From Bacteroidota bacterium (lineage in GTDB: Bacteria > Bacteroidota > Ignavibacteria > UBA10030 > UBA8401): 64,000 nt of DNA. How positions within the stretch are numbered: the first letter of the stretch is position 1; each line of letters starts with the position of its first letter. Of this stretch, positions 1-64,000 are shown piece after piece. The notes under the pieces were generated by a model. That model was not told the origin of the DNA. It did not search any database and saw only the letters and a list, made by a program, of their open reading frames with translations. The stretch is from the NCBI GenBank assembly GCA_021796215.1, contig JAJYOK010000003.1, positions 186,001-250,000 on the forward strand. The letters are read 5' to 3'. The position numbers were made by a program, and so were the translations under genes.

Positions 1-1961
1 TCATGTGTACGATCTTGATTTGCCGGATACGGCTGACCATTATTTACACCGGGGAATTGCCTGTCTGTTCTTGACAACGTGTAGCTGATCCACCCCGTCA
101 GTGCGCCGAATTTTTTCTTCACCAGGAATTCCGCACCGTAGCTCCATCCTCTTCCAAAAACCAATTGCGATTCCACATTCGGATTCAAACGCAAATCTGC
201 ACCGTTTTTGTAATCAATGAGATGTTCCATGTTTTTATAGTAAACCTCAAGCGACGTTTCATAGCTGTTGTCGAAAAAATTTCTGAAGTAGCCGAGCGAA
301 ACCTGATCGGCAAAAAGCGGCTGCACATTGTTGCTGCTCGGAATCCAAAGCGCGTTCGGATTTGTTGTCGTGGAATTTGAAAGCTGGTGAAGATACTGAA
401 CAGTGCGTGTGTACGACGCTTTGATGGAGTTGGATTCATCGAGCAGATACGTCATCGCGAAACGGGGCTCGAGATTCATGTATGTTTTGATCGGGGTGCC
501 GGAGCCGTACGATGCAGAATCAAGAACATCTCCCGCCGCATCGTACGAAAACGCTGTACCGGGTCCCAGCAGCGTGAACGTCGAAAACCGCACGCCGTAC
601 TGAACACTGACAACGGGCAGCAGTTCGATCTCATGTGAAACATACGCGGCATTTTCAGCGGCATATTTTTGTGCAATCGTTGCCGCCGTGATAGCGCTCG
701 CGCCGCTGGTCGTTATTTGTCCGGGATTGAACGTGTGATAAATAAGATCGAAGCCGAACTTCAGCGTGTTGCGCGGCTGGATGAAATAATCAAAATCGGT
801 TTTGAAATTCAGATCGCGGATGCCGGATGTAAGCTCAAAATTGCTCGTGCCGACATTGCTGTAATTTGAATATTCATAATCGCTGAAAATGAACGAAGCG
901 TTGGAAAACAGCCGACTTCCCCAAATATGATTCCAGCGAAGCGTTCCGGTAGAATTTCCCCAATTGAATCCTATAAAGTCCCCAAAACTGAAATTATCTT
1001 TGCCGAAATATCCTGAAAGAAAAATACGGTCGTCATTCCCTAACCGGTAATTGACTTTTCCGTTCATATCGTAAAAGTACAAACTGCTTCGGTTGATTGT
1101 CGTATCGCTCGACAGCTTCAAAAAAAGATCGGCATACGTTCGCCTGCCGGAAAGAAGGAACGAGCCTTCGTCCTTCACAATCGGTCCTTCTACCATCAAC
1201 CGCGACGCAAGAAGCCCGATGCCTCCCGACCCGTCAAAGAATTTTTCGTTTCCGTCATTCGTATGAATATCTAACACGGAAGAAAGCCGCCCGCCGTATT
1301 CCGCCGGAATGCCGCCCGTCATAATTTTGACGTCTTTGATCGCATCAGAATTGAACACCGACATGAAACCGAGGATGTGAGAAGGATTGTACACCGGCGC
1401 TTCATCGAGCAAAATAAGATTTTCATCCGCGCCGCCGCCGCGGGCAAAAAAACCAGTGTTGCCTTCGCCCGCGGCTTCGATGCCGGGAAGAAGCTGAATG
1501 GTTTTCAAAACATCTTTTTCGCCGAAGAGAACGGGAACAGATTGCAGCTCTTTCACATCTAACTTGTTCGTGCTGATTTCGGTTGAAGTGACATTGTTGT
1601 TTGAACGCTCAGCGGAAATGACAACTTCGCCGACGTTCACCGATTCTTCATGCAGAGCGAAATTGATCGTTTGGTCACGGTCGAGTACAATCGTATCTCT
1701 TTTCGTTTTGAAGCCAATGAATTGAATCCGCAATGTGTAGGTTCCCTGAGGAATGGTAAGAGAATAAAATCCGTAGGCGTTTGTGGTTGTGCCGACAGTT
1801 TTCAACTCTTCTACAAAAACACTTGCCCCGATGAGCGCTTCTCCCGTTTCCGAATTCCTAATTGTACCGCTGAATGAAAAAGTATTTTGTGCTGTCGCAT
1901 AAACCGGAAAAAAAACTGACAGTTCACACAGAACGATGAAAAGGAGAAGATTCAATTTCAT
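1..1961 (-). CDS. TonB-dependent outer-membrane receptor, C-terminus cut by window edge
   Basis: About 653 residues lie in the window. The reading frame is open to base 1, so the C-terminal barrel strands are missing. I checked the translation at several places and found no stop. It begins MKLNLLLFIVLCELSVFF, a signal peptide ending near YATAQ. A carboxypeptidase-like regulatory domain follows (SGTIRNSETGEALIGASV), then a plug domain (VPVLFGEKDVLKTIQLLPGI, AEYGGRLSSVLDI), then barrel strands. The last residues in the window include TDRQFPGVNNGQPYPANQDR, typical of the late barrel in this Bacteroidota receptor class. The family imports substrates across the outer membrane with energy from TonB/ExbBD; the substrate here cannot be told. 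It sits 253 bp downstream of a stand-alone receiver gene on the same strand. The small open frames on the plus strand across this span are shadows of this gene. Confidence 0.9.
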   Translation of the reverse strand, partial: MKLNLLLFIVLCELSVFFPVYATAQNTFSFSGTIRNSETGEALIGASVFVEELKTVGTTTNAYGFYSLTIPQGTYTLRIQFIGFKTKRDTIVLDRDQTINFALHEESVNVGEVVISAERSNNNVTSTEISTNKLDVKELQSVPVLFGEKDVLKTIQLLPGIEAAGEGNTGFFARGGGADENLILLDEAPVYNPSHILGFMSVFNSDAIKDVKIMTGGIPAEYGGRLSSVLDIHTNDGNEKFFDGSGGIGLLASRLMVEGPIVKDEGSFLLSGRRTYADLFLKLSSDTTINRSSLYFYDMNGKVNYRLGNDDRIFLSGYFGKDNFSFGDFIGFNWGNSTGTLRWNHIWGSRLFSNASFIFSDYEYSNYSNVGTSNFELTSGIRDLNFKTDFDYFIQPRNTLKFGFDLIYHTFNPGQITTSGASAITAATIAQKYAAENAAYVSHEIELLPVVSVQYGVRFSTFTLLGPGTAFSYDAAGDVLDSASYGSGTPIKTYMNLEPRFAMTYLLDESNSIKASYTRTVQYLHQLSNSTTTNPNALWIPSSNNVQPLFADQVSLGYFRNFFDNSYETSLEVYYKNMEHLIDYKNGADLRLNPNVESQLVFGRGWSYGAEFLVKKKFGALTGWISYTLSRTDRQFPGVNNGQPYPANQDRTH

Positions 1962-2214
1962 ATAATCAATGAACGCTGCCGTACAGGCCTTCGTTCCCGT
2001 CAAAAAAAATTCTTTCTTTATACTTGGATTAAATTGAATAGTTGTTCGACAACGCAGAACACGATATGTTTAATGAAAGAATTCCGTTCGCACAAAAATA
2101 CTTGTGGGCGTTGAGGCTGTTGGAGGCGAGATGTAATTCTATTCCACGAAATGAAAGCTAATGCAGGTTCTTTCGCATGTTACTGTAAATGAACGAAGTG
2201 AAAAAATATGAATC

Positions 2215-2595
2215 CTATGAAAAATTTTTTGCACCAAATGCATTCAGTACTGTCTTGATGCGCTGCAGCATGCTGCCCACATCCCACGTTTTCTCAATGA
2301 GATCTAACGCACCGAGCTGCAACGCTTCGTGCGCAACTTTTTCAGAGCCGTACCCCGTAATAAGCACAATCCTCGCTTTACCGTCGAATTCTCTGATTTC
2401 TTTCAAAACATCCATTCCGTTTTTCGACGGAAGTCCAAGGTCGAGAAAAACAAAAGTAGGAGAAAGCCTTTTGTAGAGATCTATACCCTGGGGACCGTCA
2501 GCTGTTTTTACCACCTCATATCCTTCTCTCGTAAAGAGAAGATTCATGAGCTGCAGGTCCATCTCATCGTCGTCAATGACAAGTATCTTTTCCAT
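2215..2595 (-). CDS. Stand-alone response regulator receiver (CheY-like)
   Basis: This 126-residue protein is a single receiver domain with no output domain. It shows the acidic pocket (D8, D9, D10), the phospho-acceptor Asp at about residue 52 (FLDLGLPSKNG), the Thr of LITGYG near residue 80, and the conserved Lys near residue 102 (EKTWD). Such proteins relay phosphate or act by protein-protein contact. The start is well supported by GGAGG about 7 bases before the ATG. That Shine-Dalgarno directly abuts a perfect 15-base palindrome (2607-2621). No cognate kinase is adjacent: upstream on the same strand is the GT2 gene, downstream the TonB receptor. Confidence 0.9.
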   Translation of the reverse strand: MEKILVIDDDEMDLQLMNLLFTREGYEVVKTADGPQGIDLYKRLSPTFVFLDLGLPSKNGMDVLKEIREFDGKARIVLITGYGSEKVAHEALQLGALDLIEKTWDVGSMLQRIKTVLNAFGAKNFS

Positions 2596-2606
2596 TGTTG
2601 TTCCTC

Positions 2607-2621
2607 CACTATAATATAGTG
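2607..2621. promoter_or_regulatory. Perfect 15-base palindrome touching the receiver gene's SD
   Basis: CACTATAATATAGTG has 7-base arms around a single A. In the direction of the receiver gene it ends directly against the GGAGG Shine-Dalgarno. It could be a repressor site, an AT-rich promoter element, or a hairpin masking the ribosome binding site. Only the symmetry is seen; the role is inference. Confidence 0.4.
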
Positions 2622-2685
2622 ATTTTTTCGCGCCTGTCTGTAAGAGGAATCACAGCCTGCCGGATAACGGCGAGGTTTACAACCG

Positions 2686-3885
2686 TCATTGCACATTTTC
2701 GCGTGTCGTTCTTACCCACTCTTTTACTGTTCCGTTAATAACAAGTTTAAAATATAATTGAATTTTCCAGAGAAGGTATCGCGGAAAATATAATGTCGCT
2801 TTGAATAACAAAGAATCCGCTCCCGATGCGGCGAGCCCGATAAGTATGTATAAAACACAGACTGCCAGCAATCCGCTCCACAACTCGACGTGCAATGCCG
2901 TGCTGCGAATGCCGGCAAGCGGCAGCATTAATTCGATGAAGATTACAGCGATAACCACACCCATCATATTGACAAATGCCGGCGTCAGCAACTCTATAAA
3001 AGCGTCGAGCAGCGTTAGCGACGGATGCCGGATAACTGCTTTGAACAGCCTTGGTGTGTAACGCCGGATAATTGCAAACCTGCCGGTTTCCCATCGTGCG
3101 CGCTGACTTTCAGCATTCTGAGGACGCGCTGGCATTGTTGCTATGACACGCGCTTCGGGAGCAAATACAGTTTTTATTCCTTGAAAAAGAAGGAGCAGCC
3201 CGTACTCGAAGTCTTCAGTGATTGAGTGGGCTTGCCACGGTACCGCTTGTATCGCTTTTGAAGAAAAACACATCCCATTCCCGCGCAAGCCGGCAGAACA
3301 TCCGACAACTTTTCTGCCGAGAGGCCTGACATAATTATACAGTGTCAACGCGACACGCGCAACTTCAGAACTCCACGCTCCGGGCATCGGCGCCACGAGA
3401 TCGGCAGCTTGAATAGAAACGTAACCGCGCTCAAGGTAAACATTCATTACACGAAGAAAATTTTTCGAAACAATGCTGTCAGCATCAACGACAACATACG
3501 CATCATAGTGTTTCGGATCATCAAGTAAACGCTCAAAGCACCATTGCAACGCGTGCCCTTTTCCCCGGTGAATTGTATCATTTCGCTCGCACACTGTTGC
3601 TCCGTTCGCGCTGGCGACACCGGCAGTTAAATCAGTGCAATTATCCGCGACGACAATCACGTCGTACAAATTCGACGGATACTCCGATGCAAAAAAACTC
3701 TGAATCGTTTTTCTTATTGTGAATTCTTCGTTGTGGGCGGGAATGATGCATGCAAATTTTCGTTGTGTTTTCACCCTAAATGAAATGTGCTTTCGGGCGA
3801 AGAGCGCAAACACACTCAGCATAAAAGAGTATAGGATAAAAAATCCCAACACACCGAAAAGTAGTACTTCAAACAGACTGATCAT
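2686..3885 (-). CDS. Membrane glycosyltransferase family 2, processive type
   Basis: 399 residues. An N-terminal membrane helix (about residues 4-27) precedes a GT-A domain with IIPAHNEE, ADNCTD, VVDADS (the DxD), TEDFEYG, and QRARW, which fits the QxxRW motif of processive beta-glycosyltransferases such as cellulose, chitin or hyaluronan synthases. The C-terminal 120 residues carry three or four hydrophobic segments that would form the membrane channel region. The gene starts 9 bases after the glmS stop, so the two are almost surely cotranscribed. That hints at, but does not prove, an amino-sugar donor. An ATG preceded by TAGGAAAA supports the start. The gene lies downstream of the large polysaccharide locus on the same strand. 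Confidence 0.85.
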   Translation of the reverse strand: MISLFEVLLFGVLGFFILYSFMLSVFALFARKHISFRVKTQRKFACIIPAHNEEFTIRKTIQSFFASEYPSNLYDVIVVADNCTDLTAGVASANGATVCERNDTIHRGKGHALQWCFERLLDDPKHYDAYVVVDADSIVSKNFLRVMNVYLERGYVSIQAADLVAPMPGAWSSEVARVALTLYNYVRPLGRKVVGCSAGLRGNGMCFSSKAIQAVPWQAHSITEDFEYGLLLLFQGIKTVFAPEARVIATMPARPQNAESQRARWETGRFAIIRRYTPRLFKAVIRHPSLTLLDAFIELLTPAFVNMMGVVIAVIFIELMLPLAGIRSTALHVELWSGLLAVCVLYILIGLAASGADSLLFKATLYFPRYLLWKIQLYFKLVINGTVKEWVRTTRENVQ

Positions 3886-3894
3886 TGAATTTTC

Positions 3895-5724
3895 CTATTC
3901 TACCGTTACACTTTTTGCCAGATTCCTTGGTTGATCCACGTTGCACCCACGCAACAAAGCGATATGATACGCAAGAAGCTGAAGCGGAATAATCGTGAGA
4001 AGCGGTGTCAGCGTTTCTATTGTTTTAGGAATACGAATGACATAATCGCTCAATTGTTCCACGTCATGATCATCTTCATCTGCAACCGTGATAATTTTCC
4101 CTTTGCGTGCCTTTACTTCCTGAATATTGCTGAGAATTTTTTCATACGTGTGATCCCTCGGTGCAAGAAACACGACAGGCATGTTCGCGTCAATTAAAGC
4201 AATGGGGCCATGCTTCATTTCTGCTGCCGGATAACCTTCTGCGTGGATATACGAGATTTCTTTCAATTTAAGAGCTCCTTCTAGCGCATTGGGGAAATTG
4301 AAACCGCGTCCGAGATAAAGAAAGTGCTGACATTGATAAAACTCTTCTGCTATTTTCAGAATCGCCGTATTGTCGCTGAGAATTCGCTCGATCTTTCCCG
4401 GAAGCGCCCGCAATTCACGAATCAACAACTGCCCTTCATCGCGGCTCATCGTTTTCTTCCGTGCAAGAGCAAGTGTGAGAAGCATGAGAACAATAAGCTG
4501 TGACGTGTACGCTTTCGTCGAAGCAACCCCGATTTCCGGTCCCGCATTCATCGCCAGCGTTGCATCGCAGGCGCGCGCAATGCTGCTTTCTGTAGAATTG
4601 CAGATGGCGATTACGACTGCACCTTTGCGATGTGCCTCGCGCAATGCCGCCAATGTGTCGGCTGTTTCTCCACTTTGACTTATGCCAATCACTACATCGT
4701 TAGGAGTGAGCAGCGGGTCGCGGTACCGAAACTCCGATGCGTACTCCACTTCTACCGGAACACGCGCATACTGTTCCAGCATATATTCACCGACAAGCCC
4801 CGCATGCCACGATGTCCCGCATCCAACAATTGTGATGCGACGGCTATGAAGAATGCGCGGAAAAAGATCGTCAATAACGCTAAGGCGAGCTGTTCCTTCC
4901 TCCATGTCGAAACGTTCGTTAAATGTTTCCTGAATCGTTTTCGGCTGCTCAAAAATTTCTTTCAGCATGAAATGGGGGAAGCCGTTTTTCCCTAATTCTT
5001 CCTGCTCGGTATCCACAAATACTGTCTCTCTGTAAACCTGATTGCCCTCGTGATCCGTGACCTGCATGCCGTCCGGAGATATCACGGCAATTTCACCATC
5101 TGCAAGATAAAGAACGTTGTTTGTCCGCTTAAGAAAAGCGACGGGATCCGACGCAACAAAATATTCGTTCTCACCTACTCCGACAACCAACGGGCTTCCG
5201 TTGCGCGCGGCAATTATTGTCTCCGGCTCGTACGCGAAAAGAAGAGCGAGAGCGTATGTTCCTTCAAGATCGGCAAGCGCCCGCCGGGCAGCAGATTCAA
5301 ACGAACCGTCAGCGATTAAATATTCTTCGATGAGATGAGCAATTACTTCCGTGTCTGTGTCGGATAAAAAGCGGTGATTTTCCTCGAGCTTTTTTCTCAG
5401 CTGAGAATAATTTTCGATGATGCCGTTGTGTACTACAGCAATACTTTCGGTACAATCAAATTGCGGATGTGCATTCGGTACAGACGGCTCCCCATGCGTT
5501 GCCCAACGCGTATGTGCAATGCCGACAGTTCCCTGACCCTGCAAATCCTTTGCAGCTTCTGTCAACAATTCAACCTTGCCGACAGTCTTCGCCGAACAGA
5601 GCGATCTTCCAGAAATTACCGTGATGCCGGCAGAATCATAACCACGATATTCAAGACGACGAAGTCCGTCAATGAGCAGCGGAGCCGCGTTTTTAGTTCC
5701 TAGATATCCTACTATACCACACAT
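3895..5724 (-). CDS. glmS: Glutamine--fructose-6-phosphate aminotransferase (isomerizing)
   Basis: 609 residues, the normal length for GlmS. It makes glucosamine-6-phosphate from fructose-6-phosphate and glutamine, the entry step to UDP-GlcNAc for peptidoglycan and amino-sugar polymers. The N-terminal MCGIVGYLG places the catalytic Cys at residue 2 after Met removal. The glutaminase domain also shows HTRWATHG and HNGIIENY. Two SIS isomerase domains follow (GCGTSWHAG, SQSGETADT, LGRGFNFP), and the protein ends PRNLAKSVTVE, the usual GlmS tail. AAGGAGG five bases before the ATG fixes the start. I saw no clear glmS ribozyme in the 37 bases before it; the tandem-repeat gene upstream and the GT2 gene downstream suggest one transcript. 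Confidence 0.97.
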   Translation of the reverse strand: MCGIVGYLGTKNAAPLLIDGLRRLEYRGYDSAGITVISGRSLCSAKTVGKVELLTEAAKDLQGQGTVGIAHTRWATHGEPSVPNAHPQFDCTESIAVVHNGIIENYSQLRKKLEENHRFLSDTDTEVIAHLIEEYLIADGSFESAARRALADLEGTYALALLFAYEPETIIAARNGSPLVVGVGENEYFVASDPVAFLKRTNNVLYLADGEIAVISPDGMQVTDHEGNQVYRETVFVDTEQEELGKNGFPHFMLKEIFEQPKTIQETFNERFDMEEGTARLSVIDDLFPRILHSRRITIVGCGTSWHAGLVGEYMLEQYARVPVEVEYASEFRYRDPLLTPNDVVIGISQSGETADTLAALREAHRKGAVVIAICNSTESSIARACDATLAMNAGPEIGVASTKAYTSQLIVLMLLTLALARKKTMSRDEGQLLIRELRALPGKIERILSDNTAILKIAEEFYQCQHFLYLGRGFNFPNALEGALKLKEISYIHAEGYPAAEMKHGPIALIDANMPVVFLAPRDHTYEKILSNIQEVKARKGKIITVADEDDHDVEQLSDYVIRIPKTIETLTPLLTIIPLQLLAYHIALLRGCNVDQPRNLAKSVTVE

Positions 5725-5761
5725 CGTTCCTCCTTAGCGCCTGCCGCTTTATTTTTAGCTG

Positions 5762-7441
5762 TTAGTTTTCATCGTCGCATGAGGCAAGAAAAACGGTTTG
5801 TGTCGCTAACATTTGCCTTTCATGCTCCTGTATATCTTCGTTGACAGAGCCGAGCATAGTCAGATGACTCATTGTTGTAAGCGTATCGTTGTCTTTATGT
5901 TCTTTTGCCAACATCTGAATGGCTGCAACAATAGCCTGGCGCCTTCTTTGCCGCTCTTCCAGCTGTTTCTGGTACAGTTCGAGCTGCTGCTGCTGTCGTT
6001 GTCCCTGTTTCTCAATAATTCGCTGCTCAAGCTTTAACACTTCTTCATTGAGAGGGTCAAGAATAATGACGAAAGCAAGTTCGCTTAGCGCCTCTTCAAG
6101 TCTGTTGCTCGTAAACAATTGATTAACATGGCGCAGGTAACGACGAACTTCGCTGTCGTGTTCTCGTTTACCGTTATGTCTTTCGTTCATTGCTTCCGGT
6201 GCAGGCTGCCGAGTCTGTCGCATGCGCATTTCGATGATCTCCTCATGTCCATGTTTTTCAGCCGCTAATTTTCTCTGCTCATCTTCGCAAACGCGGCGAT
6301 CTTCCTCCTGTGCCCTGCGGATTTTTTCTTCAAGCTTGCGGACTTTTTCGTTTGCGGGATCAAACAAGTACGCACGGGTGAGCTCGTCTAGTGCGCGGTT
6401 ATATTCTTGCTTTTCAACATATGCTGAAGCGCGGGCAAGAAAGTCTGTAATCTTTCGTTCAAGAGCAACACGCTGTTGTTCTTCTTGGTTACGTTGTTCC
6501 TCTTCTTCTTTTTGGGTGTGTTTCAACTCGTTATTATGGTGTGCTGTTGCAAGCGCATTCCGTTCTTCTTCTATTGTTTTGCGGACAGCTTCTTCCATGC
6601 TGTGTATTTTTTCATTGGCTGGATCAAACAAATAGGCGCGAGCAATTTCATCAAGTGCACGATTGAATTCTTTCTTTTCAGAATATGCTGCGGCTTGTGA
6701 AAGGAATGAAGCAATCTTCTGCTCAACCGCTGCCCGGTGCTCTGCCCTCTTGAGTCTCTCTTCTTCCTCCTTTTTACGAAGCATCCGGGATTTTTCTTCC
6801 TGTGCTGTTGTTAGTAAATGCCGCTGAATTTCAATAGCTTCACGCACTTTTTCTTCGAGGCTGCGAATTTTTTCGTTCTCCGGATCAAGCAAATACGCGC
6901 GTGTTATTTCGTCAAGCGCACGGTTGTATTCCTTCTTCTCAAAAAATGATGACGCGCGTACACGAAAAACCTCTATTTTTTCATCAACCGGAGACCGGGC
7001 GGATAGAGACTGGCTGACAGCGGCGGCACACGTTTCTTGCCGCGTTTGTTTTTCTGCCACCTCCGGTATTTTCAAGTTTTCGTTTGTGATGGCCTTTTCT
7101 TCCGGCGCAACGGGCACGGATCGTTGAGCCTCGATTACGGCAAGGTTAGAAAGGTACTGCAGCGGCGGAGCTTGTTTTTCCGGCGCAGTTTTCGCCGCCA
7201 CCTGACTTGTTGGTATTTGCTGCGTAGCGGACTGACTTTTTCCCTCTTCTACCTGTTCACGCAGCAATGCCTTCACTCGCTCCTCGTACGCCATTGCATA
7301 CAGATTGCGCGGGTCGCAGGATTGCGCTTTCATAATCAACTCCAACGCCGCCGCAAGGTTTTCTTCCTTCACAAGCTTATCTGCCTGCTTCAAAAGCGAA
7401 GCGACTTCTTTCGCTCGCTCCGGATTTTGTGCTGTACCCAT
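5762..7441 (-). CDS. Tandem TPR-like and coiled-coil repeat protein
   Basis: 559 residues from the ATG at 7441 (MGTAQNPERAKEV), chosen because AGAGGAG lies about 7 bases upstream; an open frame runs 24 codons further but lacks such a site. Three near-identical 87-88 residue units (about 155-241, 242-329, 330-405) each hold a TPR-like helix pair (EYNRALDEITRAYLLDPENE and variants) followed by a charged Glu/Lys/Arg-rich coiled-coil spacer. Degenerate copies lie near residues 14-60 and 432-480. No signal peptide or membrane segment is visible, so it is probably a cytoplasmic scaffold. It sits between a GH9 gene and glmS on the same strand. I do not recognise a named family. The repeats also show at DNA level with a period near 264 bp. 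Confidence 0.8.
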   Translation of the reverse strand: MGTAQNPERAKEVASLLKQADKLVKEENLAAALELIMKAQSCDPRNLYAMAYEERVKALLREQVEEGKSQSATQQIPTSQVAAKTAPEKQAPPLQYLSNLAVIEAQRSVPVAPEEKAITNENLKIPEVAEKQTRQETCAAAVSQSLSARSPVDEKIEVFRVRASSFFEKKEYNRALDEITRAYLLDPENEKIRSLEEKVREAIEIQRHLLTTAQEEKSRMLRKKEEEERLKRAEHRAAVEQKIASFLSQAAAYSEKKEFNRALDEIARAYLFDPANEKIHSMEEAVRKTIEEERNALATAHHNNELKHTQKEEEEQRNQEEQQRVALERKITDFLARASAYVEKQEYNRALDELTRAYLFDPANEKVRKLEEKIRRAQEEDRRVCEDEQRKLAAEKHGHEEIIEMRMRQTRQPAPEAMNERHNGKREHDSEVRRYLRHVNQLFTSNRLEEALSELAFVIILDPLNEEVLKLEQRIIEKQGQRQQQQLELYQKQLEERQRRRQAIVAAIQMLAKEHKDNDTLTTMSHLTMLGSVNEDIQEHERQMLATQTVFLASCDDEN

Positions 7442-7534
7442 TTTTTGTTCTCCTCTTTTAATTTTGTTAATAGATGAATTAATTTTGTGTTTGCTTTTTT
7501 TCAGGAAAACCATTGCGTGTGAAAATTCGCTTTG

Positions 7535-9253
7535 TTAATGTTTCGCAACATCTTTATCTGCCATCAAGGCGCAATACCCGGAAACAAAAGCAAGCGGTGC
7601 TGTATAATTAATTGCCGGCTCATTGACAAAATAATTTTTTGCGTTGTCTTCATAGCACTGTCCCGGATATTCGGATATTATTTTCCCCCGAAGGCGGCTG
7701 AATTTATTGCATCCCGCAACAAGCATTCCGGGTACCGGTGCATCGGTTCCGGACAGCATGGAGAATTGATGATACGGATGCATAACAGGATTAGAACCAA
7801 CACCTGTCACGAACGAAATATCAAACGTATTGCGGCCAAGAATGTAGTGAAGCTGATCTAATGCGCCGTCAAGATAACGCCGTAACTTTGTGGTTTCATA
7901 TGCATTGATGAGATCAAACGCGTGCCCCATGATCACGCTGTTCGAGCCCCAGTAATATTCATCGGGCGAAAGCACACACCGATAGCCATTGTCTTGGATA
8001 CGTTCCAACAACGCATCGCAATATCGCGTCAGCGATGCCACGATAAATGAATGCGCCTCGTAATTGTGAATGTCAACCGGAACATTGAGATACGAGTAAT
8101 AAGCAAAATTCTGGACGTGCTGCCAGCTTACTGTATAATTGACACCGCCAAGCATTTTGTAATTGGATAAAAAATATTCGTGATAAGCTGAATTGCCAGT
8201 GGTGCGATACAATTCGACCGATGCCCACAACCGTTCATCGGAATCTTGAACGTCGCCATATTCTCCTCCTTCGACACCGGCAGGGTTTTTGAAACCGCCC
8301 GGCGGTACAATGGATTCGTGCTTCTGTAAAAAATCCCACGCCCTGATGGAAGCGCGCAGCAAAGTTTCCGCAAAAGCTTTATCCCATCGGTTAAACAAGC
8401 GAGCGCCAAGCGCTGTGACAGCGGCAAAATCACCTGTCGCTGTGCTGCTAACATCAAAAATATACTGGGTGTCAGATTCTTCCTGAGGCAAGTGTTCACC
8501 CGTCCATTTCTTAATTGACGCTTTGTGATATACTCCGCCGTCCCCGCTCTGCATTTTGAGTAACCACTGCAATCCCCATCGCGCTTCGTCAAGAATATCA
8601 GGAATGTTGTTATGTGATTCCGGGATTTTCAGATCGCCGTCAGAAAATTTTTCCGGCTGCAGTTCGTACAAATAGAGAAGAAACGCAGCGCTCACTGCAG
8701 TTGTCGGGACAAATTTATTATAATCACCGGCATCATGCCATCCTCCGGTAACATCTTTGGTTTTCGCGGGGTTATCGAAAAAGTGCGCCGGCGCAGTATG
8801 ACATGCAAAATGTTTCCATTGCGTTCCGTTATTCACAGCAATACCGCAGCGTTGGTAATAAAAACTTTGCTGCGACGCAAGAGACGCTTTTGCGTAGACG
8901 TTGTCAGCAATGAGGAATGCATCGGAATGCTCTGTCGTGTCGTGCAACACGATACGGTAATAGCCGGGAGTGCTCAGGCGCGAAAAATCAATCGTGAATA
9001 TCGTATCGCCTGTTGCCGGATCAATTGTGCCGATGCGGCCGATTTCTCCACCAAGCGCGGTTTTGTTCGTCCGCATGTTAATAACTCTGAATTCTCCTTC
9101 ACTGTGTTTTTTTGTAAATGCAAGTTTCGGATCGCTCGGACGATATCCTAATTGATCAACGAGAACCGACGGCTGTGCTTTGCTTGCATCCTGACACGAC
9201 ATCAAGCAAGCGGCGCATAACAAAACAAGCATCCATTTACATGGCAACTTCAT
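7535..9253 (-). CDS. Glycoside hydrolase family 9 lipoprotein (endoglucanase-like)
   Basis: 572 residues. The N-terminus MKLPCKWMLVLLCAACLMSC is a lipoprotein signal with lipobox LMSC, so the enzyme should be anchored to a membrane. An N-terminal Ig-like domain (VLVDQLGYRPSDPKLAF) of the type found in GH9 enzymes is followed by the six-hairpin catalytic domain. GGWHDAGDYNKFV carries the catalytic-base aspartates, GVGSNPVMHPYHQFS a substrate-binding stretch, and YFVNEPAINYTAPLAFV the catalytic acid Glu. The family cuts beta-1,4-glucans. GAGGAG five bases before the ATG supports the start. It begins 12 bases after the stop of the phosphoribosyltransferase fusion, at the end of the polysaccharide locus. 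It may trim the locus's own polymer rather than feed on cellulose; that is inference. Confidence 0.92.
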   Translation of the reverse strand: MKLPCKWMLVLLCAACLMSCQDASKAQPSVLVDQLGYRPSDPKLAFTKKHSEGEFRVINMRTNKTALGGEIGRIGTIDPATGDTIFTIDFSRLSTPGYYRIVLHDTTEHSDAFLIADNVYAKASLASQQSFYYQRCGIAVNNGTQWKHFACHTAPAHFFDNPAKTKDVTGGWHDAGDYNKFVPTTAVSAAFLLYLYELQPEKFSDGDLKIPESHNNIPDILDEARWGLQWLLKMQSGDGGVYHKASIKKWTGEHLPQEESDTQYIFDVSSTATGDFAAVTALGARLFNRWDKAFAETLLRASIRAWDFLQKHESIVPPGGFKNPAGVEGGEYGDVQDSDERLWASVELYRTTGNSAYHEYFLSNYKMLGGVNYTVSWQHVQNFAYYSYLNVPVDIHNYEAHSFIVASLTRYCDALLERIQDNGYRCVLSPDEYYWGSNSVIMGHAFDLINAYETTKLRRYLDGALDQLHYILGRNTFDISFVTGVGSNPVMHPYHQFSMLSGTDAPVPGMLVAGCNKFSRLRGKIISEYPGQCYEDNAKNYFVNEPAINYTAPLAFVSGYCALMADKDVAKH

Positions 9254-9265
9254 CTTTTCTCCTCT

Positions 9266-12097
9266 TCATTTCGCCATTATAAAAAATCTCTGGAGTTTCG
9301 GTTGTTCAGCGACATTTAGCAAGCGAAAAAATAATTGCGCTGTCTGCTGAGCAGCGTCTGGAACGCGAAGAAATTCAGTCCGTCCCACCGAATCGGTTCG
9401 CTGCGTGCATTCTTTCGCCGCTTCAAGCAATCCTTTGGCACCACGATGATGTAAGATTTTCCAGCCTGCTGAGCCCGCTTTTTGTTGTAATCCCTTTGAA
9501 CAATTACGCGGCACGTAACCGTGTTCGGCTTCTTCCAGCATTCCGATATCTTCGTCAGAATCACCGATAGCGGCAACGGCAGCGGCGCTATTCTGTAAAT
9601 ATTTTCTGACAAACTGAACTCCGCTTTTCTTGCTGCACTCTTTTTGAATGATATAGGTATCTGCGTCCCGCGCAATGAACGTCAGTTTATGAAGGTTGTG
9701 CTTTACCAAAAGATTTCTTGCTTCCTCAACGCTCAATCCGGATGTGCGGCTGTCGTTGTACCGGTATGCGCGAACAGAATAAGTATACTCTGGGTCAATA
9801 AAAACACCCGACAACGTCCGAATGACCTCGCGGCAGCGGCTTAATTGTTCTTTGCCATCATCGTCAATAAGCGGGATTTCTTGCTTTAGTACATTGTCAA
9901 AAAAAACGCTCCCGTATTCTCCAACGCCTCCCTGAAAAGTGTACGCCGTGCAATATAACTTCACATGCTGAATGCTTCTGCCGGTATTAAGAATAATTGA
10001 CCACCCGTCGGTTCGTAAACAGGCAATGGCTTGAATCCCGCTGACCGTTGTATGTGGAAACCCAAGCACTTCCGTATCATACACGCCGTCTAAATCCAGA
10101 AAGAAAAGTTTTTTCGTCCATTCCCCATGGTAAGTGCGTTGATGTAAGCCGGCGGCAAACCGGTTCATCGTACCAGCCAAAAAAGTGCGTGCATAAGTGG
10201 ATCGTTTATTGCCCATTTCACTACGCAACAGCCGAGCAAATTCAGCAGATTTTCTCATGACCCGGATTCCATACAAAAGCTTATAAAGCAATAGGCGGTC
10301 TCTGGCAGAATTGTCGCCGGTATAATTCTTATATGCCTGTAAAAATTCTTCTTCGGTGCTTCGCGGCATTTGAAATTCAAAAACGGCGCCTGCGACATCG
10401 TACACCGGATCAACAATATCAAGCTCAGGTGCACCAAAATTATGATGTTCAAAATCAACCTTGAACAACCCATCATGATTTTCTATCCATTCATGCGGAA
10501 GAATTTTTCCGTCCGTTACCGCAGGAGTGTACTGAAGCTTCCTCTGAAGCTCTGCCAAAAGTTTTTTGTCAATGATGCGGCCGAGGTAATTGCCGTACGC
10601 GCGGCGCACGATGCTGAGAATTTCAAGCCAGCCCCATCCATAATCGGGATTTCCTCTGCGTGGATCCTCCTTCAGGCGCAGGCGGTTTGTTCTGGCGGCA
10701 ATATACGATGCCAATGTTTGCACAGAAACAGCTGCACCAATTTCTTTTTTCTCCTTTGAAGCACGGTCAATCCAATCCATCAAAAGTAAGCCATTGCGAA
10801 GCCCGATACATGCCGGAACAAATTCGTGCATGCGCTTCGACATGATGAATGCGTGATACCCAAGCCATCCCCATCCTACACTCTTGGCAATTACGCGCCT
10901 CACTTCCGGCTTGGCGTGATCATTACTCGCACGAAATTCATAAAGCCGTTTCAAGCGCACCTGAAATCCTTCGGCATAATGAGCCTGCAACCGCGAGTTG
11001 ATCGCTTCCGTCTCTTTAGTCGTTTCGACGCTAACATTCGCCCATTGTTCACCTGAAAAATATTGCAGTGCGAGTTTTTCAATAGAAGGTGCTTGCATGA
11101 GTTTCCGTTTATAAAGCTCTTCATGCTCAAGAGCAATGACTTTCGATCCCGTTAACTTTCTTACAATATTCGTCCATCCGGTTTCGTACGAATGGTTGGG
11201 CGCTAAAAAGGTAACTCTGCGCGGCGAAATTCTGCGCGTTGTAAGAAGTTTCGAAGTCCGCAGAAATGTCTGACCCGTGTTTTGATAATCATCAATGACG
11301 AGCACCGGAGAAGACCTGAACATCATTCGCCGCAGCGCTTTTTTTTCCCCTCGCGCCAATCCTTCTCTCGGGCGTATTGTCATCCACGAAACATTAGGCC
11401 AGCCGAGAGAAGAAAGATAGGCTTTTGCCAGCGGAGCAAAATATGCGCCTGCCGTGCGAATCCCGACAATCATGACCGGAGAATAATGGTTGTTACTCGC
11501 GGTGATAAATTTCTGCACCAACGAAAAAACATCAAAGTGAGTTAAATCCTGACAACGGAATCCCTCATTTATTTTCATTCTCCGCTGCAACAGCGTGTCG
11601 GGCAATTCCAAACGAATAAGCGGGGCTATTTTCTTATTAATTTCCATGATGCGCTCGGAACGCGGCGCTGAATTTTCTACGAGCAGCGCGCAGACCTGTT
11701 CAATACAGCGATTCCAATTTCGCTTCCAGCGAACAACGCGTGTTTTGAAAAACGAATTTCTCAGCCGTGAACGCAAATTGAGAAGGCGTTCTAACGCGGA
11801 AATCACAAACTTCCAGCCGGGAAAACGATCTTGAAGCTTTTCCAATTTCCATCTGCGTACAGCAAGAAAATCATCAACGGCACATCCGATGGCACAGACA
11901 AAAAGGTACAGGTTGATCATACTTTCTTCTTTTTGCCACTCATATTGCAGTGAGGAATAGCGCTCACATTCTTCACTTAACCGCATGAACAAATCGTGCA
12001 CTGTCAAATACGGATTAAGACACCACTCATAATGAGAATAAAATCGCAATTCTGATTGCTGAGTACTTTGCATTGACATGGTTGGCGTACTGATCAT
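9266..12097 (-). CDS. Three-part fusion: phosphoribosyltransferase, kinase-like region, HAD phosphatase
   Basis: 943 residues without a signal peptide. Residues 1-190 are helical and unrecognised. Residues 205-345 look like a type I phosphoribosyltransferase: MIVGIRTAG, then the PRPP loop VLVIDDYQNTGQTF at 265-278. Residues 400-640 resemble a divergent aminoglycoside-phosphotransferase fold: VGWGWLGYHAF, LPHEWIENHDG, KVDFEHHNFG at 546-555, and DPVYDVAGA. The usual HxDxxxxN catalytic loop is not intact. Residues 660-890 are a HAD hydrolase of the Cof/trehalose-phosphatase style: DLDGV at 668-672, NTGR near 704, and GDSDED at 845-850. The fold calls for the first and third parts are firm; the middle one is tentative. 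It lies in the polysaccharide operon, 51 bases after a GNAT gene and 12 before the GH9 gene. Likely a bifunctional or trifunctional metabolic enzyme making a phosphoribosylated and then dephosphorylated small molecule; the substrate is unknown. Confidence 0.8.
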   Translation of the reverse strand: MISTPTMSMQSTQQSELRFYSHYEWCLNPYLTVHDLFMRLSEECERYSSLQYEWQKEESMINLYLFVCAIGCAVDDFLAVRRWKLEKLQDRFPGWKFVISALERLLNLRSRLRNSFFKTRVVRWKRNWNRCIEQVCALLVENSAPRSERIMEINKKIAPLIRLELPDTLLQRRMKINEGFRCQDLTHFDVFSLVQKFITASNNHYSPVMIVGIRTAGAYFAPLAKAYLSSLGWPNVSWMTIRPREGLARGEKKALRRMMFRSSPVLVIDDYQNTGQTFLRTSKLLTTRRISPRRVTFLAPNHSYETGWTNIVRKLTGSKVIALEHEELYKRKLMQAPSIEKLALQYFSGEQWANVSVETTKETEAINSRLQAHYAEGFQVRLKRLYEFRASNDHAKPEVRRVIAKSVGWGWLGYHAFIMSKRMHEFVPACIGLRNGLLLMDWIDRASKEKKEIGAAVSVQTLASYIAARTNRLRLKEDPRRGNPDYGWGWLEILSIVRRAYGNYLGRIIDKKLLAELQRKLQYTPAVTDGKILPHEWIENHDGLFKVDFEHHNFGAPELDIVDPVYDVAGAVFEFQMPRSTEEEFLQAYKNYTGDNSARDRLLLYKLLYGIRVMRKSAEFARLLRSEMGNKRSTYARTFLAGTMNRFAAGLHQRTYHGEWTKKLFFLDLDGVYDTEVLGFPHTTVSGIQAIACLRTDGWSIILNTGRSIQHVKLYCTAYTFQGGVGEYGSVFFDNVLKQEIPLIDDDGKEQLSRCREVIRTLSGVFIDPEYTYSVRAYRYNDSRTSGLSVEEARNLLVKHNLHKLTFIARDADTYIIQKECSKKSGVQFVRKYLQNSAAAVAAIGDSDEDIGMLEEAEHGYVPRNCSKGLQQKAGSAGWKILHHRGAKGLLEAAKECTQRTDSVGRTEFLRVPDAAQQTAQLFFRLLNVAEQPKLQRFFIMAK

Positions 12098-12148
12098 TTT
12101 TCTTTTTCAATTTCAAAAAACGGTCAAAAAAATATAGATCTTCGTGAT

Positions 12149-13396
12149 TCATTTATTGAGCGGGCGGTGTGTTGCCTTGCGCGCATGGATCCTTTTTCTT
12201 CGTGCTTTGAATTTCCTTAATAACCTGAGAGTGATATCCTGTCCCAATGCCCGCAACCCGTCAATTGTCCACGGATATATGCGGTACGTAAAATACTGGG
12301 AGACATTCTCCGTCCACACATGAATCCACGGCTCATCGTTACCCAAAAACTCAAAACTTTTTAGACGATGATTGAATGCATAACGTATTGCTTCATGCAT
12401 TAGCAAAGTTCCGGGCGAACAATGTGCAAATGCTTCATTGTAGCCGATTTTGAAGGTCCAAAAGCGTCCGGCGTACTCAGCCGCAAGCTGCGCCGCTATC
12501 GCCTTGCCATTAATCCGCATGTAACATGTACGAAGAATTCCTTTGCAAGCCGCTGTGCGTGCATATAATAAAAAGAAACGTTTTAGTTCCTGAATAGACC
12601 GCATGCTTGTACCGTTGCGCTCTTTCCAACTCGCGGCTTCAATTCGGAAAATTTCTTCCAGCTGACTGTTAACATCATTGATCTCAGGCGCAATAATTTG
12701 GTATTCTATAGTACCAAGCTTTTCTGCGTGCCGGCGGGCACGCCGCAAGCTTGAACGACGGCTCGCGGAAATTCCATTTTCAAACTCATCCCACGACGAT
12801 GCAATCGTAATCGAAGGCGCTCGTGAAAGTTCTTTGAATACGAACACTCGCGGAAATCGCAGCCGCTGTTCTACCGCCAGGGAGTCTAAAGCATCGAGCG
12901 CCAATCTGCCAAATATTGTCGGTTTGCGTAGAGCAGAGATCACTTCGAGCAAACGCCGCAGCGATTCTTCATCCCGATAAATAAATCCGCTCGGTTCCAG
13001 AAGCAGTGACGAACCCAGAAATTCCAAGCGTTCAACGCCATCAGTTTTCACAAGCGCCAGGGGAGCACCCGCGGCAATTTTATTATCAACCCGCAGCACA
13101 ATGACTGAAAGCTTTGCCGGCGGGCAAAACGCTTCGGCACAAGCTGCAAACCATTCGTGCGAAAGAAGCGGCGATTGAAACTTCTGCGCAAGCATGTTCC
13201 ATTCATCCGCCAACAGCACAAATTCCTTTGTTTCGCTCACGACCTCGACTATCCACTCTTTGTTGCTTTTGGCAAAGGGGTGAAATCCTTTGGGTGTTTC
13301 GGAAACACTACTTTGTGAATGTTGAACTCCCTTAGCCCGACGATGTGTTTCCTCAGCAGTTGAACGCATCAATTTTTCCATTTGCCCATGTATCAA
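12149..13396 (-). CDS. CelD/BcsL-type GNAT acyltransferase (FemAB-like)
   Basis: About 415 residues. The C-terminal half matches the CelD/BcsL acetyltransferase family: SASRRSSLRRARRHAEKLG, then FRIEAASWKERNGTSM, then GKAIAAQLAAEYAGRFWTFK, GYNEAFAHCSPGTLLMHEAI, and LKSFEFLGNDEPW. Such proteins are common in exopolysaccharide loci and are thought to acylate or aminoacylate sugars or lipid-linked precursors in the cytoplasm. The frame opens with a TTG at 13396, 11 bases after GAGGAGG. An ATG at 13381 is further from that site, so the exact start is uncertain. It lies between the PRODH-like gene (55-base gap) and the phosphoribosyltransferase fusion. A second member of the family is encoded at 16763-18202. 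Confidence 0.8.
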   Translation of the reverse strand: MIHGQMEKLMRSTAEETHRRAKGVQHSQSSVSETPKGFHPFAKSNKEWIVEVVSETKEFVLLADEWNMLAQKFQSPLLSHEWFAACAEAFCPPAKLSVIVLRVDNKIAAGAPLALVKTDGVERLEFLGSSLLLEPSGFIYRDEESLRRLLEVISALRKPTIFGRLALDALDSLAVEQRLRFPRVFVFKELSRAPSITIASSWDEFENGISASRRSSLRRARRHAEKLGTIEYQIIAPEINDVNSQLEEIFRIEAASWKERNGTSMRSIQELKRFFLLYARTAACKGILRTCYMRINGKAIAAQLAAEYAGRFWTFKIGYNEAFAHCSPGTLLMHEAIRYAFNHRLKSFEFLGNDEPWIHVWTENVSQYFTYRIYPWTIDGLRALGQDITLRLLRKFKARRKRIHARKATHRPLNK

Positions 13397-13451
13397 TATT
13401 TTAACAACCTCCTCTGTCGTTGTATTAATTATTTATTCCAGCGGTCGGCCG

Positions 13452-14471
13452 TTAAAGAGAAGTAATAAAAGGTGTTCCTTCTCCATGCTGTTGGCGCCCT
13501 CGGAGAGAATTTTCAACCGGCTTATTGTTTTCTGCTTCTTTTTGTTTTGATACTTCAAAAGAATGCGTGCCAATTGATGATTGAAAACCTGTTTGAGTCT
13601 GCGGTTTGTCGTTTTCCTCTAATGATGAACCGAGTTCTCTAATTTTTTCGCTGGTGCTCAAAAAACTGTCACGTATAATCCACCAAAATATTTTCGGGCG
13701 CTCTATAGCAAATGAAAGATTGTATGGCATTGAAGGATAACCGTAGGGAATGTACAGCCTTCGTTCAATATTTTCTCTGCCAATCGCGTGTGCATCCAGC
13801 CACGGTAAACCAGTCATTTGTTCGATCTCGTATGGCGTGGAGCTTTCACTGAGAATTTTCACCGCTTCGCACGCCAGCTTTTCGTCATGTGTTGCTATGC
13901 TGACATGGTTTTTACTTCCTGCAAACATATCAACAAGATTGAGATAGCGACGACGCACATTTGTATGCAAATTCAATGGATCGTTCCACTGTCCCTTTAC
14001 AATCCGGACAGGAATTTGCATGTCGAGAATTTTTTCTGCATCAATTACACTCCGACGCCATCGCGCAGGAAGTGTGTAGCCGATGTTGCGATATCGCTGC
14101 AAGCCATATTCAAGAAGAGCGAGCGAACGCGGCGCAGATTCCGGGTGCTGCGCGTCAATAAGAAGAGGAATGTCGAGCGCCTTCGCGTGCCACACAACGT
14201 CGCTGAACAGTGTAGACGAATAGTGCAGCGCAGTCAATTTGATAGAGAGCCGGCAATCTGCGTTGAGTTCAGCAATAGCATTCAACGCACGGGCGTACTG
14301 GAAGGCAACAAGAGCTGGCGTGTCATAAGGACGTTCCCATAAACAGAGCGTGATCTTCCACCCATGAGCCGACGCGCGCCGGCAAACATCAATCGCACTT
14401 GAAAGAGCCGGCCCTGTTGTATGAGAGCGCGCAAGAAATCTCAGAACTTTTGATTTCAGATCTTCTATCAT
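13452..14471 (-). CDS. Divergent proline-dehydrogenase-like TIM barrel
   Basis: 339 residues from the ATG at 14471, which has GGAGGAGGT five bases before it; a longer frame to 14507 (an ATGA overlap with the ATP-grasp gene) has no such site. The protein tracks the canonical proline dehydrogenase encoded at 56706-57620 motif by motif: LSIKLTAL, LLIDAQHPES, VRIVKGQW, VSIATHDEKL, YEIEQMTGLP, and a final RLYIPYGYPSMPYNL. In the canonical enzyme the last block ends in an Arg pair (YSIRRLKENP) that binds the proline carboxylate. Here the aligned residues read NLSFAIERP, with no Arg pair. So the flavin barrel seems kept and the proline site lost; a different substrate, or no catalysis, is inferred. 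The C-terminal 70 residues are polar and unrecognised. Confidence 0.72.
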   Translation of the reverse strand: MIEDLKSKVLRFLARSHTTGPALSSAIDVCRRASAHGWKITLCLWERPYDTPALVAFQYARALNAIAELNADCRLSIKLTALHYSSTLFSDVVWHAKALDIPLLIDAQHPESAPRSLALLEYGLQRYRNIGYTLPARWRRSVIDAEKILDMQIPVRIVKGQWNDPLNLHTNVRRRYLNLVDMFAGSKNHVSIATHDEKLACEAVKILSESSTPYEIEQMTGLPWLDAHAIGRENIERRLYIPYGYPSMPYNLSFAIERPKIFWWIIRDSFLSTSEKIRELGSSLEENDKPQTQTGFQSSIGTHSFEVSKQKEAENNKPVENSLRGRQQHGEGTPFITSL

Positions 14472-14503
14472 AGCACACCTCCTCCCTGTCATATTAGGCA
14501 AAC

Positions 14504-15844
14504 TCATAAATCAACTGCATTTTGAACCGACGGGATGGCGCTTGTCACCGCTTGTCGTTTGTCGGTCAGCGCTGGTTTCACCGGTGCAGCCGGCTGTTCC
14601 GTTTCATGGCGGCGGCCGAAGAGCCGTCCTACATTTCTCTTGACAAACGCAAACAAGGAAACCAAAAACGGGCGCATATCTTTCCGGTCGAATACTCTGT
14701 AGTATTTTTTCCGTTTTAACGATTGGAGATACGTTTTCAGTGTCCACTCACCAAGAGCACGGTAACCGCCAAAAAAGGCCCTCGCATCTTGTTTGAAATA
14801 CAGCAATCGCACATCATTTTTGTAATAAACCTGCGGAGGAATTTCTTTCCCCCGTTGATGCTCGTACGCAATGTAGGCGAGATTAGCGCCTGCTAATGCG
14901 CCGACAACTTCCCATAAATTATATCGCGGATTCATTTCGAGAATTTTGAAATCCTGGCTGCGCGGGTCCCACTTAAAATCAATCTTTACAATTCCTTTGA
15001 ATTGAATTTGCTGTAAACATTCGATGCTCAGCTGGGCTAATGTCGGATGGTAAATTGTTCGCACGTATGCGCTTCCGCCGGTATTCGGTGGATACGTTCG
15101 AATTTTTCGCCCGACAAAATATCCAAGGCATCGCGACTGTTCATCAAAATATCCATGGAAACTTAAAATGTTTTCATCACTTCCTTCTATATACGATTGA
15201 ATAAGATAGCCCGACTGGCGCTTTGGCAGCGCGCGGCAAAAGTCAACCAATTCTTCTTTCGATGCAATACGCCGCAGCGCTTTTTTGTAGGGACCGAACT
15301 TTGTTCTTTGCTCTTCGGTGTCCCACACCCAATCCTGTGTAAATGCCGGTTTAACGATACATGGGTATTCGATAAATGAAATTGTGCTGTTTAGATCGTC
15401 CGTGCCTTTAGCTATCGTCGTTTCAGGAATCGGGAGATCATAGGCTTTCGCAAAGCTGCTGAAAAGTACTTTGTTAAAAAGGCATTCGAGAAGTTGATCC
15501 GACGGGAGGAGAAATCTGTACAGCGAACTGAGCCTATCCCGGTAGTGCCAAATAAATGCAAGCTCAGCATCCGATGTATAATACAGCACCGGACATTCTT
15601 TTTGCTGACGCGCAAATGTTTCAAGAAGCTGTGCTATTTTCTCTTCGTTGCTCTGCTGAAATGACGGAAGGAAAATTCTTCCTCCGCAATATTTTGAATA
15701 GAACGCAATATCATCTCGTTGGGATGAGGCCACGGTTGTACGAATTCCCGCAATGCCGAGTGCGCGGACAATATCGTACGCGTCTGGTGTGCCTCCCGCT
15801 GTGATGACAATTGCAGTGGATGAGTTTTGATCAATGTTCTGCAT
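14504..15844 (-). CDS. ATP-grasp carboxylate-amine ligase
   Basis: 446 residues. The N-terminal Rossmann-like preATP domain (IVITAGGTPDAYDIVRALG) is followed by the ATP-grasp core: FNKVLFSSFAKAYDLPIPET, YPCIVKPAF, SGYLIQSYIEGSDEN, GIVKIDFKWD, and FKILEMNPRYNLW, the last giving the metal-binding Glu and Asn. Family members join a carboxylate to an amine or thiol using ATP, via an acyl phosphate. The C-terminal 90 residues are basic (KRKKYYRVFDRKD) and may bind membrane or partner. No signal peptide. AGCGGAG lies before the ATG. It sits 43 bases after the ComA-like gene and 32 before the PRODH-like start. The substrates are not predictable from sequence. Confidence 0.88.
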   Translation of the reverse strand: MQNIDQNSSTAIVITAGGTPDAYDIVRALGIAGIRTTVASSQRDDIAFYSKYCGGRIFLPSFQQSNEEKIAQLLETFARQQKECPVLYYTSDAELAFIWHYRDRLSSLYRFLLPSDQLLECLFNKVLFSSFAKAYDLPIPETTIAKGTDDLNSTISFIEYPCIVKPAFTQDWVWDTEEQRTKFGPYKKALRRIASKEELVDFCRALPKRQSGYLIQSYIEGSDENILSFHGYFDEQSRCLGYFVGRKIRTYPPNTGGSAYVRTIYHPTLAQLSIECLQQIQFKGIVKIDFKWDPRSQDFKILEMNPRYNLWEVVGALAGANLAYIAYEHQRGKEIPPQVYYKNDVRLLYFKQDARAFFGGYRALGEWTLKTYLQSLKRKKYYRVFDRKDMRPFLVSLFAFVKRNVGRLFGRRHETEQPAAPVKPALTDKRQAVTSAIPSVQNAVDL

Positions 15845-15887
15845 AAGGTTTCTCCGCTTTTCTTGTTCTGCGTATTGTTATTTTTCT

Positions 15888-16751
15888 CTATACTTTAGCT
15901 TCGAAAAGCTCACGCTGCGCAAGCTTTCGTGCCGCTTGTGGACGAAGATGAAGTTTTTGAAATGCATCGCAATGAAGACCGCGGCGATAACTCTCCGCCT
16001 GTAAAATGTCTTCAAGGTGAACATTACACAGGTGAACATCGCGGCCAAAATAATCGAGCAATGCAAACTGGCTGTGCAAGTCCGGCGCTTCAAACATGAC
16101 TGTATGCAAGCCGAATATTTTTGCAAAGCGGTCGGCATACGGGTAATTGAGCATGCCTCTTCGATTAAATAATCCACTATGCCATAAATTTTCCCGGGCT
16201 TTCACTACGAGCTGTATTGCACCGGCATCAAGCCATTCCTGCCCTTGATCAATCATAGAATCGGCGGCTTTCTTTCCCGATATGCCGGACGTATGCTTTC
16301 CCAATTCAATCTGGACTTCAAGTTCCCGTTCCGTTGCGGCGGACACAACGGTTTTCGGCTTCTGGCGGGCTTCCGTTACGCGTGACATGACCTCTACTCT
16401 TGCCACGCCGATATCGGCACACAGATCGAGATAATCAGAAAGTTTTCTTAACGAAATAGCTATCTCAAGCGGCGACCCTCCGGTAACAGTTGGAACACTA
16501 TAGCGCCGCGCTGCCGCAACTTTTTGCCGTGTCGCATTTTCATCTGCGACCAACCACCCAGCCAGTCCAATTTTTATAATTGAAATTAAATGTGAACTTT
16601 GATCCATGTGGCTTTCAAATGTCATCGGGTCACATCCAACGTCAACCGGACTGGTCAATGGCGGGATTTTGGGGATTCCAAGTTCACGTAAATACTCGCT
16701 TGTATGGAAGCGCCGTTTCATCACAACTTCGTCATCAGTTTGCTTCATCAT
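15888..16751 (-). CDS. ComA-like (phosphosulfolactate synthase family) TIM barrel
   Basis: 287 residues from the ATG at 16751, placed 7 bases after GAGGAG; a GTG at 16766 overlaps the upstream stop but has no ribosome site. The pattern follows the ComA family of phosphosulfolactate synthases: HLISIIKIGLAGWLV, YSVPTVTGGSPLEIA, GVARVEVMSRV, WLDAGAIQLVVKAREN, VMFEAPDLHSQFALLDYFG, DVHLCNVHLED, and SYRRGLHCDAF. ComA adds sulfite to phosphoenolpyruvate, the first step to coenzyme M and sulfolactate. Its presence within a polysaccharide operon, with no other coenzyme M gene seen, argues for a different product, perhaps a sulfonated or carboxylated decoration. Family membership is well supported; reaction is inference. 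Confidence 0.75.
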   Translation of the reverse strand: MMKQTDDEVVMKRRFHTSEYLRELGIPKIPPLTSPVDVGCDPMTFESHMDQSSHLISIIKIGLAGWLVADENATRQKVAAARRYSVPTVTGGSPLEIAISLRKLSDYLDLCADIGVARVEVMSRVTEARQKPKTVVSAATERELEVQIELGKHTSGISGKKAADSMIDQGQEWLDAGAIQLVVKARENLWHSGLFNRRGMLNYPYADRFAKIFGLHTVMFEAPDLHSQFALLDYFGRDVHLCNVHLEDILQAESYRRGLHCDAFQKLHLRPQAARKLAQRELFEAKV

Positions 16752-16762
16752 TATCCAACTCC

Positions 16763-18202
16763 TCACGATTGCTTGTTATCATTTTCTAAAGACAATGGAA
16801 AATCTGCGGGCGCGAACTTTTCCTGAAAAAGTTTTTCCGTCAGGCGGTGTACAAATAATTGTATGTACATAAAAAGGAATTTTCCCGCGCCGTGAACGTA
16901 CAATTGCACGGACAACAATTTCCATTCGTCAGAAATGCGCCTTCCCGTCTTCCCAACAATGCGGACAAGCCGGTACAGCATGACCCTCAATGTTTTCCTC
17001 GTTTGCGGATTAAACACGTGAATATCCACGTTGCGAGCCATACCGGTTGCCAACTCAAATTTGTACTGCTCTGTGCCGCGCAAAAAATCAACAACGCGAA
17101 CTTTGCTCTGTATCGCATTTTCAATCATCGTCAGTAACAGAGCTCTGCTTGGACTTTTCTTCGCACCGGGGGCTGTGTCATCGAACCCGGAAAGATAATC
17201 GTAGCATCGCCCCTTAAAAATAAAACCGACGCGCAACGCAATGCGCACGCCCGCGAACCGGACTGCTTTAAACCACAGGACGCGTTGTTTGTAAAACGCG
17301 CTGAGAACATCGCTTTGAAATTGAGTGAATCTGTGGTCTGAAAAAAGGCCGGCATACCCCAGCCTGTTCCATCGCAATTGATGTAACTGAACCAGATCGC
17401 GATAGGCGCTCGCGAAAGATGACCACGTCTCAATGGTTTCAATCGAGAACGGAGGATGTGCAACGAATTCTTTCTTCACCTGATTCACGCGGTGCCGCAA
17501 ATTGGGATGAACGTCGAGATATTTCTCCATTGACTGCGGCGCGGCAAGGTATGGGCAGATTTCACCTTCCGCAACATTACACTCCCAATGCGATTTTTTC
17601 AATTCAGGCACAATGTATTTGTTCAGGGCACTCTGCTGAGGTACGTCCTGAAAATGAACTTCGTCGAAAAGATCGGCATGGGCAGCAAGATACGCGGAAA
17701 ATTCTTTTGCAACTTCAACGCCATTCTCCGGAAGTACAATGATATCGAGATAATCGCTGGGCCCATATTCTGCCGGCAAGCCGCGATTCTCCTTTGATGC
17801 GATTCCGCAGCCAAGCATCCGCAAGCGGCTGTACATCACGTTGTCTCTTTGTGAATATCCATGGTGGCACACATAATACTTTTGGAGAAACAACGGGATG
17901 ATTCCTACCAGAGCGCCGGAGCGCCGGAATGTAATTATATGCAGTTGAAACTTTGTTCCGTAATGTTTCCACCAGAACCATTGCCACGCAAACAGTTGAT
18001 AGACATGAACAGGGCACTGTTCGACAAGCTTTTCCCACTCATCCCGAAGCATCAGGAATTCCGTTTCACGGGTAACCACCTTCACTTCGAGCGGTGCATT
18101 TTCTGTCTTCAAATGCGGCTGGGACCGTTCCGATTCCTTCACTCGCTCAGCAGGCGCAGATACAGAAGACAGCAATTGAGCTTCAGCTCTTGAATTTTTC
18201 AT
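16763..18202 (-). CDS. Second CelD/FemAB-like GNAT protein of the locus
   Basis: 479 residues from the ATG at 18202, with GGTGAG upstream; it overlaps the deacetylase stop by 20 bases, so translation is probably coupled. An N-terminal GNAT-like part (WEKLVEQCPVHVYQLFAWQ, FQLHIITFRRSGALVGIIPL) is followed by a CelD-type C-terminal part (HPNLRHRVNQVKKEF, QLRWNRLGYAGLFSD, VLWFKAVRFAGVRIALRVGF, YDYLSGFDDT, VDFLRGTEQYKFELA). The family transfers acyl or aminoacyl groups, often in polysaccharide or cell-wall synthesis. It is only distantly similar to the GNAT protein at 12149-13396, so the two probably act on different acceptors or donors. A hydrophobic stretch near residues 440-455 (GKFLFMYIQLFVHRL) may bring it to the membrane. 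Confidence 0.8.
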   Translation of the reverse strand: MKNSRAEAQLLSSVSAPAERVKESERSQPHLKTENAPLEVKVVTRETEFLMLRDEWEKLVEQCPVHVYQLFAWQWFWWKHYGTKFQLHIITFRRSGALVGIIPLFLQKYYVCHHGYSQRDNVMYSRLRMLGCGIASKENRGLPAEYGPSDYLDIIVLPENGVEVAKEFSAYLAAHADLFDEVHFQDVPQQSALNKYIVPELKKSHWECNVAEGEICPYLAAPQSMEKYLDVHPNLRHRVNQVKKEFVAHPPFSIETIETWSSFASAYRDLVQLHQLRWNRLGYAGLFSDHRFTQFQSDVLSAFYKQRVLWFKAVRFAGVRIALRVGFIFKGRCYDYLSGFDDTAPGAKKSPSRALLLTMIENAIQSKVRVVDFLRGTEQYKFELATGMARNVDIHVFNPQTRKTLRVMLYRLVRIVGKTGRRISDEWKLLSVQLYVHGAGKFLFMYIQLFVHRLTEKLFQEKFAPADFPLSLENDNKQS

Positions 18203-19157
18203 AATCACTCACCGAATGATGTAATGGTTCGATCGAATGAAACGGCGGCACAAGCAGTTCGTTTTCATAGCCGCGTTGTTTTTTTCTGAGAATTTTTCCG
18301 GCAGTCCATCGCAGCCAACTGTAATACTGGTAAAGATTTGAGACCCGAACGGCAAGCTGTGAATTTGTCGTTGAATTCAAGATCGGAATACGGCGCAGCT
18401 CGTATACGTCTCTTCCAAAAAAAGCCGGACCCGTCCACACACTGCACGCATGGACAAATCCGGCACTCGCTACCATTTGTTTCACTGCCTCGTTCACAAG
18501 TCCGTATGGATATGAAAAACTGAGCACCGGCGCGTTGAGAAGAATTTCAAGAAGAACGCGTGCGCGTGAAATTTCTTCCCATGCACGATCCTCTTTCACT
18601 TCGGTGAGTCTTATGTGGCTCATCGAATGCGCTCCGATTTCAATTCCCGCTTCATGCATTTCCAAAATATGGTTGTCATCCAACAACGGCACCTGCGGAA
18701 GTTTAAGGTGCGCATCCCACACATTGGTTCTGATCGAGCGGTCTCCCAGCACAAATACAACCGCCTTCATACCGAATTCCTGTAACAACGGAAATGCAAT
18801 TTGATATGTATCCAGATATCCGTCATCGAATGTTAAAATGATCGGCTTGTGCGGCAACTCCAAACGTTTCTCAGAGGCAATCCGGTAATCTTCAAACGTG
18901 ATGGGCGTAAATCCCCACCGGTCCAGCCATTCAAGATGTTTGCGGAATTCGTCTTCAGGGAGACAGAATTTGCAGACATTTTCTTTTCCGGCGTTTTTCA
19001 CGATACGGTGATAAACCAGAATTTTGATTGTACGAGAACCGTTTTGTCTCAACGACTCGCTTTCCGCTCTTTCCGGCGGTTGTGTCTGATATCTATGTTC
19101 AGGAATCATATTCAGCCCGCTGTTCTTTTCAAATAAGAATGCAAACTCCTGCTGCAT
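18183..19157 (-). CDS. Polysaccharide deacetylase (NodB fold)
   Basis: 324 residues. The NodB homology domain shows ILTFDDGYLDT (the catalytic base and metal Asp), GAHSMSHIRL (HxxxH metal ligands) and LSFSYPYG. Members remove N- or O-acetyl groups from sugars. No signal peptide or membrane helix is seen, so this one likely works in the cytoplasm or on lipid-linked intermediates, as in other exopolysaccharide loci. KILVYHRIV opens the domain at about residue 46. Its start codon directly follows the stop of the GT4-type glycosyltransferase, and its end overlaps the next GNAT gene, both signs of a single transcript. Confidence 0.9.
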   Translation of the reverse strand: MQQEFAFLFEKNSGLNMIPEHRYQTQPPERAESESLRQNGSRTIKILVYHRIVKNAGKENVCKFCLPEDEFRKHLEWLDRWGFTPITFEDYRIASEKRLELPHKPIILTFDDGYLDTYQIAFPLLQEFGMKAVVFVLGDRSIRTNVWDAHLKLPQVPLLDDNHILEMHEAGIEIGAHSMSHIRLTEVKEDRAWEEISRARVLLEILLNAPVLSFSYPYGLVNEAVKQMVASAGFVHACSVWTGPAFFGRDVYELRRIPILNSTTNSQLAVRVSNLYQYYSWLRWTAGKILRKKQRGYENELLVPPFHSIEPLHHSVSDYEKFKS

Positions 19158-20411
19158 TTAGTACACCGTGATTTGTCGTTTGACTGTATTTCCATTGGTA
19201 TTGCGCATAACGTGAGGTTTATTTCTGTGCACAATTTCCTCATAGCATTCTTCCATGCGGCGGCTGATAATTGACCAATCGTAGCGCGTACGCGCTATTT
19301 CGTATCCACATGCAGCAAGCCGCTCTCTTTTTTGCTTGTCATTGAGAAGTTCAACAATCGCATCAGCAAACGATGAAGGCTTGTCCCGCACCAAAAGCGA
19401 TTCACCGTCTTGGACATCAATTCCTTCGCAACCAATGCTTGTCGTGACAATCGGTTTATTTACCGCCATCGCTTCGACAACTTTGAGGCGCGTTCCCCCT
19501 CCCATGCGGAGAGGCACGACATAAACACTTGCTTTTTGCATATACGGACGCACATCTTCAACGTAACCGGTGATAATAATATTGTGTGACGCCCGCTTTA
19601 AAAGATTTTTCGGCGGTTGGCTTCCGACAATGTAAAGTTTTACCCCGGGAATTTTTTTAAGCACCAGAGGGAAAATTTCATTGAGGAAATACAACATTCC
19701 GTCGTAATTCGGAACGTAACCCATCATTCCCGTGAACACAAGCGAAAACGGTTCAATAGACGCATCCGCCGGAGTAAAATAAGAAGTATCAACGCCGTTC
19801 GGAATAACGTATTTCGGAATTTCCGGCACATCGTTATCGAGAATGGATTTGTCTCTCGACGATGTTGCAAAAATTGCATCGCTTTTTTTGCACGCTTTGA
19901 TCTCTTCGGAAAAGAATGTTTTATATTCCCGGCGATAATACATACGGCGCAAGAACGATGGCACGCTTGCCCCAATCCGCCGGAAGTTGTCATACTCGAC
20001 ATTGTGTGCATCGAGAATTGTGACAGCATCCGTCTCGTACTGAAATGCACCCATCACGGCAAATTCCAATTGCACGATATCGTATTCATTTTTCTCCAGC
20101 AGTCTGTTTATCAGCAATTGCATTTCGTGAGTGTACGTGATTAATCGGGAAAAGCTTTGTTTTGTCAGAAGAGCGTACGACTGGCCTACCCGCCGGTTAT
20201 GTTGAATCCATGGATGCGGCGGTATGAGGTGGATATTGTTTACTTGTTTTCCGAAGTGTTCGTTGAGAAGCCGATAATCTTTTTGATTGCCGTACGCTGC
20301 TATGGTCACATTGTGGTGCTCTGCCATATGTTTCAGCAAATGGTAAATGCGTAACGCGCCGCCAAATGTCGGCGGTACCGGTGTGTACGGCATTACATGC
20401 AGAATTTTCAT
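19158..20411 (-). CDS. Glycosyltransferase, GT4-like (GT-B fold)
   Basis: 417 residues. The N-terminal acceptor domain begins MKILHVMPYTPVPPTFGGAL, with GGALRIYHLLKHMAEHHNV typical of GT4. The C-terminal donor domain shows VFTGMMGYVPNYDGMLYFLN, KLYIVGSQPP, ITGYVEDVRPYMQKASVYVV, RMGGGTRLKVVEAMAVNKPI and VTTSIGCEGIDVQDGESLLV. The sequence resembles sugar transferases seen with EpsH/exosortase-type exopolysaccharide loci, though no exosortase is in the window. It acts in the cytoplasm on the lipid-linked repeat unit. The stop abuts the deacetylase start, and 48 bases separate it from the WecG-type gene. Confidence 0.9.
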   Translation of the reverse strand: MKILHVMPYTPVPPTFGGALRIYHLLKHMAEHHNVTIAAYGNQKDYRLLNEHFGKQVNNIHLIPPHPWIQHNRRVGQSYALLTKQSFSRLITYTHEMQLLINRLLEKNEYDIVQLEFAVMGAFQYETDAVTILDAHNVEYDNFRRIGASVPSFLRRMYYRREYKTFFSEEIKACKKSDAIFATSSRDKSILDNDVPEIPKYVIPNGVDTSYFTPADASIEPFSLVFTGMMGYVPNYDGMLYFLNEIFPLVLKKIPGVKLYIVGSQPPKNLLKRASHNIIITGYVEDVRPYMQKASVYVVPLRMGGGTRLKVVEAMAVNKPIVTTSIGCEGIDVQDGESLLVRDKPSSFADAIVELLNDKQKRERLAACGYEIARTRYDWSIISRRMEECYEEIVHRNKPHVMRNTNGNTVKRQITVY

Positions 20412-20459
20412 GCGTTCATTTCCCTTGAGAATAGAAATACATTTTTACGATGTGAAAAT

Positions 20460-21377
20460 TCATGAGAACACTCTTTCCCTAATTATTTTTTGGAGCCTTC
20501 GCGGGAAAAGCTTTTTTGCAAAAAGGAGGGAAAAGAACATCGGAATTTCGACGATCACTCTCTCCCATTTCGCATTTGGCTCCTGTATAAAGCGATAAAA
20601 CCATTCGAACCCGATTTTACGAATCCACAACGGCGCTCTTTTCCGCGTTAACGAGAGGAAATCAAACAGACCTCCGACCGCTATACAGATTTTTGCTTTC
20701 AACTCATGCGCATGACGGCTCGTCCATATTTCCTGCAGCGGAGTTCCAAGCGCGACAAGAACAATATCAGGGTGCACAGCATTAATTTCGTCAACGATCA
20801 TCGCTTCTTCACCGGAACGGAAATGCCCTTCGTGAAATCCGACGATGCGGAGACGCGGATATTTGAGGAACAAAAGCATGCAGCACCGCTCTACAACCTG
20901 AAGTTTTGCACCGAATAAATACACCGACCAACCGCGTTCTTCAGCAATTTTTAAAATCGCAGGGGTGAAATCTGTCCCGTTTAGATTTTCTATGATAGGA
21001 TGCCCGGTAAAACGTCCGCCGATTTTCAATCCGCTGCCGTCTGCCAAAACCAAATCTCCCAAATTGATGCAATATTTGAGAACGCGATTCCGTTGTGCGA
21101 CACAAATACTGTGAACATTGCTGAAAAATATTTTTCTCGCTCGTCCTGAATTTTCTTCCACATAGCGGGAGACAATTTTTCGCGCGGTGTCACCGTCTAT
21201 ATTATCAATTCTTGTTCCCAGCAAATAAAAAGTTTGAAGGTTAAATTGCGGTTCCGTTTCCGCTGTTCCGCTCTTCACCTCATAGCGCAGCAGCGTGCGT
21301 GTCTTCACGCTGTCGTTGAATTCCCTTTGTTGCACTCCGACTCGTTCAGCAACATTTTTTCTTTTTTCTTCAACCAT
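20460..21377 (-). CDS. WecG/TagA/CpsF family glycosyltransferase
   Basis: 305 residues from the ATG at 21377 (MVEEKRKN), which follows TTGGGGAAAG and overlaps the polymerase stop by 8 bases; an upstream ATG at 21434 would overlap by 65 bases and is less likely. Motifs of the family: FYLLGTRIDNIDGDTARKIV, FFSNVHSICVAQRN, LVLADGSGLKIGGRF, NGTDFTPAIL, WSVYLFGAKLQVVERC, VGFHEGHF, and DIVLVALGTPLQEIWTSRH. Members transfer ManNAcA, ManNAc or glucose to a lipid-linked first sugar, commonly as the second step after a WecA-type transferase. That fits the WecA-type fusion encoded divergently at 27461. The C-terminal end (IGFEWFYRFIQEPNAKW) is the usual family tail. Confidence 0.92.
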   Translation of the reverse strand: MVEEKRKNVAERVGVQQREFNDSVKTRTLLRYEVKSGTAETEPQFNLQTFYLLGTRIDNIDGDTARKIVSRYVEENSGRARKIFFSNVHSICVAQRNRVLKYCINLGDLVLADGSGLKIGGRFTGHPIIENLNGTDFTPAILKIAEERGWSVYLFGAKLQVVERCCMLLFLKYPRLRIVGFHEGHFRSGEEAMIVDEINAVHPDIVLVALGTPLQEIWTSRHAHELKAKICIAVGGLFDFLSLTRKRAPLWIRKIGFEWFYRFIQEPNAKWERVIVEIPMFFSLLFAKKLFPRRLQKIIRERVFS

Positions 21378-22929
21378 TGCTTTCCCCAAGGGGGCTTTCA
21401 ACTTGTTCATCGGCGATATGCGAACTCCGCGCATCGATGTATTCGAGAGCCGGAACTAATCCCATCAGTGTACCGAGATAAATCATATTGCGATAATAAG
21501 TTAGCTGGAGGTCGTAGTACGATACAACGATCTGATTAACCGCAGCTACGACGGCCAACGCGCATACGGCTTTCAAATAAGGGTTTTTCAGTTTCATGAA
21601 CACATTCGCCCCATGACATGCAAAACAATCGAGAAAAAACCAAAAAAGGAAATATCCGACAGCGCCGGTTTTGACAATCAACCAGAGCACTTCATCGTGC
21701 GGAATATAGTCGCGCAGCGGAAACGCAATCGGTACTAACTTTAGCGGCTGAAGGTACTTGTTGCCGAAACCGATACCTATGACCGGAGCAGTTTTCACGG
21801 TTTGTGCGAGATCGTACTTTTCTTGTTCGCGATAAAGGTTCGAGTAATAGCGGTCGCCTTCTTCTTCTTTATCTTTGGTTAATGCGGTCTTAATCAACTT
21901 CACCGGCGATGCAAGTTTGCTTTCACTGTTCCAAAATATTCCTGCATAGAGCGCAATAAGAATAAGGAACGGAAAAGCACCTTTGATGAATGCCCACGTC
22001 TGCCGCGGAGGAAGCAGCACGAAGAAAGCAGCCAGTGTCGGCACAATAGCGGCGTACGCCGCGCGCCGCTGCCCTGCAAAGAAACCCATCATTAAAGGAA
22101 ACAGTAAAAGAAGAAGCGCAAAGCGCTGGCTCGTCTTTGCATTGAACAGCACCAATGCGAACAACAGTACAACAAGCGTGAACATGAAGACAGGATCCTC
22201 ATGATTGGTCAATGTTGCAATTCCTCTAAAGGTGAACCCGAGATGGATGAATCGCTCGATAGCCTGAAAAGCTTTGAACGAAATCGCTAAGATACACACC
22301 CACAACAGCGCACGGACATCTTTTTCCGTCTGGACAATCTGCGGGACAAGCGCATACATTGCACCGAAATAAAAAAGCGCCCGCACTTCCCACAATGCCG
22401 GAAGAAAGCTTCCACCGGTTTTCAATCCGTATACGACAAAAGCGATAATGCCGACGTAAAAAGCAACCATTGTTCCCCACGCAGGAATTCGGTTCAAGTG
22501 CCTGTTCTTCCTGTAACAGAGTACGCCAAACCACACCGCAAGTATGAAAAGAAGTTGAACTTCAAGAGGATTAAGAACTGCGGCGCTGATGGAAGGCAGA
22601 TAAGGAATTTCTTTTATGTTGTGAAAATACGCCACCTTCAGCGTTATCGGATCGAATTCGGGAATAATGAATTGATCGAACAACAGCACAAATCCGATAA
22701 AAAGATAAAACCCCCATTCAACCCGGAACAATGTCAGCGTCGCAACGATGGTGAGTCCTACAAACGCAACAGCGGCAAAAATATTTCCGTACGTCAAAAT
22801 AAGAATTGCCGAAACGCCGAGTGTTCCTGCCAGCATGACGAGAATCGTTGCTTTGCTGTCGCGGGGAATGCCCAGCCACTCCACGCAACGAACAAAAGGC
22901 GAAATCTCCTTGACAAACGTTTCTGACAT
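21370..22929 (-). CDS. O-antigen ligase/Wzy-type polymerase membrane protein
   Basis: 519 residues with about 11-12 hydrophobic segments, from ATILVMLAGTLGVSAILILT near the start to AVCALAVVAAVNQIVVSYYD near the end. A long periplasmic loop (KLIKTALTKDKEEEGDRYYS, then TAPVIGIGFGNKYLQPL and YIPHDEVLWLIVKTGAVGY) carries the Wzy_C-type pattern with a conserved His (HDE). Such proteins polymerise lipid-linked repeats or ligate glycan to an acceptor in the periplasm. Its context (Wzz, BY-kinase, WecG-type transferase) suggests the polymerase role. It lies 12 bases downstream of the 55-residue membrane protein gene. Confidence 0.85.
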   Translation of the reverse strand: MSETFVKEISPFVRCVEWLGIPRDSKATILVMLAGTLGVSAILILTYGNIFAAVAFVGLTIVATLTLFRVEWGFYLFIGFVLLFDQFIIPEFDPITLKVAYFHNIKEIPYLPSISAAVLNPLEVQLLFILAVWFGVLCYRKNRHLNRIPAWGTMVAFYVGIIAFVVYGLKTGGSFLPALWEVRALFYFGAMYALVPQIVQTEKDVRALLWVCILAISFKAFQAIERFIHLGFTFRGIATLTNHEDPVFMFTLVVLLFALVLFNAKTSQRFALLLLLFPLMMGFFAGQRRAAYAAIVPTLAAFFVLLPPRQTWAFIKGAFPFLILIALYAGIFWNSESKLASPVKLIKTALTKDKEEEGDRYYSNLYREQEKYDLAQTVKTAPVIGIGFGNKYLQPLKLVPIAFPLRDYIPHDEVLWLIVKTGAVGYFLFWFFLDCFACHGANVFMKLKNPYLKAVCALAVVAAVNQIVVSYYDLQLTYYRNMIYLGTLMGLVPALEYIDARSSHIADEQVESPLGESNG

Positions 22930-22941
22930 AATTATGCGTTC

Positions 22942-23109
22942 TTACGGTTTAGGAATTTGTTTTGTGTAAAGCTCATAGAGAACAATCGCTACTTGCATCA
23001 GCGTGATCAGGGCAATAGTGAAGTAGGTAGAAATCTTCACGCGCTTCACATGCTTCCCGACGATAATGGCAAGAATATAACCTCCGATTAACCCTCCTAA
23101 AGACAGCAT
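22942..23109 (-). CDS. Small 55-residue two-helix membrane protein
   Basis: This short frame starts MLSLGGLIGGYILAIIVGKH and ends YELYTKQIPKP. Two hydrophobic helices (about residues 3-18 and 26-46) are joined by a basic loop (KHVKRVKIS). GGAG lies 9 bases before the ATG. It starts 6 bases after the BY-kinase stop and ends 12 bases before the polymerase start, leaving no room for another explanation of this gap. It could be a small partner of the polymerase or of Wzz. I do not recognise a family. Positive-inside loop and tight spacing make a real gene likely. Confidence 0.7.
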   Translation of the reverse strand: MLSLGGLIGGYILAIIVGKHVKRVKISTYFTIALITLMQVAIVLYELYTKQIPKP

Positions 23110-23115
23110 AACAAT

Positions 23116-23961
23116 CTACTCCTGTTCATCTTTCACGCGGTTCAAAATGAATCCGATTACTTGTCGTTCGTTTAACCGCCTGAACACTTTTTCCACATCG
23201 TGACGTTTCGTCATTGTGGAATCAACCACCATGACAACACCGTCGAGGCGATTTGCAAAAAGCACCGGAAAATCTTCTGTATTCATTGCCGGCATATCAA
23301 CGACGATGAATTCATAATCCTGCTGAAGCGCCGAAATGACATCGCTGAACGCAGTCATTTGCTCAAGCCTGAGGCGCTGTGGATTGGAGAAATTCAATGA
23401 GCGGTGAAAGCGATTCCCATTCGCTCCCCACTGCTGTCCATGCCCACTTAAAGATCCCGCTGAAAGAAGATGGAGATGGTCAACCGCCGTTTGCCACACA
23501 TGAATGTTGCTGCTGCTGAGCGCATCAAGCAAACCAGGCCCTTGCGGAGCGCCAAATACTTCATGCAAGGTTGGGTGTTGTATATTCAAATCCACAAGAA
23601 TTGTTTTTTTCTTGTATCCAAGCGTCAGCGAAACTGCAAGATTCGAAGCAACGAGAGATTTTCCTTCTCCCGCATTCGCGCTCGTGATTCCGAGAGCAAG
23701 CTGAACTTCATTTCCCTCTTTTGACAACAGTGAGTAGTTGAAAGAATTATAATAGGGAAATGCAACAGTTTGCGGATCCACTGTCCTTCTGCGTATGGGG
23801 TTCAGCACGATAGATTTGGGAATTTGTGTAATTGCCTTTGCTTGTGGATTTGCCGGAGGAATTGGCAAGCGGGAAATTCCTTCTTCAATGTGAATGTCCG
23901 TTTTATTTTCTTCATTCATTGAAATTACTTTAGCCTTCACGTTTAGTCCGTTTATGATCAC
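23116..23961 (-). CDS. CpsD/CapB-like BY-kinase ATPase
   Basis: About 281 residues. Walker A is ITSANAGEGKSLVASNLAV, the A' region TILVDLNIQHPTLHEVFG, and Walker B EFIVVDMPAMNTED. These regulators pair with Wzz-type proteins and control polymer length and export through tyrosine phosphorylation. Unlike classic members, there is no tyrosine cluster at the C-terminus, which ends FILNRVKDEQE, so autophosphorylation there is not possible. The frame begins with a GTG whose GTGA overlaps the Wzz stop; an ATG 14 codons in (MNEENKTDI, 23919) is an alternative. Gene order Wzz then kinase matches split Wzc systems. Confidence 0.88.
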   Translation of the reverse strand: MIINGLNVKAKVISMNEENKTDIHIEEGISRLPIPPANPQAKAITQIPKSIVLNPIRRRTVDPQTVAFPYYNSFNYSLLSKEGNEVQLALGITSANAGEGKSLVASNLAVSLTLGYKKKTILVDLNIQHPTLHEVFGAPQGPGLLDALSSSNIHVWQTAVDHLHLLSAGSLSGHGQQWGANGNRFHRSLNFSNPQRLRLEQMTAFSDVISALQQDYEFIVVDMPAMNTEDFPVLFANRLDGVVMVVDSTMTKRHDVEKVFRRLNERQVIGFILNRVKDEQE

Positions 23962-25307
23962 TGAGAAATACTGCTGCTTTCAGGGATGTAAGCGATGATT
24001 GGTTTTTGGTACACTTCAAAATCTTCCTTGTGACGCATTGTCGTATCAAGAAGCTCAGATGTTGCCGCAGTGAGCAGCCCGATAATCAGTCCCACACCTA
24101 GCCCGCCTAAAATAATCAGCAAGCGGTTTGGCTTTGACGGTTCCGTCGGCACTAATGGGGGATCTATAACGAGAAACTGATTTTTTTGCTCTCTGCCAAG
24201 ATCGCGTGTCGTACGCGCCTGTTCGAGTTTGATCTTCATCTCATTATAAAGTTTTCTATAAATGTCGAAATTTGATTCCGTGTTTTCATTTTCCTGATTA
24301 GTAACCGTTGATTGCTGCATGTCGCTGATGACCCTCGCTCTTTCCTGTTCAGCTTCCATTCGTTTGCTCTGCTGCTGGTCCACCGCTTTCTCAAGTGTTG
24401 AACGCATAACAACGAAAAGATCGCTGATTTGATGAGTGAGCTTCTGCACTTCGGGATACCTTTGTGTATATCTGTTTGAATAGTCGTCGTATTTGTTCAA
24501 GAGCGAATTCAACTGAGCCGCATAAGGAACATTCATTTGTCCTAATTCGTATGCCGCATTTCTTCCCTTATCGGTTTCCATCGGATCGGGATAGGTACGA
24601 ACAATTGCGAGCGCCCGTTCATAGGTTTTCGCTTGCGCGTTGATGTCGCGGAGATTCTGATCTGACTCCTCCAATTGCGAATTGATCATGTGCTCTGTTC
24701 CGGGCGATGTCTGAATATTCTGGCGCAGTTCCGTCAGCATTTCCTGCTGGCTCGTTTCGAAACGTTGACGTAATTCTTCCAATTTGTTCTCAAAAAATTC
24801 GACAGCCATTTCGTTCCGCTGGTTTTCTACCTGAATGATGGTTCGAATAAAAATATCGGCAAGAAGTTTTACCGCCTTTTGCGCCCGCACAGGATCAGTA
24901 TCAAGATAGGCGATCCTAAAGGACGACGAGCCGGGACGTTCTGTGGAAATGTTTTTCCGGACTTGCTTGAATAATTTTTGCTGCGCTTCTGTCGTCATCA
25001 TTCTTGGTCCTGCGAGCTGCAGGCTGTCCACAATAGACTGAATGGTATTCGTGCTGTACACAATTTCATTGAAGGTTTTTAAAATATCCTCAGATGCCAT
25101 TGTGACTGCCATTTCGTAGCTGACAAGCGGGTTGAGCACTTGGTCTCGTTGAACAAGAATTGTTGTTGACGATTCGTATTTGCGCGGCAACAGAAAAGCC
25201 CCCGCCGTGCAAATTGCGACTACGAGGACAACAGGAATGAAAATAAGTTTGCGCCTGCGTCGTAAAATTCTCAGAACTTGCTGTGCGTTAAACTGTGCAT
25301 ATTCCAA
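23958..25307 (-). CDS. Wzz/GumC-type chain length determinant
   Basis: 449 residues. I place the start at the TTG at 25307: AAGGAG lies 6 bases before it, whereas the TTG at 25313 directly touches that site. A cytoplasmic N-terminus with RRRRKLIFIP leads into the first membrane helix (VVLVVAICTAGAFLLP). A Wzz-type domain follows (YESSTTILVQRDQVLNPLV), then a long periplasmic coiled coil (about residues 160-370, rich in Gln/Glu), then GNVR-like PPLVPTEPSKPNRLLIILG and a second helix (GLGVGLIIGLLTAATSELLD). The protein sets polymer length together with the adjacent BY-kinase. It is the first gene of the minus-strand operon. Confidence 0.93.
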   Translation of the reverse strand: MEYAQFNAQQVLRILRRRRKLIFIPVVLVVAICTAGAFLLPRKYESSTTILVQRDQVLNPLVSYEMAVTMASEDILKTFNEIVYSTNTIQSIVDSLQLAGPRMMTTEAQQKLFKQVRKNISTERPGSSSFRIAYLDTDPVRAQKAVKLLADIFIRTIIQVENQRNEMAVEFFENKLEELRQRFETSQQEMLTELRQNIQTSPGTEHMINSQLEESDQNLRDINAQAKTYERALAIVRTYPDPMETDKGRNAAYELGQMNVPYAAQLNSLLNKYDDYSNRYTQRYPEVQKLTHQISDLFVVMRSTLEKAVDQQQSKRMEAEQERARVISDMQQSTVTNQENENTESNFDIYRKLYNEMKIKLEQARTTRDLGREQKNQFLVIDPPLVPTEPSKPNRLLIILGGLGVGLIIGLLTAATSELLDTTMRHKEDFEVYQKPIIAYIPESSSISQ

Positions 25308-25350
25308 CGGCAACTCCTTGTTTTTCTAATTCATCTTAAATCAACAACGA

Positions 25351-25359
25351 AGTATAGCA
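25351..25359 (-). promoter_or_regulatory. Candidate extended -10 promoter for the polysaccharide operon
   Basis: On the minus strand this reads TGCTATACT, an extended -10 (TGN plus TATACT, one mismatch to TATAAT), about 45 bases before the Wzz TTG start. No good -35 lies at the right distance, as expected for an extended -10, but Bacteroidota promoters often differ from this consensus. Position and spacing fit; no more can be claimed. Confidence 0.3.
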
Positions 25360-25501
25360 CAACTCGTGTGCCACAACATCTTTGTGCATAAAATGCCTGC
25401 TCATTACTGAATTATTCCGCAAACATGCAGCGCATGATTAAGATTTTTTTATTGCAATGCATCAGTTCTCTTTTCCGCAGAAGCTGAAGTGCGTAAGAAG
25501 G

Positions 25502-25529
25502 TTACATCGTCGCTGCAAAATTGTATAAG
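25502..25529 (+). promoter_or_regulatory. Candidate sigma70-like promoter toward Wza
   Basis: TTACAT at 25502-25507, a 16-base spacer, and TATAAG at 25524-25529 (five of six matches to TATAAT). It would give a leader of about 215 bases before the Wza ATG, containing the inverted repeat at 25684-25721. Consensus match only. Confidence 0.3.
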
Positions 25530-25683
25530 AATGTTACACCTTCATTTTTCCGTCCCCACAATTTTGCAGGTACTGAAAAAACATTCGATGCGTCCTTCTC
25601 ATTCAAAATCCTTCATAACTTTCAATTCATTGCACATTCTACTTTGAACGCGGGCGCAATTTTCATTCATCATTATACTGGCA

Positions 25684-25721
25684 CATCATTTGTCTTCTTT
25701 CTGCGAAGACGATGAATGATG
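25684..25721. repeat. Imperfect inverted repeat just upstream of Wza
   Basis: Outer arms CATCATT/AATGATG and inner arms GTCTTC/GAAGAC form an interrupted stem with a 7-base loop, ending 31 bases before the Wza start codon. It could be a leader hairpin or an operator. Only the symmetry is seen. Confidence 0.4.
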
Positions 25722-25752
25722 CATCAAACAAAGGATAAGCAGGTAACGAGAA

Positions 25753-26481
25753 ATGGTGGATGAACAAGCGTACAAAGTCGGGCGGGGAATATTTTTGGCG
25801 GGAATTGTGCTGCTGGCATTTTTGCAGTACGGCTGCACTTCGCAAAACACAACGCAGAATACATCATCGGCATACTCACGCTCAAGCTCCGGAGTGCTCT
25901 TTATGAAAATGCAGTCCGATGTGTATGCCATCAAAGAAGGCGACAAAATTGATCTTTCGGTGTGGGATTATCCGGAATTTAAAACTTCGTCAACAGTAAA
26001 TCAGGAAGGAACAGTCACCGTTCCTCTTATCGGAGATATCCAGGCCGCGGGCATGACGAAGGATGAATTTATAGATCAGCTTAAAAAGAAGCTGGCAGAA
26101 TATGTAAAAGGAGAACCGAAAATTACACTTTCCATATCAAGCCCGATGACTCAAAAGGTAACTGTCATCGGTGCAGTAACGAAACAGGACAATTATCCGG
26201 TAACTTCGCAGGTTTCACTGCTCGAGATTTTATCGGCGGCAGGCGGAACAACAGCGGATGCCGATTTGTACCACATAAAAATTATTCGTTTCGAAAGCGG
26301 CGGAGATCCGGATGTTGTTGATCTTGCCGATGCAATGGAAACGGGTAAAGTTGAAACTCTCCCGAAGGTCCGTCCCGGCGACACGGTGTATGTTCCGCAG
26401 AAAGAAAATGTCGTCCGCTCACTGTCGGTTTTTCTGAGCGATGCAATCCTGTTGCTGGGAATTTTTAGAGTGCTCTATTAA
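25753..26481 (+). CDS. Wza/BexD-type polysaccharide export lipoprotein
   Basis: 242 residues. The N-terminus GIFLAGIVLLAFLQYGCTS is a lipoprotein signal with lipobox LQYGC. The Poly_export domain spans about residues 55-135 (YAIKEGDKIDLSVWDYPEFK, VNQEGTVTVPLIGDIQAAGM), followed by one SLBB domain (VTVIGAVTKQDNYPV, LLEILSAAGGTTADADLYHI). The C-terminus (SLSVFLSDAILLLGIFRVLY) is hydrophobic. The protein forms the outer-membrane export channel for the polymer made by the divergent locus. It is short compared with E. coli Wza, as is common in this phylum. It is followed after 26 bases by the PorV-like gene. Confidence 0.93.
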   Translation: MVDEQAYKVGRGIFLAGIVLLAFLQYGCTSQNTTQNTSSAYSRSSSGVLFMKMQSDVYAIKEGDKIDLSVWDYPEFKTSSTVNQEGTVTVPLIGDIQAAGMTKDEFIDQLKKKLAEYVKGEPKITLSISSPMTQKVTVIGAVTKQDNYPVTSQVSLLEILSAAGGTTADADLYHIKIIRFESGGDPDVVDLADAMETGKVETLPKVRPGDTVYVPQKENVVRSLSVFLSDAILLLGIFRVLY

Positions 26482-26507
26482 CAACTATCATCTCAAAAGA
26501 AATTGAA

Positions 26508-27422
26508 ATGAAAAAAGTATTCGAGTGCGTTTTTATGGTAAGCCTTATGAGCGGAGCAGTTTTGCATTTTGCCAAAGCGCAGAACGCTGACGATCCGGAG
26601 CGACATTGGTTCAACTACGGCGCGCGCGCAAGTGCATTTGCCGGCGCATACACAACACAAACGCAAGATGTAAGCAGCATGTACTGGAATCCTGCGTCGC
26701 TTTCATTTCTTGAGAGAAATGCGGTTTTGTGGGATTATTTTCAGGAACCGCACGGAAGGATGAAATCCGAACTTCTCGCAGTGCCGCTACCGTTCGGTGA
26801 AGAAAATGCCGCCGGTTTGGGAATCAATGCGACACAAATATTGATGGACGATGGGTTCGGCATCGAACACACAAGCGCACTTTACGGCTTTGATTTCGCT
26901 TCTGCCGCCGCACTTACTTCAACGTTCAGCGTCGGTATCAAAGGCACAGTTCAATACGGCCAGTTACAAAAACAGCAGCTGTGGACAGCTTCTTCAGCAA
27001 TCGGAATTTTATACGCTCCCGGTCCCGATGTCAGCTACGGTTTGGTGTATTCAGGGTTCGGAGAGGCAATACAATATTCGCTCGATCACGAAGATCTCGT
27101 GCTCAGACATCAAGCAACCCCGCATAATTTGCAACTCGGCTTGGCAATGCAGTTCCCTTCATCGAAAGTCGAACGAGCGGTAACAATCGCACTGGCGAAT
27201 GACAAGACATTCGGCAAAACGGGCTTGCGTTACAACGGAGCTATTGAATGGTCTGCGACACATTTTCTCGACCTTCGCATCGGGTATGTCGTTGCCCCAG
27301 CTTATGCCGGTGCAAAATATGGCATCGGGATTCATACGGATGGGATACAATTAGACTACGCGATTTCACCGAGCGCATTAACAGATCAATTTCAAGAAGT
27401 GACGATGTCCGTTCTCATGTAG
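26508..27422 (+). CDS. PorV/PorQ-like outer-membrane beta-barrel protein
   Basis: 304 residues. Signal peptide MKKVFECVFMVSLMSGAVLH ends near FAKAQ. The mature N-terminus carries the family hallmark: YGARASAFAGAYTTQTQDVS followed by SMYWNPASLSFLE. The rest alternates short strands typical of FadL-like barrels (VGIKGTVQYGQLQ, YGLVYSGFGEAI, IRIGYV-like segments). PorV proper shuttles T9SS cargo; PorQ and other relatives have less certain roles. Placed between the Wza gene and the WecA-type fusion, this member may act with polysaccharide export or surface attachment; that is inference. Confidence 0.75.
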   Translation: MKKVFECVFMVSLMSGAVLHFAKAQNADDPERHWFNYGARASAFAGAYTTQTQDVSSMYWNPASLSFLERNAVLWDYFQEPHGRMKSELLAVPLPFGEENAAGLGINATQILMDDGFGIEHTSALYGFDFASAAALTSTFSVGIKGTVQYGQLQKQQLWTASSAIGILYAPGPDVSYGLVYSGFGEAIQYSLDHEDLVLRHQATPHNLQLGLAMQFPSSKVERAVTIALANDKTFGKTGLRYNGAIEWSATHFLDLRIGYVVAPAYAGAKYGIGIHTDGIQLDYAISPSALTDQFQEVTMSVLM

Positions 27423-27460
27423 TTTCGAAAAGCAGCAGGCTATGGAAAGAAAGGTGCAGT

Positions 27461-29413
27461 ATGGAGTATCAAATTCTACTTGCGTTTGCAATGCCGGCAA
27501 TTCTTGTCGTGTTGCTGACGCCCTTTGCCATTCACTTCGCCGCAAGTGTCGGAGCGATTGACCTCCCCAATGAGCGTAAGATCCATCAACACCCGATTCC
27601 GCGGCTTGGGGGAATTTCTGTATGCATCGGCTTTTTGCTGTCGCTGCTGGTTCTGCTGCGCGTCAGTCCGATAAAAAATATTTCCTCTCCGATCATTTCA
27701 CTTCAGGGAATTTCTTTCATCGCTGCATTGCTGCTTGTTTTTTTCGTGGGCGTCGCGGATGATATTCACTCAATGAATCCGGGGAAAAAATTTGCCGCTC
27801 AAGCACTCGCTGCCGCCATTGTATTCGGCGGCGGTTTCCGCATTGCCACAGTCACGAATTTCTTTACGCATGCCCCGCTCAGCCTTGGCTTGCTGGAATT
27901 TCCGGTAACGGTGCTGTGGATTGTCGGAATCACAAATGCTTTTAATCTTATTGACGGACTCGACGGATTGGCATCGGGTGTGGGCATCATGGCGGCGTTG
28001 AGCATGTCGGCAATTTCATATTTCTACGGAGATATTACCAGCGCTCTGGTTGCTCTGGCGCTCGCTGGAGCGATTTTCGGTTTTTTGCGCTATAATTTTC
28101 ATCCGGCAAAAATTTTTCTCGGTGATTCGGGAAGTCTTCTTATCGGCTTCACGCTCGCTGTGCTTTCAGTGCACACATCAACGAAAGGTTCAACCGCATT
28201 TGCAATTGTTATTCCGATTCTTGCGCTCGGGCTTCCGATCATGGATACGCTGTTGGCAATGCTGCGAAGGCTTCTTGTTTCGTTTCTTCCCGAGCAAAAA
28301 GACCACAAGAATTTTTTGTCGAAACTTCATTCTATGTTTATGCCGGACCGCCGGCATATTCATCATCAGCTTATTGCGCGTGGGCTGTCGCACAGAAAAG
28401 TGGTGCTGTTGTTATATCTCGTTTCCTTTATTTTCGGGGGCGGCGCATTTGCCGTAACGATTTCCAACAACAGCTGGGCATCATTGGTCCTTACCGCCGT
28501 CGCTCTGGCGATGCTCGCGGGAATACGGCAGTTGAATTATAAAGAGATGGCTATTTTGAGCAACGGAATGCTGCTGCCGGTGTACGAATGGCCGGTGACA
28601 CATCAACGGGTGTTTCAGGGATTTCTTGATCTGGCATTCAGCGTGATCTCATTTGTGCTTACGTATCAATTAACAAAAACAGAAGGATCTCATATTGCAC
28701 GCATGATGGCAATAGTCCCTTTGGTGACCATTGTATGCGGCTCGCAGCTCGCAGTGTTTTCTCTCTGCGGACTATATAAAGGAACATTTCGCTATACAGG
28801 AATCGGCGATGTGCTGAAAATTCTCAAAGCGACAATCCTCTCTGTTGCGGCAACCGGTTTTGTTCTCGCAAGCATTTCTCAGGAACTGATTCATGTTAGC
28901 GGGGTAGTCTTGATCACAGATTTTTATTTGTTGACATCGCTGGTTGTCGGAAGCCGGCTTTCCTATCACGTATTAAACTTTCTTTTCCGAAGGAGAAACG
29001 CGGAAGGGCGCGGTGTGCTGGTTTACGGCGCGCGGGAAAACGGAATTTTAATGCTTCAGCATATTTTACACAACGAAAATTTGCATCTGCATCCGTTAGG
29101 TTTTTTAGACGACGACCCGAGCTTAGAAGGGAAAAATGTAAGCGGGTTTCCTGTTTTCGGAGGACACTGGAAATTGAGAGCGATCCTTCGAAAGCACAAC
29201 GTTGATGAAATCCTGATTGCCAGCGACACCATGAAGCCGGAAATTCTCGACCGGGTTAAGCAGTTTGCGGAAGAATTTGGAATTTCAATTTACCGGCGGA
29301 AAATCTTCTTCGAAGAAATCCCCGTTACACATTCACAGCGATATTCGAAACACAGAAGCACCGTGCTGGATGACGAATTGCAGCCAAGCGTTGTTTCTTC
29401 ACATACACGATAA
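27461..29413 (+). CDS. WecA/MraY-type transferase fused to a FlaA1/CapD-type N-terminal region
   Basis: 650 residues from the ATG at 27461, which has AAAGG upstream; the open frame runs 71 codons further back, but only inside the PorV-like gene. Residues 1-345 are a polyprenyl-phosphate sugar-1-phosphate transferase: DLPNERKIHQHPIPRLGG, GVADDIHSMNPGKKFAAQ, NAFNLIDGLDGLASGVG, KIFLGDSGSLLIGF, and PDRRHIHHQLIARG. Residues about 370-650 match the membrane segment plus Rossmann domain found at the N-terminus of FlaA1/CapD proteins: QRVFQGFLDLAFSVISFVLT, LAVFSLCGLYKGTFRYTG, GVLVYGARENGILMLQHI, LGFLDDDPSLEGKNVSGFPV. The dehydratase catalytic domain that normally follows is absent. The enzyme should start the lipid-linked repeat unit. 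Confidence 0.88.
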   Translation: MEYQILLAFAMPAILVVLLTPFAIHFAASVGAIDLPNERKIHQHPIPRLGGISVCIGFLLSLLVLLRVSPIKNISSPIISLQGISFIAALLLVFFVGVADDIHSMNPGKKFAAQALAAAIVFGGGFRIATVTNFFTHAPLSLGLLEFPVTVLWIVGITNAFNLIDGLDGLASGVGIMAALSMSAISYFYGDITSALVALALAGAIFGFLRYNFHPAKIFLGDSGSLLIGFTLAVLSVHTSTKGSTAFAIVIPILALGLPIMDTLLAMLRRLLVSFLPEQKDHKNFLSKLHSMFMPDRRHIHHQLIARGLSHRKVVLLLYLVSFIFGGGAFAVTISNNSWASLVLTAVALAMLAGIRQLNYKEMAILSNGMLLPVYEWPVTHQRVFQGFLDLAFSVISFVLTYQLTKTEGSHIARMMAIVPLVTIVCGSQLAVFSLCGLYKGTFRYTGIGDVLKILKATILSVAATGFVLASISQELIHVSGVVLITDFYLLTSLVVGSRLSYHVLNFLFRRRNAEGRGVLVYGARENGILMLQHILHNENLHLHPLGFLDDDPSLEGKNVSGFPVFGGHWKLRAILRKHNVDEILIASDTMKPEILDRVKQFAEEFGISIYRRKIFFEEIPVTHSQRYSKHRSTVLDDELQPSVVSSHTR

Positions 29414-29424
29414 AAAAAGATACG

Positions 29425-32400
29425 ATGGCATCTCAATGTAAATATATTACCCATAGCCTGTTGCGCATCGTCTTTATGACTCTGATGATGTGTGTCTTCA
29501 GCGTGCGTATGTTGGCACAGTCGGCGACCGGACCAATACTCATCTCGCCGTCCAACGGGGCTGCAAATCAGCCATTGACGCTCACCTTGCAATGGTATTC
29601 CATAGTGAATGCAACTTCGTATGAAGTGCAGGCTGCAACCGATTCCAATTTCAATTCTATTGTGATAGATAAAACGACGACCGACACCATACTCAGCGTG
29701 GGGCCGCTTTTGAGATCAACGCAATATTATTGGCGGGTGCGCGGTACATACTTGTTGATTACGTCTGCTTGGTCGAATGTGTGGATCTTCACGACAATCC
29801 CGCAGATTCCATCTACTCCTGTTCTGTTGCAGCCGCAAAACAATGCAGTGAACCAGCCATCAAGCATAACATTCTCGTGGAGCGCTCCATCAAATGCCGG
29901 CACGTACAGACTGCAAGTGTCAACCGATTCGACTTTTGCTTCAACGTTTCTCGATCAAAGCTCTCTTTCATCAACATCGTACACTGCGGGAGGATTTTCT
30001 TCCGGTTCGACATATTTTTGGCGCGTGAATTCTTCGAACCCTGGCGGCACAAGTGCATGGTCAACCGTGTGGCGTTTCAGTGCTGCGCAGGCAGTTCCGT
30101 CTGCGCCGGTTCTTCTGTCACCAGCAAACGGTGCAGCGAATCAGTCAACGTCGCTTCTGTTCAGTTGGAATGCGGCGACAGGAGCAAATCATTACTGGCT
30201 CCAGATAGCAACGGACACATCATTCTCAACTATTATTATCGGTGACACAACAATAACTACGACGTCAAAACAAGTTAACTTTCTCACAAGCGGAACACAC
30301 TATTACTGGCGTGTCAAAGCGATGAATTCATCCGGAGGAAGCGCGTGGCCACCGGCATGGAGTTTCACAACTGCAAGCGCGCAAACACCGCCAGCTGTAC
30401 CGTCGCTTCTCTCGCCTGCTGACAGCGCGACTAATCAACCGACAATGCCTACACTCAGCTGGAATGCCGTAGCAAATGTAGATCATTATTGGATTCAGGT
30501 AGCAAGCGATTCAAGATTTGCAAACATGGTGTACACCAATTACACGCTCATCGGAACATCGGTGCAACTTCCAGGACTTGCAAATGCTGCAACATATTAC
30601 TGGCAAGTCAAAGCAGTGAATGCCGCGGGACAAAGCAATTGGTCAAGTGCATGGAGTTTTACAACAAGTGCGGCACCTCTTCCCGCAACACCGGTTCTTC
30701 TCTCACCGTTAAACGAAGCTGTCAATCAGCCGTTGAGCCTGAAGCTCGTGTGGAAGGCGTCATCGTATGCAACATCTTATCATGTGCAGCTTTCCACTGT
30801 TTCAGATTTCTCTTCAAAAGTTATTGACGATTCGCTTGTCACAGATACGACGCGGTCAATCGGCCCATTGACAAACGGTAAGGATTATTACTGGCGGGTG
30901 AGTTCCGCAGATTCAAACGGCGTAAGTGCATGGTCATCATCGTGGAAATTTACTACGTTGAGCGCACCGCCTTCTTCTCCAGTGTTAGCAAGCCCGGCAA
31001 ACGGTTCGGTCATTGATACAACTTTTGTTACCTTCGCATGGAATTCTTCGCCGGGAGCAACAACTTATTGGCTTCAGAACGCGACGGATTCATTATTCCA
31101 CAGCGTAACGTACAACGATTCCACAATTACTGCTCTCTCGCAGCAAGTTACCGGATTGTTACGGGACACAAATTACTTTTGGAGAATCAGCGCGAAGAAT
31201 TCCGGCGGCAGAAGCGCGTGGTCAACGGTATGGAAATTTACAGTCGCTGCGACGCCAACGGCGCCGACACCTGCCAGTCCACCGAACGGTGCTGTCATTG
31301 ATTCAACCACGGTGACGTTAGTATGGCAGGCATCGAACGGAGCAACTTCGTATTGGCTTCAGGTTTCTACGGATTCTACATTTCGGCAGACGGCTGTATA
31401 CAACGACTCCGCCTTGACAACAACATCACAGAAAATTTCAGGCTTGCAGCCTGACACGAAATATTTTTGGAGAGTAAATGCATCGAATTCAGGACAACGA
31501 AGTCCCTGGACACAACCGAATAGTTTTGCTACAACTTCGTCAAACCCCGCCGCAGGGCCAGGTCTGGTCTCGCCGCCAAACGGAGCGACGGATCAGTCAA
31601 TAAATCCAACACTGATGTGGGCTAGCACATCAGGCGCAACAGGATACGAACTTCAGGTAGCAATAGATCAAAACTTCTCAACGGTGGTGTACGACAACAG
31701 CGGCATCACAGGCACGTACCAGGCAATTGGCCCTCTTGCAAACAGTACAACGTACTATTGGCATGTCCGGTCATTTGCGCTGCTTTTTGCAAGCAGCTGG
31801 TCATCAACATGGACATTCAAAACTGTTGCTGCAACGCAAACAGTTCCACCTGTTCCTGCATTACTGTCACCGGCAAACGGCGCGACAAATCAAAATCTCA
31901 ATTCGACATTGAGCTGGGCATCTTCTTCCGCGACTGCATATCAATTGCAAGTTTCAGTTGATTCTGCTTTCGGTTCCATAGTGTATAACGACACCACGAT
32001 ATCCGCAACATCGCACTCCGTCGGGCCGCTCTCATCCAAAAGTACTTATTACTGGCATGTGCGGGCAAAAAACAGCGCGGGATGGAGCGCTTATTCTTCC
32101 ATCTGGAAATTTTCAACCGGCGACACAACAAGCAGTATGCCGGTTGCCGTAACAATGGCGGCGTCAGGTATAAACACAACTTCCGCAACTTTGAATGCGT
32201 CAGTCAACGCAAATGGCTCCTCAACAACAGTGAATTTCCAATACGATACAACAACATCATATAGAAATTCAATTGCAGGAGTTCCTTCGGTCATCGGAGG
32301 GGATACGGCAACTGTTATAGTAAAAACGCTCTCCGGGCTTTCACCGAACACAACGTACCATTATCGAATCAAAGCAGAAAATCAAGCCGGCATTGCGTAC

Positions 32401-34086
32401 GGGGCAGATCAAACATTTATAACAAGCGACACGACTCACGGCGTGCCGACTGCGATTACACTGCCCGCATCAAACATTACAACTACGTCGGCGGTAATGA
32501 GATCTACTGTCAATCCTCACGGGTATGAAACAACCGTGAACTTTCAATATGGAACAAGCACATCGTACGGAAATTCAATCGGAGGAATTCCTCTTCACAT
32601 CAACGGCGACACGGCAACGATCGTCACCAATACAATCAACGGACTGGCACCCTATACAACGTACCATTATCGGGTGAGTGCAACAAATCAAGACGGATCG
32701 ATGGAAGGAGGCGACCAAACATTCACGACATCACTGCCGCCGTACCCATCGAGCCTTTCTCTCGATACGACAATCTCGTTCCCGACACACCAAAATCCTT
32801 CCGATTACAAAGCTACGGATTATCTTATCGTCGGGCTCCCCGGAAACTGTGGCGCTCACATTGACTCGCTCCTTACGGGCACACAGAAAAGAGACTGGGC
32901 GGTGTATTGGGATAACGGAGCCGGCGCAAACAATCTTGTCCCGTTTGACGGCGGAACGAATTTTACTTTAGCAACAGGCAGAGCGTTTTGGATGATTCGA
33001 AAAGGGCCGTGGATGGTAAAAGTTGTTGTCCCCTCGGCTCCGCTCGATTCGTCGCAAAGAGTAATTATCCCCCTTCACCCAGGTTGGAATTTAATTGCAG
33101 ACCCGTTTCTTTCAGGCGTTGCATGGTCATCGCTGCAAAATGTGAATGGTACCACTGAGCCGATCTATGCATTCAGCAAAAGCTTCAACACAGCAGCAAT
33201 GCTTGAACCGTATATCGGCTATTACTATTTCAATGCGGGTAATCTTCCTTCACTGAAAATACCATACGCCGTGCTCTTCCCATCGCCTTCACAGACGTCG
33301 TCAATTGCAGCGGCAAAATCTTCCGGCAGCGCCATTCAGAGCGGATGGAAAATCCAAATTAAGTATTCCTCAGCAGACGGCATCACCGATCAATCAACAT
33401 GGCTGGGAGTTTCAGAGAATGTTCGCGGCGAGGATAACGAAATGGATGTTCACAAACCTGCGGGAGTGCAGGATATTCCTTCCGTGTATTTCAGCCGGCC
33501 GGAATGGGACTCCGTTTACAGCACATTTGCAACGGATATTCGTCCGCTGTTTACCTCGCAGACGGTATGGAATTTTGACGTCTGGTCGCCGGCGCGGACG
33601 GAATCAAAATTAACTTTCGATGGCATCAACGCGGTGCCCGGGCAGTTCGAAGTGTATTTGCTTGATACAAAATCTGGACGCGCAGTGAATTTGCGAAAAA
33701 ATCCATCGTATGGCTTTATACCTCCAGAGCAAACATCGCAATTCCTTCTCGCGGTTGGTGTAAAAGATTCGATGGAGCAAATGTTGAAAGCCGTCCGCAC
33801 CCCGCAGTCATTTGCGCTCGGAAATAATTATCCTAATCCGTTCAATCCGTCAACGTCAATTCCGGTGGAAATTTCTGCCCGGGCCAATATTGAATTAAAA
33901 ATATTCAACGTGCTGGGACAGGAAGTCAAGAGAGTGTATGCGGGAACGCTTGATGCAGGAAAATATTGGTTCACCTGGAACGGACAGGATTCTGACAACA
34001 GATCTGTTGCAAGCGGCTACTATTTCTATCGTCTGGTAACGAGCACAGGGTATCATGAAGTAAGAAAGATGGTGTTATTACGATGA
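29425..34086 (+). CDS. Giant Fn3-like repeat protein with T9SS sorting tail
   Basis: 1553 residues. Signal peptide: LLRIVFMTLMMCVFSVRMLA, cut after AQ. Nine Fn3/Ig-like repeats of about 95-100 residues follow, each opening like PVLLSPANGAANQ and containing TYYWRV or FFWRV plus SAWS. Two shorter Fn3-type repeats come next (GINTTSATLNASVNANG and NITTTSAVMRSTVNPHG), then about 400 residues with beta-rich sequence (IPLHPGWNLIADPF). The C-terminal 85 residues are a type A T9SS sorting domain (LGNNYPNPFNPSTSI, ending VRKMVLLR). It is exported and probably cell-surface bound, with a role in adhesion or polymer binding. No catalytic domain is seen. The next gene overlaps or closely follows the stop. 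Confidence 0.93.
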   Translation: MASQCKYITHSLLRIVFMTLMMCVFSVRMLAQSATGPILISPSNGAANQPLTLTLQWYSIVNATSYEVQAATDSNFNSIVIDKTTTDTILSVGPLLRSTQYYWRVRGTYLLITSAWSNVWIFTTIPQIPSTPVLLQPQNNAVNQPSSITFSWSAPSNAGTYRLQVSTDSTFASTFLDQSSLSSTSYTAGGFSSGSTYFWRVNSSNPGGTSAWSTVWRFSAAQAVPSAPVLLSPANGAANQSTSLLFSWNAATGANHYWLQIATDTSFSTIIIGDTTITTTSKQVNFLTSGTHYYWRVKAMNSSGGSAWPPAWSFTTASAQTPPAVPSLLSPADSATNQPTMPTLSWNAVANVDHYWIQVASDSRFANMVYTNYTLIGTSVQLPGLANAATYYWQVKAVNAAGQSNWSSAWSFTTSAAPLPATPVLLSPLNEAVNQPLSLKLVWKASSYATSYHVQLSTVSDFSSKVIDDSLVTDTTRSIGPLTNGKDYYWRVSSADSNGVSAWSSSWKFTTLSAPPSSPVLASPANGSVIDTTFVTFAWNSSPGATTYWLQNATDSLFHSVTYNDSTITALSQQVTGLLRDTNYFWRISAKNSGGRSAWSTVWKFTVAATPTAPTPASPPNGAVIDSTTVTLVWQASNGATSYWLQVSTDSTFRQTAVYNDSALTTTSQKISGLQPDTKYFWRVNASNSGQRSPWTQPNSFATTSSNPAAGPGLVSPPNGATDQSINPTLMWASTSGATGYELQVAIDQNFSTVVYDNSGITGTYQAIGPLANSTTYYWHVRSFALLFASSWSSTWTFKTVAATQTVPPVPALLSPANGATNQNLNSTLSWASSSATAYQLQVSVDSAFGSIVYNDTTISATSHSVGPLSSKSTYYWHVRAKNSAGWSAYSSIWKFSTGDTTSSMPVAVTMAASGINTTSATLNASVNANGSSTTVNFQYDTTTSYRNSIAGVPSVIGGDTATVIVKTLSGLSPNTTYHYRIKAENQAGIAYGADQTFITSDTTHGVPTAITLPASNITTTSAVMRSTVNPHGYETTVNFQYGTSTSYGNSIGGIPLHINGDTATIVTNTINGLAPYTTYHYRVSATNQDGSMEGGDQTFTTSLPPYPSSLSLDTTISFPTHQNPSDYKATDYLIVGLPGNCGAHIDSLLTGTQKRDWAVYWDNGAGANNLVPFDGGTNFTLATGRAFWMIRKGPWMVKVVVPSAPLDSSQRVIIPLHPGWNLIADPFLSGVAWSSLQNVNGTTEPIYAFSKSFNTAAMLEPYIGYYYFNAGNLPSLKIPYAVLFPSPSQTSSIAAAKSSGSAIQSGWKIQIKYSSADGITDQSTWLGVSENVRGEDNEMDVHKPAGVQDIPSVYFSRPEWDSVYSTFATDIRPLFTSQTVWNFDVWSPARTESKLTFDGINAVPGQFEVYLLDTKSGRAVNLRKNPSYGFIPPEQTSQFLLAVGVKDSMEQMLKAVRTPQSFALGNNYPNPFNPSTSIPVEISARANIELKIFNVLGQEVKRVYAGTLDAGKYWFTWNGQDSDNRSVASGYYFYRLVTSTGYHEVRKMVLLR

Positions 34087-34100
34087 GAGGAAAGAAAAAA

Positions 34101-34805
34101 ATGTTGAAAGACAGTGTGTCATATTACTATTACGGCACACTGGCACAGGCGCTCGAGCCTTCTCTTAAAGCCTGCGAGAGAAGGCTCTTGCCTTGTTTTT
34201 TTAATAGCCGGTTGGGGAAGATTATAAATAAAAAAATAATACACAGTGCAGTCAAATCGTCAATTGTGTGGCTGCTCATTACATCGTGCTTTGCGCAGGT
34301 ATGTTTCGCAGAGCCGGTGAAAGTTGAAAATGTGCGTTTCCAGCTTAACGGAAACAGCGTCGTCATTTTGTACGACTTCGTTCCGAATGGAGCACAGACA
34401 CAAGGAGGTGTAACAAAAACAAGCAATAGCAGTAAAACAACATCTGCCGGGCAATACAAAGTGAGCGTATTCCTTCGAAAAGAAAGCGACCCTCATTTTT
34501 CGTATGCGCCGACACAATTAAACGGTGATGTCGGGGTGGGAAATTTCGTGGGAAAGGATAGAAAAATTGTGTGGAACATTAGCGACGAATTTCCGGCGGG
34601 GCTGCCGGGAAAAGATTATTATTTCGAAGTGAGGGCGGAACCGGCCATCACAGTCACAAAGGATAAATCATCGTCGCTGCTCTTGTGGGTCGGTGCAGGC
34701 ATTGCACTTCTCGGTGGAGGCGCCGCCACGTATCTCATCCTTTCCGGGAATCAGTCGCAGCAATCCGGCGGCAATTTCCCTCTTCCGCCCGGACGACCGA
34801 AATAA
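34101..34805 (+). CDS. Unknown envelope protein with beta domain and C-terminal membrane helix
   Basis: 234 residues if started at the ATG at 34101, which has AGAGG upstream. A secretion signal appears only later (SSIVWLLITSCFAQVCFA), and a hairpin with a T-run (34155-34202) lies between. So the true start may be downstream, for example the TTG at 34212, giving 197 residues with a normal signal peptide. The mature part (VKVENVRFQLNGNSVVILYD, YKVSVFLRKESD, LNGDVGVGNFVGKDRKIVWN, DYYFEVRAE) matches a beta-sandwich type common in secreted Bacteroidota proteins. A C-terminal helix (LLLWVGAGIALLGGGAATYL) and a Gly/Pro-rich tail follow. No function known to me. It is the last gene of the surface cluster. 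Confidence 0.7.
   Translation: MLKDSVSYYYYGTLAQALEPSLKACERRLLPCFFNSRLGKIINKKIIHSAVKSSIVWLLITSCFAQVCFAEPVKVENVRFQLNGNSVVILYDFVPNGAQTQGGVTKTSNSSKTTSAGQYKVSVFLRKESDPHFSYAPTQLNGDVGVGNFVGKDRKIVWNISDEFPAGLPGKDYYFEVRAEPAITVTKDKSSSLLLWVGAGIALLGGGAATYLILSGNQSQQSGGNFPLPPGRPK
34155..34202 (+). terminator. Strong hairpin plus T-run inside the start of an open frame
   Basis: GAGCCTTCTCT (34155-34165) pairs perfectly with AGAGAAGGCTC (34177-34187) around an 11-base loop; TTGCCTTG and then seven T residues follow (34196-34202). This is the form of an intrinsic terminator for the giant Fn3-repeat gene that ends at 34086. If the following gene truly starts at 34101, the hairpin would lie inside its coding sequence, so it may instead mark a downstream start or act as an attenuator. 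Confidence 0.6.
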
Positions 34806-34836
34806 AGAAATATTTTTTTTGAAATACAATGACATT

Positions 34837-36474
34837 ATGGCAACAATAAATTCTATATCATATCGTTTTCCTAATGGTGTTGGGCTTGCTGGTGCAGCAA
34901 TTGGAGAATTCGCTGAGACGTTCCTCTCTCACGACGCACTACAGTTCGTTGCAAAACTCGAACGCGAGTTCGGTGAACAACGGCGGCGACTGTTAAGGCG
35001 AAGGAATGAACGTCAGATGGATTTCAATGTCGGAAAAATGCCCGACTTTCTCCCTGAAACCGAAAACATCCGAACATCGTACTGGCGAATTGCATCTATC
35101 CCAAGTCATCTTCTCGACCGGCGCGTTGAAATTGTCGGCCCGCCGCACAAAGAAATCATTATCAAAGCGCTCAATTCCGGCGCCAACACATATATCGCTG
35201 ATTTTGAAGACACCAATTCACCAACCTGGCACAACATCTTAAGCGGACAGATCAACTTGCAGGAACTTGTACATGGTACGTTTCAGCCAAAAGCTGATGA
35301 ACCGCTATTTCACCTATCGCTAACGGAAAACAAGGAGCGTCAAACATCGAAATACGGCATGGTCATTATGGTATGCCCGCGGGGATGGCAGGCGGAAGAA
35401 AAACATGTTTTGATTGATGGAAAACCGATCTCGGCATCGCTGTTCGATTTCGGTATGTTCTTCTTTCATAATGCCCGCGAGCTGTTGGCGCAGGAAGCCG
35501 GCCCATATTTTTATCTGCCAAAAATCGAAAGTGCACAGGAAGCATCGCTGTGGAATGATGCCTTTTTGATGGCGCAGGATGAATTCGGCATTCCGCGCGG
35601 CTCGATCAAAGCAACCGTTATTATTGAAACCGTGCCGGCGGCGTTTGAAATGCACGAAATCTTGTACGTTCTGAAAGAACATTGCATCGGCCTCGCATGC
35701 GGCAGGTGGAATTATATTTTCAGCTTTATTAAAAAATTCCGGCATCATAATGAATTTCTTCTGCCGGACTGTTCACGCCTTTCGATGATGGTGCATTTCC
35801 TTTATTTTTTCTCGGTGCTCCTTATTCAAACCGGTCATAAACACGGCGCACACGCCATCGGAGGAATTACGACCCGCAATGCGCTGAACAGCAAAGGCAA
35901 GGCGAATGAAGAAATGCTTGCACACATCTTTGCGGACAAAGAGCGTGAAGTTGAAGACGGTTTTGACGGAACATGGGTAATTGATCCGGCGGCAGTTGCA
36001 GTTGCAAAAGCGGCATTCGATTCAAGAATGTCAGGCCCTAATCAGCTTCACAGAAAGCGCCGCGACATTCAGATTACATCACAAGATCTCTTAACAACCC
36101 ACAAAGGCGGAGTTACAGAGGAAGAGTTGAGAAGAAATATCAGCGGCATTCTGGAATATTTCGCCGCTTGGCTGAACGGAAACGGTGTCATCTATTCCCG
36201 CCATTCCATTGAGCATCATGCCGCGACAGCAGAGATCGCCCGTTCACAATTATGGCAGTGGCTCCACCACGGAAATAAATTTATGGGAGGAACGAAAGCG
36301 GAGAAAGATTTTTATCGTCGAATCGCACAGGAAGAATTTCAGAAACTGAATGATGAAGAAGGCGGTGCCCGAAGCGTGAATTATGCGCTGGCGAAAAAAG
36401 TTCTGGAATCATTGGTGTTTGATATGAATTTTACCGATTTCTTTACGACAACAGCATACCAATACATTGATTAA
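34837..36474 (+). CDS. Malate synthase A homologue lacking catalytic residues
   Basis: 545 residues from the ATG at 34837, matching the length of malate synthase A; the open frame extends upstream only through the previous gene. Family features: YIADFEDTNSPTW, CPRGWQAEEKHV, VIIETVPAAFEMHEILY, GHKHGAHAIGGI, DGTWVIDP, and ATAEIARSQLWQWLHHG. Two key sites differ. The metal-ligand Asp of the GRWDYIF signature (Asp278 in E. coli AceB) is Asn292 (GRWNYIF). The general base in MEDAATAE (Asp447) is His461 (EHHAATAE). Both offsets are +14, so the alignment is clean. The enzyme normally condenses glyoxylate with acetyl-CoA. Here activity is doubtful or altered. No isocitrate lyase gene is in the window. 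Neighbours are an envelope protein and a sensor kinase. Confidence 0.88.
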   Translation: MATINSISYRFPNGVGLAGAAIGEFAETFLSHDALQFVAKLEREFGEQRRRLLRRRNERQMDFNVGKMPDFLPETENIRTSYWRIASIPSHLLDRRVEIVGPPHKEIIIKALNSGANTYIADFEDTNSPTWHNILSGQINLQELVHGTFQPKADEPLFHLSLTENKERQTSKYGMVIMVCPRGWQAEEKHVLIDGKPISASLFDFGMFFFHNARELLAQEAGPYFYLPKIESAQEASLWNDAFLMAQDEFGIPRGSIKATVIIETVPAAFEMHEILYVLKEHCIGLACGRWNYIFSFIKKFRHHNEFLLPDCSRLSMMVHFLYFFSVLLIQTGHKHGAHAIGGITTRNALNSKGKANEEMLAHIFADKEREVEDGFDGTWVIDPAAVAVAKAAFDSRMSGPNQLHRKRRDIQITSQDLLTTHKGGVTEEELRRNISGILEYFAAWLNGNGVIYSRHSIEHHAATAEIARSQLWQWLHHGNKFMGGTKAEKDFYRRIAQEEFQKLNDEEGGARSVNYALAKKVLESLVFDMNFTDFFTTTAYQYID

Positions 36475-36489
36475 GACGGGAGAAACCCC

Positions 36490-38208
36490 TTGGGAGTCCA
36501 GAAGGCTCGGCGGGTTAGAGTGGTGAACGGGACAAAAAGCAGAGAGCACGATCTCGAACGCCTTCGGATCGAACGGCGGCTGCGTTTGGAGTATGCCGTC
36601 ACACATGAGTTAGCAGAAGCATATTCCTTGAAGGAAGCTGCTCCGAAAATTCTGCAGTCCATCTGCATTATCTCCGGATGGCAGCGGGGCGAAGTGTGGA
36701 GAATGGATTTCGAAAGGAACATATTGGTGAAAGAAGGAGAATGGCAGGCACCTTCACGGGAAGATTCATCGGCGTTTTCAAAAAACAGACAAACGCTCGC
36801 ACCGGGAGAAAGTATAGCAGGACGAGTGTGGATGGCGAGAAAACCGTGGTGGAGCGCAGATATTGCCGATGATCTGCGGGTGAATGAAGCAAAGCTCGGA
36901 AAAGCGTCAAACATCCTTCGGAGCGCTTTCGGCGTTACGCTCCGCAGTCAAGGAATACACCGCGGAGTGCTCGTTCTTTTTTCTGAGAGCGTGCGAAAAC
37001 CCGACACCGATCTCACGGAACTTCTTACGTCGATTGGAAATCAGATCGGTCAGTTTGTAAAACGCAAAGAAACCGAGCATCTCAACGCTCAGCTTGCCGC
37101 CATTGTTGAATCATCGCACGACGCGATTGTAGGGAAAACACTCGACGGAACGATCACAAATTGGAACGAAGGCGCAGTGGAGATGTACGGTTACTCCGCA
37201 AAAGAGGCTATGGGGAAAAATATTTCCTTTTTAATTCCATCCGGACAGCCGAATGAGCTGCCTTCCATTCTTGAAAAAATGCGGCACGGCGAATTTATTG
37301 CACCGTACGAAACAGTGCGAAAGAAAAAAGACGGAACGCTGATACATATTTCACTTTCCGTTTCGCCGATCAAAAACTCAAGCGGAATTATTATCGGCGC
37401 TTCTGCTGTTGCGCGTGATATTTCAAAACAAAAACGCGCTGAAGAAGAGATCATGAAACTGAACAATGAGCTGGAAGAGAGGGTCCGGCAGAGAACCGAA
37501 CAATTAGAGAACGCCAACAAGGAACTTGAAACGTTCAGCTATTCTATTTCACACGATCTACGCGCGCCGCTCCGTGCGATCGACGGTTTTTCGCGCGAGC
37601 TTCTTCTAAGACATACTTCACAGCTCGATTCCGACGGGCAGCACTATTTTTCTATTATCCGCGACAAAATAAAAAAAATGGGATTGCTTATTGATGACCT
37701 GCTTGCTTTTTCACGTGTGACACGTCAGGAATTTCAGAAAACCGAAGTTGACATGGAGGCAATTGCCCGCGCTGTCACGGAAGATGTTCGGAAGCTTGAA
37801 GAACATTCACATGCTGCGGTTACCATCGGCGCACTTCCCCGTTGTTTGGGAAGTTCGTCCTTGCTTCATCAGGTATTCGTCAATTTGATTTCGAATGCCT
37901 TTAAATTTTCAAGACACATGCCGAATCCTCATATTGAAATCGGCGCAGATGCAGGAAATGAAGAACATACATACTATGTGAAAGACAACGGCGTCGGCTT
38001 CGATCCCGAGCATGCGAAAAATTTATTCGGCGTCTTTCAACGGCTGCACGATGAAAAAGATTTTGAAGGAACCGGCATCGGGCTTGCAATCGTTCAGCGT
38101 ATTGTTTACCGCCACGGAGGAAAAGTATGGGCTGAATCGGCACCGGGACGCGGCGCGATATTTTATTTCACACTTCCATCGGTAAAAGAAAGGCGGCTGA
38201 GCGCGTAA
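36490..38208 (+). CDS. GAF-PAS sensor histidine kinase
   Basis: 572 residues, no membrane helix, so probably cytoplasmic. A GAF-like domain spans about 35-190 (APKILQSICIISGWQRGEVW, GRVWMARKPWW), a PAS domain about 200-315 (IVESSHDAIVGKTLDGTITN), then a coiled coil, a HisKA domain with His355 (SYSISHDLRAPLRAIDGFSR), and an HATPase domain (QVFVNLISNAFKFS, DNGVGFDPEH, EGTGIGLAIVQRIV). The pattern is that of phytochrome-like kinases. The start is a TTG with GGGAG 9 bases before it, 15 bases after the malate-synthase-like stop. Its likely partner is the Rcp-like receiver 60 bases downstream. Confidence 0.92.
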   Translation: MGVQKARRVRVVNGTKSREHDLERLRIERRLRLEYAVTHELAEAYSLKEAAPKILQSICIISGWQRGEVWRMDFERNILVKEGEWQAPSREDSSAFSKNRQTLAPGESIAGRVWMARKPWWSADIADDLRVNEAKLGKASNILRSAFGVTLRSQGIHRGVLVLFSESVRKPDTDLTELLTSIGNQIGQFVKRKETEHLNAQLAAIVESSHDAIVGKTLDGTITNWNEGAVEMYGYSAKEAMGKNISFLIPSGQPNELPSILEKMRHGEFIAPYETVRKKKDGTLIHISLSVSPIKNSSGIIIGASAVARDISKQKRAEEEIMKLNNELEERVRQRTEQLENANKELETFSYSISHDLRAPLRAIDGFSRELLLRHTSQLDSDGQHYFSIIRDKIKKMGLLIDDLLAFSRVTRQEFQKTEVDMEAIARAVTEDVRKLEEHSHAAVTIGALPRCLGSSSLLHQVFVNLISNAFKFSRHMPNPHIEIGADAGNEEHTYYVKDNGVGFDPEHAKNLFGVFQRLHDEKDFEGTGIGLAIVQRIVYRHGGKVWAESAPGRGAIFYFTLPSVKERRLSA

Positions 38209-38268
38209 CAACGCCGGTAACTACGCTGATTGAAGCTGATCAGTTTTGCAGGCGAAAAAGGAGGGAGA

Positions 38269-38832
38269 ATGACAACTGTTCACCATGATATAATTCTTAT
38301 TGTTGATGATGACGCGGCTGATATCGAATTCACTCGGCGCGTCATTGAAGAAAAAGCATCGAACGTGCGGCTTATGACGGCAAAAAACGGAGAAGAGGCG
38401 TTGAACCTGCTTTTTGGGAAAGGCAGTATTCCGATGCACGACACGACAGATTCACCGCCGTTGACTGAACGTGCCAACACGGGAAAATTTTGGATTCCAA
38501 AGAAACAGAAGTCCCTCGACCTCGATTCATTGCGAGCCATACTGTTGGATATCCACATGCCGGGAATTGACGGATTTGATGTGCTGCGCATTGTCAAATC
38601 ACACGATATGACAAAGCACGTCCCAGTCATTATTCTCACGTCTTCGCAAGAGGTGAAAGATGTCAGACAATGTTATGCGCTCGGCGCCAACAGCTACATT
38701 GTAAAACCGATAAGCGCAGAACGTTATGAACATGCTGTACAAAAAATTGCCGAGTATTGGCTGAACACCAATGAGCAAGCAGCATCGAGCATAGATATTC
38801 ATGTTACAGACAATTTACGGCAGTTTTCTTGA
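38269..38832 (+). CDS. Rcp1-like response regulator receiver
   Basis: 187 residues from the ATG at 38269, which has AAGGAGGGAG directly upstream; the frame opens 13 codons earlier without such a site. A single receiver domain with DDD at 13-15, phospho-acceptor Asp94 (LLDIHMPGIDG), Thr of ILTSS and Lys of VKPIS. A loop of about 35 residues between the second and third strands (around residues 50-87) is longer than usual, a trait of the Rcp family that pairs with phytochrome-type kinases. It follows such a kinase directly, so that pairing is likely. The C-terminal 20 residues are polar and add no output domain. Confidence 0.9.
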   Translation: MTTVHHDIILIVDDDAADIEFTRRVIEEKASNVRLMTAKNGEEALNLLFGKGSIPMHDTTDSPPLTERANTGKFWIPKKQKSLDLDSLRAILLDIHMPGIDGFDVLRIVKSHDMTKHVPVIILTSSQEVKDVRQCYALGANSYIVKPISAERYEHAVQKIAEYWLNTNEQAASSIDIHVTDNLRQFS

Positions 38833-38903
38833 GCCTCCGGAAAACTGCGTCGAAGCGGCAGGCACAGATGCATAAAGTGTAAGAAGAAAAAAATGTCCCG
38901 GGC

Positions 38904-40058
38904 ATGGAAACTACTGGCCTCAATAGCAAAGGGAAAAACAATAACCCTCGCAAGAGAAAGTTCCGCATTCTTCTCCTTGAAGATGTCGAAGCGGATGCCG
39001 ACCTTGTCGAGATTGAGCTGAAAAACGCACACATCTCCTTTACTTCCAAACGAGTTCAAACGAAAGAGGAATTCACCGGCGCAGTACAAACATTTTCTCC
39101 CGATGCTATCCTCGCAGATTACCACCTTCCAAGTTTCACTGCGCTCGAAGCGCTGCAGATCATGAAAAATATCCGCAGTGAAATTCCGTTTCTGCTCGTG
39201 ACCGGATCGCAATCGGAAGAGATCGCCGTTGAATGCATCAAGCAGGGTGCCGACGATTACATCCTGAAAGAACGCCTGGCACGTCTCCCTTCCGCTCTTC
39301 TCAGCGCCATCGAAAAGAAACAAACTGCGCACGAAAAGGAAAAAGCAATTCAGGAATTAAAATCGTCGCAGGAGCAATTGCGTGCACTTTCGGCGCATCT
39401 TCAGTCTATCAGAGAAGAAGAGCGGACACGCATTGCGCGCGAAATACACGACGAACTCGGCCAATCTCTCACCGCGCTGAAAATGGACCTGCTGTGGCTT
39501 CAGGGAAAAATTCTGGAAGAACAGAAAAATATTGAACCCATTGATGAAACCATTCGAACGATGACCCACGTTATTGATTCGACTATCCAAACAGTGCGGA
39601 GAATTGCAACTGAATTGCGCCCGGGCGTGTTGGATGACCTTGGACTCGTCGCGGCAATTGAATGGCAATCGCAGGAGTTTCAGCACCGGACGAATATTCT
39701 CTGCCGGTTCACTTCTACGGCGCGCGACATCGAGCTTGACCGCGAGCGCGCGACGGCGGTATTCCGCATCCTTCAGGAAACACTGACAAATGTTGTCCGC
39801 CATGCCCGCGCAGCCAGAGTTTCAATTCGGCTTGAAGTGGAAAGAAATATTCTGATACTGGAAATAAAAGATGACGGACGCGGTGCCGACACCGAAAAAA
39901 TTGAAAGCAAGAGATCACTCGGCTTGCTTGGAATGAAAGAACGCGCCGCGCTGTTAGGAGGCAGCGTCGAAATCGTCAGCGCAGCACATGCAGGAACAAC
40001 CGTCGTTGTAAAAATACCCGTTCCCCCTGCCGCGCAGGAGCATCGCATCAATGATTAA
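38904..40058 (+). CDS. Receiver-HisKA_3 histidine kinase
   Basis: 384 residues with an unusual order: an N-terminal receiver (about 20-140; ILLLEDVEADADL, Asp72 in ILADYHLPSF, VTGSQSEE, LKERL), then a coiled coil, then a NarX/DesK-type HisKA_3 domain with His182 (RIAREIHDELGQSLTALKMD), and an HATPase domain (RILQETLTNVVRHARAARV, DDGRGADTE, GLLGMKERAALLGGSVEI). Phosphate from another kinase could gate its activity. It overlaps the NarL-type regulator by 8 bases, so the two are translationally coupled partners. The start lacks a clear Shine-Dalgarno sequence. Confidence 0.92.
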   Translation: METTGLNSKGKNNNPRKRKFRILLLEDVEADADLVEIELKNAHISFTSKRVQTKEEFTGAVQTFSPDAILADYHLPSFTALEALQIMKNIRSEIPFLLVTGSQSEEIAVECIKQGADDYILKERLARLPSALLSAIEKKQTAHEKEKAIQELKSSQEQLRALSAHLQSIREEERTRIAREIHDELGQSLTALKMDLLWLQGKILEEQKNIEPIDETIRTMTHVIDSTIQTVRRIATELRPGVLDDLGLVAAIEWQSQEFQHRTNILCRFTSTARDIELDRERATAVFRILQETLTNVVRHARAARVSIRLEVERNILILEIKDDGRGADTEKIESKRSLGLLGMKERAALLGGSVEIVSAAHAGTTVVVKIPVPPAAQEHRIND

Positions 40059-40683
40059 ACTTTTTCTTGCAGATGATCACACAATTGTCCGGCAAGGCTT
40101 AAAAAAAATTTTAACCGACCAGCCGGATATGAAAGTCATCGGCGAAGCTTCAACTGCCGAAGAAATTATTGCCCTTGTCCGCTCAACCATGTGCGATGTA
40201 CTTTTACTTGACGTTACAATGCCGGGAAGAAGCGGGCTTGATGTCATTAAAGACCTCAAGCTCATCGCACCGAAAATGCACATACTCGTTTTCAGCATGC
40301 ATCCCGAAGCGCAGTTCGCCGTGCGCGTGCTGCGTGCCGGCGGTTCCGGATATTTGACAAAAGACAGCGCTCCGGACGAGATCGTGAAAGCAATCCGAAG
40401 AGCTGCCAGCGGCGGTAAGTACGTCAGTCCGGCGCTCGCCGAGTGGCTGGCAACGCTGACCGAAACGGATATTGAAAAGCCGGCGCACGAACGATTGTCG
40501 GACCGGGAATTTCAAATTATGAGGCTGATTGCGAACGGCAAATCAGTTACAGAGATCGCTCAACAGCTTTCATTAAGCATCAAAACAATCAGCACCTACC
40601 GCACACGCGTGCTTGACAAAATGAGATTAAAATCGAATGCTGAAGTTGCGCGATACGCGGTGGAACACCATTTGATTGAATGA
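40051..40683 (+). CDS. NarL/LuxR-type response regulator
   Basis: 210 residues. Receiver: ADDH at 7-10, Asp54 (LLLDVTMPGRSG), VFSMH, LTKDS. Output: LuxR-type HTH at about 145-207 (RLSDREFQIMRLIANGKSV, LSLSIKTISTYRTRVLDKM). It binds DNA when phosphorylated, almost surely by the upstream receiver-HisKA_3 kinase it overlaps. Targets are unknown. The end of the gene is followed at once by a strongly folded segment (40703-40803). Confidence 0.95.
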   Translation: MIKLFLADDHTIVRQGLKKILTDQPDMKVIGEASTAEEIIALVRSTMCDVLLLDVTMPGRSGLDVIKDLKLIAPKMHILVFSMHPEAQFAVRVLRAGGSGYLTKDSAPDEIVKAIRRAASGGKYVSPALAEWLATLTETDIEKPAHERLSDREFQIMRLIANGKSVTEIAQQLSLSIKTISTYRTRVLDKMRLKSNAEVARYAVEHHLIE

Positions 40684-40702
40684 AAAGATAAAAGATTGGT
40701 AG

Positions 40703-40753
40703 CCGCAGACTTTTCAGCCAGTGGCTGATCCGCCTTTGGTGGAATGTCTGCGG
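40703..40753 (+). ncRNA. Compact three-way-junction RNA fold, unassigned
   Basis: CCGCAGAC (40703-40710) pairs with GTCTGCGG (40746-40753), enclosing two complete hairpins: TCAGCC/GGCTGA with an AGT loop (40714-40728), and TCCGCC/GGTGGA with a TTT loop and one G-T pair (40729-40743). The two inner stems abut with no spacer. All 20 pairs form in 51 bases, which is hard to get by chance. It follows the NarL-type regulator gene by 19 bases and leads into a terminator. It could be a 3' UTR structure, an RNA regulator or a mobile palindrome; I cannot match it to a known RNA family. Confidence 0.5.
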
Positions 40754-40758
40754 AATCT

Positions 40759-40803
40759 ACTCCGTTTTGCTCCGTGAAAACCGGAACAGGACGGAGTTTT
40801 TTT
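40759..40803 (+). terminator. Intrinsic terminator with competing stems
   Basis: ACTCCGT (40759-40765) pairs with ACGGAGT (40791-40797), followed by seven T residues (40797-40803). A second CTCCGT at 40770-40775 can pair with the same 3' arm, and GTTTT/AAAAC (40764-40781) offers a third, exclusive fold. It ends the two-component operon; the competing folds leave room for control. Confidence 0.7.
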
Positions 40804-40988
40804 ATTTTCTTTACGAGCACTTACCGCATTAGCGGTTGAATAGTTATACCGCGAAGAACGCAAAGATCATAGTTGTAAGAATTATCCTACACATCCCCTT
40901 CCTCAAATCCCACTTCACAATCAGCATCCGCTGATACCGCCGCACCGGCACATCTTCGTATTTTTATCCCACGTTAATTCACGTACCG

Positions 40989-41021
40989 AGACTCCTGAAG
41001 TCTTCAAGACTTCGGGAGTCT
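40989..41021. repeat. 33-base near-perfect palindrome
   Basis: Sixteen-base arms (one G-T pair) surround a single central base at 41005. The arm reads GACTCCTGAAGTCTT after its first base. The design matches the 31-base palindrome at 62003-62033. It lies 37 bases before the lone receiver gene. Its 3' side has only three T residues, so it is a poor terminator. Confidence 0.7.
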
Positions 41022-41058
41022 TTCACAACAGAAAAAAAAGAAACGATCGAACGACACC

Positions 41059-41451
41059 ATGAAAGTATTCATCGCAGACGGATCTAAATTCGGCTTGCAG
41101 CGGCTTCTTGCGCTGCTCAACGACATCAAACATTTCGAGCTGGCTGGATATGCCGCCGAAGCCGTCAGCGCAATCGTTTCCATCCGCACGACCAAACCCG
41201 ATGTTGTCATTCTCGATTTGGAAATGCGCGGCGCAGACACGGGCATCCGGGTTTTGAAAACCATCAAAGAAGAATTACCTGCAACAACATTCATCATCCT
41301 TACTAACGCTTCCGGGGAGCAGTACCGCAACCGATGCAAGGAATTGGGCGCGGAATTTTTTTTCGATAAGTCGGCTGAATTTCAAAAAATCCCGGAAACA
41401 ATCGAACGGCTGGCAGAAAGTCTGCCGCTTCGTGCACTTTCAAAAAATTAA
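41059..41451 (+). CDS. Lone receiver domain with reduced acidic pocket
   Basis: 130 residues forming one receiver domain: Asp7 (IADGSK), phospho-acceptor Asp53 (VILDLEMRGAD), Thr of ILTNAS and Lys of FDKSA. The acidic pair that binds magnesium is reduced to one Asp, since Gly replaces the second (ADG rather than DD), which may slow phosphorylation. The middle of the domain (ADTGIRVLKTIK) is otherwise normal. It lies after the palindromic region and before the first chitinase gene. No output domain. Its partner is unknown. Confidence 0.85.
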   Translation: MKVFIADGSKFGLQRLLALLNDIKHFELAGYAAEAVSAIVSIRTTKPDVVILDLEMRGADTGIRVLKTIKEELPATTFIILTNASGEQYRNRCKELGAEFFFDKSAEFQKIPETIERLAESLPLRALSKN

Positions 41452-41587
41452 CACCGGAACAACACCAATGAACACACAATACGCCACAAACAATTCACCA
41501 TTGCCGCAAACCCGCCAACGTTTCAGCGGCGGAGTGGAAATTGTCAACACTATTCATCAACACACACCTGCGTGCCGGAGCTTGATC

Positions 41588-41623
41588 GCGCGAATCGTTT
41601 CGCGCCGGCAGACGCTTCGGCGT
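41588..41623 (+). promoter_or_regulatory. Two leader hairpins upstream of the first chitinase
   Basis: GCGCGAA/TTCGCGC with a TCGT loop (41588-41605) is followed by ACGC/GCGT closed by a TTCG tetraloop (41612-41623), one of the most stable RNA loops. They lie 18-30 bases before the Shine-Dalgarno of the chitinase gene. This supports the later GTG start and suggests a structured leader. Confidence 0.45.
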
Positions 41624-41653
41624 GCAGGCACACATGAGAAAGGAGAACCTCAC

Positions 41654-44600
41654 GTGAAAAAAACAATAATTCATTTTTTTGCCGGCGTTACAGTAATTTT
41701 ATCCTCGCTTCGCCTTCTGCGTCGCTCAGTAAAATTAGCTGGAGTTGCACTCGCTGCCTTAGTTTTAATGACAAGCAATAGGGCGCTGGCACAATGGGCA
41801 ACCGCGTACTACGCGGGCTGGCAGCAGGGATATAACAACACCGGATATCTTCCGGCGCAAGATGTTGATTACTCGGCTGTCACGAACATTATTCACTTCG
41901 CTCTTGTGCCGCAATCCAACGGAACGCTCGACGATCAGTCAAACAGCGTCACCGCATACAATGCAAATGCTCTGGTGACAGCAGCACATGCCGCCGGAAA
42001 AAAAGTTCTTATCTGCGTCGGCGGATGGAATTCTGACGCCGGCTTTCAGGGCGCAACCAGCGGCTCTACGCTTAACACATTCGTCAGCAATCTCATCAAC
42101 CTTATGCAATCACGCGGTTACGACGGCATTGATATTGATTGGGAACCGATGAGCAACGGTATTATTCCACAGTGGGAAGCGTTGGTCACTGCACTTCATA
42201 ATGCGATGAGCAGTATTTCTCCGCGTCCATTGCTGACAACTGCAAACGGCGGTGAAGCGAATCAATATCTCGGTGTAATTCAATATCTCGATCAGTTGAA
42301 TTATATGTCATACGATATGTCCGGTGCGTGGCCCGGCTGGGTAACATGGCACAACTCGCCGGTTTACAACGGTGGAATTACTTTTCCAAGCACAGGCGGG
42401 CTTGTTCCTTCGACAGATGCGAACGTCCAAAACTTAATTAATGCCGGCGTTCCAAAAAGTAAAATCGGAATCGGCATTGATTTCTACGGCTATATCTGGA
42501 ACGGCGGGGACGGCACACCCACCGGCGGTGTGACTGCACCCGACCAGTCATATACAACAAGTCCAACGGTCCAAAGTAACGTTCCGTATTCCACAATTAT
42601 GGATACATATTATCAATCGCAGTACGACAAATGGGATAATGCCGCGCAGGCTGCCTACTTAAGCATTGATAATTCCGGTTCTGCCAACGACAAATTTATC
42701 TCGTATGATAATGAAAAAACCGTCGCGGCTAAATTCAATTATATACGGTCAAAAGGAATCGGCGGCGCAATTATCTGGGAGCTTGGAGGCGGTTACCGTG
42801 CCAATCAACCCGCCGGACAGCGTGACCTTCTTCTTCAGGCAGTGAAGCAAGCGCTCAACGGCAGCGGAACAACTGCCGATACAACTCCGCCGACTATTTC
42901 TATTACTTCGCCGACAAACGGCCTTTCACTCACCGGAATCACAGCTCTTGCGGCAACGGCAACGGATAACGTCGGAGTTTCCGGCGTCCAATTCAAAGTT
43001 GACGGAACAAACGTCGGCGCTGAAGTAACAATTGCACCATACACCGCGTCTTTGAATGTTGCAACGCTGACCGCAGGTACACATACTATTTCTGCCGTTG
43101 CACGTGATGCCGCCGGCAACACAGCGACTGCTTCTGTGAGTGTCACAGTAATTCTTAGCACTTCCGACACTACACCGCCGACCGTTTCGCTCACTTCGCC
43201 GGCAAACGGCTCAACCGTTTCAGGAACAATTGCGATGAACGCAAACGCCTCAGACAATGTCGGCGTTGCAGGAGTTCAGTTCACTGTTGACGGTGCAAAC
43301 CTCGGAAGCGAAATTACGACAGCTCCGTACGCCGCATCATTGAACACAACGCAATATGCGAATGGAAGCCACACGGTTGCGGCTGTTGCGCGCGATGCCG
43401 CCGGAAACAAATCTACAGCATCGGTAAGCGTTACGGTATCGAACACCACAGCGCCACCGCCGGCAAATTCTTCCGACCTCGTAATCTATCAGGGATCGTT
43501 AACTTCTCCGTGGGTCGACAATTCATGGAGCGCGACTGTGACGTACGGAAGCACAGAACAAACGTACGCCGGATCGTCATCCATAAAAACTGCATTGACC
43601 TCGGCGTGGGGCGCATTCAGCGTTCATTATGGAAATTGGGGCTCTCCGGGTGTCAATACAAGCTCGTACTCAAGCCTTGATTTCGCGGTCTACGGCGCAG
43701 CCGCCGGAACGAACCTGAGCATTTTCTTTGAAAACGACGGCGGCCAGAAATTTCCTGCGGTAAGCTATGGAACCATCGCTGCAAATCAATGGACAATCAT
43801 TTCTATTCCGATGAGCCAGTTGAATCCGAGCGGATATATTGTCAATCGTTTGGATATTCAGGATGTCAGCGGCTCAACCAAAACGTACTACATTGACAAC
43901 CTTCATTTCACCGGAACCACTACGACCGTTGTAACAACAACTGACACAACTAAACCGACAGTTGCATTCGCAAGCCCGGCAAACGGTGCGGCCGTTTCAG
44001 GAACACTTGCGATGAGCGCGAACGCTTCGGACAATGTCAAAGTTGTCGGTGTGCAGTTTAAGTTAGACGGCGCAAACTTCGGCAGCGAAGTAACCGCTTC
44101 ACCGTACAGCGTTTCGTGGAATACGTCGCAGTCCGCAAACGGTTCGCATACGCTCTCTGCGGTTGCGAGAGATTCTGCCGGAAATACTGCAACAGCATCT
44201 ATTACTGTGACTGTGTCAAACAGCACAGCTGCTTCGGGCTCGAATCTTGTCGTTTCTGACGAATCTTTGCACTCGCCATGGATCGATGCATCATGGAGTG
44301 CAACGGTAACGTTTGCCAGCACGGATCAACACTACAGCGGCTCGACGTCCGTCAAAGTTGTGCAAAGTCCGTGGGGCGCACTGCGGGTTCACTCCGGACA
44401 ATGGGGCGCTCCGGTTCATGTGAACGCCGCAAATTACGCGAGCCTTGATTTTGAAATCAACGGCGGCACGGCTGGAATTTCGCTCGGCGTGTATTTTGAA
44501 AACGATCAGGGCTCAAGTTTCCCGGCAGTGCAGTACGTCTGGATTGCCCCAAACAAATGGACAACCATGTCGCTGCCGATGAGCAAGCTGAACCCGGCCA

Positions 44601-45034
44601 ATGCGCCGATTGACCGGATTGTTATTACAGATATGACCGGGCGATTAAAAACGTTCTACGTTGATGATATTCACTTTACGGCAGTGCCTCAAAGCCCCGC
44701 GAAGGATAATCAAACAACAAACGGAGAGATGACCGAAACAACGCCTCTCACGTTCAATCTTTCCCAGAATTATCCGAATCCGTTCAATCCGTCAACGCAG
44801 ATTTCATACTCGCTGGCTTCAGCATCGAGCGTAAGACTGGAAATCTATAACACAGCAGGACAGCTTGTCTCACTTCTTGTGAACGGTGAACAACAAGCCG
44901 GAATGCATGAAGCAACATTCAATGCGTCATCGCTGCCGAGCGGAGCTTATTTCTACCGCATAACAGCAGTAGACCTGAGCGGTCAAAATGCGAAGCCGTT
45001 CGTGATGACAAAGCGAATGATTTTGATGAAGTAG
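41654..45034 (+). CDS. GH18 chitinase with Ig-like and beta-sandwich modules and T9SS tail
   Basis: 1126 residues from the GTG at 41654 (VKKTIIHFF), with AAAGGAGAA 8 bases upstream; a longer frame to 41432 overlaps the receiver gene and spans hairpins. The signal peptide is long (to NRALAQ). The GH18 barrel (about 50-400) has LICVGGWNSD and the catalytic DGIDIDWEP (DxxDxDxE). Then come two Ig-like repeats (DTTPPTISITSPTNG, DTTPPTVSLTSPANG), a CBM-like sandwich (SSDLVIYQGSLTSPWVDNSW), another Ig-like repeat, and a second sandwich (SNLVVSDESLHSPWIDASW). A type A sorting domain ends it (LSQNYPNPFNPSTQI to MTKRMILMK). It is secreted by T9SS and should cut chitin or related beta-1,4-GlcNAc polymers. 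A paralogue lies at 48408-51470. Confidence 0.95.
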   Translation: MKKTIIHFFAGVTVILSSLRLLRRSVKLAGVALAALVLMTSNRALAQWATAYYAGWQQGYNNTGYLPAQDVDYSAVTNIIHFALVPQSNGTLDDQSNSVTAYNANALVTAAHAAGKKVLICVGGWNSDAGFQGATSGSTLNTFVSNLINLMQSRGYDGIDIDWEPMSNGIIPQWEALVTALHNAMSSISPRPLLTTANGGEANQYLGVIQYLDQLNYMSYDMSGAWPGWVTWHNSPVYNGGITFPSTGGLVPSTDANVQNLINAGVPKSKIGIGIDFYGYIWNGGDGTPTGGVTAPDQSYTTSPTVQSNVPYSTIMDTYYQSQYDKWDNAAQAAYLSIDNSGSANDKFISYDNEKTVAAKFNYIRSKGIGGAIIWELGGGYRANQPAGQRDLLLQAVKQALNGSGTTADTTPPTISITSPTNGLSLTGITALAATATDNVGVSGVQFKVDGTNVGAEVTIAPYTASLNVATLTAGTHTISAVARDAAGNTATASVSVTVILSTSDTTPPTVSLTSPANGSTVSGTIAMNANASDNVGVAGVQFTVDGANLGSEITTAPYAASLNTTQYANGSHTVAAVARDAAGNKSTASVSVTVSNTTAPPPANSSDLVIYQGSLTSPWVDNSWSATVTYGSTEQTYAGSSSIKTALTSAWGAFSVHYGNWGSPGVNTSSYSSLDFAVYGAAAGTNLSIFFENDGGQKFPAVSYGTIAANQWTIISIPMSQLNPSGYIVNRLDIQDVSGSTKTYYIDNLHFTGTTTTVVTTTDTTKPTVAFASPANGAAVSGTLAMSANASDNVKVVGVQFKLDGANFGSEVTASPYSVSWNTSQSANGSHTLSAVARDSAGNTATASITVTVSNSTAASGSNLVVSDESLHSPWIDASWSATVTFASTDQHYSGSTSVKVVQSPWGALRVHSGQWGAPVHVNAANYASLDFEINGGTAGISLGVYFENDQGSSFPAVQYVWIAPNKWTTMSLPMSKLNPANAPIDRIVITDMTGRLKTFYVDDIHFTAVPQSPAKDNQTTNGEMTETTPLTFNLSQNYPNPFNPSTQISYSLASASSVRLEIYNTAGQLVSLLVNGEQQAGMHEATFNASSLPSGAYFYRITAVDLSGQNAKPFVMTKRMILMK

Positions 45035-45050
45035 GAAAATACCAGATGCA

Positions 45051-45069
45051 GGGCACCTCGTAGGTGTCC
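45051..45069. repeat. Short palindrome after the first chitinase
   Basis: GGGCACCT and AGGTGTCC pair over 8 bases (one G-T pair) around CGT. It lies 16 bases after the chitinase stop and before the bidirectional terminator. It resembles the other dispersed palindromes in style but not in sequence. Confidence 0.45.
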
Positions 45070-45134
45070 TACACCTCATCTTAGGATACACTGCGCCAGG
45101 CCCCTCGCAGGTAAGGCAGCGCGCAGACAACAGA

Positions 45135-45169
45135 AAAACCCGTCCCGTCTAATAGGCGAGGCGGGTTTT
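45135..45169. terminator. Bidirectional terminator between convergent genes
   Basis: AAAACCCG (45135-45142) pairs with CGGGTTTT (45162-45169). The 5' A-run and 3' T-run let it work for both the chitinase (plus) and the Wzx-like gene (minus), which end at 45034 and 45189. Confidence 0.75.
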
Positions 45170-45188
45170 CTGTTTTTAATGTTCTTCT

Positions 45189-46697
45189 CTATTTGCCCGC
45201 TGCGTCTGCCGGTACATGCTGAGATGCAAAGGCAGTGCTGCGGCGCGTTTTCAAAAAACTCTTCGCTATTTCCCACTCCCGCTTCGTAAGCACTTTTGCA
45301 GCAACAAGCAATACGGCATAGACGACCGCGCCAATGATTCCGCTGATATACCAGAGATGCAAATTACTTTCAGCGTACCAAAGAATAGCTCCCGCCACAA
45401 TTCCCGCCGCAACTGATTTTTCTGCAAGAAGAACATTCTCCGCACTGAAACATCCTTTTGGAAGAAGATAAATATCCATTACCATCACACAAATTTCGGT
45501 AATCGTCGTTGCGATCATAGCGCCGATCGCACCGTTGCCGTACGACTTTTGAAAGAACGGAATCATCCAGAGATTCAACCCGATGTTAATGACCGTGGCG
45601 ATAATGGCGACAACAGAAATCTCCTTTTGCTTGTCCGATGAAGTATCAACCGCGCCGATAACAAAATTGGCATAAACCAGTGGAATACAGACTGCAAGCC
45701 CCTGAAGAAGAATTACCGAGGGTGCATATTGCCGAAGTCCGAAAAGAAAATCAATTACCGGCCTGGCAAGCACAATAAGAGAGAAGCCGGCAAAGACACC
45801 AACGATTAGTGTTAAATCAAGGGCTCGCCGGGCGCTTTGTATAAATTCCTCTTTCGATTCTTTCCACAGTCTTGAGAAAACCGGAAATACCACGACGAAC
45901 ATAATCGAAGGGAAAAACATCAGTGTATCAAACAGCTTATACGGCGCACCGTACCATCCTACGACACGATTGCTCGCCATGGAAGAAAGCATAACAACAT
46001 CGATCCGGAAATAAACGAACGAAAAAAATGATGCAACAAGAAACGGTAATCCTCCGCGAAGAATGCCGAGCCATGTTGACAACTGCATCCGGAATTTCAG
46101 AACAACAAGACGAGGAAGAAAATAAAAACAGGCAAGAAAATTCAGCAGAACGCTAAACGTCATCGCCGCTGCAATCCAGACAATCCCATAACCGGCAAAA
46201 ATCATCGCGACGGCAATGATTGCAAGCGAAACTTGCTGGACAACCAATGCAATGGAACGATAGACCAGTCGCTCGAAACTCTGAAAAACACGATGCCCCA
46301 GATCGGCAATCATTTCAAAAAGCTTTCCAAAGCCGAGGATGAAAAGAAGCGTAAATGTCTCTTGTGAATATCCCATCACCCAAACATAAAGGAACAGCCC
46401 GGCCATCACCGCTACCCATGCAACTGCTCTGAGCCCAATGCCGTTCATGAAGAATTCGTTGACCTTTGATCTATCCCGCGCAATTTCTTTAACGAAGAAG
46501 TTGCCAAGGCCAAGATCAACCACCATTGCACCGAGCATGGTGAGCGAAATGACAAAGTATAAGTGGCCGTATTCATCTGCGCCAAGATAGCGCGGGAGCA
46601 GCATGATTAACACGAACGACGATGCCCATGTAATGATCTGCGCAATCAACAACACTTTGGCATTGTTTAGTATAATGTAGTTAGATTCTTTCATCAC
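45189..46697 (-). CDS. Wzx-like polysaccharide flippase
   Basis: 502 residues with about 14 hydrophobic helices, the normal topology of the MATE/MVF-like polysaccharide transporter family. The start MMKESNYIILNNAKVLLIAQ is followed by LPRYLGADEYGHLYFVISLT, a family hallmark in the first helices, and later VGWYGAPYKLFDTLMFFPS and GNGAIGAMIATTITEICVM. Such proteins flip lipid-linked repeat units to the periplasm. No flippase is found in the main polysaccharide locus in this window, so this one may serve it at a distance. A GT2 gene lies 94 bases upstream on the same strand. Confidence 0.9.
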   Translation of the reverse strand: MMKESNYIILNNAKVLLIAQIITWASSFVLIMLLPRYLGADEYGHLYFVISLTMLGAMVVDLGLGNFFVKEIARDRSKVNEFFMNGIGLRAVAWVAVMAGLFLYVWVMGYSQETFTLLFILGFGKLFEMIADLGHRVFQSFERLVYRSIALVVQQVSLAIIAVAMIFAGYGIVWIAAAMTFSVLLNFLACFYFLPRLVVLKFRMQLSTWLGILRGGLPFLVASFFSFVYFRIDVVMLSSMASNRVVGWYGAPYKLFDTLMFFPSIMFVVVFPVFSRLWKESKEEFIQSARRALDLTLIVGVFAGFSLIVLARPVIDFLFGLRQYAPSVILLQGLAVCIPLVYANFVIGAVDTSSDKQKEISVVAIIATVINIGLNLWMIPFFQKSYGNGAIGAMIATTITEICVMVMDIYLLPKGCFSAENVLLAEKSVAAGIVAGAILWYAESNLHLWYISGIIGAVVYAVLLVAAKVLTKREWEIAKSFLKTRRSTAFASQHVPADAAGK

Positions 46698-46791
46698 CGG
46701 TACAGATTACCCTTTCCTTCAAAGAATGGTATGTTCAAAGATGCAAATAAATCAAAACGTACCATATTTCCATTAATTATTGTCAAAATTT

Positions 46792-47952
46792 TCACTCCGT
46801 TTCAACCTGAACATTAGAATTAGCTGATTCTCTAAGCGTGCTTGCAAGATTTTGAAACCACCGGGGACGGCTGTTTGTATGGTGCATCCATTGAATCAAT
46901 TTCGATGCGTTGCGAGCATTGACGAACGAAGCAGCAATTGCCAATGAAATTGACATGACTCGGCGGCGAAGGGACCATGACGAAACCCAACGCCTGATAA
47001 CATAGCGGCACAACAGATTAAAACGGTGATCACTCAAAATCGGATGATGAACCGGATCAATCAAAAGTGAAAATAAACGGTAGCTCAAAAAATCTGCATC
47101 ACGTTCACCAAGATCCGATGCAACAGGAAGTCCGTGAATTTTTGCAAACTTTCGTGTCGTCTCAAATTCATTTTGGGAGTACCGGATTTTTTTACGAAAC
47201 CCTGCTGCCAACCCATTGGGTGCATTCAGCGGATCGGAATCATTTCTACTGTGAAGACGATAGCGGGCAAGCCTAGTTTCAACATACTGTATGGAACCGA
47301 GAAACGCGACAGCGCGCAACAAATAGCCGTCCGCCGCATATACAAAGTCACATTCGGGCATAGGCATCACGCGGTGAAGAGCAGCATGGGAAAATGTCAT
47401 TCCACTCATGACTGTTGAAGCAAACCCACCATTTGCAAGTAATTCAGAACGCACATCACCATCGGCAAGCCGGGCAGGCGCACCTGGCATAGTGCCGTGT
47501 TCCACACTATGCACATCAATGATAGTCATCGGGTAATGAGCCAGAACTGTTCCCAAACGCCAGCACTTTAGCATCTCTGCAACGGCATACGGCTCAAGCA
47601 TATCGTCGGCATCGAGAAAAAAAATTATGTCTCCTGTAGATTTTGCAAAACCTGCGTTCAACGCTGACGCCTGGCCGCCGTTGCTCTTGAAAACAGTCTC
47701 AACCCGTTCTCCAAATGACTGAATCACATCTCTCGATTCATCGGTAGAGCCATCATCAACTACAACAACTTGCGCCGGATGTGTTTGTGCAAGAGCGCTT
47801 TCGATTGCTTCGCCGACGAAGTCCGCGTAATTGTAGTTGTCAATAATAATGCTTGCCGAGTGAGGGCGTTCTATATCGAACGTCCTCACTGGAAAATCGG
47901 GCAACTGTGATTTTTTCATTTCAGAAAAAAATTTCTTTAGAAGCCTTCTCAT
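46792..47952 (-). CDS. Glycosyltransferase family 2
   Basis: 386 residues, soluble. The GT-A domain shows ASIIIDNYNYADFVGEAIES, VVVVDDGSTDESRDVI, GGQASALNAGFAKSTGDIIF and FLDADDM (the DxD). A central part (YAADGYLLRAVAFLGSIQYV, RYRLHSRNDSD) matches the acceptor side of the family; the C-terminal 100 residues are helical and basic. It transfers a sugar to an unknown acceptor, probably in the same pathway as the Wzx-like gene downstream. The gene is read from the 455-base region shared with the second chitinase. Confidence 0.9.
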   Translation of the reverse strand: MRRLLKKFFSEMKKSQLPDFPVRTFDIERPHSASIIIDNYNYADFVGEAIESALAQTHPAQVVVVDDGSTDESRDVIQSFGERVETVFKSNGGQASALNAGFAKSTGDIIFFLDADDMLEPYAVAEMLKCWRLGTVLAHYPMTIIDVHSVEHGTMPGAPARLADGDVRSELLANGGFASTVMSGMTFSHAALHRVMPMPECDFVYAADGYLLRAVAFLGSIQYVETRLARYRLHSRNDSDPLNAPNGLAAGFRKKIRYSQNEFETTRKFAKIHGLPVASDLGERDADFLSYRLFSLLIDPVHHPILSDHRFNLLCRYVIRRWVSSWSLRRRVMSISLAIAASFVNARNASKLIQWMHHTNSRPRWFQNLASTLRESANSNVQVETE

Positions 47953-48407
47953 GATTCCATGTGATAACCGAAAATTCTCCGTGCGCAGCGAATCCTCTTC
48001 AATTCAATAACGGCAAACAATATGCCAAACAGCAATAAACTTAAAATTGCATTTATAACCTGTTCACAGCAATTATTAACAATTCGGCAAAACACAAATG
48101 GCATCAAGTGTGTAATACCGCTCCAGTTTTTTGTATAGGTGTGTAAATTTGAGTCAGTTTTTTAAAAAAATTGTCATTAAAACGCATTAATGCGGTTGCG
48201 CATAATTTCAAATTTCTTATTTTAATTTATGTACACCATTTCAGTCGTACGGAAAATATTTGTCTTATCCACCTTTCTCGCAGGCGAAGGTTCGGGAGCA
48301 GGTTTCGTCGTTCACAAAATTTTTGATAAAGAAAAAGCTATACGATTGCGTTAGAGCAACCGAATAGTAAATGGCACACTTTTTTATAGAGCATTGAAGA
48401 GTCAGCA
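47953..48407. other. AT-rich divergent intergenic region
   Basis: 455 bases between the minus-strand GT2 gene and the plus-strand second chitinase. No coding frame of note. It contains a perfect 12-base palindrome CGCATTAATGCG (48183-48194), possibly an operator, and TAAATTTG at 48144-48151, which fits the Bacteroidota -7 element but lacks a TTG at the expected -33 spacing. Nothing else stands out. Confidence 0.5.
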
Positions 48408-51400
48408 ATGAAGAAATTCATCGTCTTCATAATGTTTTTTCTTCCGCTCTGTCACGGCAGTGAAGAAGCGTTGATTTATGCACAGTCCGATATCTGGGTT
48501 ACAGCGTACTATGCCGGATGGATGCAAGGGCAATTCAACAACGGCGCGCTCCCCGCACAAGACATTGACTACAACGCTGTCACCGATATCATTCACTTTT
48601 CTCTTGTACCGAAAGCAGATGGTTCATTAGACAGTACCTCAAACAGCATCCTCGCATCAAATTCAGCGACACTTATTTCGCACGCTCACGCCGCAGGAAA
48701 AAAAGTCCTGATCTGTGTCGGCGGTGCAGGAACGCGCGATGCATTTTTAGGTGCAACAAGCCTTCTAACACTTCCTAAATTCATTGACAACCTCGTTGGC
48801 TTTATGCAGCGAAGAGGATATGACGGAATAGATATTGATTGGGAATATCTCGATGAAGTCGCAGACGCTGTACCGTACGCTAATTTTATCACCGATCTCA
48901 GAGCGCGATTAGATCAAATCACTCCACGGCCTCTGCTGACATCGGCAAACGGAACACAGGCAGTCGTTTTTACAGCAATCTATAAAGACTTTGATCAGAT
49001 TAATTTGATGACATATGATATGTCCGGTGCGTGGCCCGGCTGGGTAACATGGCACAACTCGCCGATTTCCGATGGCGGTTTACATTTCCCAAGCACTGGC
49101 GGACTTATCCCTTCGGCGGACAATGAGGTTGATGCTTTTCTTTCTGTTGGAGTTCCGGCAAATAAATTAGGGATTGGAATAGATTTTTATGGTTACGTTT
49201 GGAGCGGCGGAGATGGCACATCTACAGGCGGCGCAACTGCGCCGGGGCAAAGCTGGACTTCCCCGCCTGCGGTGCAAGCCAATGTTCCGTACTTCACGCT
49301 CATGCAGCAGTATTATAAACCGGAATATTATCGGTGGGATTCGACCGCGCAGGCATCATATCTCAGCATTGATAACCCGGGTTCGGCAAACGACAAATTT
49401 ATTTCGTACGACAACGAAATGTCCGTAAAGAAAAAAATAGATTATGTGAGACAGAAAGGGCTTGGCGGTGTTATCATTTGGGAACTTGGCGGCGGAATGC
49501 TGCCGGCAAGTTTTTCAAATCGCGACCGCCTTTTGCAAACAGTAACGATGGGACTTCAGGGCTCAACAACTCCGCCCCCGGCACCTTCTGCTCTTCTCCC
49601 GCCGCACTACATGCAAGGTGTTCCGACACGGCCAACACTGCATTGGAACTCAACTGCCGGCACTTCATGGTACCGCGTTCAAATCGCTGCCGATTCGACA
49701 TTTGTTTCGCCGGCGTTCGATCAGGAATGGATCATTGATACGTCGTATGCGCCCGGCACTCTGCTGCCGAATACAGAATATTTTTGGCGGGTGCAGTCTT
49801 CAAACGCTTATGCGGCAAGCGGGTGGTCATCAACAGCGCGTTTCACAACAGCAACTGATACGCTCGCGCCGCCGTCGTGGGAATTTGTCAGCAATACCGG
49901 CAACAATGCAACGGTACTTATCACATCATCGGTCAATCCGACAATTGATAAACAACCTCTTGAGGCGGGTGATTATATCGGCGTGTTTTTCCGCCAAACA
50001 AGCGGCGGACAGGCCGGCTTCGGCAGCTCTCTCGTATGTGCGGGTTACAGCCGCTGGGAACCGGGGACGAACATGACGATCACTGCGTGGGGAGATAATC
50101 CGCAGACCGGAGTGAAAGACGGATTTGCTGCAGGCGATACGATCCTGATTCATTTCTATCAGCCTTCAACGGGAAAAGAATACGAAACGAATGTACTATA
50201 CACGTCGGGAAAAAATGCTGCGACGTATGCTATGGACGGCGTTTATGCAGTTCAATCGCTCACAGCAATTCCCAACCATACTCAGACCATTCATCTTCAT
50301 GACGGATGGAATATGGTGTCAAGCTACATTATGCCAAATGATTCATCACTTCAATCGCTTACCGCAAGCATCGCGCCGGAGATGGCGGTAATAAAAGACG
50401 ATGCGGGAAATGTTTTCTGGCCTGATTCCAACATCAACGAAATTCATTTTTGGAATTTCCGGCAAGGATACCAAATCTACATGCAATCGGCGGGCACATT
50501 GGCTGTTACCGGCGCCATTGCTGTACCTGAGTCAACAACGATTCCGTTAACCACCGGCTGGAATTTGGTTGCGTACCTCCGCACAACACCGATGATGCCT
50601 GATGTGGCATTGGCAAAAATCAAAAGTCAACTCGTGCTTGTGAAAAACAACGACGGTGATATTTTCTGGCCGCAATTTAATATCAACACGATCGGCACAA
50701 TGAATCCGGGCGAAGGATATAAAGTGTATATAACAAAAAATGCCAGCCTGCTCTATCCCCCAAATGATATTCAGAGCGGTGCTGGAACCATCGCCGGCAC
50801 GACAACAATGCACAAGACTCTGATAACCGCGGCAATGGCTGGCACTCATTACCCTCTTCCCGACATTAATACCGGCAATAATGCAATCCTGCTTATTGAA
50901 TCATCGTTGTTTCGAGATGGAGACGAAATCGGCGCATGGTCAAGCGGCGGCAATCTTATCGGAAGCGGAGTTATTCAAGCCGGGAAGTGCGCTTTAACAA
51001 TATGGGGCAGTGATACGCTCACTCCGGGCATTCAGGGCGCAAACGAAGGAGAAGCTCTTTCATTGACATTGTGGGATACACAGCGGAACAGAGAATACCG
51101 GCTTGCTCTCACTTCATTGAAAAATGGCATCACCAATCAAAATGTTCCGCTGCCGCTGCGCTATCAAACAGAATCAGCGCTCATTGGCAATGTGAAAATC
51201 GTACCCTCGAGCTTTTATCTTGAGCAGAATTATCCAAACCCGTTCAATCCGTCAACAACCATTGAGTACGACATTCCGCAGACAGCGAAGGTGGTGCTTG
51301 AAGTGTTCAACACGCTGGGTGAGCGCGTTGCGGTGCTCGTTAATCGAACTGAGGCGGCCGGGCATTATCATGTTGTGTTCAAGATGGCAAAGCTGGCGAG

Positions 51401-51470
51401 CGGCATGTACATTTATCGCCTTCAGGCGGGAACGTTTACCGCGATAAAAAAAATGGTGCTTGTGAAATAG
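48408..51470 (+). CDS. Second GH18 chitinase with T9SS tail
   Basis: 1020 residues. Signal peptide MKKFIVFIMFFLPLCHGSEE runs to about IYAQ. The GH18 barrel (about 28-385) parallels the first chitinase closely, with LICVGGAGTRD and catalytic DGIDIDWEYL. One Fn3-like repeat follows (LHWNSTAGTSWYRVQIAADS, EYFWRVQSSNAYA), then domains with VETSF-style beta-strands and repeated IPLTTGWNLVAYLRT and HDGWNMVSSYIMP units. The C-terminus is a type A sorting domain (LEQNYPNPFNPSTTI to AIKKMVLVK). The accessory modules differ from those of the first chitinase, so the pair likely meets different forms of chitin. A 48-base stretch is identical to the first gene. Confidence 0.95.
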   Translation: MKKFIVFIMFFLPLCHGSEEALIYAQSDIWVTAYYAGWMQGQFNNGALPAQDIDYNAVTDIIHFSLVPKADGSLDSTSNSILASNSATLISHAHAAGKKVLICVGGAGTRDAFLGATSLLTLPKFIDNLVGFMQRRGYDGIDIDWEYLDEVADAVPYANFITDLRARLDQITPRPLLTSANGTQAVVFTAIYKDFDQINLMTYDMSGAWPGWVTWHNSPISDGGLHFPSTGGLIPSADNEVDAFLSVGVPANKLGIGIDFYGYVWSGGDGTSTGGATAPGQSWTSPPAVQANVPYFTLMQQYYKPEYYRWDSTAQASYLSIDNPGSANDKFISYDNEMSVKKKIDYVRQKGLGGVIIWELGGGMLPASFSNRDRLLQTVTMGLQGSTTPPPAPSALLPPHYMQGVPTRPTLHWNSTAGTSWYRVQIAADSTFVSPAFDQEWIIDTSYAPGTLLPNTEYFWRVQSSNAYAASGWSSTARFTTATDTLAPPSWEFVSNTGNNATVLITSSVNPTIDKQPLEAGDYIGVFFRQTSGGQAGFGSSLVCAGYSRWEPGTNMTITAWGDNPQTGVKDGFAAGDTILIHFYQPSTGKEYETNVLYTSGKNAATYAMDGVYAVQSLTAIPNHTQTIHLHDGWNMVSSYIMPNDSSLQSLTASIAPEMAVIKDDAGNVFWPDSNINEIHFWNFRQGYQIYMQSAGTLAVTGAIAVPESTTIPLTTGWNLVAYLRTTPMMPDVALAKIKSQLVLVKNNDGDIFWPQFNINTIGTMNPGEGYKVYITKNASLLYPPNDIQSGAGTIAGTTTMHKTLITAAMAGTHYPLPDINTGNNAILLIESSLFRDGDEIGAWSSGGNLIGSGVIQAGKCALTIWGSDTLTPGIQGANEGEALSLTLWDTQRNREYRLALTSLKNGITNQNVPLPLRYQTESALIGNVKIVPSSFYLEQNYPNPFNPSTTIEYDIPQTAKVVLEVFNTLGERVAVLVNRTEAAGHYHVVFKMAKLASGMYIYRLQAGTFTAIKKMVLVK

Positions 51471-51476
51471 AACGAG

Positions 51477-52859
51477 CTATTGGGGGCGGCTGAGATTGTA
51501 CTGCTGAATTTTAGTGTAGAGTGTTTTCAGACTGATGCCGAGAATTTTTGCAGCAACAATTTTATTCCATTTTGTCTGCTGTAGAACCCCGTCAATGTGA
51601 TCGCGCTCGATTTCCCGGAGGGAAATTGTTGTGCCGAGTTTTCTGTTCACGCCGTCGGGTTGAGATGCCGCGACAGTCACTATGTGCCGGGGAAGCGCCA
51701 GGTCTTTTGGATGGATAATTTCATCTGCGGAAAGAATGGCTGCGCGCTCAAGCACATTCTCCAACTCACGTACATTGCCGGGCCAATCATACTCACATAA
51801 CGCGTTCAATGCCTCTTCACTTAACTTCACGGGACGTCGCGCTCTGGCCTTCCGTTGGAGGATGTTTTTTGCAAGCACCGGAATATCTTCCCGGCGCTCA
51901 CGCAAGGGTGGAATGCGCAGCGTGATGACATTCAACCGGTATAGCAAATCTTCCCGGAAGCGCCCCGCTTTTACTTCATCATCAAGATGACGATTGGTTG
52001 CGGAAATGATACGCACGTCGGATTTCATGGTTTTGTTTCCGCCGACGCGGCGAAATTCTCCTGTTTGAATAAAGCGTAGCAGCTTTGGCTGAAACACGGA
52101 ACTGATCTCTCCGATTTCATCAAGGAACAGTGTTCCGCCGTTCGCAATTTCCACCAGTCCTTGCCGCATTTGATGCGCATCGGTGAACGATCCTTTTTCG
52201 TGCCCGAACAACTCGCTCTCGATCAACGTTTCAGCAATCGAAGCACAGTTGAGCGCAACGAACGGTTTTTCATTGCGCGGACTATTGCGGTATAAAAAAT
52301 TTGCAAACAGTTCTTTGCCGGTTCCGCTTGCTCCTTCAATCAGCACTGTTGAATCCGTCGGAGCAACCCGGCTTGCCAGTTCCAGTACCTGCAAAAACGA
52401 CAGGCTTTGTCCGATAATCTGCGACGATGACGCCAGGCGTGCAAGCTCGGATTTCATCACTTTATTTTCAATGATAAGGTGACGGTGCTCGAGCGCGTGC
52501 TCGATTATAGGAAGCAGTTCGTCGGTAGAATCCGGCTTCGTTAAATAATGAAATGCGCCTAACTTCATGCACTCGACGGCTATTTTCACATCGTCCACGC
52601 TGGTGAGCATGATGACCTGCGTGTCAATGTAATGCGATTTGATGAATGACAGAACTTCCAATCCGTCAATGTGGGGCATCTTTACATCGAGCAAAACACA
52701 ATCGAACGAAGTTGATTGCACTGCATTAATTGCTTCGCCGCCATCTTCAGCAGTTGTGACAAGATAGCCTTCCGGAATCAGCAGCTCGCTCAACACATTG
52801 CGGAATGCTTCTTCATCATCAACGACAAGAACCGACGCAGTTGTTTTTGCTTTTGCCAT
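51477..52859 (-). CDS. NtrC-family sigma54-dependent response regulator
   Basis: 460 residues. Receiver (DDEE at 14-17, Asp58 in CVLLDVKMPHIDG), AAA+ domain with Walker A GASGTGKE and Walker B GGTLFLDEIG, Arg fingers (FREDLLYRLNV), WPGNVRELENV, and a Fis-type HTH (NKIVAAKILGISLKTLYTKI). The sigma54-contact loop reads GSFTDA instead of GAFTGA: Ser for Ala and Asp for Gly. GAFTDA-type loops do occur in this family. It activates sigma54 promoters on phosphorylation; no kinase is adjacent. Its stop lies 6 bases from that of the convergent second chitinase, with no terminator between. Confidence 0.93.
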   Translation of the reverse strand: MAKAKTTASVLVVDDEEAFRNVLSELLIPEGYLVTTAEDGGEAINAVQSTSFDCVLLDVKMPHIDGLEVLSFIKSHYIDTQVIMLTSVDDVKIAVECMKLGAFHYLTKPDSTDELLPIIEHALEHRHLIIENKVMKSELARLASSSQIIGQSLSFLQVLELASRVAPTDSTVLIEGASGTGKELFANFLYRNSPRNEKPFVALNCASIAETLIESELFGHEKGSFTDAHQMRQGLVEIANGGTLFLDEIGEISSVFQPKLLRFIQTGEFRRVGGNKTMKSDVRIISATNRHLDDEVKAGRFREDLLYRLNVITLRIPPLRERREDIPVLAKNILQRKARARRPVKLSEEALNALCEYDWPGNVRELENVLERAAILSADEIIHPKDLALPRHIVTVAASQPDGVNRKLGTTISLREIERDHIDGVLQQTKWNKIVAAKILGISLKTLYTKIQQYNLSRPQ

Positions 52860-52956
52860 TGCCGCGATGAAAAATTAAAGTGAGAATGAATTTACGAACA
52901 AATATACAATGTTCAATTCTGCGATGCAATCAAGTTCTGACGGTCTTTTCCCGAAG

Positions 52957-52996
52957 AAAACTGACCCCGACAAGGTGAAGAATCTTTGTCAGTTTT
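52957..52996. terminator. Terminator between pepD and the NtrC-type gene
   Basis: AAAACTGAC (52957-52965) pairs with GTCAGTTTT (52988-52996) around 22 bases. Read on the minus strand it follows the pepD stop by 15 bases and ends in a T-run, so it should separate pepD from the regulator gene. It has the form to work in both directions. Confidence 0.65.
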
Positions 52997-53011
52997 TTGC
53001 TTAACTGCAGG

Positions 53012-54463
53012 CTAATTAATATTCTTCAGAATGCCGAGAAGAAAATTCCAAAACTTTCCGACGGTGTCAATGTACAATTTCTCGTCGGGCGAATGGACGC
53101 CGACCATTGTCGGACCGAAAGAAACCATATCCATTCCCGGATACCGTTCGCCGATGATGCCGCATTCGAGCCCGGCATGGACCGCCTTCACTGCCGGTTC
53201 TTTTCCATACAACGATTTGTACGTCTCCTGTGCAATATGCAAAATCCGCGAGTCCATATTCGGTTTCCATCCCGGATATCCTTCGGACGCTTTCACATCG
53301 GCGCTGCCGAGCAGAAAAACATTTGCAACCGTTTGACATATCTCGTCGTTCTCCGATGCGACGGAACTACGCTGGCTTGTCGTCAGCACAATGCGCCTCT
53401 TTTCCGTACGAATAATCGCCACATTCGTTGACGTCTCAACAAGCCACGAAATATCGGCACTCATTTTCATCACACCGTGCGGAAGCGCCGAGATCGTTTG
53501 CAGCATTTTTTTCTGCAGCGATTTCTTCAGCACTTTCCCTTTTGCTTTTATTCCTTCCAGTGTGATTGTGAGACCGGGTTCATTTGTTTTCAATTCTGCT
53601 TTGATGATCTCATTGAACTCGCCAGTGCGGGCGCTTGCTACATCTAAATTCTTTGCAGGAATAAAGACAAGCGCTTCCGCTTCGCGCGGAATGGCGTTGC
53701 TTTTATTCCCTCCTTCAATGGAAGCGATGCGTGCGCCAAGCTCCGATAGAGCAATCAACACCCTGTTAATGATCTTGATCGAGTTGCCGCGCCCTTTGTC
53801 AATTTCTAATCCGGAATGTCCGCCGCGCAATCCTTTCACATGAAGTTTCACCGCAACATGTTTTGCAGGTACCGCCTCAAATTCTGCTTTCCATATTCCG
53901 TCCGTGTTTCGTCCGCCGGAGCAGCCGACGTACAATTCGCCTTCTTCTTCAGAATCGAGATTGAGAAGCGTCGTGCTTTTCAAAAAGCCGGGTGCAAGAT
54001 TGTTTACACCGGTCAATCCCGTTTCTTCATCCACTGTGAAAAGAAATTCAAGCGGACCGTGCTGTAACGTCTTGTCTTCCATAATGGCAAGATTTGTCGC
54101 TACAGCAATGCCGTTATCGGCGCCGAGCGTCGTTCCGTTCGCACGAATAACATTTCCGTCACGCACCAGCTCAAGCGGGTCTTTCAGGAAATTGTGAACG
54201 GTGTTGTTATTCTTTTCACACACCATATCAAGATGGCCTTGAAGACACACCATCGGAACGTGTCCACGCCCCGGTGATGCAGGCTTGCGAACGACAACAT
54301 TCATAAATTTATCCTGCACCGCTTCCAGTCCAAGTTTTTTTGCCGTTTGAAAAACATAGTTTGAGATTTGCCGTTCATTTTTCGAACCGCGCGGAATCCT
54401 GCTGATCTCGGCAAAATATTTCCACACAAGTTCCGGCTGTAATCCATCAGTTGCACTTGCCAT
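53012..54463 (-). CDS. pepD: Cytosolic aminoacyl-histidine (Xaa-His) dipeptidase
   Basis: 483 residues, the PepD length. M20-type metallopeptidase with LQGHLDMVCEKN (metal His and Asp), TLGADNGIAVA (bridging Asp), TVDEETGLTG (catalytic Glu pair), LNLDSEEEGELYVGCSGG and LRGGHSGLEI, and a C-terminal GLECGIIGERYPGMDMVSFG with HSPDEKLYIDTV. It cuts dipeptides in the cytosol. It lies downstream of the OPT transporter gene, with a proline dehydrogenase gene further up, forming a likely uptake and breakdown route for peptides. AAAGGAA upstream of the ATG supports the start. Confidence 0.95.
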   Translation of the reverse strand: MASATDGLQPELVWKYFAEISRIPRGSKNERQISNYVFQTAKKLGLEAVQDKFMNVVVRKPASPGRGHVPMVCLQGHLDMVCEKNNNTVHNFLKDPLELVRDGNVIRANGTTLGADNGIAVATNLAIMEDKTLQHGPLEFLFTVDEETGLTGVNNLAPGFLKSTTLLNLDSEEEGELYVGCSGGRNTDGIWKAEFEAVPAKHVAVKLHVKGLRGGHSGLEIDKGRGNSIKIINRVLIALSELGARIASIEGGNKSNAIPREAEALVFIPAKNLDVASARTGEFNEIIKAELKTNEPGLTITLEGIKAKGKVLKKSLQKKMLQTISALPHGVMKMSADISWLVETSTNVAIIRTEKRRIVLTTSQRSSVASENDEICQTVANVFLLGSADVKASEGYPGWKPNMDSRILHIAQETYKSLYGKEPAVKAVHAGLECGIIGERYPGMDMVSFGPTMVGVHSPDEKLYIDTVGKFWNFLLGILKNIN

Positions 54464-54509
54464 AAAGGTATTCCTTTCAGTTTTCTTTTAGCCACAGAGA
54501 ATACAACGC

Positions 54510-54576
54510 CGGATTGATGGATTATTGGAGAAAACCTGGTACCATTAATCCATTCATCCAATAACCCATCTATCCG
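54510..54576. repeat. Inverted repeat between pepD and the OPT gene
   Basis: Nineteen-base arms with two mismatches (54510-54528 against 54558-54576) contain GATGG and TTATTGG and surround a 29-base loop. It shares the phrase GGATAGATGG with the inverted repeat at 60774-60816, so both may be copies of a dispersed intergenic element. It lies just after the OPT stop, where it may also end or process that transcript. Confidence 0.55.
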
Positions 54577-54580
54577 TTTT

Positions 54581-56650
54581 TCATTTCGCCATTGGTTTCC
54601 GGGCTGTTTTGTACAGCGTCAATCCCATGATGGCAAAAATCAAGACGCCCAAAATTTGGTAACCCGCATCTCCAAACGAGTTCGTAAGCCATCCTTCGGC
54701 ACTGATCTTCTCAAGAAACTTAAAGACGCTGTCGTTCACCGAAAGCAGCGCAATGATCACTCCGGCAAGTGCACCGCCTGCAACAAGTCCGGTTGCATAC
54801 AAACTGCCTGGACCAAGCTCGCTTTCTTCAATCGTTTCGTGTTTGCGCTTTGCCACCCAATCTGCAACACCTTTGATCGCTCCGCCGACAAAAATCGGAA
54901 GCGTGGTTGACAGCGGAAGATACGCGCCGACTGCAAACGAAAGCGCGTTTACGCCGCACAACTCAACGGTGATTGCAAGAAACGCGCCGACAAGAACAAC
55001 CTGCCAGTCAAGATTGAAAGAAAGAAGTCCTTTGATCAGTGTTGCCATCAATGTGCCTTGCGGTGCAGGAAATTTGTCGCTGCCGATAGCATGAACAATT
55101 CCCTGCGCCATCATATCCGGCGTCGGCTGGTCGAGCAATTTAATTGTTGCGCCGATAATAATTGAAGAAACAATCGCGCCGACAAATAAACTCAGCTGCT
55201 GGTACTTTGGCGTTGCACCGACGAGGTAGCCGGTTTTCAAATCCTGGCTTGTCGCACCGGCATTCGCCGCCGCAATGCAGATCATGCTGCCGACAACCAA
55301 TGCCATCGGTTCATAAAAACTTCCCGTCCAGCCTACCGCAATGAAGATCAGGCTTGTCCCCATCAACGTCGCAATTGTCATTCCGGAAATTGGATTCGAA
55401 CTCGAACCAATGATGCCGACAATACGGCTTGAAACTGTCACAAAGAAAAACCCGAACACGACAACAAGCACGCCGAGCAGCAATTTATTGAAGAGTGAGT
55501 TGCCGGGAATCTGCGGAAGGAATGCCATCACGAGCACAAGGCCGATGCTTCCGACGATGACGGTCATGAATGAAAGATCGCGGTCGGTGCGGGCAATGCT
55601 GCTGGCGATCTGTTTATTCTTCAACGAGCCGAGACTTTGTTTGAACGAAGCAGCGATCGTTGGAAATGTTTTTATCAATGTAATCAGTCCGCCCATTGCC
55701 ACTGCGCCTGCGCCGATATTACGAACATACGCCCAGTACACTGCCGATGCTGTATCGGCAAATGTGTGTGTGGTCGGGTCCCATCCGCCCCTGCCGCCCG
55801 CTGACATAATATCTTTCAGGTATCCCAGCTTTACTAATTGCGTTGCAATAATATCCTGCGGAACAAGCGAGGCAATGAGCGGAATAATTCCGAGCCATGC
55901 GAGAACACCGCCCGCTACGAGCACACCGGCAATGCGCGGTCCGATAATGTACCCGACGCCCATATATTCCGGAGTAATGTCTGCATTAAGAGTCGCCGAT
56001 GGAAAAATTTTGTTTGTTTGTCTCGTTGCCCATGCAGGAGTTTCTGCCACCACGTGAAATACTTTTTGCAGCAGAGCATAGACAAGTGCAAATCCTAATC
56101 CTTGGTACGCTGTCTTTGCAAAGTCGCCTCCTTTTTCGCCCGCAATCAGTACCGAAGCGCATGCCGTACCTTCAGGATACGGAAGGTTGCCGTGCTCGTT
56201 CACAATAAGCGAGCGGCGCAGCGGAATCATCATCAACGTTCCGAGCAAACCGCCGAACATTGCCAGCGTCAGAATTGTCCAGTAATTGAAAAAATCCGCG
56301 CCCGATTTCCCGCTTGCGCTCGCCGTGAGAAAAAGAAATCCCGGCAAGGTGAACACAACGCCTGCCGCAATGGATTCACCTGCGGAACCGGTCGTTTGAA
56401 TGATGTTGTTTTCCAGAATCGTCGTGTGAAGGAATTTTCTGCCAAGTGAAATTGCAAGCACGGCGATTGGAATTGACGCCGACACGGTCAAGCCGGCTTT
56501 CAACGCAAGATAGACCGACGCCGCACCGAATAAGATTCCGAACAACGCGCCAGTCACGATCGCTTTAACGGAAAATTCCGTGACGTTCTGGCCCGGAGCG
56601 ATGAACGGCTCGAATTTCATAGGTGCTTTTGCAACAGGAGCTTCTGCCAT
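54581..56650 (-). CDS. OPT-family oligopeptide transporter
   Basis: 689 residues with about 16 hydrophobic segments, typical of the OPT superfamily. Signature parts: LYLALKAG-like VYLALKAGLTVSASIPIAVL, NNIIQTTGSAGESIAAGVVF near the N-terminus, GNLPYPEGTACASVLIAGEK in the middle, and FVGGAIKGVADWVAKRKH near the C-terminus. The family imports small peptides or metal chelates with protons. The PepD gene downstream and proline dehydrogenase gene upstream favour peptides here. AAGGAGAGG before the ATG fixes the start. Confidence 0.93.
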   Translation of the reverse strand: MAEAPVAKAPMKFEPFIAPGQNVTEFSVKAIVTGALFGILFGAASVYLALKAGLTVSASIPIAVLAISLGRKFLHTTILENNIIQTTGSAGESIAAGVVFTLPGFLFLTASASGKSGADFFNYWTILTLAMFGGLLGTLMMIPLRRSLIVNEHGNLPYPEGTACASVLIAGEKGGDFAKTAYQGLGFALVYALLQKVFHVVAETPAWATRQTNKIFPSATLNADITPEYMGVGYIIGPRIAGVLVAGGVLAWLGIIPLIASLVPQDIIATQLVKLGYLKDIMSAGGRGGWDPTTHTFADTASAVYWAYVRNIGAGAVAMGGLITLIKTFPTIAASFKQSLGSLKNKQIASSIARTDRDLSFMTVIVGSIGLVLVMAFLPQIPGNSLFNKLLLGVLVVVFGFFFVTVSSRIVGIIGSSSNPISGMTIATLMGTSLIFIAVGWTGSFYEPMALVVGSMICIAAANAGATSQDLKTGYLVGATPKYQQLSLFVGAIVSSIIIGATIKLLDQPTPDMMAQGIVHAIGSDKFPAPQGTLMATLIKGLLSFNLDWQVVLVGAFLAITVELCGVNALSFAVGAYLPLSTTLPIFVGGAIKGVADWVAKRKHETIEESELGPGSLYATGLVAGGALAGVIIALLSVNDSVFKFLEKISAEGWLTNSFGDAGYQILGVLIFAIMGLTLYKTARKPMAK

Positions 56651-56705
56651 GTGCCTCTCCTTGAAAATGATTATATGATAGTGTGTTTGAAAAATTTCAT
56701 TGTGG

Positions 56706-57620
56706 TTATTTCTCCCGCTGCGTTTCGAACATTGCTTTGAAAACGTAACCAGCGATCTGCGGATTTTCTTTCAACCGGCGAATCGAGTACGCGTACCACT
56801 GTTTCCCGAACGGCGTGTACACGCGCAGACGATGTCCTTCCCTCACAAGCTGAGCGCGCCGCTCGCTTCGCACGCCGAGCAGCATTTGAAATTCATAGTC
56901 CTGCGGAGTCAGATGTAAATCCTGAATAATTTGTGACGCGGCGTCAATCAACACGTCGTCATGCGTCGCAATGCCGACGCGGCACTTGGCATTGAAAAGA
57001 ATTTTGAGAAGCCGGATATAATTTTGCTGAATCTCTCTCCGGTCTTTGAATGCAATTGCCGGCGATTCGTTGTATATGCCTTTGCATAAACGCACGTTTG
57101 CTCCTTCGGCGGCAAGTGTTTTCACGTCATCTTCGCTGCGCCGCAAGTACGCCTGAATCACAATGCCGACGTTGGATCCGCCGAAGGCGGACCGCACGGC
57201 ACGATAAACAGCAAGCGTATCATCCGTGCAGGTGTGGTCTTCCATATCAATCCGGACGAAATTATTTGCCGCTCGCGCTGCAGAAAGAATCGTTTCAACG
57301 TTCTCACGGCAAAACTCCTTGTCAATCTTCAAACCGATCTGCGTGAGCTTCACGGAAAGATTGGCATTGAGCGAGTGTTGGGCAATTGCGCTAAGGACGT
57401 TGACACACGCATCGCGTGATGCAGTCGCCTCTTCACGTGTTGTCACATCTTCGCCGAGCACATCAATCGTTGCCATGACGCCTTTGGAATTCAACTGCTT
57501 CACAGTTGAAACCGCATCTGCAAGGTGTTCGCCCGCAATATAACGATCGGCAACTTTAGCAACAATAAATTTTGGAGTGAAAGAAAGAGAGGAAACGACA
57601 AGCTGATTGAAGATATTCAT
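56706..57620 (-). CDS. Proline dehydrogenase
   Basis: 304 residues, the length of monofunctional bacterial enzymes. The flavin barrel shows NLSVKLTQIGL, VRIDMEDHTCTDDTL, GIVIQAYLRRSEDDV, NVRLCKGIYNES, VGIATHDDVLI, YEFQMLLGV, and the end block YTPFGKQWYAYSIRRLKENP whose Arg pair binds proline. It oxidises proline to pyrroline-5-carboxylate at the membrane, passing electrons to quinone. It lies upstream of the OPT transporter and PepD genes. The following dehydrogenase (P5C) is not in the window. It provides the reference for the divergent copy at 13452-14471. Confidence 0.95.
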   Translation of the reverse strand: MNIFNQLVVSSLSFTPKFIVAKVADRYIAGEHLADAVSTVKQLNSKGVMATIDVLGEDVTTREEATASRDACVNVLSAIAQHSLNANLSVKLTQIGLKIDKEFCRENVETILSAARAANNFVRIDMEDHTCTDDTLAVYRAVRSAFGGSNVGIVIQAYLRRSEDDVKTLAAEGANVRLCKGIYNESPAIAFKDRREIQQNYIRLLKILFNAKCRVGIATHDDVLIDAASQIIQDLHLTPQDYEFQMLLGVRSERRAQLVREGHRLRVYTPFGKQWYAYSIRRLKENPQIAGYVFKAMFETQREK

Positions 57621-57814
57621 AGGAATTTAATCGAGTCCGGTAATGGAAAGATTATTAAACGAAAGGAAAAATGCTGCCGATACAAACTTCTGCGCCGGCG
57701 TTTTGTGAAAAACCACCGGCGCGAAAACTGACGAAATGACGACTATACTGAAAATCTCATTAGGGTTGACTTTTCCGACACGCGTCTTCACTCAGCGCTC
57801 AAGTAATTCAATTT

Positions 57815-59146
57815 CTACAACGGAAATACTATCGAAACCTTCGGCTCCACACGTTTTTGTGTTTTGTAGCTTGTGTTGCCGTTCGCATCGGTGACCGGCG
57901 CGAATGTCCATGTGTACAGCATTGAAACGATCATGAATGGATATGGCTTGTACCCAACTGATGCATACAACAGCGAGCGATCATCGAGCGTAAAAATATC
58001 CTTATTGTTCTGAATATATTTTTTGTCATAACCCGCATCGAGAACAATTACCGGCAGCATGTTACCGGTGGAAGCGCCAAGATGCAGGATACCGCTTTTC
58101 GGATCGTTGTCAAGCTTTGAATACGTTCCGCGGATTTGCAGCCTTCCAAGAATAGCAATTGTTAAATCGCCAAAATAACCGGGACCCGGCGACACCAATT
58201 GACTGAGCGTCTGCGCTTTACTTGAGAAGAATGTGCCATTCAACTGATACCGTTCAAGCTCATAAAACGCATCGAAATAATCCGGAATGTAATGATCGCC
58301 TGACCATCGCCGTTCAAACTTTGTGAAAATATTGAAAATGCCCAGCCCGGAAAAATCTGTCTGCAGCCCAAGCGCTTCGCCGCTGCCGAAATGAATGATC
58401 TTCGCATAATCAAAATACAACGTCGAGCTGACCATCGGGACGCGAAGCAAAGGCAAACCGAGGTCGGCGCCGAGAATGTTCATTGTGCCGAGATTTTCCT
58501 TTTGCGGAATTGACGAAACAAATGTAACATTTGTATCCCGTGAATCTTTTCGATAATCTCCTGCCCACGTCGCACCGATTTCAAGTCCGCCGATGATCGG
58601 CACCGGAGCAAGGGTTGTATATTGCAAGGGACGGACGTAGCCGCGGATTCCAAAAACGCCGGGTTCGGTAAAGTCGCCATAGACTGTTTCAAATCCGGTT
58701 TTACCGAAATCAAGATCGAATTCCGCACCAAGCCGCCGGTCATCAAAGCTCGGGCTATTCCTATATAAATACATGATGGAGCCGTGTCCGAGCTGCGCGT
58801 AATCCAGCACACCGACACGCGCGTACACATCGTCACCTTTTTGCCCCCAGCGTAAATACCGGATGAATCTTCCGCGCTGCAATTCTGCCCAACGGATTGA
58901 CCGATCTTTACTGCTGACATACAAATTAAGGTCAAGGCCAACGCCGAATTTTCCGAACGCAAGCTCTGGCGCGATGTTGACAAGATAATACGGCTGTCCG
59001 TCAATCCATGTCATTCCCAAACCGGCGGTCATTGTATTTTGATCCGACGCATTCGGCGTACCGCGTTTTGCGGCCTGAGCAAAAGATTCGGGAGTGAGAA
59101 AAAGAAATCCTGCGAGAACAACAACACTCAAAAACAGACTGCGCAT
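57815..59146 (-). CDS. Outer-membrane beta-barrel protein of unknown function
   Basis: 443 residues from the ATG at 59146 (MRSLFLSVVVLAGFLFLTPE), whose signal peptide ends at SFAQ; the frame runs 61 codons further but only across the SpmB gene. The mature part is rich in alternating strands (GLGMTWIDGQPYYLVNIAPE, GVGLDLNLYVSSKDR, YLRWGQKGDDVYARVGVLDY, GAEFDLDFGKTGFETVYGDF) and ends VEPKVSIVFPL, with an aromatic second-last region as in outer-membrane barrels. I do not recognise a family with a known role. It starts 4 bases after the SpmB stop, so it is probably cotranscribed. Confidence 0.8.
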   Translation of the reverse strand: MRSLFLSVVVLAGFLFLTPESFAQAAKRGTPNASDQNTMTAGLGMTWIDGQPYYLVNIAPELAFGKFGVGLDLNLYVSSKDRSIRWAELQRGRFIRYLRWGQKGDDVYARVGVLDYAQLGHGSIMYLYRNSPSFDDRRLGAEFDLDFGKTGFETVYGDFTEPGVFGIRGYVRPLQYTTLAPVPIIGGLEIGATWAGDYRKDSRDTNVTFVSSIPQKENLGTMNILGADLGLPLLRVPMVSSTLYFDYAKIIHFGSGEALGLQTDFSGLGIFNIFTKFERRWSGDHYIPDYFDAFYELERYQLNGTFFSSKAQTLSQLVSPGPGYFGDLTIAILGRLQIRGTYSKLDNDPKSGILHLGASTGNMLPVIVLDAGYDKKYIQNNKDIFTLDDRSLLYASVGYKPYPFMIVSMLYTWTFAPVTDANGNTSYKTQKRVEPKVSIVFPL

Positions 59147-59150
59147 ACAA

Positions 59151-59699
59151 TTATACTCCAAAAAGAATTCTACAAATAAATACTGCACCCAACATTCCAA
59201 AAATATCAGCAATAATTCCTGCCGGCAGCGCGTGACGGAAGTTTTTAATGCCGACAGCGCCGAAATAGACAGCAAGCACGTAGAATGTCGTTTCCGAACT
59301 TCCGTACATCGTTGAAACCAACACTCCAATAAACGAATCCGGCCCGTGAACTTTCATGATCTCCGTCATAAGTCCCAAAGAGCCGCTTCCAGACAACGGG
59401 CGCATCAGCGCCATCGGCAGCGATTCCGCCGGCATTCCGATGAGATTTGTGATCGGTTTGAGAAGCGTCGTGACAACATCCATGGCGCCGCTGGCGCGAA
59501 AAATTCCGATTGCAACCAGCATTGCAACAAGGTAAGGAATAATTTTTATTGCTACCGTGAATCCGTCTTTCGCTCCTTCAACGAACACTTCGTACACTTT
59601 CACCTTCTTGAAAAAGCCCCATCCCAAGAAGACGATAATCAACAAAGGAATCGCTGCAACTGAAATAATATTGACAATATTTCGGAATAGTTCAACCAT
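59151..59699 (-). CDS. spmB: SpmB-like nucleoside-recognition (Gate) membrane protein
   Basis: 182 residues from the ATG at 59699 (MVELFRNIVN), overlapping the SpmA stop by 8 bases; a longer frame has no support. Five or six helices with family features KDGFTVAIKIIPYLVAMLVA, MRPLSGSGSLGLMTEIM and VSTMYGSSETTFYVLAVYFG. SpmA and SpmB were named for spore maturation in Bacillus but are widespread in non-sporulating bacteria, where their role is unclear (a transport function is assumed from the Gate domain). Neighbours: SpmA upstream, an outer-membrane barrel gene downstream. Confidence 0.9.
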   Translation of the reverse strand: MVELFRNIVNIISVAAIPLLIIVFLGWGFFKKVKVYEVFVEGAKDGFTVAIKIIPYLVAMLVAIGIFRASGAMDVVTTLLKPITNLIGMPAESLPMALMRPLSGSGSLGLMTEIMKVHGPDSFIGVLVSTMYGSSETTFYVLAVYFGAVGIKNFRHALPAGIIADIFGMLGAVFICRILFGV

Positions 59700-60699
59700 T
59701 GTTTGCCTCCGTATCGCCAGAGGCACTCTTTTCAACTTCAACTTTGTACCACGGCAGCCGCTGAAGCACTTTCACCGCAATCAACCCTGCGATGGTAGCA
59801 CATGTGGCGCCGAAAATTGATGTGCCGATGATAATTCCCGGATCGGCAGAACCGGCGGCGGCACGCACAGCAATCGCGGTTGCCGGAATAAATGTCAGTC
59901 CCGCTGTGTTAATAACCAAAAACGTGCACATGGCGTTTGTTGCGGTGCCGACTTTCGGATTGAGCTTGTTCAATTCTTCCATTGCTTTCAATCCGAGCGG
60001 AGTTGCCGCATTGTTCAAGCCAAGCATGTTCGCGGCAACGTTCATGATCATTGCACCGACCGCCGGGTGATCTGGCGGGACTTCAGGAAAAAGACGGCGC
60101 GTGAGAGGCGTGAGAAGCTTCGTCAGAATTCTCAGCAAGCCGGCTTCTTCGGCAACTTTCATCACACCAAGCCACAGCGCCATAATGCCTATCAATCCGA
60201 GAGAAATTGTCACTGCGGTGTTGGCATAATCAAGTGCCGCTTTCGTCACTGCGCGGACTTTTACATAATTCACTTTTTCAAGAACAAATGATGCCTGTGC
60301 CGTTGCATGGTCGCCTGAGAAATTCAGCGAACGTACATCGGCTGAAAGCTGATCTTTCTGGCCGGCATTGTCCGCCATTTTTTTCCAGAATTCCGGCGTC
60401 GAACTTCCAACCGGTAACGACAGTGTCGTCACGCCCTTGTTCGAGGTCATGACAACAACTTGCTGATGGACATCCGTCTGTTGAGAACGAATGCCGTAGA
60501 ACTGATTGAACGCGGAGGCCGGAATTGTCAATTCGCCTTTCCATGTTGAATACATTGCGGATGGCACCGGCTGCAATGTCAGCGTTGCTTCAAGGGGAAC
60601 ACCGTTGCGATAGGTATTCTGAACTTCATCATTAATATCATTGCCGACAGCAACAAGAATGCCTATCGCTATTAACCCAATCCACACATAGTTGAGCAT
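59692..60699 (-). CDS. spmA: SpmA-like membrane protein with an inserted soluble domain
   Basis: 335 residues, much longer than Bacillus SpmA (about 200). The first helix (MLNYVWIGLIAIGILVAVGN) is followed by about 120 soluble residues (roughly 28-145; LEATLTLQPVPSAMYSTWKG, TTLSLPVGSSTPEFWKKMAD), and then the family's standard part: TISLGLIGIMALWLGVMKVA, LLTPLTRRLFPEVPPDHPA, MIMNVAANMLGLNNAATPLG and FLVINTAGLTFIPATAIAVR. The inserted part probably faces the periplasm. It pairs with SpmB by an 8-base overlap. Confidence 0.88.
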   Translation of the reverse strand: MLNYVWIGLIAIGILVAVGNDINDEVQNTYRNGVPLEATLTLQPVPSAMYSTWKGELTIPASAFNQFYGIRSQQTDVHQQVVVMTSNKGVTTLSLPVGSSTPEFWKKMADNAGQKDQLSADVRSLNFSGDHATAQASFVLEKVNYVKVRAVTKAALDYANTAVTISLGLIGIMALWLGVMKVAEEAGLLRILTKLLTPLTRRLFPEVPPDHPAVGAMIMNVAANMLGLNNAATPLGLKAMEELNKLNPKVGTATNAMCTFLVINTAGLTFIPATAIAVRAAAGSADPGIIIGTSIFGATCATIAGLIAVKVLQRLPWYKVEVEKSASGDTEANNG

Positions 60700-60773
60700 C
60701 GAATTCTCCTCAATTATCGAAGGTTAAAAAAGTGATTATACATCACGGACAGGACTTTTGAATGTAGATTGTT

Positions 60774-60816
60774 GGATGATTGGATAGATGGAAGTAATGT
60801 CCCATTCCAATCATCC
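60774..60816. repeat. Perfect 10-base inverted repeat, intergenic
   Basis: GGATGATTGG (60774-60783) and CCAATCATCC (60807-60816) enclose 23 bases. Like the element at 54510-54576, it contains GGATAGATGG near one arm, and both sit between genes of the minus strand. It lies between the amidase gene and spmA. Confidence 0.55.
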
Positions 60817-60878
60817 GGTAATCCGTTTGCCAAAATTTTGAGCCCTGAAGCTTAAAATATAAATCTTTTGGAGCTTGT

Positions 60879-63266
60879 TCACTTTCCTTCCACACGTGTG
60901 CGATGTTCGCCGCTCAATACTCCGTAAAACACAAACGAGCCGTCTCCGGCGCTAACCGTGCTCAGAGTGTTATCCAACACCACTGTCGCATACGGCGGAA
61001 CCGTTCCTGCCGGCTGTGAAAAAGTTGTCGCCGCAGTTTCCTGATAGCCGTTCGCCTTCAACAAGCCGCGATAAATTCCCCACGCACATTGGTCAGCAGC
61101 GTAGTTTATCGGCGCAGAATACAGAGTATCGGAAACTGCCGGAAGGTATAATTCCAGCGCGCCAAATGGAATGTTATCGAAAAACGGCGCGCGTCCAAAT
61201 TGCACCGCCGTGGTATCGTGATGAATTGTCGTCGAAAGTCCCCACAACAACGACTGACCAATCCGCGTCCGCTCCACTGTCGGGTCGGCAAACACGCGGC
61301 ATTTTCCGGAAGTATCCGTCGCATTCACCGAAATGTATAACCGCTTTTCAAAAGGATCTCCGGTTTTTTGCGCGTTTGTATATTCAAGCCGCTCATGTTC
61401 GGTCAGCGAAACATCATACTTGCGCACAAGCGCTAAGCGGGAGCCGGCGGCTGAAAGCAATCGCGCAAGCTGACGCACGATGGCAAGATTTACATCGGAT
61501 GTGCGAAGCGGTGCTCCGTTCTGCTGAGCGACCGGCCCGGTTTCTGCACCGCCGAATTGTGCGTCGAGAATGAATTTCTTTCCTAAAAGAATTCCGTTTG
61601 CAACAGGAGTCAGATAGAAATCTGCTGTTGTCACACTTGTTGCTGTCGGAATTGCTTCGCTTCTGCCGTAATAGCCGCTTTGCCCGATGTCGAGATGTGC
61701 GGTGTCGTTCAAATCATCGTAAAGAATATACCGGCCGTCGAGATACGTTTCGGTTCTTAAAGGAAGCGCAAATGGCGTCGGTAATTCTTTGTGGCTGACA
61801 ATCTCTGCGCCGGCAAGCGGAAGAGAATCTGCCGCAGAGAAAATTTTTCCGGTCAGAATTTTTTCAGAAGACGATTGTACTGCAACGATCGTCTTCCACG
61901 ATTTCCCGGAAGCCGATGCCGTAATCGTGTCAGTCCCTGCAAGTGCATTCGGTGTGAAATATGCCAACGCTGTGCCGTTCATGATTGTTACAACGGAAGC
62001 AGGATGGTCTCCACCTTTAAGGTGGAGACCATCTATTGCGCCTCCAGTTGCTGAAAGAAAAATCTGTGTTCCATCGGCAGACGGGTTTCCTTTTACGTCA
62101 AATGCCTGAACGGTTACCGCGCTGAGAGCGCCGTTTGCCGCCGGCAGCCTCGGCGGCGTTGCTTCAATCACAAGCGAATCCACCGGAGGCATAACGATAA
62201 TATCTTTTTGAAAAGGAAACGAGGCATTGCCGTTGTTGTTGCGAACGACGACATCGAGCGTATGGGGCCCGCTGGCAAGATCTGCGACAGGAGTAAATGT
62301 GATCAGCGTAGAATCAGGATTGAGCGCTGTATCAACCATGCCTTCGGCTTGGCTTTCAACTTCTTTTCCATCCAGTTTTACCTCGACAGATTTTTTATCT
62401 ATGCCTGATGAATCGCTCGCTTGAACAATAAGTGTCGGACGATACAACGATGATACCGTATCTGAAATCATTTGCAGTTTCGGAATTCCTGCTTTCAGAT
62501 ACCGGCTGACGCCTTTGAAAATTCCCCACGCTTCAATGTCGTTGAACTCCGCCAGCTTCAAGCGCTGCTCTTCATATTTGCTGCTGAAGAATGAACCTTC
62601 GATAAGCACCGCAGGAATTTTTGCAAGCCGCAGCACCGCAAAACCGGCATTCGGATAAATGGAATAATCGCTCATCGAACCGTCGAATGTAGGGGAGTTC
62701 GGCGAACCGGGATTTCCCATGGCATACGAAAGATCGCGTTGAATATATTTCGCAATATCCTGATTGCACGCGTTATAGTCCGCATCTGTCGGATATGCAT
62801 GGTACCACACCGAAGTAAAATTCGTAGAACGATCCTGCGAGTTTCCTACAGCATTGTGATGTACGGAAATAAAAATGTCCGCGCCGCTGGCGTTCGAAAG
62901 CTTCGGACGATCACTAAGTGTCACAGTTGTGTCTTTCGTCCGCGACATGTAGACAATCGCGCCGGCTTGGCGGAGGTAGTTCGCCAAATCCATTGCCGTG
63001 CGGAGATTGATATCCGCTTCGATCACATCGTTTGCAGGACCGTGATTGAAACGATCCTCTCCTCCATGCCCGGGATCAATATAAAATTTCCAGCCTTTAT
63101 CAAATTGTGAGTAATAGGCAATTGTTGAGTCGCGCTTATTTTCCGCGCGCCAATCAGGGGGCTTTACATAGTACACCGTGGGGCCACAACCGATGAAGAA
63201 AAGAATTACCAGCAGAAATGGAACGCTGCGCCGAAGGCGGTAAAGTGCAAGATATTTCATAGGCAT
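60879..63266 (-). CDS. N-acetylmuramoyl-L-alanine amidase lipoprotein with Ig-like and Cna-type modules
   Basis: 795 residues. Lipoprotein signal with lipobox at FFIGCG. The Amidase_3 domain (about 55-265) shows YIDPGHGGED (zinc His), EADINLRTAMDLANYL (zinc Glu), FISVHHNAVGN (zinc His) and AVLIEGSFFSSKYEEQ (catalytic Glu). Then come Ig-like repeats (RPTLIVQASDSSGIDKKSVE; PPRLPAANGALSAVTVQAFD), a carboxypeptidase-like stretch (LTGKIFSAADSLPLAGAEIV), and a second, degenerate amidase-like region near 560-760 (VNLAIVRQLARLLSAAGSRL, RLYISVNATDTSG), ending in another short regulatory-type repeat. It cuts the amide between MurNAc and peptide in the periplasm. A 31-base palindrome (62003-62033) lies in the coding sequence. 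Confidence 0.9.
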   Translation of the reverse strand: MPMKYLALYRLRRSVPFLLVILFFIGCGPTVYYVKPPDWRAENKRDSTIAYYSQFDKGWKFYIDPGHGGEDRFNHGPANDVIEADINLRTAMDLANYLRQAGAIVYMSRTKDTTVTLSDRPKLSNASGADIFISVHHNAVGNSQDRSTNFTSVWYHAYPTDADYNACNQDIAKYIQRDLSYAMGNPGSPNSPTFDGSMSDYSIYPNAGFAVLRLAKIPAVLIEGSFFSSKYEEQRLKLAEFNDIEAWGIFKGVSRYLKAGIPKLQMISDTVSSLYRPTLIVQASDSSGIDKKSVEVKLDGKEVESQAEGMVDTALNPDSTLITFTPVADLASGPHTLDVVVRNNNGNASFPFQKDIIVMPPVDSLVIEATPPRLPAANGALSAVTVQAFDVKGNPSADGTQIFLSATGGAIDGLHLKGGDHPASVVTIMNGTALAYFTPNALAGTDTITASASGKSWKTIVAVQSSSEKILTGKIFSAADSLPLAGAEIVSHKELPTPFALPLRTETYLDGRYILYDDLNDTAHLDIGQSGYYGRSEAIPTATSVTTADFYLTPVANGILLGKKFILDAQFGGAETGPVAQQNGAPLRTSDVNLAIVRQLARLLSAAGSRLALVRKYDVSLTEHERLEYTNAQKTGDPFEKRLYISVNATDTSGKCRVFADPTVERTRIGQSLLWGLSTTIHHDTTAVQFGRAPFFDNIPFGALELYLPAVSDTLYSAPINYAADQCAWGIYRGLLKANGYQETAATTFSQPAGTVPPYATVVLDNTLSTVSAGDGSFVFYGVLSGEHRTRVEGK
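62003..62033. repeat. Perfect 31-base palindrome inside the amidase gene
   Basis: GATGGTCTCCACCTT and its exact complement flank one central T (62018). It lies in an Ig-like module and encodes DGLHLKGGDHP, between the strands SATGGAI and SVVTIMNGTA. The arm length and single-base centre match the palindrome at 40989-41021. It looks like an inserted repeat that kept the frame. Confidence 0.75.
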
Positions 63267-63382
63267 TGTCCGGAAACATTATTGCAGAAAAGCTCAAACA
63301 ATATAGAGCAATTTGAAAATTGAAGCAAGTGAACATTGAAGACATGAGAAACTTAGAAAGATCATTGTCTTTCTCCATATCT

Positions 63383-64000
63383 TTATCTCTCCTGTATATC
63401 AAGTATCTCCCGTATCGCACGGAAAACCGTTGAAAGCTCGTACGGCTTCTGCACAAATTCTTTGACACCGGCTTTCAGAATTTCCGATTTATCGTTCGGC
63501 TCCATAAATCCGCTGGCAAGAATCATTTTCAGTGCCGGATTGATTTCTTTCAGTGAGCGAAACAACGCATCGCCGGTCTTTTTCGGAAGGCCAACGTCGC
63601 TCAGCACCAGCGCGATCTCGCGATAACGCTGTGCGTAAATTGTCACCGCCTCTTCGCCATCAGCGGCAGCTATCACCGTATAGCCCTTTTCCTCCAAGCT
63701 GATTTGCAGCATTGACCGCAGCAATTCTTCATCCTCAACAACCATAATGGTTTCTGTCCCACCAGCGGTTTCTGTACGGGTTGGGGCTGTTTTTTCTTCC
63801 GAAGCAGCGTCTTCCATCGCCGGAAGCAGAATTGTGAATGTTGTCCCTTTGCCAAGCTCGCTTTCAACACTGATAAATCCTTTATGGCTTTCAATGATGC
63901 CATAGACAACCGCCATTCCTAAGCCGGTTCCTTTACCGGGTTCTTTTGTTGTGAAGAACGGCTCGAAGATTCTGCGCTGCGTTATCTCGTCCATTCCTGT
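63383..64000 (-). CDS. Hybrid sensor kinase C-terminus (HATPase plus receiver), cut by window edge
   Basis: About 205 residues lie in the window; the frame is open to the right edge, so the sensor and HisKA parts are missing. The HATPase end shows [20 protein letters not shown] (N-G2 boxes). A linker rich in Ala/Glu/Thr follows, then a receiver: [14 protein letters not shown], phospho-acceptor Asp in [19 protein letters not shown], and VQKPYE. Hybrid kinases of this type pass phosphate to their own receiver. The gene ends 116 bases before the amidase start on the same strand. Confidence 0.92.

Follow-up and report, generated by a model that had tools for sequence, protein, structure and literature searches.

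A ComA-ComB-ATP-grasp cassette in bacterial polysaccharide operons and a probably retooled ComA in a lineage with a dismantled cassette

We analysed a 64,000-nucleotide stretch of DNA from a Bacteroidota genome (the window) and found that a ComA-like gene lies in a six-gene block inside a Wzx/Wzy-type polysaccharide operon. The reading that we favour, with modest confidence, is that the block is a mosaic region for a polymer substituent, in which ComA stems from a sulfolactate cassette, the ComB and ATP-grasp ligase (T) of that cassette have been lost, and ComA has been retooled.

The block consists of six consecutive open reading frames in the same direction on the minus strand, occupying positions 9266-18208, as a sequence-only reading had recognised. 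Its general proposal, a block for the biosynthesis and ligation of a small molecule within an exopolysaccharide operon, was supported by our analysis. The genes of the block and its borders are as follows:

7535..9253, minus strand: GH9 glycoside hydrolase (PF00759, 1.6e-89)
9266..12097, minus strand: fusion of a PRTase part, a middle part and a Cof-type HAD part (Hydrolase_3, 1.1e-11; Pribosyltran, 8.7e-4, below cut-off)
12149..13396, minus strand: GNAT (Acetyltransf_6) acyltransferase 2 (Pfam, 9.5e-27)
13452..14507, minus strand: PRODH-like barrel (Pro_dh, 1.5e-4, below cut-off)
14504..15844, minus strand: ATP-grasp ligase of clade B, not the ComA-ComB partner T (CPSase_L_D2, 8.6e-7)
15845..15887, no strand: gap of 43 bp in place of the ATP-grasp T that completes the triad in the sister genomes G001 and G002
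15888..16766, minus strand: ComA-like TIM barrel (PF02679, 6.5e-37)
16763..18208, minus strand: GNAT (Acetyltransf_6/CelD-type) acyltransferase 1 (Pfam, 1e-17)
18183..19157, minus strand: polysaccharide deacetylase, operon core (PF01522, 2.8e-25)

Neighbouring genes of the block overlap by 4 bp at two places (16763-16766 and 14504-14507), and the first GNAT gene overlaps the deacetylase gene by 26 bp. One flank holds the deacetylase, GT4, WecG-like, Wzy-like, BY-kinase-like and Wzc-like genes, and the opposite flank holds GH9, a GT2-like transferase and GlmS; the deacetylase and GH9 were named from Pfam and the remaining flank genes from their sequences. Two sister genomes of the same genus (G001 and G002) share the gene order of the window and have an ATP-grasp gene and a flippase gene in addition; the operon genes of the three genomes were 66-90% identical with dN/dS of 0.04-0.21, which indicates that the six reading frames are real genes. 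The GH9 gene forms the downstream border of the block in G001, G002 and G047. Among the families named by the sequence-only reading, the GNATs, ComA, ATP-grasp and HAD held, but the PRODH and PRTase matches fell below the Pfam cut-offs, and the middle of the fusion, proposed to be kinase-like, matched no Pfam family up to E 5. The Wzx-like flippase gene of G001 and G002 is located between the WecG and GT4 genes, where the window has none (20411-20460). A flippase-like gene at 45189-46697 of the window is only ~36% identical to it, suggesting that the window lost or replaced the operon flippase, as with ATP-grasp T.

We scanned one genome per species with an alignment of ComA and obtained 39 loci; the presence of ComB was no criterion in this search. 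The results showed that a ComB gene was located within 2.5 kb of ComA in all 34 scorable loci, that is, those outside the window's family, minus two that end just after ComA. An ATP-grasp gene, mostly of clade T, was also present in 29 of them. In the ATP-grasp tree, clade T (33 rows, support 99/100) is separate from clade B, which contains the window ligase (5 rows, 100/100). Polysaccharide genes were found in 24 of the 28 ComA loci of at least 10 kb other than that of the window. The carriers are labelled as Ignavibacteriales/Bacteroidota, Acidobacteriota, Actinomycetota, Zixiibacteriota, Nitrospirota, Pseudomonadota, Chloroflexota and Deltaproteobacteria, with one contig labelled Bathyarchaeota; nearly all loci derive from metagenome-assembled genomes. 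Across at least eight bacterial phyla, the cassette is thus located in similar polysaccharide operons; a scan of viral contigs for ComA gave no match.

From PEP and sulfite, ComA forms phosphosulfolactate, which ComB dephosphorylates; so far, sulfolactate is known in coenzyme M synthesis, in spores and in the breakdown of sulfosugars. The canonical cassette ComA has 41 positions identical to the M. jannaschii enzyme. The ComA and ComB that we scored reached 148.9 of 280 and 83.4 of 175, both under the NCBIfam equivalog cut-offs, and the canonical cassette is therefore named by family and not by assay. Judged from these families, it most likely makes sulfolactate, which T would ligate to an amine of the polysaccharide. 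A homologue of the LarA superfamily (nickel-dependent malate/lactate racemases), absent from the window, was found in nine cassette loci. The only one scored, that of L047, was closest to malate racemase models, below the equivalog cut-offs, and this locus also carries an XrtA-system deacetylase over its cut-off. LarA homologues fit a sulfolactate cassette, sulfolactate being the analogue of malate with a sulfonate group, and we infer that it is their substrate there.

Like the known coenzyme M/sulfolactate pathway (ComA PF02679, ComB PF04029; 1qwg from Methanocaldococcus, 1u83 from a B. subtilis homologue), the cassette has adjacent members of the ComA and ComB families, but it is located in polysaccharide operons together with an ATP-grasp ligase, and no ComDE (sulfopyruvate decarboxylase) was noticed. 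It shares its operon position and accessory families with the substituent cassettes of Wzx/Wzy and XrtA-type exopolysaccharide systems (deacetylase, GNAT/FemAB-like protein, ATP-grasp), from which it differs by the addition of ComA-ComB. The literature within our coverage, which leaves out most subscription journals, contained no account of sulfolactate synthesis, or of a phosphosulfolactate synthase, in connection with polysaccharide loci or ATP-grasp ligases, and we know of no named exopolysaccharide system that includes ComA-ComB. Each enzyme family is known, and the combination in the cassette is undescribed as far as we can tell. Nor did we find a named system with the gene set of the window, in agreement with the sequence-only reading.

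The cassette has been dismantled in the window's lineage. ComB is absent from the cluster of the window's genome and of G001 and G002, and in G005, a genome of the same family, there is no ComB between ComA and the contig end. No clade T ATP-grasp was found in the window's genome. In G001 and G002, the metal motif KVLDVNPR of T has become KVLAVNPR or KVLAVHPR, with the metal ligand D replaced by A in both, and the T of G005 keeps the motif (KILDVNPR; L094, contig C190). The window therefore has the polysaccharide context of the cassette and neither the adjacent ComB nor clade T. A housekeeping phosphatase of the ComB family (PF04029) was detected in 57 of 60 relatives, the window's genome included, and could replace ComB, which is a counterpoint to the retooling of ComA. 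The copy in the window's genome is located at G000:C41:75874-76548 (L085 5850-6635). Nearly all 57 carriers have no close relative of the window ComA, so the usual designation of this protein, phosphosulfolactate phosphatase, may not be correct.

The window ComA matched PF02679 with 127.7 bits (gathering score 25.2), and its structure model (pLDDT 91) was closest in the PDB to 1qwg, with a TM score of 0.89 by target length. Alignment showed that four residues of the M. jannaschii enzyme have lost their equivalents in the three members of the window's genus: G107 (replaced by R, R and P), K137 (H, H and Q), E168 (K in all three) and K209 (L in all three). Each of these is invariant in the 33 canonical cassette ComA proteins and M. 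jannaschii, and the B. subtilis row of the alignment also keeps them. E232, invariant in the same 33 canonical members, differs as well, by a conservative change. In the structure model, the four lost positions lie where barrel strands 4-7 end on their C-terminal side or shortly beyond, and this side forms the active face of TIM-type barrels. Most of the conserved residues, for example D42, K65, E125, E154, R191, E192 and E226, are retained in the window ComA.

We then counted departures at 41 otherwise conserved ComA columns by leave-one-out scoring, and found 0-2 in canonical members, 5-7 in the window's genus and 17 in G005. Part of the departures in the window's genus is ordinary divergence: its ComA is 61-64% identical to the nearest canonical ComA, and any canonical member is at least 67% identical to its nearest relative. 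By this sequence comparison, the divergence of the genus itself exceeds that of any canonical member, a second counterpoint to retooling. The dN/dS of ComA (0.036-0.055) was the lowest of the eleven operon genes compared (0.06-0.21 in the other ten), suggesting that the protein was retooled rather than decaying. These results suggest that the window ComA is in use, probably for a changed reaction; it would now make a different small molecule, perhaps from PEP and another nucleophile. The G005 protein (L011 17822-18721), on a very long branch of the tree, shows the same change carried further, though the T ligase fragment of that genome keeps its metal motif.

The sequence-only reading had proposed a sulfonated or phosphorylated substituent. 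In all scorable loci beyond the window's family this ComA subfamily is paired with ComB, which speaks for a sulfonate in the cassette, but sulfolactate in the window itself was unsupported, with ComB and the partner ligase missing and active-face residues of ComA changed. It is conceivable, though we consider it unlikely, that the window still makes sulfolactate, the ComA substitutions being tolerated, the HAD part or the PF04029 phosphatase removing the phosphate and ATP-grasp B performing the ligation. Such continuity would agree with the retention of most conserved ComA residues, with the strong constraint on this gene, with the PF04029 phosphatase on contig C41 and with HAD motifs that are intact in all three genus members. 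However, K137, E168 and K209 are all changed although all 33 canonical members and the archaeal enzyme share them, the partner ligase has lost its metal ligand or is gone, and ComB is missing only where ComA is changed. Still less probable, in our judgement, is a ComA without enzyme activity that has become a subunit of the polysaccharide machinery with a structural or regulatory role. An interaction surface could account for its very low dN/dS, and both the loss of four catalytic-face residues and the extensive departures of the related G005 protein would fit, but most acids and bases of the catalytic face are kept in the window's genus.

The chemistry of the favoured mosaic reading, every step of it, and the attachment to a polymer are what we infer from the observed gene content, linkage, residue loss and selection. 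GlmS and the deacetylase in the operon point to an amino-sugar polymer, which would carry a non-sugar acid. In the cassette, PEP and sulfite would give phosphosulfolactate and then sulfolactate. The adjacent deacetylase would free an amino group on the polymer or on a precursor, and T would ligate the sulfolactate to it; the deacetylase of the window could likewise be the source of a free amine. In the window's lineage, ComB would have been lost, T would have decayed and then been lost, and ComA would have been retooled. The HAD domain may take over the dephosphorylation by ComB, ATP-grasp B may join the acid to the amine in place of T, the PRODH-like barrel may catalyse an oxidation with flavin, and both GNATs may act in acyl transfer.

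The PRTase part of the fusion contains the PRPP loop VLVIDDYQNTGQT, and the HAD part has the Cof-type phosphatase motifs DLDGV, TGR and GDSDED; the three copies of the genus keep loop and motifs intact or almost intact. Among 60 relatives and 395 genomes of the phylum, no full-length fusion was found outside the window's genus. The structure prediction of the fusion (pLDDT 36) was too low for use. We considered the HAD part as a proven replacement of ComB and kept it only as a possibility, as G005 also has no adjacent ComB yet has no fusion.

ATP-grasp B, the PRODH-like protein and GNAT2 form a second module, distinct from the ComA cassette: they are linked in L009, L026, L094 and the window's genus. 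L095 has ATP-grasp B with GNAT1 and the deacetylase, without ComA, GNAT2, the PRODH-like gene and the PRTase-HAD fusion. Relatives of GNAT1 were found in L007, L008, L009, L010, L011 and L095, and GNAT1 stays with the deacetylase even where ComA is absent (L095). The window ligase keeps the metal-binding D..E.N motif (KIDFKWD...EMNPR). The PRODH-like protein shares the barrel and the VKG, ATHD and YxPYG motifs with proline dehydrogenase but differs by the missing proline-binding RR..E (NLSFAIERP, compared with YLTRRIAERP in 5m42), which argues against the proline substrate suggested earlier; the canonical PRODH of the window at 56706-57620 retains RR..E. The PRODH-like barrel is a probable flavoenzyme acting on another substrate.

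The six genes had also been taken as one pathway resembling the Ter-associated biosynthetic module, which we take to combine ATP-grasp, PRTase and HAD proteins as the window block does. We regard such a Ter-related pathway as very improbable: ATPgrasp_Ter, the second Pfam hit, reached 27.2 of 29.1 bits, no Ter-type PRTase model matched, the context is polysaccharide synthesis, and ComA, the ATP-grasp/PRODH/GNAT set and the PRTase-HAD fusion have separate distributions, as L095 and the genus-restricted fusion illustrate. By eye, no Ter protein was recognised among the window's reading frames, a minority of which were scanned against models.

Beyond the window, we put forward tentatively that sulfolactate, made by this cassette, is a common non-sugar substituent of exopolysaccharides in at least eight phyla, and that in the window's lineage the synthase took on a new reaction at its original site, which gives a natural before-and-after series of one and the same operon. 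If so, an acid with a C-S bond would be widespread among the building blocks of bacterial slime, exopolysaccharide would be a source of sulfolactate for the other microbes of soil and groundwater that degrade it, and the charged sulfonate group could alter the binding of metal and water by biofilms. The window's lineage would then be a clean case of a phosphosulfolactate synthase gaining a new substrate, because related genomes of the same order have intact cassettes and the operon frame is conserved.

Several other features were observed in these operons. In L009, a 1214-aa protein (3185-6829) combines Acetyltransf_6 domains, hexapeptide repeats and a phosphopantetheine-binding domain beside an AMP ligase, which looks like carrier-bound acyl activation and transfer within one operon. 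A second conserved set, composed of RraA, two ATP-grasps, Ldh_2 and a PhyH-like protein with an AMP ligase nearby, was found in L096 (3633-8971) and L010 (11604-16890), in the same operon type with or without ComA-ComB. We rejected the Ldh_2 (ComC-like) and RraA genes of L010 as sulfolactate steps, since L096 (G057) has the same AMP-ligase, RraA, ATP-grasp, Ldh_2 and PhyH genes with neither ComA nor ComB, and G057 has no ComA. In the window, a single 721-aa reading frame at 27248-29413 contains, by eye, a WecA-like transferase and a CapD-like part; its start overlaps the preceding gene in a different frame, and the matching region of G005 (L011) is divided into two reading frames. Two large secreted proteins near the polysaccharide operon (41432-45034 and 48408-51470) are GH18 chitinase-like by eye, and both end in the C-terminal sorting-type sequence NYPNPFNPST.

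Follow-up and report, generated by a model that had tools for sequence, protein, structure and literature searches.

The proteins closest to the one considered here, which is encoded in a stretch of 64,000 nucleotides from a Bacteroidota bacterium (the window), are the phosphosulfolactate synthases ComA of M. jannaschii (PDB 1QWG) and B. subtilis (1U83). With these it shares the family (PF02679), the whole-barrel (beta/alpha)8 fold and 26 of 31 deeply conserved positions; it differs from them in having K137, E168, K209, F78 and G107 changed, in its polysaccharide locus and in the lack of adjoining ComB and ComC. ComB is the 2-phosphosulfolactate phosphatase (PF04029; best solved relatives 2YYV and 1VR0). 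The likeness to coenzyme M biosynthesis (comABC, comDE) is that its first two genes stand side by side in relatives of the window gene and that one relative (genome G534) has an Ldh_2 gene resembling that of L-sulfolactate dehydrogenase; the differences are the polysaccharide context, the ATP-grasp and GNAT partners and a ComC-like gene by the cassette in one locus only. Sulfolactate is known from coenzyme M synthesis, from bacterial spores and from sulfonate breakdown. Plant HSA32, a ComA-family protein with a role in heat tolerance, may be a precedent for a ComA barrel that works outside biosynthesis. In literature searches covering mostly titles and the beginnings of abstracts, with subscription journals largely absent, no report was found that connects the making of phosphosulfolactate or sulfolactate to the assembly of polysaccharides, or that describes sulfolactate as a constituent of surface polysaccharides; none was found on phosphosulfolactate with ATP-grasp or on sulfolactate with lactate racemase, and nothing relevant on sulfolactate and exopolysaccharide, as judged by title and abstract start. 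The families described below are known ones in a new arrangement.

The ComA-like gene of the window sits in an exopolysaccharide locus with the following features (evidence in brackets).

3895..5724, minus strand: GlmS-like amino-sugar gene (SIS + glutamine amidotransferase)
9266..12097, minus strand: phosphoribosyltransferase-like + HAD phosphatase protein (profiles; among fetched loci only in the window genus)
12149..13396, minus strand: second GNAT/Acetyltransf_6 (PF13480, 9.5e-27)
13452..14507, minus strand: proline-dehydrogenase-like protein (PF01619, 21.9 bits, below the cut-off of 27; NF045947, 4.2e-15)
14504..15844, minus strand: ATP-grasp ligase of a second clade, distinct from the clade behind ComB (profiles; tree of 34 ATP-grasp rows)
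15845..15887, no strand: junction of 43 bp, in relatives the site of ComB and the cassette ATP-grasp, and of a methyltransferase in L045/L047 (gene order in L044, L043, L045 and L047)
15888..16751, minus strand: ComA-derived (beta/alpha)8 protein with lost active-site residues (PF02679, AF2 model, residue tables, dN/dS)
16759..16764, minus strand: Shine-Dalgarno-like GAGGAG (read from the sequence)
16763..18208, minus strand: GNAT/Acetyltransf_6 (FemAB-type) transferase, directly upstream of the ComA-like gene (PF13480, 1e-17; gene order)
18183..19157, minus strand: polysaccharide deacetylase, PgaB/IcaB-like (PF01522, 2.8e-25; TIGR03938, 1.6e-27, below cut-off)
19158..20411, minus strand: GT4 glycosyltransferase (profile matches)
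20460..21434, minus strand: WecG/TagA glycosyltransferase (PF03808, 1.3e-54)
21370..22929, minus strand: Wzy-type EPS polymerase (NF041870, 9e-29, below cut-off)
23116..25313, minus strand: Wzz/Wzc-type chain-length and ATPase pair
25753..26481, plus strand: Wza-type polysaccharide export protein (PF02563, 1.2e-18)

The polymer of this locus is probably an amino-sugar polymer, since the locus holds a deacetylase and a GlmS-like gene; a relative of the latter also lies near the ComA-like genes of the third lineage described below. Two congeners share this gene order, as does G013, from another genus of the family, as far as its contig reaches. A flippase gene (family Polysacc_synt, 104.8 bits in L035) stands between the WecG and GT4 genes in G006, G007 and G013 and is absent at 20411-20460 of the window. 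The proline-dehydrogenase-like gene (13452-14507, minus strand) is also kept in the two congeners and in L045/L047, and its substrate may have changed. Farther along, at 29425-34086 on the plus strand, the window encodes a protein of 1553 aa with Fn3/Ig-type repeats and a C-terminal FlgD_ig/sorting-domain-like end.

The longest open frame of the ComA-like gene (15888-16766, minus strand) codes for 292 aa from a GTG. We prefer the ATG at 16751 to the GTG at 16766 as the start, because GAGGAG lies 7 bases upstream of this ATG (16764-16759) and the ORF of a congener copy also begins with MKQ. Because the GAGGAG shares bases with the stop codon of the GNAT gene before it, the two genes are probably translationally coupled.

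The window protein is a ComA-fold homologue far beyond chance. PF02679 matches it with E 6.5e-37 (127.7 bits, cut-off 25.2), and the solved ComAs 1QWG and 1U83 with E 1.1e-23 and 1.3e-14. Its AF2 model (pLDDT 85) has eight alternating strands and helices and is aligned by Foldseek to 1QWG with TMt 0.89 and E 5.5e-17, the best match other than ComA structures being at E 1.8e-06. Together these matches rule out a chance hit or a misreading of the homology, and they place the protein in the ComA family by profile score and by fold. An earlier note, made from the window alone, had described a ComA-like enzyme in a polysaccharide locus, with acyl and ligase enzymes as neighbours and no ComB or ComC nearby. 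The profile score, the fold match and the locus genes bear out the first statement; the neighbours are indeed an Acetyltransf_6 (GNAT) on one side and an ATP-grasp ligase on the other, and profile search and gene order found neither ComB nor ComC next to ComA in the window.

The gene is the sole ComA in a genome of 3.37 Mb, whose single ComB-family gene lies on another contig (G000 C41, 75874-76548, 243.7 bits). With a PF02679 match so well above the cut-off, one could take the protein for an ordinary phosphosulfolactate synthase served by that stand-alone ComB, a reading which we hold to be improbable. The archaeal ComA equivalog profile TIGR03849 gives it 124.9 bits against a cut-off of 280 (an intact relative, at 161.6 bits, is also below), no match to the sulfolactate-dehydrogenase-like family NF040650 was found in the genome, and K137, E168 and K209 are lost. 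Stand-alone ComB-family genes are present in 20 of the 22 genomes of the family, 16 of these without ComA, which itself is found in 4 of the 22; stand-alone ComB is therefore not tied to ComA, and we rejected it as a dedicated partner.

The window gene belongs to a distinct ComA subfamily, parted from canonical ComA by a 100/100 branch (in a tree with every third canonical row) and thinly spread over several phyla. It was seen in 9 of 98 genomes of the order, and either it or a divergent third lineage in 12 of 391 genomes drawn from the class; subfamily-level scores were reached in 1 of 297, 3 of 198 and 3 of 132 genomes in the phyla of the acidobacterial, Nitrospira and Zixibacteria members, respectively. 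A scan of named genomes with two short peptide patterns (80 candidate stretches, not exhaustive) gave at least 22 loci, from Bacteroidota/Ignavibacteriales, Acidobacteria, Zixibacteria, Nitrospira, and one bin each labelled 'Proteobacteria' and 'Bathyarchaeota', the latter perhaps through a binning error. Spread by plasmids was considered and dropped, no plasmid match being found at E 1e-30. The canonical set used for comparison consisted of 28 loci and two PDB sequences; the source was 30 of the loci from 95 genomes with phylum matches, two of these 30 being of the window genus. Duplicates (L035/L037/L038 of L044/L043/L062; G593/G520/G480 of L045/L046/L047) were counted once each, and L064, whose ComA is cut by the contig end, was dropped from the ComB counts.

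Twenty-one members have an intact active site (L045-L061, L063, G534, G641 and G1040). As the earlier note had proposed, we mapped the gene neighbourhoods of the homologues: ComB directly follows ComA in all 21 intact members, overlapping it or lying within about 20 bases, and in none of the 9 copies that have lost residues. PF04029 confirms the assignment in three cassette members (118.7-137.6 bits, cut-off 26.4); in whole-genome profile search it was found in 24 of 25 genome entries, three of which are second copies of the same genome, the miss being the genome of L064 and the match in G441 being a stand-alone ComB. The ComB of L047 is split over two frames, and the match in G641 comes in two pieces. 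Compared with stand-alone ComBs, the cassette ComBs are a divergent set with about half the score. Of the 20 ComB-linked loci that could be assessed, 17 have an ATP-grasp from a single clade (20 rows, 100/100), as a rule immediately behind ComB; it was not seen in L052, L054 and L059, and the locus of G1040 is too short for assessment.

Other genes accompany this ComA-ComB-ATP-grasp cassette. A SAM methyltransferase gene (two members profile-tested) lies directly upstream of ComA in nine loci (L047, L048, L050, L051, L053, L059, L064, G534 and G641), and a LarA-type gene is present in seven, five of them profile-tested, with a mandelate-racemase-type enzyme in its place in L059. Flippase, polymerase, sugar-transferase or glycosyltransferase genes occur in L056, L051 and L059. 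GNAT and ATP-grasp are fused in G534 (by profile) and G641 (by length and similarity); these fusions, adjoining or near ComA-ComB, are at L145 16915-19626 (903 aa, profile-tested) and L146 3352-6009 (885 aa), and suggest that the two activities act on one substrate. In the ComB-linked locus L047, a protein encoded at 2280-5924 joins two GNAT domains, hexapeptide repeats and an acyl-carrier domain, and an AMP-binding ligase gene lies beside it at 5872-7485. Downstream of ComA-ComB, L145 has an RraA-like aldolase gene and an Ldh_2 gene (11605-12345 and 14772-15851). The best NCBIfam match of the G534 Ldh_2 is L-sulfolactate dehydrogenase, at 251.9 bits against a cut-off of 500; we did not count a ComC-like Ldh_2 as part of the cassette, since it is near ComA in this one locus only and below cut-off.

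In the intact cassette ComA would most likely make 2-phospho-3-sulfolactate, or a close 2-phospho-hydroxyacid, from PEP; ComB would most likely remove the phosphate from this product, and ATP-grasp and GNAT/FemAB-type transferases would most likely join the hydroxy acid through its carboxylate to a polymer. A free 2-hydroxy acid product is suggested because 2-hydroxy-acid racemases adjoin ComA-ComB, and activation and transfer of the carboxylate because ATP-grasp is fused to GNAT. The cassette would thus couple sulfolactate, or an analogue, to a surface polymer. Sulfite is the default nucleophile; outside the third lineage, however, every one of the 25 members differs from canonical ComA by the loss of S105 and by R244H, and 24 of them also by the loss of N224, so a nucleophile other than sulfite is possible even in the intact cassette. 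The earlier note had offered sulfonated polymer decoration as one option; this fits the relatives, with ComA, ComB and ATP-grasp in polysaccharide loci, and probably does not apply to the window copy.

The window gene itself descends from a cassette ComA, as follows from its place in the 100/100 subfamily clade and its synteny with L045/L047, yet it is without both ComB as next gene and the cassette-clade ATP-grasp. In L045 and L047 (same order) ComA is followed by ComB, cassette ATP-grasp, methyltransferase and second ATP-grasp, then by GNAT and proline-dehydrogenase-like genes. In the congeners L044 and L043, ComB and the methyltransferase are missing, which leaves ComA, cassette ATP-grasp and second ATP-grasp, and the window species has ComA and the second ATP-grasp only. 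Because the window ATP-grasp falls in the second clade, it is the cassette ATP-grasp that has been lost here. In G013 no ComB adjoins ComA; by eye, ComA is followed there by a methyltransferase gene (frameshifted in the assembly), the start of an ATP-grasp-like frame and the contig end. Since ComB is next in every intact relative examined, its absence, which is particular to this lineage, represents loss; the idea that, with no ComB at hand, this ComA had served something unrelated from the start was discarded on the same ground.

For the residue comparison we used 31 deep-invariant positions, each of which holds one residue throughout the 21 intact members and in no fewer than 29 of the 30 canonical ComAs. 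Leaving out one intact member at a time gave no change in 20 of the 21 and one change in one. At these positions the window protein has five changes, F78L, G107R, K137H, E168K and K209L (1QWG numbering); the same count is five in L044, seven in L043, 14 in L062 (G013) and 20-23 in the third lineage. K137, E168 and K209 do not vary in canonical ComA or in any of the 21 intact relatives, and this conservation, with their position at strand ends, suggests catalytic roles. From its sequence, then, the window protein lacks conserved active-site residues of a canonical phosphosulfolactate synthase, which supports the earlier suggestion of an altered site and a non-standard substrate. The looser EVMSR block pointed out in the earlier note is likewise real (canonical EISDG/EISNG) and is one of several active-site changes. 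Sequencing or assembly error as the source of the substitutions was ruled out, the same changes being present in separate genomes with 85-90% protein identity.

The third lineage consists of two copies each in G441 and G485 and one in G469. Its two strongly degraded ComA-like copies per genome (G441 C148, G485 C119/C44; L140, L142 and L143) lie in EPS-type loci with chitinase-like genes (seen by eye) and GNATs, and the three copies tested still match PF02679 at 54-60 bits. Six of the nine residue-lost copies (window, L043, L044, L062 and the b copies of G441 and G485) have a GNAT of the window's GNAT family as the gene immediately upstream, the GNATs upstream of the two b copies being only about 20% alike and that of G441 lying in two frames; the other three have no GNAT directly upstream. 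The correlation between loss of residues and loss of ComB may reflect one or two events, because all residue losses are within one class and a single clade of losses was not rejected (p-AU 0.49, in a tree that left out G469, L139, 1U83 and most canonical rows for their long branches).

The stepwise loss of cassette genes (ComB and methyltransferase, then ATP-grasp in the window species) and the far more degraded G013 copy, with 14 of 31 positions changed, would suit a relic without function that is on its way out. The frames are open in all copies, though, and the ComA-like gene of the window genus has dN/dS of 0.036-0.054, the lowest of nine locus genes in each genome pair (0.060-0.209 for the eight others, the cassette ATP-grasp being comparable in one pair only). 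The figures for intact ComAs of comparable divergence are 0.023-0.029. With dS of 0.8-3, near saturation, and NG86 dS infinite for 3 of 10 pairs, these values are rough. Third-lineage pairs, at 0.103, are close to one control gene (0.098) and above the other (0.050). We regard a decaying relic as very improbable, the least probable of the readings considered.

Selection is distributed unusually along the window-genus protein. With pocket loops defined, by our choice, as the two residues that end each strand plus the five that follow (56 sites), variable sites number 17 of 56 in the loops and 27 of 186 elsewhere (p 0.01), so that the loops vary about twice as much as the rest. Intact copies show the reverse: in four sets 2, 0, 3 and 3 of 56 loop sites vary, against 18, 12, 55 and 52 of 186 elsewhere. 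The third lineage shows no difference between pocket and rest (12/56 and 53/184; 14/54 and 41/182). Within the window genus the strand-4 and strand-5 loops differ (EVMSRV/EVMSPI and ELGKH/ELWKQ). Low dN/dS, taken with pocket loops more variable than the rest, indicates that the window protein is held by strong purifying selection, as far as codon comparisons tell, and not chiefly at its pocket.

The main rival to the reading that we favour is a rewired enzyme, in which the barrel would still bind PEP or another phosphorylated three-carbon acid but employ another nucleophile or another reaction, the HAD protein at 9266-12097 taking over from ComB as phosphatase. The window protein retains 26 of the 31 deep-invariant positions, K43, E79, E103, E133, R170, E171, E205 and N227 among them, which is compatible with a changed but live active site and which we counted against our own reading; the gene is strongly constrained, all three congeners carry E168K, K209L and S105M, and the HAD-containing gene has been seen only in the genus that lost ComB. 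Against this, congeners differ in their strand-4 and strand-5 loops, and pocket loops vary more than the rest; we consider a rewired enzyme unlikely, though well ahead of an ordinary synthase. The repurposed PEP-dependent aldol-type reaction offered in the earlier note is possible; we rate it below a non-catalytic role, given that pocket-loop residues differ between three species of the genus whereas the remainder of the protein is strongly conserved.

On balance we lean, with somewhat more confidence than doubt, towards a cassette-derived barrel that would no longer carry out phosphosulfolactate synthesis and would assist the probably coupled GNAT without catalysis of its own, in a structural or ligand-sensing part. 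The ComA barrel of this lineage has lost conserved, probably catalytic residues while staying under strong purifying selection, in a locus from which ComB and, in the window species, also the cassette ATP-grasp are gone; it may be retained for the barrel body as such, perhaps to serve the GNAT transferase as subunit or sensor, a role suggested by gene order, the overlap of GAGGAG and stop codon, dN/dS and the variation of the pocket loops. More tentatively, one may join the two parts of the picture: the cassette, with methyltransferase, LarA-type racemase and GNAT helpers, would make sulfolactate or a new 3-substituted lactate that becomes amide-linked to surface polysaccharides, and the Ignavibacteria-type barrel would be a non-catalytic subunit that organises or senses for a polymer-modifying transferase.

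One practical consequence is that annotations as 'phosphosulfolactate synthase' in such loci can mislead. The window copy looks like a natural example of an enzyme barrel whose active site is lost while the remainder is held by strong selection, and is useful for understanding how pseudoenzymes arise. The cassette of the intact relatives, placed in surface-sugar loci, points to an unrecognised way of decorating bacterial polysaccharides; a conserved cassette of this kind would offer genetic access to the sulfonated glycopolymers of uncultured soil and groundwater bacteria and nitrifiers.
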